A stretch of DNA of 64,000 bases from contig CAJQUW010006798.1 in NCBI GenBank assembly GCA_907163375.1, positions 62,001 to 126,000 of the forward strand, read 5' to 3'. Under the pieces are notes generated by a model. The model was given only the letters and a program-made list of their open reading frames with translations, had not been told where the DNA came from and did not search any database. The stretch comes from Prostheceraeus crozeri. Taxonomy: Eukaryota; Platyhelminthes; Polycladida; Euryleptidae. The position numbers and the translations under genes are program-made. Of this stretch, positions 1 through 64,000 are shown one piece after another. Position 1 is the stretch's first letter, and the number at the start of each line of letters is the position of its first letter.

Positions 1-850
1 ATTCCCTGAAATGCTTGACAGCAAATACTAAGGCAAGTGCTTCCTTTTCTACTGTTGCGTAATGCTTCTCTGCTTTTTGTAAAACTCGACTTGCGTAAGC
101 AATCGGGTGATCGACACTATAGGCCATTTGACTAAGGACGCTACCAATTGCCCAGTTACTGGCATCGGTTTGTAAGTAGAATGGTTGCTCAAAATTCGGA
201 TAAATCAAGATGGGTGGAGATGTTAGAGCTTTTCGCATGAGGTTAAACGCTTCCTCATGGTGATCCGTCCAAACAAATTTTTCATCTTTCTTTATAAGGT
301 TAAATAGTGGCGCAACAATACGAGCAAAATCTTTTACGAATCTTCTATAATAGCTGCACATACCCAAAAATTGTCTCGTCTGTTTTACATTTTTTGGTCT
401 TGAATAATTGACAATTTTCTCAATATTGTCTTGTAATGGAGTAAGGCCTTGGCGCGACATGACATGTCCTAGAAAGCGAACTTCGCTCTTGGCAAACTCA
501 CATTTAGCAGGCTTTAGTTTTAGGTTATACTCAGTCAGACGTTTGAATATTATATCCAATTTTCGCAGATGGTCTTCAAAGGTTTTTGAGAAAATGATGA
601 TATCGTCGAGATATGTAATGCACTCGATGAATTGTAGTCCCGCTAAAACTAAGTCTAGAGCGGAAATAAATGTCGCGGGGCTATTACTGAGCCCAAAAGG
701 CATTCTTAAAAATTCATAATTTCCAAAACAAGTAGTAAACGCTGTCTTATGCCGATCCTCTTCCGCCACGTCAATATGCCAGTAACCAGATGCTAAGTCG
801 AAAGTGGAAAAATATCTGGCTTCATTTAGACAGTTGGTAATGGTTTCCAA
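1..850 (-). pseudogene. Ty3/Gypsy reverse transcriptase-RNase H fragment
   Basis: Read on the minus strand, this encodes the central and distal reverse transcriptase and the start of RNase H of a Ty3/Gypsy retrotransposon. Visible in order from about 835 downward are a FSTFDLASGYW block, an FGL-type block, the catalytic YLDD box near 603-614, the FLGH box, and an RNase H start of the type TDASNWAIGS near 140-170. It runs off the window at base 1. The N-terminal reverse transcriptase, protease and zinc knuckle that should lie between gag and this block are missing, because gag joins it directly around 840-860. I therefore read it as an internally deleted, non-autonomous copy. Family assignment is from motif order; the clade is not determined. 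Confidence 0.85.
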
Positions 851-1641
851 CTGTGGCAGTGGCTGGTGTTGTGAAAGGAGGCCTGAGGCCTATTATTTGA
901 TTCATATCTACGATTAACCGATGGCTCAAGAGTGGAAATTAGCTTGCCTACTCTCTCAGTCAGCACAAAGAGTTGTTTTGTGGCATTAACCGTACTGTCA
1001 TCTGCTAACACCTTCCTACGCATCTCCTCTTTCGAGGCTATGAGAATGGCAGCGTCTAACGAAGTCGGCTCGAAACGCAATAGCGGCTTCTTTAATGAGG
1101 GGGTAACCCCTGCTAAAAACGCTTCTAGTGCCAGCGTTTTCCGAACATCCTCATCATATGAATTATACGCCAATCTGGTTAGTTTTTGTATATCGGCCGC
1201 ATAACTGGCAACCGATTCACCTGGCTGTTGCTTCCTATGACGGAGTTGCATCGCGTTGTATCTGTTCATTTCTGGTGTATGCAATAAACGGTGGAGGTCT
1301 TCTATTAGGACGTCAATGTCGTCTTTCGAAGCTGCTGGTAAACTATTATAAATTTCTCTGGCATGGCCCGTCAAATAGATCGGTAGCATGGCTAGTTGCT
1401 GTTCCCTCTTCCAACCTAAGGCCTTCTCTACTAGCAAAAATTGAGTTGCGAATTCACCGAATTGATATTTCGGATCCTGAAGATCTCCCGAAAATGTCTT
1501 CAACGTTACACCGCTTGCTGCAGACGGTAAGGTTGGTCGTCGACTGTCTTCTATCTCGACTAAGGCATTACTGACATTCTCCATTCGATCAACCAGGTCT
1601 TCGACCGTTGCCATGAGTCGTCCTCTCGTGAGATAAGGCAC
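826..1641 (-). CDS. Gag-like polyprotein of the Ty3/Gypsy element, C-terminally truncated
   Basis: A 271-residue open frame that precedes the reverse transcriptase fragment on the same strand. It has the helical retrotransposon Gag capsid pattern: an FSGD segment, an AMLPIYLTGHA segment, and a QLRHRKQQPGESVASYAADI segment typical of the Gag domain C-terminal half. There is no CCHC zinc knuckle. The last residues run into the deletion junction and then a stop at 826. ATG codons lie at 1641 and a few residues downstream (MATVEDLV). The product would form the particle shell of the element; this copy is probably defective. Confidence 0.8.
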   Translation of the reverse strand: MPYLTRGRLMATVEDLVDRMENVSNALVEIEDSRRPTLPSAASGVTLKTFSGDLQDPKYQFGEFATQFLLVEKALGWKREQQLAMLPIYLTGHAREIYNSLPAASKDDIDVLIEDLHRLLHTPEMNRYNAMQLRHRKQQPGESVASYAADIQKLTRLAYNSYDEDVRKTLALEAFLAGVTPSLKKPLLRFEPTSLDAAILIASKEEMRRKVLADDSTVNATKQLFVLTERVGKLISTLEPSVNRRYESNNRPQASFHNTSHCHSWKPLPTV

Positions 1642-3136
1642 GTTGACTTAAATAAAAACGGGTCAGTCAATAAAGGATTAATCTGTGGGGAATCCCAGAC
1701 ACTCTTGCACAATTTTTAGCGTAAATTTTTTTATTAGTTAATCAGAGCTACGGTAATGTGTAAAGAGATGTCCTACAACATCAAAGTCGTATCGGTATAA
1801 TGTTATTTATTATACTGTATCACCGTATGTAGATTGCTACTGTATTACTGTATATTTTCAATGATGGACAGAGTAGGCCTACTCAGTATAGTATATAGGA
1901 AATTGTACTTTATTGAATGATACTACCGTACACGTTAAGAAATACTGTGATATGTAAGAATTGTTAATGAAGACAATACTACCGTACTGTAATAGTTTTA
2001 CTTGTAGAACAATTAACTGTACCGTGTGATAAATTATAGTACGTAGAATATATTTTAATGCACTGTTGTTACGTATCGCCTCAATTTCGAATTTGCCGAC
2101 ACTTATTTATATGGGCCCTTTAGATCTCGGATGACGGGACTCGCGCGCGAACGTCGATGTATTCGCTTCAATAGAGCCACCCACTTTTAATCTCTTAACA
2201 GGAAACCCGTGGAAGTACTACGCTCTTTTCTTCAGAGCCCCCCCACAAATTTATATACCGCGGTAATCTGGGAGGTACTACGCTCGTTTTCTTCGAGCCC
2301 TCCTCTCAATATATATTTCGAAGCTGTCGCTTTGGACAAACCACGAACTCACACACGTGGATGTACTACGCTTCCCTGAGCCACCCACTTTTACAAGAGA
2401 ACAGAAGGAATACTTTATATCTGTGAATTTAGCGCGCTTATCAAATTATGGCCGAAACTGACTAATATCTCACTTATAAACTCACTTAAATCTCTCTTCT
2501 TCGCATACGGAGCAGCTGCTTATGGATAAGACTGTAACGTGAATATACTTACCGGCACCGGGTCACCGAACTGATGTGAAGATTTTACGGAAGATCGAAG
2601 TAAAGAGGGGAAGATAAACGCTGTGGGAGCTCCACTGATGTAACTTAGTTTATTTATATGTTAGCACTCTGGAAATATTAATTCTATTACTACCGTCTCA
2701 ATCGCCTTTCCTCAACTATATTGCGCTTCCAGCAATCACACGTTCACGTTTACCTTTCCCAGAGTTAGTGTCACCCACTAAGGCTTAAGCTGGATTTCCA
2801 TTAACGACGACCAGACGCCGAGCTGCTTTACCGTCCTTCTATTCTCTCTTCTAATTGGTCTAATCAAAATAGTGATGTCAGGCATTAACGTCGTCGCCCA
2901 ACAGCAGAAATGCGTGTTTCCATTGATCGTTCTATTGAACTTCAACGCTTCCTACTTCAGCAGCCGTGCGGCCTGCATCTGTGCACGCCGCTCTGATATT
3001 CGCTAGCGTTGCAGCTCAGCGACGATGGGTTATTTTGGTATCAAGAAAACATTGTCATTGGCTGAAAGGAATCGACATACTTTCCGAGGACAAATGACAA
3101 TCCTGAACGTTAGATTTGTCTGCATTTTTATCAGAG
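1642..3136. other. Non-coding; probable Gypsy leader/LTR region
   Basis: No convincing gene. It lies upstream of the minus-strand gag, where the 5' LTR and leader of that element should be. Homopurine/pyrimidine-rich and AT-rich stretches are present, but I cannot place LTR ends because the partner LTR is outside the window. A short degenerate repeat at about 2146-2395 is listed separately. Confidence 0.4.
2146..2395. repeat. Four degenerate copies of a roughly 60-80 bp repeat
   Basis: Four spaced copies of a unit with a core like GGAnGTACTACGCTC followed by a short T/C stretch and GAGCC plus a C-rich tail (starting near 2146, 2208, 2268 and 2357). The copies differ in length. They may be part of the LTR of the adjacent Gypsy element. 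Confidence 0.6.
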
Positions 3137-3726
3137 ATGGTCAACGGCGTACCTGACGACAAGGTCGAGTGGTTGATTGAATTAATAAGAGAAAGACCAC
3201 ATTTATACAATCCAAATTCCAATAATTATAAAGACACGTTTATGAAGGAGAATACTTGGACTGAAATATCCCAAAAGCTCGACAATTTACCAGTGGAAAT
3301 CATTAAAAAGAAGTGGAAAACATTGCGTGATACATTCGCCCGGAATTACATGAAGGCTAGATCTGACAAAAGCGGTAGTAGTGCAGCAAAGACGTCTGGT
3401 CAGAAATGGCAATTTTATGATATACTGTTCTTCTTAAGTGATTGTCTGAGACCTCGCAAAACCACTACAAACGTATGCATTGTCGACAGCGCTTTGATGA
3501 TCTATCTGTTGAGAACAATTCATCTGACGACGATTCTACAAATCAGACGACTTATCTTCAAACGCAGGCAAGTGCTGGTCCTCCATTGAAGAGGAAGAAA
3601 GTCGTAAGACAACTTGATCAAGTTGAAGAAGAGATTCACTCAACCATGAAAAATCTTCGTGAAGCTGAAGATATAAACGAATCCTTCGGTAAAATGATTG
3701 CTATGGAACTGAACCTAAGAGAATAA
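3137..3726 (+). pseudogene. MADF-domain (MADF/BESS-type) DNA-binding protein, frameshifted
   Basis: From ATG 3137 the frame encodes a MADF domain: VEWLIELIRERPHLYNP, then W-x-EIS, then a KKKWKTLRDTFAR segment, followed by WQFYDILFFL. MADF proteins are Myb/SANT-like DNA-binding factors found as host regulators and as accessory genes of PIF/Harbinger transposons. After about residue 115 the reading continues better in another frame (about 3445-3726), with an acidic linker, a PPLKRKK basic patch and a short helical tail resembling a BESS region. A single indel near 3440-3460 therefore splits the gene. No flanking inverted repeats were recognised, so host gene versus transposon accessory is open. 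Confidence 0.65.
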
Positions 3727-4408
3727 GAGAGTTACCTAAGGAAAAACAAGCTAGTGCACGCTTTCAATTATTTGAAGCTCTTTCAAAGATCCGTGAATCG
3801 TCTTTGTAAATTGGTAAATTTTTGAATTTGTTGAACTTCCTTTGTGGTATTTTTACATTTTTAAGTCAAATATTTCATTGTAATTTTGTAATCGCGGTTT
3901 GTATTAGGCCTATATTATATTCTGTTAATAGAAGTTGACGTTTTTCCTAAAACTGAAAATTTTGAAATAGCCTCATTTTTAAAAAATTATGCGTAAAGTG
4001 TATACGTATTAAAGTAATATAATTACATGATACTTAGTAACTTTTGACTCTACTTTATAATTAGTATAATTAGAAAATGCATTTTGGACTCAAATAGATT
4101 AGATCTGAATAGATTCAGTTTGTAATTTTTTATTAGTTGAGGCTATGAACCTGTTTATTCAAAGATATTATTTATAATGACTTGACACGAATTTGAATAA
4201 CATGAAATAAACAACACGAAATTGACTATACAAAATTATTATGATAGAATTCCACAGAGGGAGTTGTGTGATCAATACTCATCAGTCTTCATGTGAATAT
4301 TTTTTCTTCCAAATTGATAGTGCTGCACTAAATTGCTGTATCACCTCTCTCATCTTTATCAATTTTTTTCAGAGAAACTGCTGAACGAATATTCTTGAAA
4401 CTTATCAT

Positions 4409-4474
4409 CATAGACATCGGATTACATTATTAGGTTATTACATTATTACCTAATAATGTTATCCGATGTCTATG
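4409..4474. repeat. Near-perfect palindrome, 27-bp arms
   Basis: The left arm 4409-4435 and right arm 4448-4474 are reverse complements with one mismatch, separated by 12 nt. It can form a long hairpin. There is no coding context; it could be the remnant of a foldback element or a MITE end. Confidence 0.85.
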
Positions 4475-6869
4475 CTTATCATATAGTATCAGTGAATTGT
4501 GCTTTTGCATCATGTGCCATTTCCAAGGCTTTTTGTCGCATTGCACACCGTACAGCCGACAAGATAACAATGTCGCCCCATTGCCGTAATGCTTTTATTG
4601 CCACGATAAGGACCGTACTAAAATGGGTTCAAATTTAGGCATCTATTTCTCATGTAGCCCTTTTAAACAATTAAATATCTTTCGTATACACATTGGGAAT
4701 TTAATAAATGCGGAGTTACAACTCTACCTAATATAGCTACTCTATGGCGGCGCCCCTTTGTGGTCTTTGTGCAGTCTTCTGCCATCATCGATCAATGGAT
4801 TTCCAAGGCTCCAGTAAGTTGGAGCTCATTATGATCCATCAAAATAAGTATGGAGGGGAGCTTCATCGAGCAGCTGAAATGACTATCGACCAACTACATG
4901 CTGCAAACCAGTCATTCTAACAAAGTCATTCACTAACAAACGGTACAAAAAGTATCCCCGTGGATCAATCAAAAAGGAGCTCTGTAATTCTTTTGCGCCG
5001 AGATCTACGCAGTTTTTGACAATTACATGGATAGGGAGGAAAATAGAAAAAGAAAAAATAAAACTAATTGCAGAACTTTGGATACTGCCACTTTTTGTTG
5101 AAAGATGCGAAGTTTTAGAGTACTCCATTTAATTATATGAACTTTCTAAAGAAAATACGAAAATCTGTTTCAAATTTTCCGAGAACCTTTCTCTTCCACG
5201 TGGTGGACTAAACACTACACGATCGTGTGACTTAGAATGTGAATTATTGAGAAAATTGCCATTCAACTGGCATGAATCAATTTTATCACCATGCTCTGTT
5301 TAAATTGAATTCCCAAGGCTGTTTACACCCCTGCATATTCTCCTACAGTGGTCGCATGTAGGGTACTACGCGGCATAGATGAGCATAAGAAATTCATTTA
5401 CGTGGTAATGTGCATTATGTCGGAGGAGGAAGGCGGATGTTGGAAGGCAATTCAGAGAACTTGTAAAAACAGCATCCGTCACCAATAGGAACAACTCTTT
5501 TATCTCAGCACTCTTCACGACGAAGACAGCAGGCCCACTTCCATGGCGACTTCATCAGCTTATGAAGCCAAGCTTCTTTGCAAGGAATTTACGAACAATT
5601 CATCATTGGACGATGGAGGTCAAATTCCACCTCTAATGCCTGCACGCACTGATGATTCAGTCAGTCCGAAACGGCATAACGATCATCGCAGGCATCGATT
5701 GGTATAAGTTTAGTGATTAGCTTGCGTGGTTCCAGTTCCAAAGACGGGTTATGACTGATCTCTCCCATCTAGTTACCGTCCTATCAGCCATCTATCAATT
5801 AAGTGATGGCCGCAAACGTGAGCTTCATGACTATAGGCTGCACTCGTAATCGAAAACGCACTCCCTTAAATTTCTGCAAATCCGTTTGTAAAAGAAAAAA
5901 ACTAGTTTTTACCACGTTTCGGGTCCAGACCCTTCTTCACAGAGAGCTGGCCTTCTATCAATTGCTTGGAGGATTTTGAAGCAGTGATGAACCATGTTGA
6001 CTTCTCCAAAATCATGTCAGAAAACAGTATGGCTTCAGACAGTCTCGATCAACCGCAGATCTTCTTTCATATGTCAATTAAACATGGGGTCCGAAGTCGT
6101 GTTCTTAATACAAGGTGTTCGCGCTCCCTGAAAATTCTGGAAGCCACTTGAAAAATGAAGTTTAGCCTGGAAATCCTGGGAAACTCCTGGAAAATGAAAT
6201 TGTAGCCTGAAAATCCTGGTATACACCTGTTAAATTTTGAGACTGATAAACACATTTTCAAACAATTTTACGCCATCTTTCAATCTTTTTTTCGTCCATA
6301 ACATTTTTATTTCATGGTATGCATTCATATGTATTCCTTGGGCATAGAACTTTCCCGGAATTTTCAGTATAACAGAGGATCGGTCATCCGATGGCTTCGA
6401 AATGATGAGAAAACCTGACTACGTACCAATTTAATAGTGTGTTCATGCAGACCGATTCACGTATTCATTTTAGGAGAATGATGTCTGGCTAGGACTTACT
6501 TAAAAGTACAGGCCGATTAGAGTTTGCCTGTAGGAATTCCGCATGCCAGTGCATTATTATGAGCATATTCGCAACTTAGTTGGCTTCCTCAGCGAACGGA
6601 CGCATTTTCGCACTCCTCCGTTAGGAATTTACACTAAAGACTTCATCTAACATGTCCAACCACGAATACTTCTTGATTTTTACATTACCGGAATCCTCGT
6701 CATTTGGCCTGTTTCTCTACATAGCCTATTTTCCTCGTTGTCATCGACCTATCATGATAATAGGATTTATCCTCTTTGTTCTAGTCACCGCTAACTTACA
6801 CACGGTCTGACCTACTTCGCTTACGCAACAATTTTACCATCAGCAGAACAGTTAGAAGGAAACTGGTAT
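4475..6869. other. Non-coding, decayed repeat-rich sequence
   Basis: No gene supported. A CCTGGAAA-rich low-complexity patch sits at about 6140-6240. A stretch near 5905-5945 (CCACGTTTCGGGTCCAGACC and neighbours) resembles sequence near the ends of Penelope-like or LINE elements. Otherwise nothing is recognised. Confidence 0.4.
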
Positions 6870-7339
6870 TACAACTTGCTACAGCTCCCGCCAGCAGCAG
6901 CTCCTCTTCATGTATTGCCCTGTACCCATCCAACTCCTCATGGCTTGCCCAGACCAGCGCCGAATCCTCGTGAAAATCGACCTCTTAAACGCGAATCTCG
7001 TCGCGTCACTCTCCCTGCGTCTTCATTACTCATGTTTAATGCGTGTGCGTTGTTTAACAAGATTGACGATCTGCGAATCAGAGCCGCGAAATTCAACAGT
7101 GATCTGATCTGTGTGACCGAGTCTTGGATGAGTGATTTGGTAACGCATGACGGCATCTGTGTCCCCGGCTACGATGTCATCCGACAAGACTGGTACTCAA
7201 ACGGTGGGGTGCAATATTGTATTATAGAACCTCTTCTTCTGTTAGGATAGTCAGCAACTTAGTTCTTGATAACATTAAGTCTAACATTTTATGCTGTTAT
7301 ATTGATAACCTTGATGTAACTATTGCAATAGTATATCAT
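6870..7339 (+). pseudogene. LINE (CR1/Jockey-like) endonuclease, N-terminal part
   Basis: The frame around 7030-7330 encodes the beginning of an apurinic-type retrotransposon endonuclease: an N-A-x-x-L-x-NKIDDL start, DLICVTESWM, a GYDVIRQDW block and a GGV block, then a VTIAIVYH segment just before the break. The reading is interrupted at 7340 by an inserted terminal-inverted-repeat element and resumes at 9314. Several frameshifts show it is dead. The product would nick target DNA for reverse transcription. Confidence 0.75.
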
Positions 7340-9313
7340 GGGCAAATCCAAAAAAACTCCTAATTCATTGTCTTTGGTCAATCAGAGACATGCCATGGCT
7401 TAATTTTCTTAGAACAACACATTGAACTTTAAGTTGATGCTAGATCCACCAAATCCATGTGCATTTCAGATGCAGTTGTCATTAACTTTTGATATTGACG
7501 TGCTCAAAGTTCGAAAATGGTGCAAATTCGTATGTCCACAGCTTCGAGTACTAAGTCTCGGCGTGCAAATAGTCATTGTTACTATCGAGTTAGAGATTAC
7601 CAAGATGCGTTAAAATCCTGTTAAAGACACGTAGTTATCCGAAATATTTTTAATTCGGAGCATGGATATCAAAAATTTTTACGAAATTTGATGACATGTG
7701 GCTGTCCACAGTTTCAAATGTCACATAACCGACGGATAAATATCAATGATATCAATAGCTAGAAAGCTTCATTTTGATGCTCAGATGCGTGGATGCATCC
7801 ACAGAATAATATATTGTCACATCAATGTCGCTAACTGATGATTTACTGAAAAAAATTATATTTTATGTAAAAAATCCAAACTTGCTGAGCACAAAATGTC
7901 ACATGACCGACGCCAATGTTGTAGAGATTATTGAACAAGATAGACCACTTTTGAATCATGCGTGCTAGTAGCCCTACTTTATGCGTAACTAATGACAGTA
8001 GAACTTTCAGTCTCACTATTTTCTTTTCGTACTAAATTGTTTGATAATAGCACAAACTGTCACATGATCGACGCCATCGGTTATGTGAAAAGAATTCAGT
8101 GGAAAAATGTTATCGCAGGCTGACCACCTCATACAAATATTTCAGTTCCTCCAATGAATACATCAATCTTCATCTGCATTTTTAAGTTGTTTCAATTGAG
8201 TTTCAGGACAGAACTTGTACGCACGAAATTTTGGTGCAACACAAAGTTTTCCACTAATGTACATTTTGTCGCGAAATTAGGATGTTCATTTAATCTCCAA
8301 TGCTTGTGGTATTCCAGATAACTTTTTCATACCTTCGCGATTCTCATCGCATTTTGTGACTCAGAAGGCTTATGTTCCTATGAGCTTTAAACATGTAAAA
8401 TAATTTTGCTTTCATAAGAGACATGCAGTACATGTAGGCCTACAGTAGCATAACACATGCACGCCCCACAATAAGTCTATAACACATGTGCTACTTCTAC
8501 ATGTATGTTTATACAGTGTAGGCATGCAATGCAAGATATAATGTGTAGGCACGTATAGGCTTATCTTTTTCAAGTTATGATAGTATTAACTTCAGCATGT
8601 ATGTATAATAGTGTTGCCGGCATACAATACTTAAAATTACATTACATGTAGGTCTACAATTTTGTATTATGTAATTGATATAAGAAATATTGCGAACTGT
8701 TGAGGGCCTTCACACTCATTTTTGCTTTTCCTGACCGTTGAAATCATTTTCTCATAAAGTTTAATTGCAGAATCATTAATCAGATGGTATTTTCTCTTTC
8801 ATCTTTATACAGGTCTAATTTCATATATATGATACGATGCATATAGAGCACTGTTCACAACAGCAACGACATGCACAAAAAAGAATGATATTGAATCATT
8901 GGTCTTACACAATCGGCATGCTGGTATATTAGGCCTATATGAACTTTAGATGACCATCTTAGATAATGTAATAATATTTGAGCAAGATGAGCTGTAATAT
9001 TGGAGTAATATCATCTCATGTAATTCATTACATAATATTGCATTGGAATTCCACGTCATTCGTTGAATGCCTGCATCGTTGTCGCATAACCAACGCCATG
9101 TGTCACATAACCGACGCCACTTAACACTTAACCGACGCCATGATTTCAAACATGGTGATTTTTAACGAGTTAAACACAAATGTTGTGGTTCTCACATAAT
9201 TAAGATTGATCTATGATGGAACACATCATTTGATGTAACATTTAATGAAATCCGGGACAAAATTTTCTAAGACAAAAATTGCATCAAAATTAGGAGTTTT
9301 TTTGGATTTGCCC
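7340..9313. mobile_element. Non-autonomous DNA transposon with 26-bp perfect TIRs, inserted in a LINE
   Basis: The ends are exact 26-bp inverted repeats beginning GGGCAAATCCAAAAAAACTC (7340-7365 and 9288-9313), flanked by TCAT on both sides (7336-7339, 9314-9317), so it made a 4-bp target duplication. It interrupts a LINE endonuclease whose reading resumes beyond it. The 1,974-bp interior has no transposase. It contains at least six same-strand copies of a TGTCACATAACCGACGCC-like motif (7719, 7897, 8058, 9080, 9101, 9124). The superfamily is not identified. Confidence 0.85.
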
Positions 9314-11500
9314 TCATCCGTATGGGCTCTGTTTCAGCCCATTCAACTGTTGTTGATCATTTGCAAGCTTTATATGACAACTCTAAATCTAGTCATTTTC
9401 TCATTGCTGGGGATGTCAATGATTTACGTCATTCATTGTTAAATTTTTGTTCCTATAACGATCTTGAACAAATTGTGAGACAACCAATCCGTGGTACGAA
9501 TATATTAGATGTCATCGTCACTAATCAGTCCTTCAAATATGATGTTCAGTTGTGTATAGTACCCTTAAATCGTTCAGATCACAAGGGTATTTTGTGAAGA
9601 ACGCTACTGACTCACGAAAAACTATAACAACAAAAATTGTTATTCGTTCATGTACTCCCTCCTCCCATGCCATATGTCATTCTGTTCTCGGTTCGCAAGA
9701 TTGGTACACCATCTTCGACACTGATGATGTCAACACAATGGTGTACATCTTTCAAATGTTTTTGAATTACTGTTACGAATCCTGCTTCCCCGAAAAGACT
9801 GTCCGAATGAGATCCTGTGACCCTGCGTGGCTTTCACCATCCCTGAAAGTACTTTCGGATGCACGGGATCGAGCGCTTTCTCGTGGGAACTACGCAAAAT
9901 TCTTGAAACTTCGTGAGAAATTTATATCTGAATTAGCGAAAGAAACAAGATATTCTGATAGTCTGCGTTCCTCAGTGTCGTTATCTGATAAATGGAAACT
10001 ATCAATGCTCAACGAAAGTGCCGCGTCTCGAACAGCCAGATTCATGACAGTATCGCTCACAAACTCATTGATGAGTTTGCTCAACATCTCTCTACAAACG
10101 ACATTCATTTGGTTCAGAAGGTGTTTCTCGCAGCACTGAAGCATCAAATGGTTTATCTGTTACTGTTAGTGAGACTACAGTTATGAATTTGATTCTGAAA
10201 TGCAAATCGAACACCTCAGGACCTGATGGAGTTCCCGGTTATTTTTATCGTGCATTCGCAGATGTCCTTGCAAAACCTTTGGCAGTGATCTGCAATAAAG
10301 CACTGGAGACTTCTGTTTTTCCAACTTTGTGGAAACAGCGAACATTATTCCTATTCCGAACAGGATCCTCGAAATTCTTATTCGTGATTGTGTTATTCTA
10401 CCATCCGCCATCTCACAAATTGATTCACGACAATTTGCTTTTGTTCCGGGTAGTTTTGGAGGGAGCAGGAATGCTGTATTGTCTATTCTTCTAGGCCCCA
10501 TTCAACATATAATAGCGGGTCCTGAAAACATCGTGAACATGCTTGCAATAGATTTTAAGAAGGCATTCGATTCTGTTAGTCACTTGAAGCTTTTTCAAAC
10601 TATTGAACGCGATTTCAGCCTTGATTTCAGTATAATAGAAAGTTTTCTTACTGACCGTGTACAAAGGGTAGCATGTAAAACTACGACAACTCCATGGAAG
10701 AAAGTTACAAGTGGCGTCCCTCAGGGCTCAATCTTAGGGCCAATCTTATTCGTCCTTTTCATTAATGATGTGCCAACTTTCGATTGCACGTTTTTACTAC
10801 TTATGCCGACGATATTACCCTCCTACACCTAGATTCATGTAAATCTGTTGATGATTATGACCCTTCAGGGTTCCAACATATCATCAGTATATTTCACCGT
10901 TTGGTGCATTGATAAAATGCTCCAGATCAATGCAAATAAGACCAAAGTGCTGTGTCTAAATCGTCGAACTGGTATTTTGATACCAGTTAGCATTGACAAT
11001 ATTGTTATTGAGCAAGTTGAATGTGCTAGGATTCTAGGGATGAACTTTACATCTGACCTTCAATGGGATTATCAGTTTTCTCATCTACATAAGAAGATGT
11101 GTCGTAGCATGTCGTTTGTAAAAAGACTTAAGACAAACTCTAACCACTCGGATATTACCTGGCAAGCATATTTAGGTCTTGTGTTTTGCCATCTGTCATA
11201 TTGCTGGCCAATCATGTGTGATATCAGTTGCAAATTTTTTAAGAAATTTGAACAGATTGACCGTTTAGCAATGGAATGGGCTAATGTGAAGAATATTTCC
11301 GGTTGAGAATCAGATTGGATAAGTCATGCAAAAAACTTATTTCTAACATCTCGAAATCCAAATCAGCGCATCCTCTGTGCCAATTTTTTATTGTTAGTGA
11401 TAATTTGAATAATGTTTGGCGAAAACTAATCCTTTTGCCTCTACAACACAGGTCTTCTTTGTATAATAAGTCTTTTATCAAATACTATTGTTTCTCGTGA
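9314..11500 (+). pseudogene. LINE (CR1/Jockey-like) endonuclease C-terminus and reverse transcriptase
   Basis: Continuation of the split LINE. About 9320-9600 encodes the endonuclease C-terminus (a GDVND block, RGTNILDVIVTN, SDH). About 9780-10180 is the linker. About 10183-10830 carries the reverse transcriptase (SGPDGVPGYFYR; AIDFKKAFDSV; TSGVPQGSILGPILF), and a YADD box is recoverable near 10800 but shifted out of frame. 10848-11306 holds the thumb region (QINANKTKVL, CARILGMNF). At least four frameshifts separate the parts. It would replicate by target-primed reverse transcription; this copy is inactive. Confidence 0.8.
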
Positions 11501-12881
11501 TTTCTTTTATGTAAGAGTTTTCTCACATACCGCTCTCGTATTGACCTCAATAAAGTGACTATTATTTTAATGATTGCGGCGCTTGGTACACGCGATCATC
11601 AGAAATGCGGGCGCTTTGTACATTATAACAATGATCAGGGCTCTCTGTACAAAATTCAAGAAAATAGGACGTTTGGTGCAAAATTTTTTGGCTCTGATTA
11701 CAAATTCATTTATATATTAGCAAACATACATGTACGAGAACCAAAATGCATAAAACAGAATGAAATTCCAATATGGGCGCTTAGTACAGTAAGTGCACCA
11801 AGCGCCCTCATCGAAAATATTTTTTGTTCTTATTACATACTCATTTATTTAGTAATGAACAGGTATGTGATAGCACTAAAACGCATGCAATAAAATTCGA
11901 ATGTATTTAAATTTTGAATTTTCAATAAGGGCGCTTGGTGCAGTAGGGGTACCTAGTGTCTTTATTAAAATGTTCAAAACAGCTACAATATATAAAATAT
12001 TCTATCTTATGATTTTCTGCAATTCTGATATAGATTCTTTTATCAAATAAGGCTAACTCAAATCATATTTTGCGACAAGTGTTGAAGAAAAAAATAATGG
12101 TGCCTATAACCTGAGCTGCAAGCCTTTTGAAAGTAAAATATCAATGTTTGTCTTAGACCGTGTTTTTTGTAATTACATTAAAATTTGATTTTGTTTGGTC
12201 AAATCCAATAATGTATCTACTCTTGATTTATCCATCAACAATAATGCATCACGTGATGAAATATTAAGTTTACTTGTTATGTCGATGATATTGAACTTAA
12301 TAAAGATGCTTTCTATGCAGCATTTCTAAAGTGATCGATACAATGTGTATATTTCATCTTACACTTTATATGGTTCTCATGACTCAAACGATGAGATTAT
12401 CAAAGAAAAGACATGTTACATGTGTAAGTATGACAAACTTCTAATATACAATTAAACCAAGCATTCGTAGCAGAAGAATAAAAAAAGTGCATCATTCTAT
12501 GTGTCAATTTGAGACGCGAATTCGTCCGAGTCGCTGAACTGGTAATCTGACATCGCGAAATGAGCCTACGAATTCTAGGAATATGCCTTTAATAGTTTTA
12601 GTTTAGTACATCGCTCCTCATTGTTTTCAATTAGTTGCTACTAGCTGTCACGTTTGCCAGTATGCATTGATTCACCTTGATGAAATCACTGTCACCATGA
12701 CGAGTCATTTCTATTTTTATATGATGGCACCATTAACCACTGTCATTGCTGCTAGCATGCGGAAAATTTCCAATGCGATGAATCTTGCAAAAATAAATTT
12801 GGTTTAATGCGAATAGTTAACACGGATAAGCGAGAAACTTTTCTACAGTAAACTTTTTTATATTTTATTGAAAGTGTACAG
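11501..12881. other. Non-coding; GCGCTTGGTAC-type diverged repeats
   Basis: No gene. Between about 11575 and 11965 there are repeated variants of GGGCGCTTGGTACAG, and more copies lie at about 17620-17875. These flank the Copia element, so it inserted into this repeat-bearing stretch. The rest is AT-rich sequence with nothing recognised. Confidence 0.5.
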
Positions 12882-13053
12882 TGTTAAACCTTTTTTTACA
12901 TGCGAGTAATTCAAAACTCTTGTTTGGCATAGACTCAGATGTATTCTAAGCCCCACTCGGCAATATCTGAAACACAATAGAAAACGTGTAAGAACACAGT
13001 ACAAAACACAATATAAAATGCATCATGCAGAGAATATGAATACAAATATAACA
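12882..13053 (-). repeat. Copia 3' LTR
   Basis: 172 bp, starts TGTTAAACC on the plus strand and ends AACA. It matches 17443-17615 apart from a homopolymer length difference. It is the 3' LTR relative to the minus-strand genes. Confidence 0.93.
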
Positions 13054-13072
13054 AATTCCCTCTCTTCTCTAT
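13054..13072 (-). other. Polypurine tract of the Copia element
   Basis: On the minus strand this reads as a purine-rich run (AGAGAAGAGAGGGAATT) directly before the 3' LTR, the expected plus-strand DNA primer position. Confidence 0.7.
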
Positions 13073-13203
13073 TTGAAGGAAAATACCTAAAAATAAGTCT
13101 CTTGAAAACTCACTACTAAAAAGAGCTATAAAAACTAAAAGAACAAAATGCACTGTGACTAGCGTAGAGAAAAAGCACCAGAAGAATATGGAGAATTGAC
13201 AAA

Positions 13204-15393
13204 CTAAGTTTGCTTCAAGTTCGCAGAAAGAACGTTCAAAAGTTTCTCTCTGTTTGCGTCCCGTTTCGTCAGACAATTAGCAAGTTGATGATCCGTCGGG
13301 ATCCAACGCAACTTGATTTCGCCTCGATCGATCATCTCTCGAAGCATAGCGATGTCAATACGAAGTCTCTTATCTAGCACAGCCTTTGTCGATGCTAAAG
13401 ATTCAACGAGCGATGCATTGTCTGTGAAGCACATTATTGCTGGAGCGAATCCATTGATTTCCTTCATCGTATGAGATAGCAGGATCGCGGCTTCCGCTGC
13501 CTCAATGAGAGCCAATGTCTCTGCTGCGAGAGTTGATCGCACCACTCGACGAACTTTCCTGGATTGCCAAGAAACGAGAGTTGTCAGCTCAGCATCACCG
13601 AGAAAGATCACGAAACCTGCCTGTGAACCACCATCACTGAGATTTCCAAAAGAAGCATCCGCGTAGACATACAATGTTGACTGTCCTTCCAACATGCGGT
13701 TGCACTCTATGGTCAAACCAACGCTCGACGATTTCAATTTACGAATGACCTTGTTGGCTCGGATAGCATCTTCTACTTGAGGATGTTTCAAGTGACTGCT
13801 CAACTCACACGCATCGAATGATAGATCTGGACGAGTTTGATTCGCAAGCCAATTCACAGATCCCACTGCTGCACGAAATGACTTGCTCTCCTTATCCGAC
13901 AACGGACGACCAGCATGCTTGTCCATGATGCCAACTTCATTCATTGAGTCCGCATAACGAGTTTGATTCATAGTGATCCGCCTTCCTGTCTGATGCAGCG
14001 CGATGCCAAGATATTTGAATGCTCTGTCTTCTTCTTTGCTTATTCTGAATTTCTGTTTCAACGGTTCAACAATTCGTTCCTGAAATGCCGTTGTTCCTCC
14101 CCAGCAAATATCATCAACGTGGATACACAGCACTCCCAGCAATTGACCTTCCTGGTCATGATGAAAGAAAAGTCCTGGATCAGTAGCTGACACACGAGCC
14201 CCTTTGCCTTCCAGGAATTCTCGCACCGTAAAGTACCATGATCTGGCAGCATCGTTCAATCCATAGACAGTCTTCTTTAGACGCCAATATGAGTCGGCAT
14301 TCGCTTCTGCTGGGGGAATCACAAACACATGACGATCAATATCACTTCCTTGAAGAAAAGCCTCTTTGATGTCCAGTGATCTCAAGGTCCAATCGTTTGC
14401 AGAAATCGTAGCAAGTGCAAGGCGCATGTTCACCTTCGAGCAAGTAGGAGAATCACAGCGTTCATTCAGTCTCTCCTCGAATCCCCTTGCCACCAGGCGA
14501 GCCTTTACTGTACTTTGGCCCTCGACCTTTTTCTCAGTCAACACCCATCGAAGAGTAAGCGGTTCCTGGGAAATATCCTGGCATTCTTCAAAGACATCGT
14601 TGTCTCTCCAGGCTCTCAATTCCTGTTCTTTTGCTTTCTGCACATCCTCTTCTAAAGCGTGAACTATAAGAACTTCTTGATCATCCGAAATTTCGCTATA
14701 TTCTGCCAGATCCATCAAATTGACACATTTCTTTGAACCATCACTAAACAAGAGATTGTAGTTATCTTTGTTGCGCCCAGTCGCTTTTCCCGCGCGATTG
14801 ATCACCGTAGCTGTTTGGACGTCTTCTCCACCATCGAATTTGAATTCAACACGCTGTCCTACTCGTGGCCGTCTTGGATTTCCTTGACCTGAATCCTTTG
14901 GCATTGCAGACCCATGCAACCGTTGCGTCAAATCGTCTTGCACTTCATCGCCTTCCTCTATTGTGGGACTACATTTCTCCGTCACCACAGTTCGAGAGAC
15001 TTCGTCTTCATCATCGCTAACATTGGAGTCACAGTCCATCTTCTCATCCACCGATCCTTCTTTGATGTCATCTTCCAATTCCTTGTTTGCGGATGGATTT
15101 TCACTCCTTTCTCGAACTGCTCGCAGGCGAGTTGGGTGCACGCGCACAAATAGTCCACCATGCTTGATGATGACCTGCTGTCCGTCTTTGCCGATCACTT
15201 TGCCTGGTCCACGCCATTCATTTGAATCAATGCGCTTATAGTACACAGACTCTCCCGATTCCACATTGTCACTCCCTCGTATGTTGTGCTTCATGGCTCG
15301 GCGCAACTTGTCGCATGACTCATTTTGAATGAACAACTTCCTTGCCGCATGCATTGCATTGATATTTTGAGCCACCATCTCGCTAACCGTCAC
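13204..15393 (-). CDS. Copia pol: integrase C-terminus, reverse transcriptase and RNase H
   Basis: A 729-residue open segment. The first 250 residues are the basic/acidic integrase tail. Reverse transcriptase follows, with WRDNDVFEE, KARLVARGFEE, LDIKEAFLQGSDI, KTVYGLNDAARSW and the catalytic HVDD (CIHVDDICWGG). RNase H motifs follow: YADASFGN, SWQSRKVRRVVRSTLAAE, and TDN...DKRLRIDIAMLRE. It copies element RNA into DNA in cytoplasmic particles. The preceding in-frame codon (15394-15396) is TGA and another TGA stands at 15538-15540. The 48-codon stretch between them is perfectly in frame with integrase upstream and this segment downstream, so pol is one frame broken by two UGA codons. Confidence 0.9.
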   Translation of the reverse strand: MTVSEMVAQNINAMHAARKLFIQNESCDKLRRAMKHNIRGSDNVESGESVYYKRIDSNEWRGPGKVIGKDGQQVIIKHGGLFVRVHPTRLRAVRERSENPSANKELEDDIKEGSVDEKMDCDSNVSDDEDEVSRTVVTEKCSPTIEEGDEVQDDLTQRLHGSAMPKDSGQGNPRRPRVGQRVEFKFDGGEDVQTATVINRAGKATGRNKDNYNLLFSDGSKKCVNLMDLAEYSEISDDQEVLIVHALEEDVQKAKEQELRAWRDNDVFEECQDISQEPLTLRWVLTEKKVEGQSTVKARLVARGFEERLNERCDSPTCSKVNMRLALATISANDWTLRSLDIKEAFLQGSDIDRHVFVIPPAEANADSYWRLKKTVYGLNDAARSWYFTVREFLEGKGARVSATDPGLFFHHDQEGQLLGVLCIHVDDICWGGTTAFQERIVEPLKQKFRISKEEDRAFKYLGIALHQTGRRITMNQTRYADSMNEVGIMDKHAGRPLSDKESKSFRAAVGSVNWLANQTRPDLSFDACELSSHLKHPQVEDAIRANKVIRKLKSSSVGLTIECNRMLEGQSTLYVYADASFGNLSDGGSQAGFVIFLGDAELTTLVSWQSRKVRRVVRSTLAAETLALIEAAEAAILLSHTMKEINGFAPAIMCFTDNASLVESLASTKAVLDKRLRIDIAMLREMIDRGEIKLRWIPTDHQLANCLTKRDANREKLLNVLSANLKQT

Positions 15394-15537
15394 TCATTCA
15401 AGCGCAGGTGGTTCATCTTCGAGCACATTTGGAAGGACTGGGTTGCGTCCAAATACCATTTGATTAGGTGAGAACCCATGCGCATTCGTCAAAGCGTTCT
15501 TTGCCGCTACCGCCCAAGATAATGCAATTTGATGACT

Positions 15538-16461
15538 TCAGTTACTCTCTGACATGATTTTCCGAACACTTTCACCCAGCACGCCATTGTACCTTTCGAC
15601 CAAGCCATTACTCCACGGACTTTCTGCTGCGGTAGTCAAAACGGTCACATTGTAGTTTTCTGCCATGCTGCGGAAATTCTCGTTATTGAACTCTCCGCCA
15701 TTGTCGGACAAAAACCGACGAGGTGCTCCGAACACACTTATCCAGATGCGAAATATGGCTTCAATGATGGTCTCTGCTTTCTTATTCTGAACGATGGCTG
15801 CAGCACTGTACCTCGTAGCCATGTCAATCAGATGTAAGAACGCAAATCCTTCCACTTGCTTGAGATCCATTGCAACTGCATCATTGAACGTAGTGGCTAT
15901 TGGAAGACCAACCGTTGGTCTTGGTCTAGGTCTCTTGAACTTTAGGCAGGTGGAGCATTCCTCTTCAACACGCTGAATGGCTTCGAAGAGTTCTGAATCA
16001 TCTCGATTGGCCCGTTTCAAAAGATCTATCAACTTCGACGCACTGGCATGGCCGAACTGCTTGTGCAATTTTGATGCTTCATCTTTACGAGTCTTCCCGC
16101 GGTCCTCAAACGCAACCAGGCTATCTTGAATGCCAGTGTCAGGACCAAGATAGATGCAGTAGTGCCCAGCACTATTCTGGAAGGTTTCCACGCTTGATCC
16201 AAGCATGGTGACCTTATCTTCGGCGAAGTCAATTACAGTGCCTGCACGCTTCATTGCCATCTTGCTGAACAGAAGTGGGATGTCGGCCTTAACAACGTCA
16301 GTCGTGATGAAAACATCTTGTGAGGACATCCGACAGGGCAACTTAAGCGTTTTCGAAGACTTCATTCGTTTTCCATCACCAAAACGAAACACGCTGTTTG
16401 ACGACGTCTCATCCAATCCCAGCTTTTCCCTTCTAATCCATCGAGGAAGCATTCCAGCCAT
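15538..16461 (-). CDS. Copia pol: protease C-terminal part and integrase
   Basis: After a short segment that completes the protease domain, an HHCC zinc-binding module is visible (LHKQFGHAS, then CSTCLKF). The DDE integrase core follows: AMDLKQ, LSDNGGEF, and SPWSNGLVERYN with the catalytic Glu. The frame is -1 relative to gag-protease and overlaps it at 16362-16461. The change point falls at a GGGAAAAG run, which suggests loss of one A rather than a standard slippery heptamer. It ends at TGA 15538-15540, which is probably a nonsense codon within a longer pol. Confidence 0.88.
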   Translation of the reverse strand: MAGMLPRWIRREKLGLDETSSNSVFRFGDGKRMKSSKTLKLPCRMSSQDVFITTDVVKADIPLLFSKMAMKRAGTVIDFAEDKVTMLGSSVETFQNSAGHYCIYLGPDTGIQDSLVAFEDRGKTRKDEASKLHKQFGHASASKLIDLLKRANRDDSELFEAIQRVEEECSTCLKFKRPRPRPTVGLPIATTFNDAVAMDLKQVEGFAFLHLIDMATRYSAAAIVQNKKAETIIEAIFRIWISVFGAPRRFLSDNGGEFNNENFRSMAENYNVTVLTTAAESPWSNGLVERYNGVLGESVRKIMSESN

Positions 16462-17411
16462 TTCTCTCCGCAGACGGTCTTCGTGCAGCCTGTGTCCAAG
16501 ATTGCCATGCCGAGTGTGTCAGTCACGATCCCGTCATTCTGAGTCATCAAGACGATGTGAACATCAGTATCGTTTTCTTTCTCATTTTCCTTTGGCAACT
16601 TATCCGGGCATTTAGCTGCCCAGTGGAAGATTGATCCACACACCTTGCATCTACTTGGCTGACCATCAGGTCCTGGTCTGTTAGTTTGGCGTCCTTGAGT
16701 CGATGAGTTCCGAGCGCCATTATTGTATCCTCGACCACGGCCATAGTTTGAATAACGACGATATGGACGACCACGACCAGCGAATCCATTATTGGCATGC
16801 AAGACGGTTTCCTCAGTATCCGTTTTACTTGAGCTGCATTCCAGAGCTTCTTGCTTCACCGTCACACCCACGGGTGTATCTCCTGGAACCTTGAAATTTC
16901 CGGCTATCTTCTTTAGACAAGTAGCCATTCCCTTGTAGGTCAGGCTATCCGTTGTTGCACGAGTCAGCTTATGTTCGTTTGCTGGGAGATTCGAAGACGC
17001 AAGCAGCCTGTACGCCAATACACCCTCCGGCAGCACCATACCGTGTTTCTTCACAACGTTGTACAAGTGATCGAAGGCCTGCAAATACTCGTCTATGGGC
17101 GTTTGTGGAGATCGCTTCATTGTTTCGAATCTCTCATACGCCTCATATGCCAGTTCGTCCTTGTCCTTTGCAAACAGCGTGTCGAGCTTCATGATAATGA
17201 GATCCAAACCAGTTTCCTCCGAAAGATCCCTTATTTCCAATTCCAAAGCTGCCTCCCTTGCTCGACCTTTCAGCGACAGAAGAACTGCAGGTCCCTGCTT
17301 CTCCAAAGGCAAATCCGTGAATATTCTCCATACCTCAATCTCCTTCTTCCAATCTTCAAATGACGTTTCCTCTCTCATCACCGGTGGGGCTTTCACGTTG
17401 ATTCCCGCCAT
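16362..17411 (-). CDS. Copia Gag and protease start
   Basis: Starts at ATG 17411 (MAGINVKAPPV), 18 nt after the primer-binding site. The N-terminal two-thirds is a Gag domain of the UBN2/Copia type (SFEDWKKEIEVWRIFTDLP, GRAREAALEL, DEYLQAFDHLYN). An RGR/RY-rich basic stretch and one CCHC knuckle follow (CKVCGSIFHWAAKC). The protease active site is LDTGCTKTVCG near the C-terminus, after which the frame is lost. It forms the particle and cleaves the polyprotein. Confidence 0.9.
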   Translation of the reverse strand: MAGINVKAPPVMREETSFEDWKKEIEVWRIFTDLPLEKQGPAVLLSLKGRAREAALELEIRDLSEETGLDLIIMKLDTLFAKDKDELAYEAYERFETMKRSPQTPIDEYLQAFDHLYNVVKKHGMVLPEGVLAYRLLASSNLPANEHKLTRATTDSLTYKGMATCLKKIAGNFKVPGDTPVGVTVKQEALECSSSKTDTEETVLHANNGFAGRGRPYRRYSNYGRGRGYNNGARNSSTQGRQTNRPGPDGQPSRCKVCGSIFHWAAKCPDKLPKENEKENDTDVHIVLMTQNDGIVTDTLGMAILDTGCTKTVCGEKWLECFLDGLEGKSWDWMRRRQTACFVLVMENE

Positions 17412-17429
17412 GTTGCAGCACCAACCACG

Positions 17430-17440
17430 CTCTGCTACCA
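17430..17440 (-). other. Primer-binding site, initiator tRNA-Met type
   Basis: The minus strand reads TGGTAGCAGAG two bases inside the 5' LTR. It is complementary to the 3' end of initiator tRNA-Met (CTCTGCTACCA, from general knowledge), so the element is likely primed by tRNA-iMet. Confidence 0.8.
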
Positions 17441-17442
17441 AA

Positions 17443-17615
17443 TGTTAAACCTTTTTTTTACATGCGAGTAATTCAAAACTCTTGTTTGGCATAGACTCAG
17501 ATGTATTCTAAGCCCCACTCGGCAATATCTGAAACACAATAGAAAACGTGTAAGAACACAGTACAAAACACAATATAAAATGCATCATGCAGAGAATATG
17601 AATACAAATATAACA
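17443..17615 (-). repeat. Copia 5' LTR
   Basis: 173 bp, the partner of 12882-13053. It begins TG and ends CA in plus-strand view and is followed directly by the TACAG duplication. Confidence 0.93.
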
Positions 17616-19900
17616 TACAGAGCGCCCTATAATTTTATTATAGCATTTTTTCTCAATCATGTCGATAGTCGATATAACACCGGAACACAGATAATCAATC
17701 CATGTTGTAGTTTCAGATGAAGGACAACTAGCCCTACATGTACAAGTAATGTGGAGTTTCAATTCATCATAGATATCAAATGAAGATGGGAGGACACTGC
17801 GTGCAACATCGACTCCCATCGGAGGGCGCTTGCTACAAATCGCCTCCTATTCACGCCATAGTACCAAACGCCCTAATTATTATCATTATTATATTATTTT
17901 ATTATATTCATGAAATTTTATTTATATTGGGATTTGTCTTCCTCTCTATTCTAATATATCATTGACATCAATGGCGATTAATTTTATATACACTACATGT
18001 ATGTATAATGGTATGGTGTAGGTATTTCAAGAAGTAAACAATTCCATTTGTTCTACTGTGTAGGCCTACGGGATATATTATTTCTCGTTAGATTGTGAGA
18101 CTCATTACCACTAAACCCTCCCTCATATCATGACATTTTGGGATAACATAAATATCAGAAAGGTTGAAATTCCTGCTTGATATAATTGCTGAGAAAATGT
18201 TTTACACATTACAAGGGGTTTCGCATGCGGCGCTTTAAAAACTTAAATTCTACCGCTTATACTCCTAAAAGGTTGGAGGCTTCGCCTGCGTTACTTTGTT
18301 TCAATATGGTTGAACTCTAATTAATCTGTAGCCATAGTGCATTAATAATCAATGTATTTTTAGTCGCCGCATAGGGCCTATAGCGTGTAGTCGCATAACA
18401 TAAATTATTCATAACTATTTAAAATTGACTCTTGGATTGCCTGTGATTATCTCAAAACTGAAAATGGGACCAGGGAAAAGTAACGTATGGTCCCTCCTAG
18501 AAGAGATCTTTCGGATTTTTTGTAAAACCGTGTTACCATCCCTGTCTAAATTTGACGCGTGAATTTGAGTAAAATTTCCTTGCAGAAAGCCTGGAAATTT
18601 CATTCAGATTTGACCCTGAATTTTCGTAAATTTCCCTGGAAAACACCTAGAAATTTTCATTCAAATTTGCACGGACACCTTGTTGATGCTTCTTTTCTTT
18701 CCTTAGTGAAACGCGTCCTAGTCGTCTTAGATTGTCAAATGTCTTCCACTAAGCTTGTCAATGCAAGATCTCCTGAAGGGTCAATATGGGACCCAATGAT
18801 AATGCTTCGTCATTCAGTGGTGACCTATGATCACTCTTTGTTTCCTTAGCTCATTATTTCCTTCTGATATTGATTTTTATTGATGACATTCTAGCGAATT
18901 ACATGAGCTTTGTTTATGTTGGTTTAATGTTTCATGACTGATGTATCGAAATCATAATAAACGCAATCTTGTTCAGCGCAGGTGCTTACTTGTCTTTTCG
19001 TCTGTCGGAAGAACTGCAGAAGTGAGAAGGATTTCTTTTCGTGTTGCTTTTGCGGTCACTTACGTAATGGCGGCTCAACCTTAATCAAATAGCTGTCATA
19101 ATCTTTTTTGAAAGCCAAAAGTTGTTCTTAGATGTAATTGTCTTTTTATTATGTTTGAAGTACAAGAAATGAGGGAAAGGTTTGATTTGAATCATTGCCG
19201 GAGCTACAAGTAATGATGAAATATCCTCAGGCTGAGCTGCGAGCGTTTTTGACTTTTTAGCCGCCATCAGTGAGGTAGATCAGCAACTCACTCTACAGAC
19301 CATCGGTAGGTGTATGTGCTTGGAAATCCGGCAGCTCACCTTCGTGTATGAAGTGCAAACACGAATTAGTTATTTGCACTGGTGTTTGCAAATTTCAAAT
19401 TTTAGAAACTAACTCCACAGAAATAGATTTGAACTACATGTATTCATTAATTGTAGATGTCTGTATTTCGGATGATGATTTGTTTGCATGTGAGTTACTG
19501 AATCTTTACGGGTATACTGCACTGATGACGGCTAAAAATCCAGAAACATTAATATTTCCCGTAATGGTTTGTATCAAATGTTGCTCTCATCTCATTTCAG
19601 ATTAAATAGTATATTAAGTTGCATGGGTTCTGTAATGTGTAATATTTGGGCACAATATAGAAGTCCATTTTCTTATATTGAGCAAGTGCGATAGCTTTTA
19701 GTTGTCCATTTATTCTGTGTGACATCGATTCAAAATTATTTTCTTGATGCAACGTGGCGGATTCTCAGTGATCATTTCAAAGTTGCTGATGCAGTAGCAA
19801 TTAGCAGCTCAATGATTAATTTCTGTAAGGTACTTTATGATTCAAAGGAAAACAGTTGCTAGCACGAGTACCACCACTACATTTATTTTCTACTTGCTCA
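17616..19900. other. Non-coding
   Basis: No supported gene. It contains further GCGC(C/T)TTGGTAC-like repeat copies to about 17875. A patch of repeated TGGAAATTTnATTCA-type sequence at about 18550-18670 resembles the CCTGGAAA patches at 6140 and 46180. Confidence 0.4.
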
Positions 19901-20492
19901 CTATTTGCCCGAACGCAATCTAGTTCTTCGGTAAACAGCGCAAGAGCATATCTTCACGCAAACGCTCGTCGATCTGCAGAAAGCGGAGCGAAGCTTTGTT
20001 TTCCAGTTCATCCAAAGGCATAGGGTGACTCTAATGCACCATTTCTTAAACGTCCCCAAAAGAAAAAATTCACAGGGCATTGAACCTGATGGTATCGGAA
20101 GCCATTCCAAAGGCTCCCATGACGGTCAATCCAAGATTTAGGAAAATTGCTGGTTAAATAATTTACGATGGGTCTGTAGTAGTGCGCTGGCATTCCATCC
20201 TGCATGTAAATATTCCTATCCTTCATGACATTCGGTGTATTTTATACAGCATAGAAAGGAAGATTTTACCACACATTCTCGATTTCTCGAAAGAATAATG
20301 GCTCTCCCAAGAAAATGGCTTGTGGAATTGCCTGCCCAAGCATTTAGACTGCGCTGTACATAGATTTTGTATTAAGATATTTGCTGTGACCAGACCGCTC
20401 TGCTGAAGCAGTCTTCCAAATGTCGAACAGCTGAACAGCAATTTCCTAGTGGTTTCATGAAAATTCTTCACAGTAAAGACGGGATCTTGCAC
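19901..20492 (-). pseudogene. Degraded mariner/Tc1-like transposase
   Basis: The minus-strand frames give the distal part of a mariner-type DDE/D transposase: YMQDGMPAHYYRPIVNYL (catalytic Asp of the DG-x-x-AH block), then FPKSWIDRHG, then an eroded PPRSPDL block and NFFFWGRLRN. The upstream helix-turn-helix-like half lies at about 20223-20492. Frameshifts break it into three pieces. No flanking inverted repeats were located. Confidence 0.7.
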
Positions 20493-21035
20493 TGTGTGAC
20501 GTCATGGCACAATTAATAGAAAGTGACAAAGCTGCACGAGAATAGTACAATATAAATTTGAATGTAAAAATTTTGAACGAAATGAAGAAAGTTGTCTTTG
20601 AAACAGTTAAGTAAAATCATCCATAGGCCTACATGTAGGGATTCAAGTAACTGAGGATTCAGAAGCATCTTTATTAGAACAGACCTAACTTCTGCTTGAA
20701 CGCTTTCAAAACTTAACGGGTTGTGTAATATTGAATGATCGTAAGTTTCTTACTTTGAGGGAGCCCACGACTACGCGAGGGGGCCCGTTCCGATTTGACT
20801 TTCCGGTTTTTATTTTTGCTAAGAGTGGCAGCCCTGTGTGAGCTCAAAACGCTTACGTACTGTGAGTCGCTAAAATTTATTAGAAATATTTATTAAGAAA
20901 AATTCATTATTTTTTTCATTGAGTAACCCCTTTCTTCGTTCATGGCTTGTAGCTGTGCCAGGTGCTAGGGGTGAGAATTCTGTGAAAACTCTATCTGCGG
21001 TTTTTAGTGACTTGTGATGTGTTGCGGCTACCGTT
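20493..21035. other. Non-coding flank of the Polinton insertion
   Basis: No gene. It ends with ACCGTT (21030-21035), the left target-site duplication of the large element. Confidence 0.5.
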
Positions 21036-21860
21036 AGTAGTAAGCAAGTGACAAACACTCGACCGGCGCCCCCCCCCTCTGGAACGGCAGAGTGTCGTGG
21101 TCGGCCGCCGTTGGTGCTTCGGGTCTGAGTCCCCCCCCTCTGGAACGACAGAGGTTGTGGTCTGTCGTGGTGTGCCGGCCAGGTGGGTTCACGTTCACAA
21201 CATGTTCGCTGACTCCCCCCCCCTCTGCAACGACAGAGTGTGAGACTCGGGTGAGTTGGTCCGACCGCCTGGTTGACGTGGGCGACCGTCTAGGTTGACG
21301 TGGGCGACCGTCCAGGTTGACGTGGGCGACCGTCTAGGTTGTCGTGGATGGTGAAATGGCTGCCAGATTCGGATTCAGCGTAAAATTCTTCATCTGTGGT
21401 GTGATTTCCAGCTCAATCGGCGAGAAAAAATTTTTCTTCAAAATTTTAACAGAGTTAGAATTTGGGACGTTTTGGTGTGTAGCGCCCAAACGAAGCATCG
21501 GATGAGAAAACGGAGGCCAGATTCGGATTCAGCGTGAAATTCTGCATCGGTATGGTGAGTTTCAAGTCAATCGGAGAGAAAAAAATTTTCGCTGATGTCC
21601 CCCCCCCTCTGGACAGCTTGCTTCGATTTTGGCTTCTAGTGGACGGATTTTGTCGTGCGATAGCTCGTTTGAAAGCTAAGAGTGAGACAAATTCAGTGAA
21701 AGAATCGGCTTGTTCCTATCTGTCTTCGTTTAGATGTGAGACGCCATTTAAGATTTTGGGACATTGGCGAAAAACGACAGAGTTAGAATTTGGGACGTTT
21801 TGGGTTCTAGCTTCAAAACGAAGCATCGGATTGGAAAACGGATTTCAGATTTGGAATCAG
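21036..21860 (+). repeat. Left terminal inverted repeat
   Basis: It matches the right end in reverse complement but with an extra internal segment around 21360-21560. It contains three C-run/CTCTGG blocks (about 21069, 21131, 21217) and three tandem copies of a 22-bp GTTGACGTGGGCGACCGTCT unit (about 21273-21338); the right end has two copies. Confidence 0.88.
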
Positions 21861-22082
21861 CGTGAAATTCTCTATCTGTATGGTGAGTTTCAAGTCAATC
21901 GGAGAGAAAAAATTTTCAACATTTTTCAAAAAACGACAGAGTTAGAATTTTTGCGATGGCTGCCTACTGTAGAGCCAAAACGAAGCATCGGATGAGAAAA
22001 CGGAGGCCAGATTCGGATTCAGCGTGAAATTCTGCATCGGTATGGTGAGTTTCAAATCAATCGGAGAGAAAAATTTTCGCTG

Positions 22083-23308
22083 ACGTCCCCCCCCTCTGGA
22101 CAGCTTGCTTCGATTTTGGCTTCCAGTGGACGGATTTTGTCGTGCGATAGCTCGTTTGAAAGCTAAGAGTGCGACAAATTCAGTGAAAGAATCGGCTTGT
22201 TCCTATCTGTCTTCGTTCAAAAGTTAGAGCGGTTACAAGATTTTAGGTCGGAGCTCGCTCACCTGAAAAAATCCTAAGTGTCAGAGTGACTTTGTATGGG
22301 TAAAAATTTGAAAATTTTCCAAAGTGTGGAATTTCGACCTGGGACCGTCACCAAAACATTTTTCATCAAATTTTGAAATTTCACTGACGTCCCCCCACCT
22401 CTGGACAGCTTGCTTCGATTTTGGCTTCCAGTGGACGGATTTTGTCGTGCGATAGCTCGTTTGAAAGCTAAGAGTGCGACAAATTCAGTGAAAGAATCGG
22501 CTTGTTCCTATCTGTCTTCGTTCAAAAGTTAGAGCGGTTACAAGATTTTAGGTCGGAGCTCGCTCACCTGAAAAAATCCTAAGTGTCAGAGTGGCTTTGT
22601 ATGGGTAAAAATTTGAAAATTTTCCAAAGTGTGGAGTTTCGACCTGGGACCGTCACCAAAACATTTTTCATCAAATTTTGAAATTTCACTGACGTCCCCC
22701 CCCTCTGGACAGCTTGCTTCGATTTTGGCTTCCAGTGGACGGATTTTGTCGTGCGATAGCTCGTTTGAAAGCTAAGAGTGAGACAAATTCAGTGAAAGAA
22801 TCGGCTTGTTCCTATCTGTCTTCGTTCAAAAGTTAGAGCGGTTACAAGATTTTAGGTCGGAGCTCGCTCACCTGAAAAAATCCTAAGTGTCAGAGTGGCT
22901 TTGTATGGGTAAAAATTTGAAAATTTTCCAAAGTGTGGAATTTCGACCTGGGACCGTCACCAAAACATTTTTCATCAAATTTTGAAATTTCACTGACGTC
23001 CCCCCCCCTCTGGACAGCTTGCTTCGATTTTGGCTTCCAGTGGACGGATTTTGTCGTGCGATAGCTCGTTTGAAAGCTAAGAGTGAGACAAATTCAGTGA
23101 AAGAATCGGCTTGTTCCTATCTGTCTTCGTTCAAAAGTTAGAGCGGTTACAAGATTTTAGGTCGGAGCTCGCTCACCTGAAAAAAAAATCCTAAGTGTCA
23201 GAGTATGGGTAAAAATTTGAAAATTTTCCAAAGTGTGGAATTTCGACCTGGGACCGTCACCAAAACATTTTTCATCAAATTTTGAAATTTCACTGACGTC
23301 CCCCCCCT
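22083..23308 (+). repeat. Four tandem ~305-bp subterminal repeats
   Basis: Units start with C7-9 then CTCTGGACAGCTTGCTTCG at about 22090, 22395, 22699 and 23003, spaced 304-305 bp. Each carries a TCGTGCGATAGCTCGTTTGA segment and a GACCTGGGACCGTCACC segment. A longer related unit at 21600-22083 joins them to the terminal repeat. They are non-coding and nearly identical, and there is no equivalent array at the right end. Confidence 0.9.
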
Positions 23309-23332
23309 CTTATCGATTGCATATTCACAGGG

Positions 23333-23366
23333 TATATAAGAACGGGATCGGGAGAGGAATTTCACT
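23333..23366 (+). promoter_or_regulatory. TATA/initiator promoter of the 24018 gene
   Basis: TATATAAG at 23333-23340 and TTTCACT at 23360-23366 place the initiator A at 23364, 31 nt from the TATA start, the textbook RNA polymerase II spacing. A first exon would run to CAG|GTAAGT at 23397/23398. Confidence 0.75.
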
Positions 23367-23397
23367 AAGTTGAGAAACTGACTACAGGTAAGTCGTT

Positions 23398-24010
23398 TCT
23401 CTTGAGGTCCGATATCGGACTTCTGACTTTACATTGCTGATATCAGCTAAGGTGTCAGACTTATAGGTTAGTCAGTATAGCATGACTGACCATTTGATGA
23501 TAGTAGGCCGAAATCTTCAAACGGCTATAACTTTGCTTCTACAAGTCCTTTAGACTTGATTCAAAAAACATTCGACAGCGTTTGCTATGCTGAAGGTGAC
23601 AGACTACTTATAAACGTTTTATGAGTAGTACTAAAATACTGAAAAATTTAAATTCATATTTAATGATAATAATTAAAGTTTTTGAATAAAAAGCAGTCGT
23701 TTATTAGTCTCTGTGACTTGGGTCGTTTCCTCTTGTAAATAACTCCACCGGTTTTCATGTCAAAACTGGGGCCCGGATACCAACACAGTGATATGACGCA
23801 CGCTCTGTCCGATCGAGGTTGGATTTGTGGGTCGAGGCCTTGGAGCTGGGATAAGATCCCCTCTGAGTAATGCCTGTAACGGATTCAAGAGCTTAACACC
23901 CAAACGGTTGCTGACTTGCTATCAAATGTTTGGTGTCTTAGTCTTTCAATGCATATCAGCAAGTAGTATCCTATAAACACTTGCTATCAAATTTTACTCT
24001 ATCTTTACAG
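23398..24010 (+). other. Predicted 5'-leader intron, 613 nt
   Basis: Donor CAG|GTAAGT at 23398 and acceptor TTTACTCTATCTTTACAG ending at 24010, eight nt before the coding ATG. This explains the lack of coding between promoter and gene. Confidence 0.65.
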
Positions 24011-24017
24011 AATTATC

Positions 24018-25150
24018 ATGACAAAACCGAATAACGCCAAGATGTTGGTTGGCAAGTGTAGTTGTGGCAAGATTGCCAGAGGAAGTGAACTGAAGAAGCA
24101 TTTAAAAGAAAAAGAGGGGACGATGGGCCATGAGAGGAAAGTGATGTTGAGGTTGTGTGTGTCTTGTCGGAAATCTGTGATGGGGGATGAGAAGGAATTT
24201 ATGAAGGCGCATTTGCAGTGTGAGAGTGGGAACATCGGAGAGAAGGGGTTCAAGGCATGGTTTGAGGGAGAGTTGTTGGAAAGGGAAGAGGTGAGAAAGG
24301 CGGTGGCAACGATTCAGGACGTGATTGGGGAGAAAGTGGTGAGGAATGCGAGTGATGTGATTTCGAGTGAGGAAGTTGAGTTGAGAGCGAAAATGAAGAA
24401 GAAGGATGATGTTGATTTGGATGCGGTGATGGAAGATTTGTTTGGGGATATAGCGGATTTGAAGGAAGAGTGGGAGGGGGAGGAAGTGGCTAAGCCGATG
24501 GCAGCGTCATCGCCACGGCAGCAAGAGGCGTATGATACGGAGGTATTTGTGAGAATGAAGGATCGTGTGATGGCTTTGGAAAGTAATAATAGAAAAGTTT
24601 TGAAGGAGAATGAAGAGCTGATGGTGAAGGTTGAGGGGTATAGGGCAACGAGGGAAGAGTTGGAGAGCTTGAGAAAGAAGGAGAAGGAATGGATGGCGGA
24701 AAGGAGCGAGTTGATGAGGAAGGCAGGTTTGGTGGAGAGTTTGCAGGCGAGTGTGTCGAGGAAGGATGAAGAGATAGAGCGGATGCGAAGCGTGGTGAAG
24801 GAGACGGAGGAGGTGAAGGTTATTAATAAGAGGTTGACGGGTGAAGTGGAGCGACTGCATGAGCGTTTGAAGTGTCGAAAAAGGAGAGTGTATGACGTCC
24901 ATCTTCCCCTCTTTGAGAATAATGTATGCGACGCCCCAACCATCACCGATGACCCCAACGTGACCCAACAGTGTTATGAGGGCGACGGAGTCCGATGTCT
25001 CCACATGAGTATGGACATTACCGGTCAGCTTGAAGACTTCGTCGTCCGAAAAGTTCGGAAGAAAGTTCCCAGTAAGCTTCCTCAACATGATCATTTTTGT
25101 AGCTCATCTAATCTCCTATTCTTTTTCTTTCAGAGTTTTTGCAGAAGTGA
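24018..25150 (+). CDS. Unknown Polinton protein: Cys/His-rich N-terminus and coiled coil
   Basis: Starts at ATG 24018, just after a predicted 3' splice site. The N-terminal 75 residues hold spaced Cys/His (CSCG, then H, then CVSC, then H and C) that could bind zinc. Residues about 100-300 are highly charged and heptad-like, with Leu/Glu/Lys-rich coiled coil. An unspliced reading would continue to 25193, but GTAAGC at 25072 and a strong acceptor (CTTTTTCTTTCAG) ending at 25133 predict a 62-nt intron, after which a TGA ends the protein at 25150. First gene on the left, driven by its own TATA promoter. I do not recognise the family. The G-rich, T-poor codon use differs from the rest of the element. 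Confidence 0.75.
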
Positions 25151-25337
25151 GAGGAGTGTCGGTGGACGGAGAACGACCCATGGGCTCTTTTAAGGGCCAA
25201 CCTTCTAATGCAGCTAAAGCGGTCCCAAGCCCGCCACATATCCTCGGATATGGAATGCAGAGGGGAAGAAAAATAATGAATGGAATGAAATGGGAGGACA
25301 CTCACGCGCCACACGCAACATAACACACTTCTCTCTT

Positions 25338-26335
25338 CCGTAGTCTAACAAGCTCTTTACACATGGATCGCAGTCGATTGCTATCCCTGTATCAGAAGTG
25401 TAAGCTATCTTAATTTTATTTGACACTATTTCATCTATCATCATCGTCCATATGAAATGTTTTAAGATTTACAAGTTAGACTAAGCGTGCTACTATTTCC
25501 AAATGAAAATGTATACATGGTTAAATCATCCACTTAACCCCATCCGTAGTCTAACAAGCTCTTTACACATGGATCGCAGTCGATTGCTATCCCTGTATCA
25601 GAAGTGTAAGCTATCTTAATTTTATTTGACACTATTTCATCTATCATCATCGTCCATATGAAATGTTTTAAGATTTACAAGTTAGACTAAGCGTGCTACT
25701 ATTTCCAAATGAAAATGTATACATGGTTAAATCATCCACTTAACCCCATCCGTAGTCTAACAAGCTCTTTACACATGGATCGCAGTCGATTGCTATCCCT
25801 GTATCAGAAGTGTAAGCTATCTTAATTTTATTTGACACTATTTCATCTATCATCATCGTCCATATGAAATGTTTTAAGATTTACAAGTTAGACTAAGCGT
25901 GCATGGTTAAATCATCCACTTAACCCCATCCGTAGTCTAACAAGCTCTTTACACATGGATCGCAGTCGATTGCTATCCCTGTATCAGAAGTGTAAGCTAT
26001 CTTAATTTTATTTGACACTATTTCATCTATCATCATCGTCCATATGAAATGTTTTAAGATTTACAAGTTAGACTAAGCGTGCTACTATTTCCAAATGAAA
26101 ATGTATACATGGTTAAATCATCCACTTAACCCCATCCGTAGTCTAACAAGCTCTTTACACATGGATCGCAGTCGATTGCTATCCCTGTATCAGAAGTGTA
26201 AGCTATCTTAATTTTATTTGACACTATTTCATCTATCATCATCGTCCATATGAAATGTTTTAAGATTTACAAGTTAGACTAAGCGTGCTACTATTTCCAA
26301 ATGAAAATGTATACATGGTTAAATCATCCACTGAA
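25338..26335. repeat. Five-copy 206-bp minisatellite
   Basis: Tandem units begin CCGTAGTCTAACAAGCTC near 25338, 25544, 25750, 25930 and 26136. Spacing is 206, 206, 180 and 206 bp; the third unit lacks 26 bp. The copies look identical. Each contains the dyad ATCGCAGTCGAT. It lies between two genes and does not encode a protein on either strand. Confidence 0.92.
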
Positions 26336-26389
26336 GCCCCATTCAAGTACGTCAGTATGAAAGCAAAGATAATATGAAGTAAAAATTTA

Positions 26390-26839
26390 TTATGGCATGT
26401 ATTTCAAAAGGTCTTCATCGTCAATATCGTCCCAGAGTCTGGCTTCACATAGATAACAAAAACAGTTCAGTTGCTTTAATCGTTCTTCCACTGCGAGCCT
26501 CACTTTATCAATATACTCCCACTCTGCCATAGTTCGTGGCTGGGAGTTAGGGGTGTACCACTCCCATAATTGGTGGAGGAATTTCGTGCTGGTGATCTCC
26601 ATCACATCGTCAGTATCGTACTGGAGATACTTCCACCTCACGCCTGTTAAGTCGGGACACTCCTTCTCACATACACTCTCCTCTTCCTCGTCCGCTGGTA
26701 ATGATAACTTTCGTATATTGTCCAGTCGGTACACCATCTCCACCTTCGCCTTTCTTGGTGCATTTGGTGTAACGAGCGCCTTTGGTGTTGAGCATGGAGA
26801 AGATAATTTTGTGTTTGATGTTGTTGGAGGGCTTGTCAT
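26390..26839 (-). CDS. Unknown Polinton protein, 149 aa
   Basis: ATG at 26839 and stop at 26390. The first 30 residues are Ser/Thr/Pro-rich and disordered. The C-terminal 90 residues are compact and acidic, with many Trp/Tyr (VRWKYLQYDTDDV, LWEWY), a Cys pair (CFCYLC) and an acidic tail. The stop codon overlaps a minus-strand AATAAA (26386-26391), so the transcript ends right at the gene end. It is divergent from the polymerase unit, and the CCAAT boxes at 26897-26918 lie between them, so the two may share a bidirectional promoter. Family not recognised. Confidence 0.7.
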   Translation of the reverse strand: MTSPPTTSNTKLSSPCSTPKALVTPNAPRKAKVEMVYRLDNIRKLSLPADEEEESVCEKECPDLTGVRWKYLQYDTDDVMEITSTKFLHQLWEWYTPNSQPRTMAEWEYIDKVRLAVEERLKQLNCFCYLCEARLWDDIDDEDLLKYMP

Positions 26840-26896
26840 TTTGACTGTGAATAATGACTTTGAAATGTTTTCTAATTCTTAAGTATACACAAGCAG

Positions 26897-26970
26897 CCAA
26901 TCAGAATGAACATCCAATGAATGAAGAGAATGAAAGTATATAAGCAAAGTGACATCCGTATCATTTCACT
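26897..26970 (+). promoter_or_regulatory. Double CCAAT + TATA + initiator promoter of the polymerase unit
   Basis: CCAAT at 26897-26901 and 26914-26918 (17 apart), TATATAAG at 26937-26944 (23 after the second CCAAT), and TTTCACT with initiator A at 26968 (31 after the TATA start). The same spacings recur at the other end of the element (43336-43407, minus). Confidence 0.8.
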
Positions 26971-27113
26971 CTGTCTTTGAGACGCATAAGTGAACTGTTC
27001 TCTGACGAATTCTGTATTTGAGGCGTACAAGTGAACTGCTCTTTAGTGAATTCCAAATTTGAGTGAAGTCTCTATCTTGTTGAAGTATCAAGCTTAAACA
27101 TAATTTCGTTCAA

Positions 27114-27303
27114 ATGGTAAGTTGAAAATTTCCTCTCTCATCTCCCTCAAACGTGTGGCTAATAGCATCTTCCTCAATTTCAGGCATCAACTTCATCACC
27201 AACACCCTCCCTTCTCGAGGAAATTTTATAGTTGTTGAGTCAAGGTAGGTTGTAACAATACACTGAGACTTGAACAGAGATGAAAGAATGATTTCTCTTT
27301 CAG
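27114..27303 (+). other. Split start codon and two small introns in front of the polymerase unit
   Basis: ATG at 27114-27116 is followed immediately by GTAAGT. An acceptor ends at 27183 (67-nt intron), the second exon is 27184-27244, a donor GTAGGT is at 27245, and an acceptor CTCTTTCAG ends at 27303. Joined this way, the phase is correct for the zinc-finger frame downstream, but a TAG at 27229-27231 lies in frame in the small exon. The TAG may be a lesion, or the acceptor may be the ATTTTATAG ending at 27231, which would skip it. Confidence 0.55.
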
Positions 27304-28406
27304 GTGATACCAGTTCCATCTCGTGCGAGTCCATGTCAACATTGTCACGGGAATGCGACGATCGGCAATGTGCTGACTGTGGACACATCTTCACGAGGAA
27401 GCGTGATCTCATCCGACACATCAAGCGAGGTGTTTGTAGACCTAAGCCGGCATCAATCTCCGAAGGTAGGGATGATTCTGTTAACGATGTCTCCTTTTCT
27501 TGCGATTTATGCATTCAGTCTTTCGAGACACGTTTTGAACTATCTTCGCACAGACTTCAACATACACACACGAACGATACCTACACCAACGGTACCTCCT
27601 CTATCCGACTCACTGAGGTGTCCATAAATAATTTAGTGAGGAACTACCAGATGGACTCCTCAGAAACCATTGCTAACTTTGAGGAATGGTTTCATCAAAA
27701 TTCATCATTGATAGAAGCGCTCTTCAACAATTTAGACAATTTTAGAATGAAGGCGCTCATCTATCTTAAAATAAAATATGTAAAAATCGACCACCATACT
27801 GGACAAATAATAGAGAGGTTGGAGTTTCACATACCCTCCTCTCCTGCAACCGAAGTTGTAGACTGTGAGTCTTGGATAAATTTTCATATCCAAGGGTTAA
27901 AATTAAATATAGATAAATTTAACGAGCGTGATAGTGGACTCGTTTTTGATGGTATTGAGACCGCCATGATTAAAATCAGTTTATTAGGAAATCATAGTGG
28001 TCGAGGCTCCTTTAAACTTCCGAAAAATTTAAGAAATAAAGCAGCAGTCATTTCTGTAGATTGCGAATCGCAATGTTTTAAGTATGCCGTCCTCTCCATT
28101 CTCCACTATAATGATGTGCAGAATAGTCGATACCGCAAGAGTAAGTATCAACAGTGGGAGAATGAATTAAACTTCGATGACTGTAATAGTGACGATATGA
28201 AAATTAAAGATATAGAAAAATTTGAAAAATTGAACAACATCAAAATAGTTCTCCATGTTTGGGAAAAGGGATTGAAGGGTGTGCGCTACAACTCGCGTTC
28301 GAGTTGTTATGAACGTACAGTAAACCTGTTATTAGTAAAACAGGATGATAGTGAGGAATGGCACTATGCGGTATTCCCAAAATCTCTCGCTTATACCACC
28401 ACTTAG
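27288..28406 (+). CDS. N-terminal module of the polymerase protein: C2H2 fingers and OTU-like domain
   Basis: The contiguous frame starts at ATG 27288, but splicing from ATG 27114 is more likely. Two C2H2-like fingers come first (CADCGHIFTRKRDLIRHIKRG and a second with C-x2-C...H-x4-H). A domain shared with the 136-residue protein at 41247-41657 follows. Then comes a segment with VDCESQCFKYAVLSILHY and a late WHYAVF, the Cys...His-Tyr layout of OTU-like/papain-fold domains found in front of Polinton polymerases; I infer this assignment. The frame stops at 28404-28406 inside the start of the polymerase frame, at a CCCAAAA heptamer that would allow a -1 shift. It is presumably expressed as a fusion with the polymerase. 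Confidence 0.75.
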   Translation: MISLSGDTSSISCESMSTLSRECDDRQCADCGHIFTRKRDLIRHIKRGVCRPKPASISEGRDDSVNDVSFSCDLCIQSFETRFELSSHRLQHTHTNDTYTNGTSSIRLTEVSINNLVRNYQMDSSETIANFEEWFHQNSSLIEALFNNLDNFRMKALIYLKIKYVKIDHHTGQIIERLEFHIPSSPATEVVDCESWINFHIQGLKLNIDKFNERDSGLVFDGIETAMIKISLLGNHSGRGSFKLPKNLRNKAAVISVDCESQCFKYAVLSILHYNDVQNSRYRKSKYQQWENELNFDDCNSDDMKIKDIEKFEKLNNIKIVLHVWEKGLKGVRYNSRSSCYERTVNLLLVKQDDSEEWHYAVFPKSLAYTTT

Positions 28407-31099
28407 AAAACTCTAGTAGAGAGTTATATTACTGCGACAGATGTATTCGCCACTTTAGGAGGAAAACTAAATTTGAAACTCATTACGAATGGTGTAAGCG
28501 AGGTAAACTGCAAATGGAGCGCATGCCCAAAGATAAGGAGTTTTCATATAGAGAGAATGGTGATGAACTAAGTCCTCTTCGTGTCATCTATGCTGACATC
28601 GAATGTTATATCGATGATAACATCCATCGACCAGCAGCCATTTCCTGCTATGAAGTATGGCATGATCACTTTAGGAGTAGGCAAAATAAAATGCGCGTCT
28701 GGCAAGGTGAGGATTGTATTTACCAATTCCTACAATTCCTCGAACAGGCTGTAAAATTTCAACAAAAACATGATGGTGAACTCTATCGCAGATCATTGCA
28801 TATGACAGCAGATGATCAAGCAAAATTTGATAGTTGCAACATTTGCCCCAAATGTAGGAAAACATTTGACGATGATAAGATTAAGAAAGTGCGCGACCAT
28901 GATCACATCAATGGTAAATTTAGAAACGCACTCTGTTCAAAATGCAATTTTTCACTTAGGATGAAACGGCGTACATTACCCGTCATTTTCCATAATTTCA
29001 AGGGCTACGACAGCCATATGATAATAAAAGGAGGTTTAGGTCAAATGAAAGAGTGGAAGCTTGATGTAATAGCACAAACGAGAGAGAAGTTTATGGCCAT
29101 GACAGCAAAAGTGCCTGTCGATAAAACTAAAGAAAATAAGACGGTCTACTTTGATATAAAATTTTTAGATTCCTACCAATTTATGACTGCATCACTGGCC
29201 TCTCTCGTGCAAAATCTAAAGTCTCTTCCACTAACACAAAATCTTAAGAAACAATACCCAAATCTAACCGATGAAGTCATCACACGGAAAGGAGTCTTTC
29301 CATATGCATATTTTGATGCAATTAGTAAACTCGGCGAGACTTCTCTTCCGCCCATAGATAAATTTAGAAATGATTTGACCGGTGCAGAATGTAAGACCGA
29401 AGATTATGATCATGCACAAGATGCATGGATAAAATTTGACTGCCATATATTTGGTGAATATATGATTGCCTACCTTAAGTTAGATGTATTTTTGCTGGCT
29501 GATGTATTTCAGGAGTTTCGACGAGTGGCATTAGAAGAAGATAAGTTAGATCCCGTCCACTTTGTCAGTCTGCCAGCCATGTCATTTAAGTCTGCTTTTA
29601 AAATGACTGGTGAGACCATTCATCTCTTACAAGATCCAGAGATGTATAATTTATTTGAGCGAGGAATTCGCGGTGGTCTCACATTTGTAAATAAACATAG
29701 GTTAAAATCAAAAATAGTAGGCAATGACCAGACTCATCTGAAGTATTATGACCAAAATAATTTGTATGGTAGTTCATTATCCAAACCGCTACCTCACTCT
29801 GAGTTTAGCTGGTTAGATGATAGTGATATTCAACATTTCTCCAACCCTTCCAACATACTAGCAATTCCAGATGAAGGTGATTGGGGATATTATTTTGAGA
29901 TAGATCTAATCTATCCAAATAATATTAAACATAAAACCGTAGATTTTCCACTCGCACCCGAATCAGGTGAAGTGAGTAAAGATATGTTTTCCGACTTTAT
30001 GAAACAATTTCATAAAGATTTAGAATCATGTGGACAACCCGACTATAAGCCTTGTCGCAAACTTTTACTCACCCAGTATGATAAAGAAAACTATCTAGTC
30101 CACTTTAGCATCTTAAAATTTTATTTAGAAATGGGTATGATTTTAAAAAGAGTTCACCGCATTATTAAATTTAGACAGAAAGCCTTCCTCAAGCCATATA
30201 TTGATAGCAACAGCCAGAAACGTGCACTAGCCCAAAATAACTTTGAAAAAGATTTTTATAAATATAAGAACAACAGTCTATTTGGTAAGACGATGGAGGA
30301 TGTTAGAAAGCGCGTAAACTACAAACTAGTTAATGATGATCAAAAGTATCACAAATTTACCTCATCACCTCTATTCATCGATAGAGACATTATCGATGAG
30401 GACCTTATAGGTGTTAAAATGATAAAATCTGAAGTTGAGTTGTGCAAACCCATCTATATTGGTCAAGCTGTACTAGATTATTCTAAGCTTGAAATGTACC
30501 AACTCTTTTATAAAATACTAAAACCATGTCCTCTCGTAAAAGAGGTTCGTTTGTTGGGTGGTGATACAGATAGTTTCTTCTTAGGTATTACCACTCAAAA
30601 AGATTTAAATTTCAATGAAGTAGGAAAATCTTTAGAAAGATATTTTGATACATCAAATTATCCTGCTGATCATCCACTCTACTCCATCAAAAATAAGGCA
30701 AAACTTGGCTGCTTTAAGGATGAGACAGCAGGGAAGGAAATAGATGAAATGATTCTCCTCCGTCCAAAAATGTATTCTATGAAATTAAAGGATAGTGATG
30801 ATAGCATTAAGCGCGCTAAAGGCATATCAAAATCCATTGTGCAAAATATGAAACATAAGAATTTCAGGAAAGCCTATAGAAATAAAAATATAACGTTTGT
30901 CAATATGACAATCTTAAAATCTAAGTCGCATGAGATCAAAACTCATACTTTTAGGAAACGGGCGCTTTCAGCATGGGAGGATAAGAGGTGCTGGTTAGAA
31001 CACAACATATCTCTTCCACATGGACATCCTGACACAAACATACCACCACCCAAAAGAATTAAACTCACACTACCACATTCAGGAGACGTCTTAGCATAA
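28358..31099 (+). CDS. polB: Protein-primed family B DNA polymerase (PolB)
   Basis: A 913-residue open frame, the replicase of the element. A Cys/His finger (CDRCIRHF...H...C) lies at residues 26-46. The 3'-5' exonuclease has ExoI YADIECY (about 78-84), ExoII FHNFKGYDSHM (about 211) and ExoIII YLKLDVFLLADVF (about 370). Between ExoI and ExoII sits a zinc/HNH-like insertion (CPKC, then VRDHDHINGKFRN, then CSKCN). Palm motifs are A YDQNNLYGSSL (about 463), B NNSLFGKTMED (about 638) and C GGDTDSFFLG (about 731). All catalytic Asp residues are present. It is protein-primed by family knowledge. The frame is intact from 28358 on, but the natural start probably lies upstream, because the preceding N-terminal frame joins it at 28376-28382. 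Confidence 0.93.
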   Translation: MALCGIPKISRLYHHLENSSRELYYCDRCIRHFRRKTKFETHYEWCKRGKLQMERMPKDKEFSYRENGDELSPLRVIYADIECYIDDNIHRPAAISCYEVWHDHFRSRQNKMRVWQGEDCIYQFLQFLEQAVKFQQKHDGELYRRSLHMTADDQAKFDSCNICPKCRKTFDDDKIKKVRDHDHINGKFRNALCSKCNFSLRMKRRTLPVIFHNFKGYDSHMIIKGGLGQMKEWKLDVIAQTREKFMAMTAKVPVDKTKENKTVYFDIKFLDSYQFMTASLASLVQNLKSLPLTQNLKKQYPNLTDEVITRKGVFPYAYFDAISKLGETSLPPIDKFRNDLTGAECKTEDYDHAQDAWIKFDCHIFGEYMIAYLKLDVFLLADVFQEFRRVALEEDKLDPVHFVSLPAMSFKSAFKMTGETIHLLQDPEMYNLFERGIRGGLTFVNKHRLKSKIVGNDQTHLKYYDQNNLYGSSLSKPLPHSEFSWLDDSDIQHFSNPSNILAIPDEGDWGYYFEIDLIYPNNIKHKTVDFPLAPESGEVSKDMFSDFMKQFHKDLESCGQPDYKPCRKLLLTQYDKENYLVHFSILKFYLEMGMILKRVHRIIKFRQKAFLKPYIDSNSQKRALAQNNFEKDFYKYKNNSLFGKTMEDVRKRVNYKLVNDDQKYHKFTSSPLFIDRDIIDEDLIGVKMIKSEVELCKPIYIGQAVLDYSKLEMYQLFYKILKPCPLVKEVRLLGGDTDSFFLGITTQKDLNFNEVGKSLERYFDTSNYPADHPLYSIKNKAKLGCFKDETAGKEIDEMILLRPKMYSMKLKDSDDSIKRAKGISKSIVQNMKHKNFRKAYRNKNITFVNMTILKSKSHEIKTHTFRKRALSAWEDKRCWLEHNISLPHGHPDTNIPPPKRIKLTLPHSGDVLA
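28376..28382 (+). promoter_or_regulatory. Candidate -1 frameshift heptamer C CCA AAA
   Basis: In the upstream frame the codons are TTC CCA AAA, so CCCAAAA fits X-XXY-YYZ exactly. A one-base backward slip enters the polymerase frame, and the upstream frame stops 22 nt later. A perfect 6-bp hairpin (AACTCT/AGAGTT, 28409-28425, 5-nt loop) lies downstream, but 26 nt away, farther than usual. A simple one-base indel is the alternative. Confidence 0.45.
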
Positions 31100-31304
31100 T
31101 CATCCTTAACTTAGTATTTTGATGTTGATTTCTGTAGATAAACATTGTTGTTTTATGTATCGCATGAGATTGTTTTTTCCTTGTGAATATGTGTCCACAT
31201 CTGTACATTCCCCATGTGATGACTTTTCCACTGAAAGACATTTTTCCTATCCCTGTATATTTCCACCCTTCACGAAGTAAAAAGACTTTTTGTATATAAC
31301 AATG

Positions 31305-31389
31305 TTTATTGAAGTGCGCTCATGTATATATTTTCAGTGGATGTTGTATAAAGTCTGTTGCTTCACATTCATGTACATATTTCAATAAA
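31305..31389. terminator. Convergent polyadenylation signals
   Basis: AATAAA on plus at 31384-31389 serves the polymerase unit. TTTATT at 31305-31310 is AATAAA for the minus-strand unit ending at 31405. The two units overlap tail to tail by about 80 bp. The 31100-31404 stretch is otherwise non-coding. Confidence 0.65.
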
Positions 31390-31404
31390 CATATCACAAT
31401 GACT

Positions 31405-31737
31405 TCACTTTGTTTTCCGAAACACTAACGTTATGAGGGATTTAGTATCTTTCACATGGATGCACTCTTGTAAACCATTGATAATTTTGATAGCAATAGA
31501 GGGTATAGTTTGTTTGACGACGGGATGATAGAAAATAGATTCAAACATCTTCTCGACTATTCCATATGAAGCGTCTTTATCATGAATGAAATCACGTAAA
31601 ATGTATTCTTTTTTCTCACCAACAGAAATAGGTAGAATCAAATCACTTTGAATGTAAAGGTGCTGTTCATGTTTATCAAGTGTCATTGGTGTTTCTATAC
31701 CAATCGTATGCGCAGCAGCAAACACTGTTTGTAGCAT
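31405..31737 (-). pseudogene. C-terminal part of the 31676-32923 protein, out of frame
   Basis: 110 residues that align with the last 110 of the neighbouring paralogue: an LYIQSDLI/FQIYSNI block with VGEK/VGDV, a P(S/Q)IAIKI/IDIAI block, and a final SLITLVFR/SITLHFR. It therefore belongs to the upstream gene, displaced by one base near the A-run around 31751-31757. Whether this is a genomic indel, a sequence error or recoding cannot be told here. Confidence 0.7.
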
Positions 31738-32923
31738 TGAAAAACCAGAGTTTTTTCAAATTTTTACTCAATTGACATTGAATGTCATCACCCAGTCTCA
31801 GAACAACGCGTTGATTTTCAATTGAAAACGAAATGTGGTGTGTCTTTACATCATATTTACTTTTCATCACATGCTTCAACTTCTGTTGTATATAAGGATT
31901 TACTACATGAATGAAGCTTTCAACTGTATGATACAGACGCGGCATTATATTGATAGCAACTTTAGATTCTTCATAAGACTGGTAAATTTTCTTGATGCGA
32001 TCGCCATAGATGTCCACCCACCATTCATCATTAACTGAATCAGCTTTAGTGTGATATTCATGAGAAGCATACACCACACCGCTTCCAATAATAGGTGTAT
32101 AATGTCTTACAAAATGACGCAAGGTTGGAGAGAAATAAACTGTAAGTTTGTCATTATATTTCTGAATAACCAACTTATTTTTGTCCGCCATAATTTTTTC
32201 TCCATACTTCTTACCCACAGTCTCATTCCATCGTTTTACTAATTCAATAAGTGATAAAGGTTGAACACCACGCTTTTTCAAAATGATGCGTTCTTCGCAT
32301 TCTACAACATCTTCATCAAATATTTTAAATCTATAATGAAATTTGTTGATTCGATTTGAATAAACTTTTCTAACATTTGCAGTAGCAATTGACGTTAGAT
32401 GTAGTCCATGGCCAAAACCAACATGCGGATAGAATTCACTATCCAACCTCATCGTAAGACCTTTAGTAAAAGAATGAAAGCGGAGGAACTGTCTCCCACT
32501 CCAATGATAGATAGTAAACTCATAAGCTTTCTGATTTTTATTCTTCATGATGGAAGTATTACCACTGTTGAATGCCTTAATAATTTTCTCATTCCCAAAT
32601 GGCTCATAAGAATCTGATTTTATCTGAATCCATTCATAGTTCCATTTTCCATCTGATGTTAAATTGTATGGGAACTGGAATGCATTATTCATCATTATTC
32701 CATCATGGGTGCGAGGAGTCAATATCATTTCTTCCAAATCATTCACATTCTGAATATTGCTATCATAGCAAATACTAGAAACGCCAACCTCCCATTCACC
32801 TTCTAAATGCAGTGGCCGATTTAATTCTACTCGATAGTCTGATGGTTTATTTTTGGGAAATTTATTCATAGAAGCATTACTGGGCAAGTAGATTAGAAAC
32901 GAGTCCTTATTTTCACTTTCCAT
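31676..32923 (-). CDS. Conserved Polinton protein A with L-x-G-x-WEVGV motif (probable virion component)
   Basis: ATGs stand at 32953 and 32923. I prefer 32923 (MESENKDSF) because ATGCAAA lies 40 nt upstream, as for other late genes. Near the N-terminus the protein has LEGEWEVGVSSI, a hallmark of a large protein found in many animal Polintons. Its neighbour 32963-34360 is a full-length paralogue. A role as minor capsid or spike-like protein is inferred from size, conservation and co-orientation with virion genes; I cannot assign a fold. The frame ends early at 31676 and the real C-terminus continues in another frame. Confidence 0.7.
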   Translation of the reverse strand: MESENKDSFLIYLPSNASMNKFPKNKPSDYRVELNRPLHLEGEWEVGVSSICYDSNIQNVNDLEEMILTPRTHDGIMMNNAFQFPYNLTSDGKWNYEWIQIKSDSYEPFGNEKIIKAFNSGNTSIMKNKNQKAYEFTIYHWSGRQFLRFHSFTKGLTMRLDSEFYPHVGFGHGLHLTSIATANVRKVYSNRINKFHYRFKIFDEDVVECEERIILKKRGVQPLSLIELVKRWNETVGKKYGEKIMADKNKLVIQKYNDKLTVYFSPTLRHFVRHYTPIIGSGVVYASHEYHTKADSVNDEWWVDIYGDRIKKIYQSYEESKVAINIMPRLYHTVESFIHVVNPYIQQKLKHVMKSKYDVKTHHISFSIENQRVVLRLGDDIQCQLSKNLKKLWFFNATNSVCCCAYDWYRNTNDT

Positions 32924-32962
32924 ATTATTCACATTGGAAAAATATAATAGCATACTTTTGCA

Positions 32963-34360
32963 TTAACTCTTCATTCGGAAATGGAGTGTAATACTTGTCA
33001 CAGCATCTTTATGAAAAGGAATCAACGCACCAGCATCATCATAAATTGCAATATCAATTTGTGGGATGTAGTTTGATTTCAGCTTTGTATAATGCACTTT
33101 CTTGAAAGTATGCTCAGATAAAATACTGCAGCTTTTTGGCTGGTATGGTATCATTGCTAGCAATGGAGCTTCAACATCTCCCACACGTACATCTTCACCA
33201 ATATTGGAATATATCTGAAAATAGTTAATACGACGCGATAGCGACATGTCTGCGCTAGCTTTGGTTACAGTACCACTTTTAAAGATATTTTGATCAAAAC
33301 CCAAAATGTCCATTAGAGTTTTATCCATAATTAGTTCAATACCTTTTCCATTTATAGTGAGAGACAAAGTACCTTCTTTTTCAGAAAATGAAATATGTTG
33401 CTCATTAATCACTTCATTTAAACAATCTACAACCAATTTAACCGAAGTAATAATGCGAGGCATCAACACTCTTGTTTCATGTAAGAAACCACCAAAAGGC
33501 TCTACACACTTTCTGTATAAAGATACGGCCCATTCTGTATCAAATTGATTTGGCCTTTCACATGGTAAATGTTGCATATCAGATTTTCCATGAACAGCTG
33601 CAGAACGATGTCGTAAGAACTGATGAAAATCTTTTGAACAAACTAATACTAGATCATCATCATTTAATTTGCTTATTGCAATATGATTAGATGATTTGAT
33701 ATAAGTCAATGTTGCCACTTGTTTGCCATCAACTCGAAGGAGATAATTAAATTTCTTCAATAATGTTTCAGGAGTCATGTTTGTCTTTCTTGGCTTAATC
33801 ACTATCTTCTTCACCAACGTCTTCTCATTTCTTGGAATAAGATCTACATAATAAGCTTCCTCTCGATATATTAACTGTTTATGACCACTTATGTGGTAAT
33901 TAACGTTAAAATTATCATAGCTTGTTAAGGCGCTAGCGAGGTAGCCTAAATCATATCTTAAACTTGGACTTAAACCAACAATCCAATCTTTCTCAACTAC
34001 ATGATGTACATAATTATAATCATCATTGTGCGGAGTAAATTGGACAATATGTTTACACGCTTTATTCAAGAAATCATATATAAACTTTTTACATGATAAG
34101 AGATCTTTCTTTGACCACTGTGGAATGTATACTCGGCACCCCTTTTCACATTGATAAGCAGCTGTACGCCTCATATTAATAGTCATCACCTCATGATCAA
34201 AAGTATAGACACAGTTGCTATAAACAAGTTGAGTGACACCCACTTCCCAATTTCCATTTAGCTGTTGTACATGATCAATGGGAGTAGAAAAGAGTGCGGC
34301 TCGATTACTAGTAAATCTCTTTGTAGCCGCATTGCTAAGCAAAATATGATAAAACGACAT
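32963..34360 (-). CDS. Conserved Polinton protein B with L-x-G-x-WEVGV motif (probable virion component)
   Basis: From ATG 34360 (MSFYHILLSN) this is about 465 residues, intact. It contains LNGNWEVGVTQL near residue 35, a C-terminal FQIYSN...VGDVEAPLLAMIP block and the ending DAVTSITLHFRMKS, all shared with the 31676 gene, so the pair arose by duplication. ATGCAAA stands 29 nt upstream. The divergent PC4-like gene starts only 35 bp away. The virion role is inferred from family context; no enzyme motif is visible. Confidence 0.75.
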   Translation of the reverse strand: MSFYHILLSNAATKRFTSNRAALFSTPIDHVQQLNGNWEVGVTQLVYSNCVYTFDHEVMTINMRRTAAYQCEKGCRVYIPQWSKKDLLSCKKFIYDFLNKACKHIVQFTPHNDDYNYVHHVVEKDWIVGLSPSLRYDLGYLASALTSYDNFNVNYHISGHKQLIYREEAYYVDLIPRNEKTLVKKIVIKPRKTNMTPETLLKKFNYLLRVDGKQVATLTYIKSSNHIAISKLNDDDLVLVCSKDFHQFLRHRSAAVHGKSDMQHLPCERPNQFDTEWAVSLYRKCVEPFGGFLHETRVLMPRIITSVKLVVDCLNEVINEQHISFSEKEGTLSLTINGKGIELIMDKTLMDILGFDQNIFKSGTVTKASADMSLSRRINYFQIYSNIGEDVRVGDVEAPLLAMIPYQPKSCSILSEHTFKKVHYTKLKSNYIPQIDIAIYDDAGALIPFHKDAVTSITLHFRMKS

Positions 34361-34382
34361 TTTTATATTGCTAATCTGCAAC

Positions 34383-34389
34383 TTTGCAT
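34383..34389 (-). promoter_or_regulatory. ATGCAAA late-promoter candidate (protein B)
   Basis: Minus-strand ATGCAAAGTTG, 29 nt before ATG 34360, inside the 35-bp divergent intergenic space. Confidence 0.5.
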
Positions 34390-34395
34390 AACATC

Positions 34396-34752
34396 ATGAA
34401 GACCTGGATTTTGGACTCTCTACAATATATCAGAGTTGATCGTGATGGAAACGTACATTTCAAAAATTCTCATGGTCATACATCAAGAGGAATTACATTA
34501 ACATGGCGACAATTTGTCAACCTCAATGATATCATGAGGGATTTGGAATATTTTGAAACATTAAGATTCATCTCCTTGGGTGATCAAGTTTGGCTTCAAC
34601 ATTACAGAAATGAAATTCAAATCTACCATTCTCATTCCGCAAACTGTTTCTCATTTCGCAAATACAATTGGGAGAAGTATAGAAGATATATACATCGCTC
34701 CATCATGACATTTATTCGTCGTGAGTTCATCGCCCTACTATGCAAATCTTAA
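34396..34752 (+). CDS. PC4-like protein 1 (putative)
   Basis: ATG 34396, 118 residues. The pattern SLQYIRVDRDGNVHFKNSHG followed by RGITLTWRQFVNL and a helix resembles the beta-sheet plus helix of the PC4/p15 single-stranded-DNA-binding coactivator fold; this is inference from pattern, not a firm match. It is about half identical in layout to the next gene, so it is a tandem duplicate. It is divergent from protein B with 35 bp between start codons. Confidence 0.5.
   Translation: MKTWILDSLQYIRVDRDGNVHFKNSHGHTSRGITLTWRQFVNLNDIMRDLEYFETLRFISLGDQVWLQHYRNEIQIYHSHSANCFSFRKYNWEKYRRYIHRSIMTFIRREFIALLCKS
34740..34747 (+). promoter_or_regulatory. ATGCAAAT octamer upstream of PC4-like protein 2
   Basis: Perfect octamer on the plus strand, 35 nt before ATG 34775, same sense as the gene. 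Confidence 0.55.
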
Positions 34753-34774
34753 TCAGACATGACTACCACACATC

Positions 34775-35425
34775 ATGAGTTGGAAATTAGATTCCCTACA
34801 ACGTATTGAAACGGATCATGATCGAAACGTCTATTTCAAAGATTCAACTGGAAATGTGAGAAGAGAGTTTGCTTTATCTTATCGTCATTTTCAATCTCTA
34901 CATCATATCATGAAGGACTTGAAATACTTCTATATGAAAAGACATTCACGTATTGGAAATCGCATCTGGCTGCGCGTCAACAATCGGCGAATTCAACTCT
35001 ATCATTCCCAACTTCATACTAACTTCACATTTCATCAAGGTAGTTGGGAAAAGTATAAAAGGAAGGTACATCGCTCAATTTACTCATTCTTTCATCATGA
35101 AGCGCCATCGCTACACCATCGTCAACATTCTCCGTCGCTTCAGACTCTACACCAAAATCGATCTCACAACATTACACCAACAGCTTCCAAACAGCAAGTA
35201 TTACCCGGGCCGTCCTCAAATGTTAGTGGTGAAGATGAACAATTCACGAAATCTTCAACTCTTCCCAAATGGGACTGTACAGATTCTCGGCGCCCTTTCT
35301 CATTCATCGGCGCAGTCAATGCGCTTAGAGCTACAAAGACTACTACGTCGGATATGGAAGAGGGAGAGGTGTGTGATGTCGAATCTGACTGTGGACAATA
35401 TGGTGATCTCTACTCAATTGAGTGA
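34775..35425 (+). CDS. PC4-like protein 2 (putative), with C-terminal extension overlapping the TBP-like gene
   Basis: ATG 34775. Residues 1-110 parallel the 34396 gene (LDSLQRIETDHDRNVYFKD; REFALSYRHF; a WEKYKRKVHRSI end). Residues 111-216 have no counterpart in that paralogue and lie out of frame over the first 330 bp of the TBP-like gene at 35097. They are Ser/Thr/Gln-rich with an acidic end (EEGEVCDVESD). Either a real dual-coded tail or a lost stop. The function may be ssDNA binding or transcription, inferred from the fold resemblance and the TBP-like neighbour. Confidence 0.5.
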   Translation: MSWKLDSLQRIETDHDRNVYFKDSTGNVRREFALSYRHFQSLHHIMKDLKYFYMKRHSRIGNRIWLRVNNRRIQLYHSQLHTNFTFHQGSWEKYKRKVHRSIYSFFHHEAPSLHHRQHSPSLQTLHQNRSHNITPTASKQQVLPGPSSNVSGEDEQFTKSSTLPKWDCTDSRRPFSFIGAVNALRATKTTTSDMEEGEVCDVESDCGQYGDLYSIE

Positions 35426-35642
35426 CAGTCTATCATTTTTGAAGATTCGTACCAGCAGTTACAGTTTGTGTTATGAACCCGAACTTTTTCCTGCAGCTCT
35501 CATTAGTTGTTGGTTACCTGTGCATGTGGCAATCTTTCATAATAGTAAAGTGATCATTACTGGACTAAAATCTCATGTACAAGCAAATATGATCCTAGAC
35601 TATCTCATTGAGTATGCACGTACCCAGCGGATTGTAAAATAA
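35097..35642 (+). CDS. TATA-binding-protein-like protein (TBP fold)
   Basis: From ATG 35097 this is 181 residues, the size of the bare TBP core. Two direct repeats of the TBP saddle are visible. Repeat 1 has KIDLTTL, NSKYYPGRPQMLVVKM, then LQLFPNGTVQILGA. Repeat 2 has VDNMVISTQL, then YEPELFPAALI, then VAIFHNSKVIITGLKS. The YEPELFP block and the two [LI]FxxxKV-x2-[TL]G strands are the signature of TBP. Of the four DNA-kinking Phe positions, three appear kept, while the first (after PxR) is Pro. A TATAAAAG lies about 42 nt upstream. The stop codon overlaps AATAAA (35638-35643). It would give the element its own promoter-recognition factor; that role is inference. Confidence 0.82.
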   Translation: MKRHRYTIVNILRRFRLYTKIDLTTLHQQLPNSKYYPGRPQMLVVKMNNSRNLQLFPNGTVQILGALSHSSAQSMRLELQRLLRRIWKRERCVMSNLTVDNMVISTQLSDSLSFLKIRTSSYSLCYEPELFPAALISCWLPVHVAIFHNSKVIITGLKSHVQANMILDYLIEYARTQRIVK

Positions 35643-35672
35643 AAAACAATTTTTCCAACATGATGTTTTTAT
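35638..35672. terminator. Back-to-back polyadenylation signals overlapping two stop codons
   Basis: The plus AATAAA at 35638-35643 contains the TBP-like gene's TAA. The minus AATAAA (TTTATT at 35667-35672) contains the protease TAA. Only 26 bp separate the convergent genes. Confidence 0.8.
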
Positions 35673-36130
35673 TTCAAATCATGATAGAACTTACAAATCA
35701 TTTTTTCATTAGAGGATGGATTACATGAAAAGTTTTGAATAATAGATGCAAATCGAGATACATGTAAACGTTTTAAGATGAAGTACAGTACAAAAGCACC
35801 ACACGTTGATGAAAGTGGATGTTGTAGTATGCGTTCATTTCGCTGATATTGACGCGTATGTTTTCTCAACCACTGCTGTGTTGGTATATTTGGAGGTTGA
35901 GCAAGAGAGTCAAATAGTTCACCACGTCGGTCTTCTCCAATAAAGATCGCTTTCCAATGCTCACCGCCTAAATTCTGTGAATGAGTGTTTAGCACAATAA
36001 AGATGGGATAGTGATTTACTGCAGGTGGTAAGGTATCGAGTGAATAGACATTATCGAAAGCTTTCAACGTCGCTTCGTCTGCATTACGCTGCACTTTAGT
36101 CTTAATATCGTCAGCAGTCAACCAACTCAT
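35669..36130 (-). CDS. Adenain-type cysteine protease
   Basis: 153 residues of the adenovirus-protease (C5/Ulp1-like) fold. The catalytic His is in GGEHWKAIF (about residue 58), an acidic/FDS segment follows, then Gln in ILQHPLSSTCGAFVLYF with the nucleophile Cys. The family matures capsid proteins during assembly. Its ATG overlaps the capsid gene stop (TAATG), which suggests coupled translation. Last gene of the long minus-strand block. Confidence 0.92.
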   Translation of the reverse strand: MSWLTADDIKTKVQRNADEATLKAFDNVYSLDTLPPAVNHYPIFIVLNTHSQNLGGEHWKAIFIGEDRRGELFDSLAQPPNIPTQQWLRKHTRQYQRNERILQHPLSSTCGAFVLYFILKRLHVSRFASIIQNFSCNPSSNEKMICKFYHDLK

Positions 36131-37407
36131 TAACGATTATACTGAAGAATCACGTCACGATACTTTGTAATTTCAATATTTGAATCGAAGACTGCATAAA
36201 TTAATACATTGATCGTCTCAGGTAGTGTTCTTTTGAACGTCAAATCCAAACGAATATTATGAGGCACGTTCGCTTGACGATAGGGTGCACTAATATCGCT
36301 GTCAGCAGTCAAATCAAATGCATAAATAGTATATCCACTCTTAAACTCTTTCATAGTCAGTCCGTTGGTGTCATCCGTATTGTAAAAGCCAAAAACATCC
36401 ATAAAATCAACATAACTGCGCATAAATTGATCCGAAGCAAAATCTGGTTTGTAGGGTGGACCAGGATGACTCACACCATTTACACGTAAAGCAATTTCAC
36501 TTAACTGATTGTGTTTAAAATTGAAAGGATTCTTCTTTATATTACCATTAAATGCATCATTTTCAACCATTGCCACCATGAGGAGCTTCGGTGCTTCCGA
36601 TGGAAAGAGGCCATCTTTCATGAAACTCTTTTGATCTTTCGGAATTGTAAAGGTGAGAAGCTTTGTATGCTGAATGGGGTAAATGGCATTTTGGCGGTTA
36701 AGGCCTTCAGCATGCCCTCTAATGACACTTGGATTCGGTACTACTCGACGAATGTAAAGTGCAATATCTTCCACATGAATTCTAAAATTGTCAACTTTAG
36801 CAAATACATTCAGCGCAAATTCAGGCTTATTCAATGTCAGCTTGAGTCGCATGCTGGTATTACACAGTAAAAACTTTGACTGTCTAAAGAAGTCTAAATT
36901 CAGCGGACCATATAGCTGACATACTCTACTATCTTTAATCATAGCAGATCGCTTTACAAAGCCACTGTTTGTTTCAACATCAAATTTTCCTGCTTCATCT
37001 CTGTACCATCCCATGGCTTCCATATGACTTTTTTGTGCTGCTGGATGAAACTGTGATACATGATTGAAATATGATTTATAGGGATAATCGCCTTGACCAC
37101 CTTCCACTTGCTGCTCTCCAATCGTTAGAGAAACATCACGAAGTAATGTAGTCAATGGTAAATTGTTCAGTCCAACTTTATGTGCATCGTCAATAGCAGT
37201 TCCATCTGCTTGCTGAATTCTAAACCTCAAATCAAGCATCGCATAACTCAAATCTATGTAGTCATCACTACCACAAGGAATAACAAATTCAATGGGGCCA
37301 GCATTCTCAGCTGTTCGAGGATGATAATCTACAATACTTGAACTAAGAATATCTGTCTGTATGGCTTGTTGATCGAACAAACAAAAACCGGAAGTTTTAC
37401 ACTCCAT
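36130..37407 (-). CDS. Major capsid protein candidate (F54H12.2-like)
   Basis: 425 residues from ATG 37407 (MECKTSGFCLFD). Conserved landmarks are the N-terminal QTDILSS segment, FVIPCGSDDYIDLSY, a GQGDYPYKSYFNH segment, an IQHTKLLTFTIPKD segment, and a C-terminal IRLDLTFKRTLPETINVLIY segment. These are shared with the Polinton/adintovirus capsid family, annotated in many animal genomes as F54H12.2-like. It sits between the basic core protein and the protease, the usual morphogenesis order. The capsid role is from family knowledge. It is intact, ending one base into the protease start. Confidence 0.85.
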   Translation of the reverse strand: MECKTSGFCLFDQQAIQTDILSSSIVDYHPRTAENAGPIEFVIPCGSDDYIDLSYAMLDLRFRIQQADGTAIDDAHKVGLNNLPLTTLLRDVSLTIGEQQVEGGQGDYPYKSYFNHVSQFHPAAQKSHMEAMGWYRDEAGKFDVETNSGFVKRSAMIKDSRVCQLYGPLNLDFFRQSKFLLCNTSMRLKLTLNKPEFALNVFAKVDNFRIHVEDIALYIRRVVPNPSVIRGHAEGLNRQNAIYPIQHTKLLTFTIPKDQKSFMKDGLFPSEAPKLLMVAMVENDAFNGNIKKNPFNFKHNQLSEIALRVNGVSHPGPPYKPDFASDQFMRSYVDFMDVFGFYNTDDTNGLTMKEFKSGYTIYAFDLTADSDISAPYRQANVPHNIRLDLTFKRTLPETINVLIYAVFDSNIEITKYRDVILQYNR

Positions 37408-37409
37408 GA

Positions 37410-37865
37410 TTAGAAGTTATAGCAGCGTCGTCGTTTAGCGCCTGATGAATGATTAGAGCCTCTGCGACGTTTGCATGAATGCCTTTTGACTGAAGATCGC
37501 ACCTTACCAGCTCCGCGATGTTTCCTCCTTCCTTTATTCATTCGTTTAGGTGATTTCTTTCCTTGAGTAACACCAGCAATGGTCTGCTTCAATGTTTTTA
37601 AACCGCGTTCCTTCCCACGATTCAACAAACTGCTCTTAAAACTTCTACCTCTGGAAAGATCACTAGCAACATCACCAGCAAAGCCAACGGCATTACTTAA
37701 AACATTTCGTTTTAAAGATCTACCGACATTGGATATGAGAGGTGCTACAACAGATTTCAGTGCACCAAGTATGCTACCTCCACGTTGGCGGCGAGCACCG
37801 ATGTAAATTTGTCCTCCGCCACTTACATAGGAGGGTCGTGAATAAAATGAGGCAGTTGGATTCAT
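37410..37865 (-). CDS. Basic core/pX-like virion protein
   Basis: 151 residues. The N-terminal third has QRGGSILGALKSVVAPLI, a GG-site followed by an amphipathic segment as in adenovirus/adintovirus core and pX-like proteins. The C-terminal 50 residues are dominated by Lys/Arg (KKSPKRMNKGRRKHRG, RRRGSNHSSGAKRRR), which suits DNA condensation. Two bp separate it from the capsid gene. The GG dipeptide could be cut by the protease encoded nearby (inference). Confidence 0.75.
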   Translation of the reverse strand: MNPTASFYSRPSYVSGGGQIYIGARRQRGGSILGALKSVVAPLISNVGRSLKRNVLSNAVGFAGDVASDLSRGRSFKSSLLNRGKERGLKTLKQTIAGVTQGKKSPKRMNKGRRKHRGAGKVRSSVKRHSCKRRRGSNHSSGAKRRRCYNF

Positions 37866-37896
37866 AGCTCAAACCCTAAACATTGTTAGTTACAAC

Positions 37897-37903
37897 TTTG
37901 CAT
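37897..37903 (-). promoter_or_regulatory. ATGCAAA late-promoter candidate (core protein)
   Basis: Minus-strand TTCATGCAAAGTTG, 38 nt before ATG 37865. The 11-bp ATGCAAAGTTG also precedes protein B. Confidence 0.5.
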
Positions 37904-37906
37904 GAA

Positions 37907-38995
37907 TCACTGTCGATCACTTAGATGAAAGATGTCGGCACGACGCATCCAAGAGTTCATACTTGAAGGATAACCAGTCCATTTAACAAGACACCATTCT
38001 TCACCTTGCCGTTTTTTACATCGAATGATTTTCTCTACCAAATATGTTTCACTTTCAGTGACTACCTCAATCTCATCGCGGTAAAAGCTACCCTCAATTT
38101 CTTCATTATCGTAATCTTTCAACTTGTAGGTGGTCGGAGAGTCTTTTTGATTAATCCTTGATACTGTAAATACCTCCTCTGTCCAATTCGGAAGGTACCC
38201 TTTAGCAAAAACACTTTTCACTTTTGAGATACGAACTTTATCGCCAATTTTCACATCACTTTTCACATGAGTGCGTTTACGTTGGAATGATTCGCGCACT
38301 TTATCTACATTGTCAGCATTTACATCTACTGGTCTGAGTCCAATAGAACGATGGATAGAGTGATTGTAGGCATGGAGTGTATCTTGTAGAACCTTTGTCC
38401 AATTTTGTGTCAAGTTGGCAGTAAAATGTCGCCACAAGCGATTTTTTAATGTGCGATTAAAACGTTCAACGAGTGCAGCTTTATAAGCGCTCTTTACACT
38501 AAACAACTCAATGTCATGCCTCTCAAATAATCTTGTCACATGCTGATTTTCAAACTCTTTTCCTTGATCACTCTGAATTCTTTTTGGAATGCGACCTTCT
38601 CGAAAAATTGTTTGGAATGCTTTTGCTACTCCTTTCCCTTCTTTAGTTTTTAAAGGTTGAGCCCACGCATAACGCGAGAAAATATCAATGACGGTTAAAA
38701 TAAAATTATTGCCCGAGTTATGTTTTGAAATGGAGGCAACATCACACAAATCTGCTTGCCACTGTTCATCGATGTCATGAACAATATAATGGCGGGTGCG
38801 GTACTTCTTTTTCGCTTGTTTGTGGAGTGTATAGGTAGCCTGACCCTTTAACCATCGTTTCACTTGTGATTGTGGAAGACCACTCGCTTTTGATAATTTC
38901 TTGATAGATGCAAATCCTGCCGGATGTTTTACATCATAATAGATTGACTTCAAACGTTCAGTCGATGACGGCTGACTCTTTTTCCTCCTTCTCAT
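37907..38995 (-). CDS. Polinton integrase with chromodomain
   Basis: I choose ATG 38995 (MRRRKKSQPS), because the frame above it (to 39127) is low-quality sequence overlapping another gene. An N-terminal helix-turn-helix-like zone (GFASIKKLSKASGLPQSQVK) comes first. The DDE core has Asp in WQADLCDV, Asp in IQSDQGKEFEN and Glu in ALVERFNRTLKNRL. An SH3-like C-terminal region follows, then a chromodomain (YLVEKIIRCKKRQGEEWCLV, then KWTGYPSSMNSW). It joins element ends to host DNA with a 6-bp stagger. The frame is intact, consistent with the observed duplication. Confidence 0.93.
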   Translation of the reverse strand: MRRRKKSQPSSTERLKSIYYDVKHPAGFASIKKLSKASGLPQSQVKRWLKGQATYTLHKQAKKKYRTRHYIVHDIDEQWQADLCDVASISKHNSGNNFILTVIDIFSRYAWAQPLKTKEGKGVAKAFQTIFREGRIPKRIQSDQGKEFENQHVTRLFERHDIELFSVKSAYKAALVERFNRTLKNRLWRHFTANLTQNWTKVLQDTLHAYNHSIHRSIGLRPVDVNADNVDKVRESFQRKRTHVKSDVKIGDKVRISKVKSVFAKGYLPNWTEEVFTVSRINQKDSPTTYKLKDYDNEEIEGSFYRDEIEVVTESETYLVEKIIRCKKRQGEEWCLVKWTGYPSSMNSWMRRADIFHLSDRQ

Positions 38996-39173
38996 CTTTT
39001 TGTTTTCTTGCCTTTCTACATTTACAACAACTGCAGCATTTAGCTTTAGCGGTTTTGCGATCGTGTTCACATTGCTTAGGGGTTTCATTATGAGAGATGG
39101 CGCAGCAAGTGCAAGTGACAACGACATTCACCTCTGGCGGCTCATTACATGGTAAGCAACACATCTGCTTCAT
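38958..39173 (-). CDS. Small Cys-rich (RING-like) protein, 71 aa
   Basis: ATG 39173 is two bases after the preceding stop. About 14 Cys/His are packed into residues 5-54 (MCCLPC; CTCCAISH; CEHD; CCSCCKC), with a basic-acidic tail (KARKQKDEKEEKES). It overlaps the chosen integrase start by 38 bp. It may bind zinc; no clear RING order can be fixed. It could be a genuine small gene because start spacing and Cys density are unlikely by chance, but expression is unproven. Confidence 0.5.
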   Translation of the reverse strand: MKQMCCLPCNEPPEVNVVVTCTCCAISHNETPKQCEHDRKTAKAKCCSCCKCRKARKQKDEKEEKESAVID

Positions 39174-39174
39174 A

Positions 39175-39867
39175 TTAATAGTCTGAGAACATGTATTTCC
39201 TAGGAGGAGCTGTTTTACGTTTTCCTTTTACCAGTTTTAGTGGCGATGTAGATCTACGTCGAGTTCTTCCTCTTGTTTGCTTAGTGAGTGTGGGAGGGGA
39301 TGTAGCAGGTGACGTCTTAAACCAATTTGTTGGCATTTTCATCGCCTGAGGCATTGGAGTAGTAGCCACTGTTGAATCAAGTTCTTTCAATGTCTCATTA
39401 TTTAAAGCAAATTTTGGTACATTATGCTTTTTCAATAGTTTAAGAAAGTATGACCAACCAGGTGGAACATAGCCCTGACGGCGCTTTCTACGTGTCGCAT
39501 ACTGAATCAAGTCTTCATAACGTGAAGCATCAATCACTTTATTTTCATCTGTAATGATTTCTCCTCTATCATTTACATTGAGATGGGGCTCAATACTGTT
39601 GAAAAGAGATATGGCATGTGCGCGAGATGCTAAAGGTGTAGCAGTCGATACAGAGTCACGCATCTTATTCTTCAAGTTTTTCAATTGCTCAACAGTTTCC
39701 GATTGTAATAATACAGCACGATGTGGATCTTTGATGTGAACATTTTGCTGATAATCTATTTCTTTCCTATACATTTGATTTGCAAGAGGTTGCTTTACTT
39801 GCTGCATGGCAGTCAATTGTACATATTCATCCTGAGGAATAACAATCATGCGAGAATAAGAACTCAT
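39175..39867 (-). CDS. Unknown Polinton protein, probable virion-associated, 230 aa
   Basis: ATG 39867 overlaps the ATPase stop (ATGA). The N-terminus is MSSYSRMIVIPQDEYVQL. The middle has helical segments and a folded block GYVPPGWSYFLKLLKKHN (about residues 135-153). The C-terminal 50 residues are Ser/Thr/Pro/Arg-rich (TRGRTRRRSTSPLK). A protein with this place and shape next to the packaging ATPase recurs in animal Polintons. I do not know its function. Confidence 0.7.
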   Translation of the reverse strand: MSSYSRMIVIPQDEYVQLTAMQQVKQPLANQMYRKEIDYQQNVHIKDPHRAVLLQSETVEQLKNLKNKMRDSVSTATPLASRAHAISLFNSIEPHLNVNDRGEIITDENKVIDASRYEDLIQYATRRKRRQGYVPPGWSYFLKLLKKHNVPKFALNNETLKELDSTVATTPMPQAMKMPTNWFKTSPATSPPTLTKQTRGRTRRRSTSPLKLVKGKRKTAPPRKYMFSDY

Positions 39868-40481
39868 AGTTTGTAGATAATCATGGGAGTTTTCAAAATA
39901 TCACTTCGAAATCTAAATTCTTCCGGACACTCTTGCGTAAAGTCAATGAATAAGTAACCGTATGGTTTTTCAGTAGCTGCTTGAAAAATTTCAATTAAGG
40001 CTTTTGATCCTCTGGGTGCAACTTGTCGCGCTAAAATTTCAAATTGACTTTTATCTCGCGGATTCTTGAAAATAGCATAATAGTGTGTATTCAGGTCTCG
40101 TGTACGAGCTTCTTTTCCATCAGGAAACAAATTTTGTGTAATATAGATGATAAAACACCTTTTATGGTGTGCTGCGCGAGTGAACATATCTGTAACATCT
40201 TTTGAATTCTTACTTTCTTTTAATAAATCATCCAATACAACAACATCATTAGACTGAAGTTTATCCACTGGAATAATTCCTTCATGTCGAATAAAGTTGC
40301 GACTTTGCAATTCCTGAAACAGCGACGGTTGATAAATACCATAACACCAAATCACTCGATTGATAGGTTCCTTAAACAACTCCCTTCTTTTATCCAATAA
40401 ATTCAGCGTGAAAACAGTTTTACCTGCATGAGATGGACCTGATACAGTCAGAACTTTATCACATTGAAGTCTGAAATCCAT
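39864..40481 (-). CDS. A32/FtsK-HerA-type genome packaging ATPase
   Basis: From ATG 40481 (MDFRLQCDKVL), 205 residues. Walker A is GPSHAGKT (about residues 14-21), Walker B is VVVLDDLL, and a sensor-like YITQNLFP follows. The size and order fit the Polinton/adintovirus packaging ATPase, which pumps DNA into capsids. A perfect ATGCAAAT octamer lies 29 nt upstream in the 31-bp gap after the 40513 gene. Confidence 0.9.
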   Translation of the reverse strand: MDFRLQCDKVLTVSGPSHAGKTVFTLNLLDKRRELFKEPINRVIWCYGIYQPSLFQELQSRNFIRHEGIIPVDKLQSNDVVVLDDLLKESKNSKDVTDMFTRAAHHKRCFIIYITQNLFPDGKEARTRDLNTHYYAIFKNPRDKSQFEILARQVAPRGSKALIEIFQAATEKPYGYLFIDFTQECPEEFRFRSDILKTPMIIYKL

Positions 40482-40502
40482 TTTATTACTTTGAGATTCA
40501 AC

Positions 40503-40510
40503 ATTTGCAT
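40503..40510 (-). promoter_or_regulatory. ATGCAAAT octamer upstream of the packaging ATPase
   Basis: Perfect minus-strand octamer, 29 nt before ATG 40481, in a short intergenic gap. Confidence 0.55.
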
Positions 40511-40512
40511 AA

Positions 40513-40869
40513 TTAACGCTTAGAGCCAAAGATATTACCCAATAGGTTGCCCACGGCAGGAGCTATCATTGGAAGTATTGCTGAAAGGAAACCGCCCTTT
40601 TGTGTTAGAGTTTTCCTCTTTCTTTGAAGGGCGACTTTAGGATTGGAGATGAAACGCAATTTCGTAGCATATCGCTTAAGTAACTTTCGTTGTTTTGGCG
40701 CTAATTTCTTCGTCCTCAACTTCCTCACATGAGAAATAATTTCACAAATGAATTTATCGTTGGCATGTCGTATAGCATTGTATCGCTGATTTGCTTTCAT
40801 TCGTCGGAGAGCTTGAATGGCTGAAGAAAACTTTTGACTTTTACGTTTCGTCATTTTACGTTTCGCCAT
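40513..40869 (-). CDS. Short basic protein with GG site and hydrophobic tail (pX/pVI-like)
   Basis: 118 residues. The first 85 are Lys/Arg-rich and helical. Then TQKGG is followed by FLSAILPMIAPAVGNLLG, an amphipathic membrane-active-type tail. This basic-GG-amphipathic layout matches small virion proteins of adeno- and adintoviruses, where protease cleavage frees a lytic peptide; applying it here is inference. It shares Q-[RK]-GG with the 37410 protein. Confidence 0.72.
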   Translation of the reverse strand: MAKRKMTKRKSQKFSSAIQALRRMKANQRYNAIRHANDKFICEIISHVRKLRTKKLAPKQRKLLKRYATKLRFISNPKVALQRKRKTLTQKGGFLSAILPMIAPAVGNLLGNIFGSKR

Positions 40870-40907
40870 TTTCCGTGTTAGTCTTTGCTAAAACCTATCT
40901 TTACCAC

Positions 40908-40915
40908 ATTTGCAT
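40908..40915 (-). promoter_or_regulatory. ATGCAAAT octamer upstream of the 40513-40869 gene
   Basis: Perfect minus-strand octamer 46 nt before ATG 40869. Confidence 0.55.
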
Positions 40916-40920
40916 AGGTA

Positions 40921-41244
40921 CTAACTATTGCGACATAAGTGACACTCGAAATGAGCAATATCACAGTGGTTACATTGGCAAAGTTGAATGCAATGACGTA
41001 TGAAACAGCGTTGACAAAAAGCATGCTTACATCTCTTGAAGATGCGCTTTTCATTTCCATCCTTTCGCTTACATACATCGCAACACATAGTTTCACCGTT
41101 ACTGATGTCTATAGCAAGTCTTTTTGAAGATATGAATTTGCTAGCCTTTTCTAAATAATAGACGCATGTACAGAAGGAATATACTTCGAGAGTGAGCAGA
41201 CATAGCTCGAAAACCAGTTGTGCTACAATCAAGTACCACTGCAT
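40921..41244 (-). CDS. Membrane-anchored RING-like zinc-finger protein
   Basis: ATG 41244, four nt after the upstream stop. Residues 3-30 are a hydrophobic segment (WYLIVAQLVFELCLLTLEVY), probably a signal anchor. The C-terminal half has CCDVCKRKD, then CKHAFCQRCFIRHC, then CQCNHC, then CHLC: eight or more ligands in RING-like order (C-x2-C, C-x-H-x2-C-x2-C). It may be a viral ubiquitin ligase, which would be a host-modifying role; inference only. Confidence 0.6.
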   Translation of the reverse strand: MQWYLIVAQLVFELCLLTLEVYSFCTCVYYLEKASKFISSKRLAIDISNGETMCCDVCKRKDGNEKRIFKRCKHAFCQRCFIRHCIQLCQCNHCDIAHFECHLCRNS

Positions 41245-41246
41245 TT

Positions 41247-41657
41247 TCAATTTTTCTTTATGGAAAGTTGAATGTGAATATCTGAAATCGCTTCAATCAC
41301 TAGACTGCTACCATGATGGTTAAATGCGTTAAGACGTTCAGCAATTTTTATCATATGTCTTTTAAAAAATTCTTGGGGGTGATCTACCACTTCCATTGAA
41401 TAAGAAGCAAAATGGAAAGAGCGACTTTCCACCTCTTCCTTTCCAAAATGACTAAACTTAATTTTCGCAACTAATCGCGCCATGATAATGCTATCAGAGA
41501 ATGTATTCATTAACTCTAGAAATAGAGTGCTAGCATCATCGACCACTGCTTCGATGTCGGTCTCATCTTTATGAAATTTTATCACATAATCTTGAACAGC
41601 TCCTTTTAAACTTTGCCTATGAAAACGTAATGTTCCGCAGTCGTTTGAGAAAGACAT
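41247..41657 (-). CDS. Stand-alone paralogue of the PolB N-terminal domain, 136 aa
   Basis: ATG 41657, preceded by ATGCAA 31 nt upstream. The protein aligns along its last 90 residues with the region after the zinc fingers in the 27288 frame: both have LF-x2-L, a K-I-K-[FY] strand, an [LF]HF/FHI-x-[SP]-x2-x-[EM]-EVVD turn, and an F...GS/DSGLV[IF][ED][AG]I pattern ending in [KQ][IL]S[LI]. It is therefore a free-standing copy of that domain. Function unknown; perhaps interaction with the replication protein. Confidence 0.68.
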   Translation of the reverse strand: MSFSNDCGTLRFHRQSLKGAVQDYVIKFHKDETDIEAVVDDASTLFLELMNTFSDSIIMARLVAKIKFSHFGKEEVESRSFHFASYSMEVVDHPQEFFKRHMIKIAERLNAFNHHGSSLVIEAISDIHIQLSIKKN

Positions 41658-41716
41658 GATCGCCCTTTATCTAACCCATCCATTGCATGAAAACAACAAC
41701 TCTTCTCATAGTAACA

Positions 41717-41722
41717 TTTATT
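41717..41722 (-). terminator. Polyadenylation signal after the exonuclease-like gene
   Basis: TTTATT, i.e. minus-strand AATAAA, 23 nt beyond the stop at 41745. It separates an early block (43258-41745) from the downstream block that starts at 41657. Confidence 0.6.
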
Positions 41723-41744
41723 GAATAATGGTAACAAGCATGCA

Positions 41745-42290
41745 TTATAAATCAATGGTTTGAAAGAGATAAAATAGATACAGCTGGTAACTATCATACA
41801 GCGAGCAATGATAACCATACAGGACTTTGGCAGTGTTGAGGTAAGGAGGAAAGAAGCATTGGTTATGAACGTAGCTACTACAACGAACAGACAAAATAGG
41901 AACACACAAATCCTTAAAACGTTTCGTGACTTCATGATAATGTTGATTCACTCTACTATCCCAAGGCGGGAGCAAAATATCATCAATGATTAGATTGGGA
42001 AATACTTTCCTCTCCTTACCAGGATTATTACAAAAGATGCGTATAACATTGAAAGCAGCTAACCATCGTTTAAAGTCAATAAGAGCACTCTCACAAGAAA
42101 AGCCATAGTCTTGCAAATATTTCAGATTAAGTCCATGAATGTGTTTTCTCGCCCATTGATCAACATTGGGATCGCAGTTGGCATGTTGATGATAGACACT
42201 AACAATCTGATATGTCCAATTGTTCATAGCAATAGCACTGAGCTCCTGTACAGGTTCACCCTCACAATCCATAAAAATGATGATAGAAGC
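41745..42290 (-). CDS. DEDD (DnaQ/TREX-like) exonuclease candidate
   Basis: In-frame ATG at 42272, but an acceptor CCGTTTTAG ending at 42291 would start an exon GCTTCT at 42290, and joined to the leader ATG (43256-43258) the frame is kept. ExoI-like D-C-E-G (hydrophobic strand IIIFMDCEGEPVQELSAI) carries the D-x-E pair. Next come ARKHIHGL, an IRIFCNNPGKE strand, and HEVTKRFKDLCVP with a late H...D. The ending has SSYVHNQ and GYHCSLYDS. The order suits an RNase H-fold 3'-5' exonuclease, though ExoII/III are not certain. Probable early gene for DNA processing. Confidence 0.55.
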   Translation of the reverse strand, partial: ASIIIFMDCEGEPVQELSAIAMNNWTYQIVSVYHQHANCDPNVDQWARKHIHGLNLKYLQDYGFSCESALIDFKRWLAAFNVIRIFCNNPGKERKVFPNLIIDDILLPPWDSRVNQHYHEVTKRFKDLCVPILSVRCSSYVHNQCFFPPYLNTAKVLYGYHCSLYDSYQLYLFYLFQTIDL

Positions 42291-42324
42291 CTAAAACGGA
42301 AATTTACACATCTAAGGAAGCGTT

Positions 42325-42525
42325 CTATAACATATTACAAAATGAAGAATTACATCGATGCTTTTCACGACAAAATACACAAATGATATGATGGCAACGA
42401 AGAAGTAAAATGTATCTAATAAGACCACGTCTACGACACTCAAAGCACATAAGCGAATTGTCATAGGGTAGAGTTAGGAAAGGGCTAGTAATTCTCCTTC
42501 TTTGATTTGCGTTTTGATGTAGCAT
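42325..42525 (-). CDS. Small RING-like Cys-rich protein, 66 aa
   Basis: ATG 42525 (MLHQNANQRRR), or an internal Met at MCFEC. Ligands: CFEC, CHHIICVFC, then H/C pairs in EKHRCNSSFC, which reads as C-x2-C-x11-C-x-H-x3-C-x2-C-x3-H-x-C-x4-C, close to a compact RING. It overlaps the end of the 42485 gene by 41 bp. The third small Cys-rich protein of this element. Expression unproven. Confidence 0.5.
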   Translation of the reverse strand: MLHQNANQRRRITSPFLTLPYDNSLMCFECRRRGLIRYILLLRCHHIICVFCREKHRCNSSFCNML

Positions 42526-43189
42526 TCTTCTCCGACTTGCGCTTCGTACCACTGCTGTTAAGGATTTGATCAATTATGTCGTCCACGTTGGGTGGTTTCG
42601 GAATATATAGGATGGATTCCATATGCATGGAGAGAGAGGCTATTTTATTATCCTTGTGTCGACCATAATATAGCCCATTCACTTTGAAAAGGATACCCCA
42701 AGTACCTTCTCCGAGCTCATCACATCTGATGGGTATTGAATGATCTCCCTCCTTCTTATAGTAAGTACACCAATGTGATGTCGGTAGGCAAATGTGATTA
42801 CCATCCCAAATCTTTCTATAGGGAGTATCCTTGTCATCTCTCGCCTTCCACTCTTGAGCAAGAGGAGTAGGAATGTCCATATTTAATGTCACGTACTCCT
42901 CAATAATATCAAGTTGGTGGCGAATGTACGGACTCACGGGGATCAGTATGTAGTCCCCATACTGATTGTGCATTATCTTGACATCCGTGGAAGGGAGCAT
43001 TCCCGTTTGGAGTACTACGCTATGATCATCATAACGCAAGGCTTGTTTAAATTTACGCTGTAGCGGTGTAGGATTATGTACCTTTGTTGTTTCTTCCACT
43101 GGTCTCAGCTGTAGATGATCTGATTGTAGCGAACCTTGTAACGTCTGGCCACCATTTTGTCCTACTAGTGCAGCAGATGTAGAAGATGC
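42485..43189 (-). CDS. Unknown early protein, 235 aa with split start codon
   Basis: The exon begins at GCATCT (43189) after acceptor TTTTATTTTCAG. The leader exon ends with ATG (43256-43258) directly at GTAAGT, so a 66-nt intron (43190-43255) gives a 235-residue product starting Met-Ala-Ser-Ser; without splicing no ATG is well placed. The sequence has a disordered N-terminus, a central folded region (YGDYILIPVSPYIRHQLDII; CLPTSHWCTYYKKEGDH; GTWGILFKVNGLYYGRH) and a Lys-rich nuclear-localisation-like tail. Family not recognised. First gene from the right-end promoter. Confidence 0.68.
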   Translation of the reverse strand, partial: ASSTSAALVGQNGGQTLQGSLQSDHLQLRPVEETTKVHNPTPLQRKFKQALRYDDHSVVLQTGMLPSTDVKIMHNQYGDYILIPVSPYIRHQLDIIEEYVTLNMDIPTPLAQEWKARDDKDTPYRKIWDGNHICLPTSHWCTYYKKEGDHSIPIRCDELGEGTWGILFKVNGLYYGRHKDNKIASLSMHMESILYIPKPPNVDDIIDQILNSSGTKRKSEKNATSKRKSKKENY

Positions 43190-43255
43190 CTGAAAATAAA
43201 AAAGATTGTATTAAGTTTACGTTCAAGGGAGGAGAGGGAGGGAAGTAGCGACTTA

Positions 43256-43258
43256 CCA
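43256..43258 (-). other. Leader-exon start codon ATG|GTAAGT
   Basis: The start codon is the last three bases of the first exon, which begins near 43336 (81 nt). The same layout occurs at 27114-27116. Acceptors at 43190 and 42291 both keep frame from this ATG. Confidence 0.65.
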
Positions 43259-43335
43259 TTTTAGTTGGATAATAGAACAGGGAACTAGAGAGAGAGAAAA
43301 TGTGCGTCCGTCACTCGTGTGATTCAACGATGGAA

Positions 43336-43407
43336 TGATTCTCACTGTGGAAGGCTCGCTATTTATAAAGAAATGCTTGATTCTCATTGGATGATGATCC
43401 TCATTGG
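43336..43407 (-). promoter_or_regulatory. Double CCAAT + TATA + initiator promoter, right end
   Basis: Minus strand: CCAAT at 43407-43403 and 43390-43386 (17 apart), TATAAATA from 43367 (23 after the second CCAAT), and TCATTCC with A at 43336 (31 after the TATA start). Spacing is identical to 26897-26970. Confidence 0.8.
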
Positions 43408-43424
43408 ACAATAACATCAAGCTG

Positions 43425-44068
43425 ATTCCAAATCTGGCCTCCGTTTACCCATCCGAGCCTTCGTTTTCGTGCTACAGCCCAAAACGTCCCAAATTCTAAC
43501 TCTGTCGTTTTTCGCCAATGTCCCAAAATCTTAAATGGCGTCTCACATCTAAACGAAGACAGATAGGAACAAGCCGATTCTTTCACTGAATTTGTCTCAC
43601 TCTTAGCTTTCAAACGAGCTATCGCACGACAAAATCCGTCCACTAGAAGCCAAAATCGAAGCAAGCTTCCAGAGGGGGGGGGGACGTCAGCGAAAATTTT
43701 TCTCTCCGATTGACTTGAAACTCACCATACCGATGCAGAATTTCACGCTGAATCCGAATCTGGCAGCCATTTCACCATCCACGACAACCTAGACGGTCGC
43801 CCACGTCAACCTAGACGGTCGCCCACGTCAACCAGGCGGTCGGACCAACTCACCCGAGTCTCACACTCTGTCGTTGCAGAGGGGGGGGGGAGTCAGCGAA
43901 CATGTTGTGAACGTGAACCCACCTGGCCGGCACACCACGACAGACCACAACCTCTGTCGTTCCAGGGGGGGGGGACTCAGACCCGAAGCACCACGGCGGC
44001 CGACCACGACAATCTGCCGTTCCAGAGAGGGGGGGCGCCGGTCGAGTGTTTGTCACTTGCTTACTACT
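43425..44068 (-). repeat. Right terminal inverted repeat
   Basis: The reverse complement matches the left end over about 640 bp, with four or five G/C-run blocks (about 43673, 43883, 43965, 44028). It ends at 44068 and is followed by ACCATT, the right target duplication. Confidence 0.88.
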
Positions 44069-44074
44069 ACCATT

Positions 44075-47000
44075 ACCGCTTTTGGCTCAAACTGGATTAG
44101 CGCGTCTCCACCACTGCCATTTCTGCAAAACCTATACGAGTATATGTCTAAACAAAAAACAGACAAACCATCAGAAAATCCTCTTTCTGAAGGTCCCAAC
44201 TTCAGAATGTGCGATTGTCAGTTTGAGCAATATGCTCACTATCTTTCCTTAACAGGTACCTACTTTCCAACGCTATTTCATGATGATTAGAGAGAAGCCG
44301 AAAACTGTGATGTTGCTGCAAAAAATATATATTCTGGCGGGGCCTTTCGACCGGCACAGCCAACCATCGTCAGGTGAAAGAGACATTTATGTCACAAATG
44401 CAGAATACAAATCAGGTGAAAGTCAATGAAATACAGGATAGATAAACCAGCAGTATGAAGTATGGAACTTTGTGTCACTGCTGATATGTAGTGGTGGTAG
44501 CAGTGATATTTATTTTCAAAGAGTAGAAAGCGAGCAATACACTGGTTTGCAAATTATACACAGTAGAAAATTAGAATATTTGAAAGAATTGTTTGGTCGA
44601 GATTTAAAGTAAAGGTCAAATGTAGGTCTTGTAAGGAAAGTAAAAAAAGGAAAAGTCTGATTATTTGTTGGTTTCCAACGCATTTTTCATACCTTCAACA
44701 CAAACCCTTCCGCATCTCTCATCAGACCACACAGCAACCGCATCATGTCTCTTCAACATACTCCTCTCCTCCTCATAGAAGCACTCCATATCACCCTGGT
44801 CCTCATTGCCTCTTCATTACCCCATTCGTTGCTCAGCTCACAAAGTCACCCAGGACTCAAAGTCCAGGGACCGACAGGAGATCCATCCTCTTCCCTACAT
44901 CTGCCAACTGCTTCCCCATCTACACTATCTACCGCATTTCCTCTAATAAACGCCTCACCTCTGATAGCAGGAAAATTAGAAGAGAATGACTGAGAACGGT
45001 ACATAATAGCCCATTAAACATAATAGCCAATGATGTAGCTTAATGATATTTCACTGTTGGTAGTCTTTATTTGATGGCAATCACATTAAAAGCATCACAA
45101 TCTAATCAATTAATTTTATATCGTCATCAACATCAGATTCATAATTGAATCAGATTCGGTAACTTCTAGAGCTTCATGCACCGTTGAGCATTCAGTCATG
45201 TCCTGAATCAACACCAAGTTTTGTGTGAGCCCCGCCTCCAGGTGACCATGGGGAAGAAATAGCAAATACAACAATCACTATACACTGTGCTGGTAGGTCC
45301 AAGAAATAAGTCCCACACTGTGTTTGTTCAACGTCGAAACCACAATGCCTTGTCGGCAATGAACAAATCGGTAATGCAGTGCGTATAGTGCTGGATTCGT
45401 TTTCAGGTCTTATTGATACTAACTTTTCCGTAGTCACAATTATTTTGTCTTTTAATTTGGAAAACTCTTGTGAGTAGAAAATCGCACATTTTTGATAAAC
45501 GCCGCCCTCTAATAAGTGCCACACTTAAAAGCATAGAGTAAGTATGTTAGTTGTATATATCCCTACTCTATGCTTAAAAGTAAGCTATTGTAAATACAAG
45601 CTCCGGCGTTGGAGGAAATACGGCATCTCAAGCAGCAGTACATCCTAGCACTATCAGCCTGATCGCAACTAACACCGTCTGACTATAAGACATTATTACA
45701 CTATTCTAGTCATTAAAGTGGTCCAACAGCCTGAGCATCGCTCCAACAAGGTCTACAATTCAGCATGGAACGATGAATGAATATCACGAGCACCCTTCAA
45801 CACCTCACCTCCTGACTGGGTAATCTGGTGATCCCCTGTTAATGACCACTGACCCGCCTCCTGCACTCTCGACAAAAGACGCGTATATAGCGTCACATCC
45901 ACCACCCACACTCTTTATTCTCTCAATTGCTTGTTTCTTGTAAGTCTCCTCATCTTCACTTTTTCCACCGTCAACCATCCATTACACACCCTTTTGGACC
46001 TTTCAAGGTCTGTGTGCGTGGATATCCGGCATCCTCTTAATCCCTTCCGGTACCGTGCTTCCCAAATCGGGGTTGGCATTCGGTCCAAATCAGCCCTCTT
46101 CACCAAGAGTCTTGAAACCACTTGAATATTCAGCTCTTCCAGGGATTCTCCTCACCATCCCTCATGCACAGAGTGTCAAGAATTCGGAAAAGCTGGAAAT
46201 TCCAATTGGCGCTTGGGAAAACAGGGAAAACTCTTGAAAATGGCCATGACCCGGGAAATTTTGAGGCATCCCTCAGATTAGCTACAAAGGATATATCCCT
46301 AGCTGGGTAAAATGAAAAGCATTACATTTCATGTTTTGAGCAGTAACTTTAATAGTAAAATTGTGTTACATAATAACAACAAGTTATCGATAATGACTGC
46401 GTGTAGGCATTCAATTTGTTTCAGCATTACCCTTTTAAGTACATTCGGCGGGTGGAAATTAGGTAGCTTCATGTTCATACCGTTGTTGATTGTCACATCC
46501 AACTCCTTGAATTCCTGAGGAATTTTTGGAATCAGAAATATCTGATACTATGACTTACCCTTTTTTGCCAGATGTGCCCGTTTACCATTTCATCGATTAG
46601 AATCGTTTTTCAGAGTTCCTCTCATATCTTCCATCTGTTACATTCGACGATCAGTGATCAGTCGGTTGATATTAATGCCCTGCTCATGTTTGTTTGATTA
46701 AGATTGATGATATGAATGAATTTACCTTGGATCAGCATCTCATTAATGACAATCTGATTATTTGCAGTGCTGCAAAAAAAGTATTGACTGTTGAGAAATG
46801 ATATAATAACAGCTGTTATGAGAGCGAGATTTCTTCAGAAAGTCCGTTAATGTTATTCGCTATTGTCACGTTGTTTGCACCATTATCTTCCAATTTAACA
46901 CTTTCTTTGCCGATCTTTGCAAATGATTGATCCAGAGGACGCCGAGAGTTTTCCGGAGAAAGATGTCATGTGTTTTACGAGAAGGTTGGGTATGACAAGG

Positions 47001-47331
47001 ATGTTTATTTTCTCACTGGAATGTAAGGTGTGAAATTCGTGATGATTCTTCAGTAGAGAAATTCTGGAATAGTTTCGTAATATATAATAATGGGATTCGT
47101 AATCTACCCATTAGCAATGTTGAAGACCGAGCCATTGTAGGACGAAATCCAACATGCACGTTTGCCAAATATTTTGTGCTTAATTTGTTCAAGGCTAAAG
47201 ATATCATTCTATTCCAGGCTCTAGCTGGCACTCTGTAATCTATGATTATCAAACTAGGATGGTCTGTATACATTTACTTTTCTTATTATTGTCGATTACT
47301 AAGAGTAGTGTACGTGTTGCAACTTCATTAA
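44075..47331. other. Non-coding
   Basis: No convincing gene. It holds a CCTGGAAA-like patch at about 46180-46260 and an 11-bp-arm hairpin AGCATAGAGTA/TACTCTATGCT at about 45530-45575. Short frames such as 44745-44993 are low complexity. Confidence 0.45.
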
Positions 47332-47585
47332 AGGGGAATTCCACGTATTTTACAACATGGGCTGAAATGAAAGCTATTATCGAGTAGAACAATGAGTGGC
47401 GATTCGTTTTTGCGCTAGCGATGTTGTTAGCGCTAAAAATATCTTTAACTGGTGACGTGTGACGTCACTTCGCTGAACGGATGAACGCTTGCCGTAGATG
47501 CGACCAATGCAATGTCGAATCAAACAGAGAGTCGCGTGTAGGAGCCCACAATAACCTCACGATCATTTATCATATTGACGCGGCG

Positions 47586-48531
47586 ATGCCAAATTGCGCT
47601 GTATTCGGCTGCTCTGCGGCTTCAGGAAAAGGAAAAACACTGTTTACTTTTCCGAAAGACAAGCGCCTCCGAAAGAAATGGACAGACGCGTGCCGACGTA
47701 AAAACTTCAATCCGACATCTAATGCAGTGATTTGCAGTGACCATTTTCCAGAAGATTCGTTCGAAAAGACTCATTATCATCTTTTGAAACTAGAAGACAG
47801 GCCTAAATGCAAACGACCACTGAAATCAACAGCGATTCCCACTCTTCATCTACCCATTTCAAGCCATCCAACTCCCAAACCAAAACCAAGATCTACCCGT
47901 CTTTCTCGGGAATGTGATTCCTCTTCTTCAACTGGTCATCAACTTATCACTAATCCTTCAAAAAAAATGAAATTTTTGATTCTGATAGATCTGACAAGTC
48001 AAACGATGATTTTGATGATGATTTTGACCCCTACTCATTGGATGAAAACGATGATTCATATGACGCTGACTTAGGTGTGACGGCTTGTACTTTGGCTAAT
48101 GAAAGCTGTTATCTTGTCTACGATTCAAATTTGATGAATTTGTTTAAATGGTGTAACCAATGTGGTTCTCCATTAGAAAGCGGCGTAACCGAACGCCAAA
48201 TAATCGGTTCCGTGGTGAAAGTTAAGACAAGTTGCATCTAAGGTCACGACAATCTCTGGGAATCCCAAAGTAAATTACCCAATACCAATATATACTTACG
48301 TGTAGGAAATATTGCCCTCCCAACTGCAACAATTCTGTCCGGTAATACATATCAAACATTGTGTGAAATTGCTGAGACAATGAACTTGTCTGTTCCATCG
48401 AAGTCGTTATTCTATGAATCGCAAAGTAATTGGATTTCACCTACTGTGACGAAATGTTATCGAACTCAACTTGATGATGTGACGGCAGCAGTAAATTCGC
48501 ATGGATCAGCAGTTTTAGTCGGTGATGGGAG
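47586..48531 (+). pseudogene. Kolobok transposase exon 1 (THAP domain)
   Basis: ATG 47586 opens a THAP DNA-binding domain (C2CH): MPNCAVFGCSAASGK, then FTFPKDKRLRKKW, then VICSDHF with F and an AIPT box. After an A8 run near 47968 the reading shifts to an acidic linker (DDFDPYSLDENDDSYD) and a Cys-pair domain (WCNQCGSPL). A TAA lies at 48239. The frame goes on to VLVGDGR and donor AG|GTAAGT at 48531/48532. It binds transposon ends. Confidence 0.82.
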
Positions 48532-49469
48532 GTAAGTTTTAGTTGGCGATGCTGTCTTTTTATCATCATAATCTGATCATAGGCATACCGTTAATTTAAT
48601 AACCTGGATATTGCTAAAAATTCAATATTTATGCGGTTCAAATGCAATCCGTCAATTTTAAAGATTCAAAAACATAATGAAACTCTGATTTTGATCTTAT
48701 TGTAAATGCGCCCCGAATGTAAAACGTAACTTGGCTTAAAAATATTCTTGTATTCAATCTTAAAAAAAGAATTACAGACGGAAACGGTAGCCGAAAATGA
48801 GATGAAAAATATATACACTAAATACAAAATTAGCATAGGCCTAAATCAGGTAAACTTACTAATCTGTTAGTGGGCTGTCCACGAATTTCTAACTTACGAG
48901 TATGACATTCAATTTGTCTGGATTTGATGTACATCTACTTCAAAACTACATCAAGCTATAACAACGAAGTATGGATTTGAAGTTATTTTACTAATAAGTC
49001 TTCATATAAAGCAAATACAAAACGATTATCCTAGTAATCCGATCTATGTTAATAGTATCTTATAACAAGAATCAAACTTATTAGCTAGCAGATATCTGAT
49101 GATTATCAAATACTAACACTTATCAATATCATTTTGATAATTTTTCATAGTCCGATAATGGTAGAGATTCGAGAATAGGCATAGTCTGTTGAGATATTCA
49201 TTATCATACGTGGCAATTTTACCTACAGGTTTATGAAAAAAATGAATTATATTTTTAAACGAAACATGCCTTACACTCAAATTAATTAGGCATATTCATG
49301 AGTACGGGACGGTACTTAATAATAATGTAGGCTAAATACTTCACAGTATCCAGTTAATTTTCAATGGAGATATAATTATTCTGTGACTAATAATATAAAA
49401 CAAGAAGATACAGTAATAGACATATGTAATTTACGTATTTCCAAAACGATTATGCATATAATCACACTA

Positions 49470-49970
49470 TCAGTACATATCACAAAAGCCAACGTAAGGA
49501 ACATCAACAGGATTCGGGAAATGTTCACGGATGATTAGTACGCAACAAGAAGGAATCACAATTCGTACAGATGGACGTGAAGAATGCCTGAAAATCCAAT
49601 TAATGAAATTTGCATATGCATTATGTCTGTAATCTATATTTTGTGGGTTTCGAACACCTGGAGGTAATGATCGGCTGATTCGGTCTCGCGCCATACACAT
49701 TCGTAAAACTTCCTGATTGAGACAACAAGCTTCGAAGCCTTCAACCAACGTTACACAAGCTGCTTCTCCGCGACGCTCAGATGCTTCTTTCAATGACCAA
49801 CAGCAGCTATTTTCTTTGAGATTTAGCATTATCATACATCGACCACACCAACACCAGCTTTCAAGAGGCATCGGAGACATTATGGAAGGAGTATCTTCTT
49901 TCCTCGATGAATTTTGACGAACTTGCATTGAATCCATCGGTGCACGAGGTTCATGCAGGTACGGAGCAAT
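49470..49970 (-). CDS. P2X7 ballast-domain-like protein, antisense inside the transposase intron
   Basis: The minus-strand frame contains WCWCGRCMIM, an E-x3-CC pair, a C...F-x2-CCLNQEVLRM block, RHNAYANFINWIF, and IVIPSCCVLIIREHFPNP followed by VGF. That is the Cys-rich zinc-binding pattern of the cytoplasmic 'ballast' domain of vertebrate P2X7, which also occurs alone in invertebrate genomes. The frame runs up to 50018, but a TTTTAG acceptor at about 49971 suggests an upstream exon. Intact and unlike its host transposase in being free of lesions. Function in the transposon unknown. Confidence 0.7.
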   Translation of the reverse strand: MAPYLHEPRAPMDSMQVRQNSSRKEDTPSIMSPMPLESWCWCGRCMIMLNLKENSCCWSLKEASERRGEAACVTLVEGFEACCLNQEVLRMCMARDRISRSLPPGVRNPQNIDYRHNAYANFINWIFRHSSRPSVRIVIPSCCVLIIREHFPNPVDVPYVGFCDMY

Positions 49971-50504
49971 CCTAAAATGTAAAGGATAGAAGCCATAAAT
50001 AAAAAAACAGTGATTCAAATGACAGATACATCATGGTTGTGATCTGGAGGTTTCATAAATAAGGAGAAGTAGTATACTCTAATTTCCTTCTTATTTATCA
50101 GAAAAATAAAATAATAGATTAATCATATTAACACATCCTTTCACTGGAGCGGTAACGATCACGATAGATAATAATGTTTTTAATTTATTCGGATATTTTT
50201 GCAGATATAAAGCTAATAACACTATGTGCTACTTCTCATTAATGAAAAATAAGTTGTGACTTTAAAATACTTAGCATTTCAAATAATGTATTATCCAGGG
50301 CTGCGGAAGCGAATGGTTTTTATTAGTCCAAGAAAATGCCTCCTAAAATCGCAAAAGCTACCGAACCGATAACCGACAGCAGAAATCCATAATTATGAGG
50401 TACGGTGCATGTACGTACACGTAGTAGACTTGATTCATTTATCTCATGAGCATATTTAGTTATTTAGTATAAGTAGATATTAGATAAACCCCAATTTATT
50501 TCAG

Positions 50505-51353
50505 GTGCGATTCCCCCGGATTTAGCGCCAAGTATTGTACTTATTCAGCCATGTGTGCAAAAACTGGTTTGATAGTTGATTTTGAAAATATTGATGTTTC
50601 TGAAACTTCGAGCAGTGTTAGAATGGAAAAATTAGCTTGTGAGCGACTATTGCGTCGCTTGTCTGTTTGGATGATATTTACGCTATTTCAACAGATCGCC
50701 ACACAGGTATTCGCAAGTTGATAGAAAGAGATTTTTCATCCATTCGTCATGAGTTTGACCCTTGGCATATAGCCAAAAGTCTAAAAAAGCGACTTCACAT
50801 GGCAGCGTCATCATCCGATTGCGAAGATATTGCTTTGTGGACGAAATCGATTTGTAACCACCTGTGGTGGTCCGCCGCCTCTTGTGATGGACATCGTGAT
50901 GTTTTGATAGAAAAATTTCAATCGATCAGTAAACATATAGCCAATGTTCATGAATGGTCGACAGGACAATATTTCTTGAAGTGTGCTCATGAGCCGTTGG
51001 AGGAGGATCGGCTTTGGTTAGACCCTAACTCTAAAGCTTTCCAAAAGATTTTCGAAATAGTGACGGACCGAAAATTAGTAAAAGACATTCGACAAATGAG
51101 TATGTTCATTCATACATCAGCTCTGGAGTGCTTCCATTCTGTACTTCTGAAATATGCTCCTAAAAGACTTCATTTTCGCCAAGATTATTATAGATGTCGT
51201 GTCATGTTGGCTATTATGGATCATAATTTCAATATCGGTAGCCAAAGTGATAATACGAAATTCAAGAATGAATGGCGGAAGTCAACAAAACAATGGATTA
51301 GAAGGCGTATTTCTGAACAAAGACATTCAAGTGGCGACAGGCAATATTTTTAG
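50505..51353 (+). pseudogene. Kolobok transposase exon 2
   Basis: After acceptor AATTTATTTCAG (ending 50504) the joined reading continues as a D-G-R-x-D-S-P-G block, then SAKYCTYSAMC. After a one-base shift near 50660 it goes on with STDRHTGIRKLI, HEFDPWHIAKSLKKRL and SALECFHSVLLKYAPK. These are conserved landmarks of the large THAP-linked Kolobok transposase family. The catalytic acidic residues are probably the D of DGR, the D of STDRH and a late E (inference). Confidence 0.78.
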
Positions 51354-52161
51354 AAGTCCTACGCTTGCGTATATTACATTCGGGATCGGGCATTGTCTGA
51401 GCTTGGATGCAAGTGAACAGTAAGTCTATTGCAAAATGAGTCTGCTGCTGTAATAATAGATGTTCATTGATTCACTTGATAAGTGTTTTCATACTTCACT
51501 GTCATTTTCACTGCTTATCAAAATATACTAATTTGAATACGAGTATATTAGGTTAATTTCATGTTATTACGTTATGTGTTATATCTATTGCCAACATTAA
51601 AAGTTAAGCCTGGTTCACATTCACATTGAACATCGTAGACTTTCGACAATGATTTTGTCAATAGAGTGTCAATAAGATTTTTCGACGCAAGCGTCGAACT
51701 TCGGGTAATGTGAATCCGAATTTAGAATCATATAAGAATCATAATAGGTTTTAAAGGACTAAATCACAATTCTGAGCACCTAATGGAATTGAAAATATCT
51801 ACAGTAAAGTAGGTAATAATAAATTAATCAATTCAGTCTACTCACCTATGATTCTGATGATTTTCATCCGATTCCATCAACGTACAAAGAATAACGCATC
51901 AGCTAACTGTTGTTTGACGCAGAGCAGCAAGTAAATCGACTCGACGCAGGCGTTCATCTGTTCAGCGAAGTGACGTCACACGTCACCAGTTAAAGCTATT
52001 TTTAGCGCTAACAACATCGCTAGCGCAAAAACGAATCGCCACTCATTGTTCTACTCGATAATAGCTTTCATTTCAGCCCATGTTGTAAAATGCGTGGAAT
52101 TCCCCTTTAAAGTTTATCCATCGCTTATGTGCACTATAATATATCCGTTCTTATTGCAGAA

Positions 52162-53017
52162 ATGGGGATATTGTATATAATGATAATGCTGCTCACATGT
52201 GCTTCGATTGCTTGTGCGCACGAAGAAAAGCCGAAGATTCCCAAACTTTTAATGATATCCTTTGATGGGTTTCGACATGATTATATCGAAATGGCAAGAA
52301 AAGACAATAGAAACGTTTCCGCATTTCTGAAAATGATGAGAACTGGTGTACGTGCTCAGTATGTGAAAGGAGTATTTGCGTCAATTACGTTTCCAAGTCA
52401 TACTTCTATTGTTTCTGGAATGTACGAGGAGTCTCATGGCATTGTTGATAATGTTTATCATGACCCGATGTTAAATGATACTTTTTCTTATCATAATTTG
52501 GACAACAACCTGGAATCAAAATGGTGGGATACTGGCTATGAACCAATTTGGATCACGAACGAGCGTCAGGGCCACGATAGTGCTGTTATCAACTATCCCG
52601 GCTGCAGTGCAAGATATAATGGTTATATACAGACATACTCTAATTTTATATATAACGAAAAGGTTCCATGGAATTATTGGGTAGATCTCATGATTGATTG
52701 GTTGGAGAGAGAACATACAACACTTGGCATCTTATATCATCCTGAGCCAGACGGCACTGGTCACTATTTTGGTCCAGACAGCAAAGAAATGTTGGAACAA
52801 ATTGAAAAGGCTAATGGAAGACTCGCATATGTGATGGAAAAGGTGAAGTCATCTCATGAATTGCGGCATAATTTGAATGTGATGCTTGTTAGTGATCATG
52901 GCATGGCTGAATTAGACAAAAGTCGATCCATTAATATAAATGACTTGGTTCCACCTACTTGGTACCACACATACAGCAGATTGGGATTTGCTGTATGGGG
53001 ATTATGGCCCATCGACG
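52162..53017 (+). CDS. ENPP-type ectonucleotide pyrophosphatase/phosphodiesterase, first coding exon
   Basis: ATG 52162 lies two bases after an acceptor (CTTATTGCAG), so a 5'-UTR exon exists upstream. A signal peptide (MGILYIMIMLLTCASIACA) precedes the catalytic domain: metal-site Asp in LLMISFDGFRHDY, nucleophile Thr in ASITFPSHTSIVSG, EPDGTGHYFGP (Asp and His) and VSDHGM (Asp, His). This is the alkaline-phosphatase-superfamily NPP fold acting on extracellular nucleotides or lipids. No somatomedin-like domains occur before it, so an ENPP4/5-like type is likely. The donor GACG|GTAAGC at 53018 ends the exon in phase 1. Confidence 0.9.
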
Positions 53018-53384
53018 GTAAGCAATGATTCCTTTTCGTTAGTATTCTTGTTATGTTTCGTTTTCCGGAAATGTTTTGCATGTAGATAGCTTTTCTTAGT
53101 GTACGCAAAGTCACAGATTTACATTTGTTAACAAACGTAGAACAAAATTTTCCAATTTTTCTGAGGAGCACTCTTAATGTGAAAGTTCAAGAAGAATGGA
53201 TATTAGAAATTGTAGTTAAAATTCTCCTTAATTAGCATATTTTCTATAGATACTTAGATACTTGCCTTCTGTCTTCGTATTAGAGGCAAGCAGAAACTGT
53301 GTTGAGAATGTGTGAAATAATCACTCACTCTCACTCCTCGGTTAACGTCCTTGAATTCCGTGACGAAATTGGACGATTGATGGC

Positions 53385-53960
53385 TCATCTCCACTTGCTT
53401 TGGTCTGCTGCAAGATCTTCATTTATTTGGAGCTTCTTCAGATCTTCCGAGATGCAGCTCCTCCACGACTTTTTCGGTCTTCCTACTGGTCGGCGACCAC
53501 TCACTTCCATTTCTTCAACCTCTCTCACAATGTCCTCCGACCTCTTCACATGCCCAAACCAGTGAAGTCTGCTTCTCCGGATGAGCACTTCCAAGTCCTT
53601 CTGACCACACCTTTTCACTACTTCTTCATTTGGGATCCTGTCTCTCCATCTTACACCAGCCATAAAGCGAAGCATCGTCAAGTCACACGTTGTCATGGCA
53701 TGCATCAATTTGCTTGTGAGAGGCCATGTCTCCGAACCGTATATAAGGACAGATCTCAAGCAAGATTGATAAATCTGCTCTCTGCAGTGTAACGGTATTC
53801 CCTTGTTCGTTAGGAGGCTGGCGAGTTCCCTCCATTTTGACCATGTCGCCGCAATGCGAGTCCTCACCGCTCTCTCGACGCCTGCATCCCTGTCAAGCAT
53901 GTCCCCAAGATAGCAGAAATGCTGAACTTCTTGCACAATGTGTGACATAATGCATCCCAT
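53385..53960 (-). pseudogene. 5'-truncated LINE reverse transcriptase tail, in the ENPP intron
   Basis: A 191-residue antisense frame with the typical end of a non-LTR reverse transcriptase: FCYLGDMLDRDAGVERAVRT, LIYGSETWPLTSKL, LRFMAGVRWRDRIPNEEV and LHWFGHVKRSED. Only the 3' part of the element is present. It is inserted between the two ENPP exons. Confidence 0.82.
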
Positions 53961-54882
53961 AAATTCTTACTGTGTTAATATGAGACAGTCCACTGTCAGA
54001 TCTTGCATTGAAGAATTTGAAATTCTCCCAATGTTGTATTAAATCATTATTGCTGCAGTCTGATTGACAGACATAAATTGCTAAAACATGAATCAGATGG
54101 CTTGTCGATGAACAGTAGACCTTAAATAAGCCTTTTGATGTTCGTCATTTATTGTGAGTACATGTGTTTTTGAGTCCTCATGAAGCGACAGGAATACGCA
54201 TCGAATCGTCTTCCAACCATTACATCAAGTGCTGTTATGTATCATTGTTTTGCAGAGTGAATATGTACACGTGTTGCGACTCTGCCGCATGTAAAAACTT
54301 GCCACATTCAGTTTACGTTCAGTAACGGTAGTTAAGCGTCTGCACTAATAGCTTACACATTGTTTTGGACTGCGAGCCAAGTTCATTCACAAGCATATTC
54401 CTCATGCATAGCTTATGATTAGCATAGCTATGGCACAAATTAAGTCAAAATTGAATCCAACACCGCATCTTCGCGACCGCAACTCGTCTCCAGGATTTTA
54501 ATTCAAGTCATCTAGAAGCTAAACAAGTGCTCTATACACACGGTTAGGCAGGTGGCACAGATGAATATGGCACTGATCTATGTTCTCTAAGACAGACAGC
54601 TATTTTTGTTAGCAAGATTGTTATATCGCGGAGCTGCTTCGTAACAACAAAATGTTGCATTTTGCTATTCAATTTGCATTGAAAAATGTCTGGTACTCAA
54701 TTACAGTTCATCGAGAAGTACGACCGCCTGAAGTTCACTACTGAAAAATAAGCGTCTTTCTGTTAAAAGTCACGATTTTGAAACTAGGCCAGTTCAGCGG
54801 AGTTCAATCACACCCTGTCAATAACCATGGACGTCGCTATATTGGTGGCGACGTCCATGTAATAACTAACCTTCACTTTCAG

Positions 54883-55059
54883 GAAAGTCAGATGAAATTA
54901 TATCAAGGCTGGCGGGACACCCGCATTTGAAGGCTTGGAAAAAAGAAGACGTTCCAGAGGAATTTCATTATTCCAAAAATCGGAGGATACCACCAATTGT
55001 TATTGTAGCTGATGATCGCTGGCAGCTGCGAAATTCGACAGAAACCTTTCCACAAAAGG
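54883..55059 (+). CDS. ENPP-type phosphodiesterase, second coding exon
   Basis: Acceptor CACTTTCAG ends at 54882 and phase matches the first exon. It encodes LKAWKKEDVPEEFHY and NRRIPPIVIVADDRW, the conserved NPP segment before the next metal-binding His. A donor GG|GTAAGA at 55060 is likely, since the unspliced frame ends at 55115 without the HGYDN block. I do not see the next exon in the remaining 9 kb, so the following intron is long or the gene is broken. Confidence 0.82.
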
Positions 55060-55310
55060 GTAAGAAAGTTGTAATGCCGAATGATCTTGAATGGGATGAC
55101 AAAATAATGCAATAGCTTATTTATGTTGCCGTATACTTTGCTGCGACATTATGTATCTACTCGTACAGCTTGGCTATCATAGATGATGTATTGCTTATGA
55201 TGCAAAATTAAAATGAACCCACCATCATCAGGTTATCTAGGTTAACTGGTACTACGTCAGGACTGCAGGACAGATTATAAGAAAAAATGGACCACCTAAA
55301 TTATGTCGAA

Positions 55311-55951
55311 ACTCAATCGATTCTCATGCCTTCCAATTGTGTCAATTGTGTCCAATTTTGTCATCAACAGATCATACATCATTTGAGAGCTTACATTTTC
55401 AGGTTTCAAATGAGCTTTGACAAACTTGCACCCGCTGCTGTGCTTGCTGGACAGTGGTCAAAAGATGATTATTGCTGAATTTATAAGTCGTAGATTTTTC
55501 AATAAGAAAACATTTCTGCTGAAAAAGTGGGAACATGTCATTTTCAGCCAATATATCCACGATTTTGTGATGACTTTAATATATCACTGTTTATTTTCTA
55601 GTCAACCGATTTCGATGAGTAATGGTGCACGTATATCAAAGGAAAGCCCAGAAAGCGCTCGTTCGCCCACAGAATTAAATATTTTGTTTACCGAAGCGCG
55701 CGCAGATGAATTTAATTCTGTGCGTTCACCTCATACCTGATTCATTGTCATTCATAATCACTTGATTTTTCATTGAAAAATTAACGATTTGTAGATTCAG
55801 TGATTATCATCTTCTGACCACTGTCCAGCAAGCACAGCAGCGGGTGCAAGTTTGTCAAGGTTCATTTGAAACCTGAAAATGTAAGCTCTCAAATGATGTA
55901 TGATCTGTTGATGTGCGACACAATTGGAATGCATGGGAATCGATTGAATTC
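55311..55951. repeat. Inverted duplication, ~155-bp arms
   Basis: 55311-55472 and 55801-55951 are diverged reverse complements (shared CACCCGCTGCTGTGCTTGCT and TCATTTGAGAGCTTACATTT), separated by about 330 bp of unrelated sequence. Confidence 0.75.
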
Positions 55952-56099
55952 GTTGAATTCGACATGATTTTGGTGATCCGTCTTTTGTGATCAGCTCTGT
56001 ACCAAAGAAGCGGATATGGTGCGTTGGGCAAATCCATATCGGGAAAAGATGGAAGACCAATCTGCCAAAATCATGTATTGATTAGCTTAATTTGCCTTA

Positions 56100-56187
56100 C
56101 ATGTGTCGCAGACCTGCTGCTTCATCAGACAGACCATCGATTAACCATTTATTATCGTCTGATGAAGCAGCAAGTTGCAACACATGT
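56100..56187. repeat. Hairpin-forming inverted repeat, 31-bp arms
   Basis: Arms 56100-56130 and 56157-56187, nearly complementary (ACATGTGT...CTGCTGCTTCATCAGAC), 26-nt loop. Confidence 0.75.
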
Positions 56188-57019
56188 AGCGCAATACTAT
56201 TCATCAATACTGTACATGATTTTGGCAGATTGTCTTTCATTCATTGTTTTTGAAGCTGAACTGATATTTCTATCGTATGACGTAAATGTCGGACAGTATG
56301 TCACATTGTTGCAAAGGTACCTCCAGACGAAACCACAAGGCTGCGACCCTATTGTCTGACAAAATTGCAAAATCGTAGACGGCGCGTGAAAATGCTGTCG
56401 CTAAGACTGAAGTTCAAGTCGATCTTGAATAAATGACTTGCGCTCATCTGTCAAACACCTGCTACGACAAATTTACGAAATCGGTTGCACCCATTGATAA
56501 ATTGCCTGCGTGTTTGGGTCTAGAGATGACTTTCCTCAATACTAATGGTCACGGCCAGAACTAGTCTCGAGAGGCAAGAAGATAAATTTTCCATTGAACG
56601 TAATACAAGTTCAAGCCTGAATTATGATGAACCAGAAGATTGACCCCACATCAAACGTGCAGTCAGTAAAATCGCATCGCGAATAGTAGAACGGTGTGAA
56701 TAATATTTCCATCTGACGAAATTATCACGGAGAAAAATTGAGTCAAAGATACGCACTTCTTGAGAGGTCTGCCTGCACTCCAACCGTTGAGGATTGCGTT
56801 CGTTGATGCGACCTATTTCTACAATCCTCGCGCTTAGCCAATCACGCAAGTCAAAGAGATAAAAACATGCTTTTCAGCAGATGCATTGAGGTTCTCTGCC
56901 CATTCAATGTGTTCTCGCAGCATTAGTGAAAATTCCTGTTCATCGCTTCACCAGCAAACGGGTCACTTAAACAGTCTAAATGTGTGAGTCTTGTTTCAGT
57001 GTGTAGGGTTCTGCATCTG

Positions 57020-57190
57020 ATTTCATATTGAATCTCACTTCCGTTAGTGTCGTCTCCCCGAGCTTTCGCGAACCGGCTCGCGAAAGCTCGGAATTGCAAA
57101 TATCTTTTAGCAAATAGACTGTACATATTTTTAGCAGCTAATCTTTTCTCGGGGAGACGACACAAGCGGAAGTGAGATTCACTATGAAAT
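57020..57190. repeat. Nested palindrome, MITE-like
   Basis: Outer arms 57020-57062 and 57148-57190 match over 43 bp with a few mismatches. Inside, 57058-57071 and 57078-57091 form a perfect 14-bp stem (CCGAGCTTTCGCGA) with a 6-nt loop. Confidence 0.85.
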
Positions 57191-58819
57191 TAAATAACCT
57201 CGCGTCAGCTGCCATCAACTCTGCATCTGAGGCTACCTATTTCATGCACAATTAAGAGTCATGTGACAGAAGAAACATGCACGTGGATGGCGATTAAAAA
57301 GAAATTATTCTGAAATGTTCAAGAAATATTTGTTTGCATTGTTTGTTACCGATGAATTAGACTATTAGACTATAGTCAGACTGGAGGTTTTGGAGCTGCT
57401 AGGAGTAAGTGAACATTTTTTGGGGGCTCAGCCCTCCCTGTTCCCGCGTGCCTGGTTGGAATAGAACTATGTCCGCTCTAGACTAACCCACGCGCAAATA
57501 TCTATGTTGTTGCAGCATAGAAATCCGACAGTTTAATAATAAAGGACTAGAGCGGACACGGACATTGAAAACAATACTGTCTCGTGGGCATGCGTTTTCA
57601 TGACAACTGTGCCTAAACGACGGCGGCGTCCAGTGGTTGACAGTGGGCAGGTGCCTTGTCAGTGTTCCTTGTGAAGATTCGCGATTATGATTATTAATCT
57701 TCAAATGTAAAATCGTTTTATAAATGATGAGTGAAATGATGGTTTAACGTCATTAATCCCCCTGGCTGATGACTTGAACAGTGCTGACACAGTCTGGAGC
57801 TTTTTGATCTTTTTGTCCGGATGCCCTTCCTGACGACTTCCAATGACACTTTCGGAACTCGAACTGTATAAAATGACTTGCATAGACAGCCTTACGCCAC
57901 GAACCTACAAATATTGCGTCGTTCACAAATTCAATTCTACTTGAGATCTATTAACGTTGACATAGATCAGTACCTGACATTGCAGCTGAAATTATCATCA
58001 ACATGCAGCTGTTGTCCATTTTCACGTTTAATCGGCCATCAACGACACCTACCGAGACAATAACGGCAAATCCAGCTCAACAGCCGCAAGTGCGAATTTG
58101 TAGAGGCAATTCCAGGTTAACAACGACAATGCGTTCTATTATGGGCATTTCCAAGACAATTGTAGACACTGCTCAATTCGACAAGGGCATGCAATTCCAG
58201 TTCATTTGTAGATTTTATTCCTTTCAATTGATTGATGAGTTATGTAATCTAAGAATCGGTTAAAGGAAAACAGAGAAAAAAATCGGCCAACTTGGCAACC
58301 GCCAGTTTTAATTGCTGTAATTGTCTTCTGCTTTTAATGTCTGTAATAATTGCTTTTAATTGTCTTTTTTCTGTATTTCTGATCAAATCCAGATACATAC
58401 GTTTGCAAAGATCGAAAAGGCTTTTCGATATAGCAATTCACCAAAAAATCTTTAGGAGGGATCTTTACCTCAAGACATCTGACGTATTATGAGCTAAACT
58501 AGAGACCATGTTGTCCATTGATTGGCAATCAGTTGCTTGGCACAGCCTCTCAGCTTAAGGGAATATTCACGAGCTTAGAATAGCAGTTAAAATATAATCT
58601 TATTTCATTGAAGTTGATATCATCAACACCATCTCCTAAATAGAAACTGTACACAAAAGGCCTACGCAGAGAAATGTATTAAAAGATGCTAGACTAAAAG
58701 CTATTTGATTGTAGAATTATACTGATATCAAATTTATTAATATCTGATTTCTAGAATTATCAGGTTGTATAAAGGGTGCAAGTGTTATTATTAATTGTAT
58801 CATGTGCATTGTTTAATCT

Positions 58820-59016
58820 AAATTTCAAAAGATAGATGGAAAAGCCAAGTTATATTTATAGAAGTAGTTACAAAGACTCCTCAATATATTTTGGTTATCA
58901 AGACCATGGCATTCTCTTGAGAATGACTGTGACCTTGATAGCCGATATATATTGAGAAGTCTTTGTAAATATCTCTATAAATATAACTTGGTTTTTCCAT
59001 CAATCTTTTGAAATTT
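58820..59016. repeat. Long palindrome, ~97-bp arms
   Basis: 58820-58917 and 58919-59016 fold back on each other with moderate divergence, centred on CATTCTCTTGAGAATG. A foldback MITE is likely. Confidence 0.82.
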
Positions 59017-61285
59017 ACAATACACGGCCAAGGCAAATTCTCAGAATTGTTTTCTGTACTAAATACTTTTGAAGAAAATGTTTTGAATATCAAAATTAAT
59101 CTTTAGATTTTCGCGATTTAATGCTATAGACTAAAAAAAGTCTATTTGAAAGATCTTTACGAACTGCCAATCGATCAGCATCTGATGAAAGCAGTTTCAG
59201 TTCAGCCTCTCGCCTTATCATCAATAGCCAAGTTTTGTTGACTTTGAGAAGTGCATGAGATAATTTACCTATAATTGTGTACCTAAGTGATATGAAATGG
59301 AAAAGAAAGGAGCCCGATATCTTTATCTTGATGCAAATTTTATTAATCATGTCGACGGATCGAGAAAGGATCACATGCATCATGAAGTGCGAAGTTTTTA
59401 AAGCAAATATACAAAAATGGGATGGAATTAGATTGAAATAATTCTCTCAAATGAAAACTTGAATATCATCTACAAACGAATTAAAATTGCCGCTTTTGAA
59501 TTAAAAAAATCCACTGATCTGAATTTGCCGTTGCTGAAACGAACTTGCATTTATTACTCGAACAAGTGCCGTTGTTGACCGACAAGACCTGCAGTCCCAA
59601 TAATTTTAACAAAGCGAAATGAATTTCTGCAGGAGGCCGATAGTGATACTTTCACAGAATGATGTACACCCTATGCCTTCTACGAATATGCGCGTCTGCC
59701 GAGTTCTAGTGAGTTCCTCTTCTTGTTAGAAAGGATGAAGGGGAAACGCATCTAAACCGAATGGGAAGCAGACTGGCTATTTTCGTAAAAATGAGACTTT
59801 CTGTGTTTACATCGATTATGTGAGAAGTACTTTTCCCAAAACCATTATTTTTGACATGGAATATCTTCAAGTCATTTCTTATTGCTTTCATTCATATTTT
59901 TCTATGAAGCTAAACACATTCAGATTTTGTAAGCATCCTAATAGCGGCAAACTCAGCATGCTGGCCAGTTAAGGCGACATTAACCACATTCTCGCATACA
60001 TTGCCGATCAGCAGGCTGATAATATTACATGCACATGATAGGAAATGACCTGAAGACATTCCATATCATGAACAATGGCTCTAGATATAGTGTGTTTCGC
60101 TTAGTGAGAGAAAACATAGAACATCCCATTTCTGCAGAAAACTTCAATATGCTTCCCATTGGATTAACATGTGTTTTTCTTTGATCCTGTCCTGATATAT
60201 CCCTGTCCTGATGATGTCCAATATGCTTCCCATTGGATTAACATGTGTTTTTCTTTGATCCTGTCCTGATAAGAAGAGGAGCCAAGTAGAACTCGGCAGA
60301 TTCTTAGTGACAATTGGGTGTGCATCAGTCCGTGAAAGCTTCATTTTAGGCCTCGTTCCCTGGATATGCTCGTTGTGGCTGCCGGACAATATGCTTAAAA
60401 CGATTATTTGAGAATTAGATAGAATATGAATATGAAAAGGTAGAAGATTGCCGCTTCAGTCAGTAGTTGTTATGTATCGCAGAAATGTACGGTAAGTCAT
60501 TGATTTTTCTTGACAATATATTATGTGATGTATTTCTATGCTCTCAATTGCTCTAACTCAGGTGATTGTCACATTTTCTGCTAAATCGGCTGTCTTGAAA
60601 TTTCCGCGCACGACTTGACAGTGTCATGACTTTTGAAAAACGTATCTCTTTCATGAAAATTACTGTCTATCACTCCTAACCAACTTCCGACAACCTAATT
60701 GCGAAAGGCGCTACACTGTTGAAAGTCACTGGAATTAGTTGGGAATTGTTCCACCATCGCTTGCATGTAGACAAAAAAAATTGTCAGACAGATTTCAGAC
60801 CGACATGGAGAGTAAATGAATATTGCGTTATAATTCGTTAATTTATTTGGTGACGTACACAGAATTAGACAGTTCGTCTCTTCTGTTTGACTAGAAGGGA
60901 AGCATTGAAACATGCAGCGTTAATGAAATGGCACAATCTGCTGAGATAATACCAAAGCAATCGAACAATGGGCAGTCGGGTCAACATTGAACACGCCAAA
61001 TGGTGCGAAGTTTCAGTGTCAGCCGGTGACTTATCAACCGGATCACACAGCAAAGAGACGCAGACGATGTCAAGTTCTACAGAGAAGTTCGTGCGCCTGC
61101 TAACTTTTTGTAATAACGATCGGAGGCCCAACATCATCGAACAAACTTTTGTGCAATGATCTGAATTCTTCGAATTTGAAGGAATTGTGGTGATCGGAGC
61201 ATTTTGAAGGAATTCACGGCAATCCGGAAGCGACGCACAACTATTTTTTTCTATCTCTGCAAGGATTTCTTTTTCCCACTTAATA
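59017..61285. other. Non-coding
   Basis: No gene found. The only structure is a direct duplication at 60145/60219 (74 bp apart) of about 55 bp beginning CAATATGCTTCCCATTGG. Confidence 0.5.
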
Positions 61286-61877
61286 CAGGGTGTTTCATAA
61301 TTACCTGACAAATTTTGTGACATTTTTTAAAATCGAGGTAATATAACGCTTAAGCTCAGTAGTTAATGATAAAACAACACATTCTATAGCAAAACATATA
61401 TTTACTTATGCTCAAAATGACAACCGTATTCCTCAATTGTGTTATCTCTCAAAGCAGTTATCGTGGACAGTCTAGTGCCATAAACCTTTTCTCTAAGGTA
61501 ACCTCAGAAGAAGAAATCCATCGCGGTTAAGGCGGGAGATCGAGGTGGCGAATCAATTGACCAGGACGATCAAACCATCTCTTTGGATAGCAGTTGTCCA
61601 GAAGGCTCATGACATCCCACTGACAATGAACGGGAGCACCATCTTGCTGCCAAAAGCCAGTGTTAAGATCAAATAATCATCAAATAAGATCAGTGTCATC
61701 AAATAATCGATCGTTCATGGAACAAGACAATGGTTTGTCATTAGTCATTACATCTCTCACCAGCTGACGGTTCTATTTCATATCATCAATCACTGCTTTC
61801 AGTGAAACAAATAACAGCGTCATAAGATGGAAATTCCTCTTACACCGATATTATGCAGGTAAATATGAAACACCCTG
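61286..61877 (-). mobile_element. Mariner-like element remnant, 592 bp
   Basis: The ends are inverted repeats starting CAGGGTGTTTCATA (about 20 bp, one or two mismatches), with TA on each side. The minus strand holds an eroded end of a mariner transposase near 61500-61560 (a WFDRPG / PPRSP-like block). Internally deleted. Confidence 0.8.
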
Positions 61878-62889
61878 TAAGTTCCTGCACGTGCCATCGT
61901 TTTGAATGAGTTTGCACTTCTATCAAAGTGATGCACTTAAACAATCTAATTCTGTGGTGACGTAACTTAACTGTCTCGTGTAGAGGCATCTGAACAGCTT
62001 AATTGTCGTGCAGTATATTGACTGCTATCCGGCAAGAGAAGCGAATATTGTCCGGCATAGTTATTGATTGCTTTTGATGTGGCCTTGTTTATACATTCAT
62101 ACTGCCGTGCGAAGTACTGACCATGACTGCTGAGGTAAATAAGACGAGCTGTGAACATTCCATTCAGCCGTTTTTACAGCATGATTTACCTCACCGATAT
62201 CTCAACAGCAGCCGTAAACGACTGACCGTGACTTTACGAGCGACCTGCGTCAATGGCCTACATTTTCAGTACTATGACATACCGGAACATGCATCTACTG
62301 CACTTTGAAAAATTATGTAATGATGAAACCATGGATAATATGATGAAATCAAAAGTTTACCAAACAGGAGCAAATTTTATAAGTCCAACAAACTTACTAC
62401 AGTTTACCGTTAAGCGTTAAATCAAAATTATGCTAAAATTTGCACCAAAAGCTAATAACAATTAATAAAACATAAAAGCATGCTGATTACAATTAAGTTG
62501 CCATATAGTTTTGCTGCTTGCAAGACTATAAACAGAACTTCAATGGTAAAGAACTTTTTTTCGTCCTATTTTCGTTTTTATTTAACTTCTCCGCCGTCAG
62601 CGTCGTTTCTCATTGCATTGATGTTTGCTCTGATATATCTACCATGAAGTCACCTAATTCTAGTTTCCTTTGACCATGCTCCACCAAATTGCTCCCCTAC
62701 GGAATCCCAGCTTAAACCACATTTTAAACTATCTTAATTGTAACGAGATGAGCCCAAAATTTTCGCAGATAGAGCGACCATGTTCGTCGATCAATATCGA
62801 ATTGATTTAAAACCCATCTTCATTACAGTGCAATAGCTGAGACAGCAGTTTTTATACATAGATAATTCATGTACAATACAATCACTAAA
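61878..62889. other. Non-coding
   Basis: Nothing recognised on either strand. Confidence 0.4.
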
Positions 62890-63160
62890 AGATGCTAAAA
62901 TTAGAAAATGTGGAGAGGCACAGATGAAGAGTTCTCATTTATTACTACATTAGCATTTGGTTTGATGCATATTGTCTCTGCGATGCGGGTGTGAAAACTT
63001 CTGAACAAAACTTTGAAGTCCTCTTGGCTTGTTTCATGTGGAGGAAAACTCACTTCAGTAGGGACTGGCTTTCCTCTCAGATGCTCATTCACTCTCGTTG
63101 TTAGGTGTCTCCGTGTCTCACCAATGTAACAGCTTGAGCACTATCTGCATGTGTAAAAAT
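62890..63160 (-). pseudogene. Penelope-like element GIY-YIG endonuclease fragment
   Basis: The minus strand reads C-S-S-CYIGETRRHLTTRVNEHL then a variable region and FRSFHTRIAETICIKPN, the GIY-YIG endonuclease end of Penelope-like retroelements. It ends shortly after. The element body that should precede it is not adjacent in this orientation. Confidence 0.78.
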
Positions 63161-63229
63161 ATATCACGTTGGATGCTCAACACGGAGGAAAGTGCCGAGG
63201 AAAATCCGGCCTTGAGGTGGGTTTTTCCA

Positions 63230-64000
63230 TGTCCTGGCCTAATCGAGTTAATTCTTTAGCAGTTAAAACTGAGACAGAAGTCACTTATAAAAAGATTCAA
63301 TCTTTGAATGTTTCGAATAATGATGAATTGGATACAGTCCGCTCCAAAATGAAAGCCACTGCTATGACCCATGTCAAGCATAAACTCATGACTTACAAAA
63401 CTGTCAAGCGGCAACTGTCGAATTTACGGCACGCAATCTTGCGAAAGATAAAGATCTTTAAATGATGAAGTATTTATATTTTCAAAATGACAATCGATAT
63501 AAAATACAGAGAATGAAGGCATGATAATTCAAAAAAGTTACATATGTCAGATGGTAAGGTGATTTAAGTCATAGTTTACAAGAGAAGTTACGAAAAGGAA
63601 GAAAGTGTTCTTACGTCTGAGTGATCTACAAAGACAGGCACTAAAGTAGCTCGTATTTACTAAGCTAAATACGATAAAGGTAATGGTGTTTTCAATTTCG
63701 ACAAATCGTTTTACCTGGAAAAAATGTATTATCTGTTATGCATCTGGTAAATATTATCTGTTGCATCTGTAATCAACATCTGATATACATAATTTATATC
63801 AAATTTAAATGTTATAAACATCTTAGAATTTCTAATAGACATCCGTATATTGTAGCTATTATAGATCGCTTGAATCGCAAACTGCAAAAATTGAAAATTG
63901 ATGATGATATCACCTCGGAGCAATACAATAAAATGCGTAGTGTTGGGTCTCAACCAGCTCGTCTGTACAGCCTCCTGAAGGTTCATAGATCTTATGCTTC
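63230..64000 (+). pseudogene. Penelope-like element N-terminus and start of reverse transcriptase
   Basis: Plus strand: a helical N-terminal region (63230-63465), an NDKGN-x3-FNFDKSFYLEKM segment near 63670-63730, and KMRSVGSQPARLYSLLKVHR at the window end, which matches the conserved start of the Penelope-like reverse transcriptase (the 'YGLPKxH' block, degraded). Frameshifts are present. It continues beyond the window. Confidence 0.7.

Follow-up and report, generated by a model that had tools for sequence, protein, structure and literature searches.

The window (the whole stretch of 64,000 nucleotides analysed here) contains a Polinton that almost certainly encodes a real and conserved TATA-binding protein (TBP). 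By homology, fold, conservation and selection, the open reading frame (ORF) at 35097..35642 is a genuine TBP, though a strongly diverged one. A Polinton-encoded homologue had been proposed at this place in an initial annotation made from the letters alone, and profile matches, predicted fold, relatives and selection bear the proposal out. The element and its main genes are as follows.

21036..44068 (.), whole element of ~23 kb, with terminal inverted repeats and 5'-AG
28358..31099 (+), presumed PolB of the protein-primed type, carrying an endonuclease VII domain (Endonuclease_7, E 7e-6)
34396..34752 (+), PUR-like gene copy 1, with a predicted PUR-alpha repeats I-II / PC4-like fold
34775..35425 (+), PUR-like gene copy 2 (44% identity with copy 1), its tail overlapping the TBP gene by 329 nt in another frame
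35097..35642 (+), TBP homologue, 181 aa, two lobes, an intact ORF that starts at its earliest in-frame ATG
35669..36130 (-), Ulp1/adenain-like protease (Peptidase_C48, E 1.3e-3; Peptidase_C5, E 0.044; both under the Pfam cut-off)
36130..37407 (-), presumed major capsid protein (by gene order; 491 relatives)
37907..39127 (-), rve integrase with chromodomain (Pfam, E 1.3e-10 and 6.4e-7)
39864..40481 (-), weak A32-like packaging ATPase (Pox_A32, E 0.02, under the cut-off)

The TBP gene and its relatives

The 181-residue product matches the Pfam TBP family (PF00352) in two stretches with an E-value of 9.2e-20 and 70.7 bits (curated cut-off 22.9), and phmmer returned 35 matches in the PDB (best E 5.3e-12), 34 of them named as TBP, TFIID or TBP fusions and the remaining one named only ECU04_1440. 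TBP models were also matched in NCBIfam, where the best score, 64.6 bits, lies below the equivalog/subfamily cut-off of 181 (these models being for prokaryotes); PHROGs gave no match to the protein. The predicted structure is the two-repeat saddle along the full length, least certain in residues 121-140 (pLDDT block means 66 and 52), where the acidic stirrup is located. The YEPELFP motif and three of the four DNA-kinking phenylalanines noticed initially are present (F56, F131 and F147, the first being replaced by Pro40 in the alignment from the phmmer PDB matches), while the two [LI]F-x3-KV strands reduce to a single exact one, IFHNSKV, the lobe-1 strand reading LFPNGTV.

Residue conservation was followed in 43 aligned rows, comprising the window protein and 42 of 61 database relatives. 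Pro40, Phe56, Phe131 and Phe147 are invariant (43/43 each), as are Asn101, Val103 and Thr155 of lobe 2, and the lobe-1 Thr position is occupied by Leu (39 rows), Met (3) or Phe (1). The lobe-1 stirrup position that we take to be the TFIIA-contacting Glu site of cellular TBP holds Lys in 34 rows, Val in 4, Arg in 3, and Thr and Asn in one each. The stirrup glutamates C.L3.2 (E127) and C.L3.4 (E129) are kept in 42/43 and 43/43 rows, respectively (positions of PMC7221094, mapped via our alignment). The family thus lacks the full set of four kinking phenylalanines and the putative TFIIA-contact Glu of canonical cellular TBP, and has the TFIIB Glu pair. Among all 61 relatives, the pattern RP.[MV] is found in 57 and E.[ED].FP in 59. 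The replacement of the first kinking phenylalanine by Pro may alter DNA bending.

The 61 relatives were found in the protein database at E up to 1e-3, and all have the TBP domain. Four TBP-bearing element families are present in the genome: F1, the family of the window, of which L049 represents a 79%-identical branch; F2, with many copies; F3 (L012, L013 and L015); and F4 (L018, a broken copy). The gene adjoins protease-like and capsid-like ORFs in F1, F3 and F4 copies and lies near a polymerase-like gene in F2. In a tree of 32 Polinton-type and five cellular TBP-type rows, the Polinton-type ones, four from this genome and 28 database proteins with genomic context unread, fall on one side of a branch and the cellular ones on the other (support 100/99). 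The F2 and F3 proteins cluster (98/94) separately from F1, so that TBP was probably already in their common ancestor. The gene appears to have been retained long in the Polinton lineage and not to be a stray capture. Recent capture of the host TBP was ruled out, the host protein being only 23% identical.

The gene found in related elements is also under purifying selection. Between L001 and L049, dS is 0.46 and dN 0.12 (ratio 0.25; Fisher P 4e-9 on rounded counts), and among young copies pN/pS is 0.40 (13 F1 copies, L047 and L059 being left out for their other length) and 0.46 (20 F2 rows, L031 among them); L060, in which no start was found, was dropped before the counts.

Beyond this genome, some relatives come from contigs of equal size, pairing TBP P0002 with PUR-like P0184 at 1771 nt, TBP P0013 with capsid P0152 at 7106 nt, capsid P0064 with PUR-like P0186 at 11119 nt, and capsid P0063 with PUR-like P0183 at 12876 nt. 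With 120 of the 491 capsid relatives listed for this comparison, the equal sizes hint at linkage of these genes in other samples, any single match possibly being chance. The NCBI entry for P0064 places it in a Pseudomonadota MAG (AAGK05_12265), perhaps through contamination of a bacterial bin by an animal element. A few exact peptide patterns found no TBP or capsid loci in IMG/VR and GTDB contigs, collections perhaps poor in animal elements, which is no evidence of absence.

The element, its copies and the PUR-like neighbours

The element combines an rve integrase, terminal inverted repeats and a 6-bp target-site duplication, as Polintons/Mavericks do. The duplication is imperfect (flanks ACCGTT and ACCATT, five of six bases equal); the ends start with AGTAGTAAGC, the right arm being about 0.65 kb and the left longer through internal repeats. 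An Adeno_PX match under the Pfam cut-off also lies inside the element. We take the 28358..31099 product to be a putative protein-primed PolB by a sequence motif, and no PolB match was found for it in Pfam, PHROGs, the PDB or NCBIfam. The 36130..37407 product, which by gene order we presume to be the major capsid protein, has no named domain and no PDB sequence match, and capsid occurs in no name among the 120 listed of its 491 relatives. Adjacent genes of 425 and 465 aa at 31676-34360 have in common an N-terminal LLSN/LPSN...WEVGV motif and may have arisen by duplication of a minor capsid or penton gene. Two repeat arrays were also seen: a tandem array at 25337-26342 with a period of about 206 nt and copies 93 to 99.5% identical, and 305-nt tandem repeats at 22071-23310 that have sequence in common with the terminal inverted repeat.

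In the genome (2.05 Gb, 14,165 contigs) a 26-base marker of TBP has 4,880 occurrences and one of the capsid gene, also of 26 bases, has 5,278, against none for the reversed control. At 18 of the 20 first-listed TBP places, compared by eye, the capsid marker lies 837-843 bases off on the opposite strand, so TBP travels with the element. Over 3.5 kb, seven further copies share 98.8 to 99.7% identity with that of the window. The Polinton burst is very large and recent (about 5,000 marker sites, with 99% identity among the copies compared). In the F2 copy C4205 (L062, L065 and L066), TBP, PUR-like, PolB-like and zinc-finger genes are present; no capsid match was found across three stretches of about 25.7 kb, and the copy is possibly a capsid-less Polinton or a truncated one.

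The tandem PUR-like genes upstream of TBP may encode PUR-alpha/PC4-like single-strand-DNA-binding proteins, as suggested by a predicted structure with the PUR repeat fold; Pfam gave no PUR or PC4 match for the pair (34396-35110). The tail of copy 2 (35097-35425) is probably an overprinted gene. It stays open to TBP nt 326-332 in 15/16 F1 rows, to nt 338 in 17/20 F2 rows and to nt 305 in 2/3 F3 rows, and is shortened in 5 of 39 rows (L015, L024, L034, L037 and L043); in a synonymous-codon simulation with one open row per family, such an open tail had P values of 3.5e-4 to 2.7e-3. A drop in TBP synonymous change inside the overlap was not clearly seen (dS 0.44 overlapped, 0.51 not), the alternate frame of copy 2 having dN 0.14 and dS 0.20 there, and the argument for overprinting is therefore drawn from the open-frame test.

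Promoter-like sites and the role of the protein

Three exact TATA/initiator promoters had been proposed for the element; one or two TATA sites do stand at gene starts, and the rest of the three could not be placed. Exact TATAAAA occurs at seven sites in 22001-44000, of which one is 43 nt 5' of TBP and another at -7 relative to the 32963-34360 gene, and TATAAA is found at -46 of the 24018 ORF. The site before TBP is

35054..35061 (+), TATAAAAG, 43 nt 5' of the TBP ATG, within the upstream coding frame

TATAAA lies at about the same place before TBP in 17/20 F2 rows and 3/3 F3 rows (-46 in L061); the single F4 copy has none within 60 nt of the TBP start. TATAAAAG is no rare sequence over the window, with 2 occurrences against 3.7 expected, and since it is read in the upstream coding frame (partly as Tyr-Lys-Arg) its conservation may be partly coding. 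Its equal position in three families (F1, F2 and F3) makes it a candidate TATA box of the TBP gene.

A separate octamer-like promoter class, suggested in the initial annotation, proved real by position. ATGCAAA is found in 6 of 19 upstream windows, and random placement reached even five in none of 20,000 trials. It ranks first of 12,457 distinct 7-mers in uneven placement (P 3e-7 before correction), occurs antisense in one upstream window and in none of 19 windows just inside genes, and is not enriched over the whole window (21 found, 22.9 expected). The 20-kb core has nine sites, seven of them at gene starts if that at 32957 is counted:

32957..32963 (-), ATGCAAA adjoining the 31676-32953 gene start, so close that it falls outside the counted window
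34383..34389 (-), ATGCAAA 5' of the 32963-34360 gene, between divergent starts
34740..34746 (+), ATGCAAA 5' of PUR-like copy 2
37470..37476 (-), ATGCAAA 69 nt 5' of the presumed major capsid gene
37897..37903 (-), ATGCAAA 5' of the 37410-37865 gene
40504..40510 (-), ATGCAAA 5' of the ATPase gene
40909..40915 (-), ATGCAAA 5' of the 40513-40869 gene

In F1b, ATGCAAA is found again at the starts of the 31676, 32963 and PUR-2 genes, and reversed before PUR-1. The F2 stretch has 0 sites in its 9.9 kb, and none was seen at the F3 gene starts checked. A motif common to all families is unsupported by F2, and F3 has AAGCAA instead, in 5/12 windows, a post hoc pick tied with TATTCT; 3/12 of these windows sat at non-ATG points (GTT, ATT and TTA).

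We think it probable that the TBP is kept as the element's own core-promoter factor, working with host TFIIB and Pol II. The protein would bind a TATA-like site mainly via lobe 2 and pass the complex on to host TFIIB and Pol II, escaping TFIIA and N-lobe regulators. The host TBP would drive its initial expression from the TATA box of its gene, and the product would then switch on the (T)ATGCAAA genes, aided by the neighbouring PUR-alpha/PC4-like proteins. The 27 Pfam queries (25 core ORFs, that is, every ORF of at least 100 aa in 24018-43000, TBP included; one left-repeat ORF; and one read-through stretch) returned neither a TFIIB nor a polymerase domain, and from this we infer use of host TFIIB and Pol II; a diverged TFIIB could have escaped Pfam, as the element's presumed DNA polymerase did. 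That element transcription is served by this TBP with host TFIIB is likely, the target site, partner binding and timing being those we infer. Recognition of its own promoters by the element would be in keeping with the initial proposal, which gains in specificity from the ATGCAAA class and from the changes conserved in lobe 1. Against this explanation, the motif lies in the counted window of only 6/19 genes.

A tentative reading, to which we lean less, is that the TBP has an altered specificity, recognizing TATGCAAA-type promoters and bringing in host TFIIB and Pol II. TATGCAAA corresponds to a TATA box in which G-C replaces the two central pairs. In cellular TBP the lobe-1 Thr and the Asn pair touch the central base pairs of TATA, and the Thr-to-Leu change in lobe 1 would fit altered central pairs in TATGCAAA. 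Recognition of TATGCAAA is a guess; if true, an animal mobile element would possess an early-to-late switch comparable to a sigma factor, and the sequence that the protein reads would have shifted along with it from family to family (ATGCAAA in F1, AAGCAA in F3).

It is rather unlikely that the protein, though a true TBP paralogue, just boosts basal TATA transcription while ATGCAAA is read by a host POU-domain factor. Three of the seven gene-start sites read ATGCAAAT, which is also the host POU octamer; however, the other four deviate, ending in G, G, C or A, and the post hoc AAGCAA at several matching F3 starts is not an octamer. Interference with the host, in which the protein would compete for TFIIB or promoters and shut down host transcription in the element's favour, is less probable still. 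Retention of the TFIIB-contact glutamates and change at the lobe-1 position presumed to contact TFIIA would suit it (surface roles from PMC7221094), but the counted lobe-2 DNA contacts are fully conserved, which a pure decoy would not need, and the window element has a promoter-like motif of its own. A minor-groove DNA binder serving replication, genome packaging or integration rather than transcription seems very improbable: in copy C4205 both TBP and a PolB-like gene are retained with no capsid match in about 25.7 kb, but this copy may simply be incomplete, and the conserved acidic stirrup is not known outside TFIIB-type contacts (PMC7221094). Lastly, chance or decay producing a mere resemblance to TBP, for which one might cite the 329-nt overlap with another open frame and the absence of the window's own TBP from the 61 database matches, is ruled out by profile, fold and selection, with the 61 relatives and four families also contradicting it, and keeps next to no probability.

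Comparison with known systems

Compared with cellular TBPs (PDB 1cdw, 1ytb and 2z8u; host TBP G000:C9306, L009/L011), the Polinton protein has the same full-length two-lobe saddle, kinking phenylalanines 2-4, lobe-2 Asn, Val and Thr, and TFIIB glutamates, at 21-27% identity of the window protein to five cellular rows. It differs in having Pro for the first kinking Phe, in the loss of the lobe-1 Thr, in Lys/Arg for Glu at the presumed TFIIA position (37/43), and in being a bare core, whereas cellular TBP has a long N-terminal region. The same genome has another divergent paralogue of TRF2/TBPL1 type (L010/L017, C3829), but this is a host gene, on a long branch on the cellular side of the tree. 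We take L010/L017 to be the host TBPL1/TRF2 copy, which suggests a bilaterian host; a stop lies within part of its matched stretch.

With Polintons/Mavericks and adintoviruses, the element has in common the rve-chromo integrase, the terminal inverted repeats with 5'-AG and the 6-bp duplication, as well as the adenain-like protease and A32-like ATPase, both under cut-off. It differs from the standard ones in carrying TBP with PUR-like genes, which to our knowledge are absent from the standard gene list, and we know of no Polinton with an RNA polymerase. No Polinton TBP is reported in the accessible parts of the Polinton/Maverick/adintovirus literature on TBP or TATA (PMC10675990, PMC12220804, PMC10132985, PMC11464507, PMC12085832 and PMC7786948), an earlier mention in PMC8502044 being possible.

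TBPs are also encoded by large dsDNA viruses (Nucleocytoviricota, mirusviruses and CpV-BQ1), and the Polinton protein has fold matches in BFVD, at most 20% identical among the 50 matches listed. TBP is a mirusvirus core gene present in 59% of genomes (PMC10132985), putative mirusvirus elements in a green alga sporadically contain TATA-binding proteins (PMC10675990), and Megavirus chilensis has a TBP along with a viral TFIIB. CpV-BQ1 has a TBP and two TFIIB, by which its authors propose that host polymerase is redirected (PMC12085832), so this idea is not new for viruses. According to PMC7221094, two stirrup glutamates (C.L3.2 and C.L3.4) contact TFIIB, viral TBPs have lost the host N-lobe signature, C.L3.2 is retained in about 40% of them, and viral TBPs are mostly accompanied by a viral TFIIB. 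The Polinton family, in contrast, retains C.L3.2 in 42/43 rows with no TFIIB found in the scanned ORFs, in an element of 23 kb and not a giant genome.

Published viral TBPs are thus mostly part of an independent set with viral TFIIB (PMC7221094), and the Polinton family looks like the opposite: its design seems to be to bring the promoter-recognition piece alone and to plug it into host TFIIB and Pol II. This could explain the timing of gene expression in Polintons and the way in which a transposon evades control of its promoters by the host. The family also offers a natural TBP series in which the fixed change from Phe to Pro and the loss of the lobe-1 Thr are paired with a candidate new target site.
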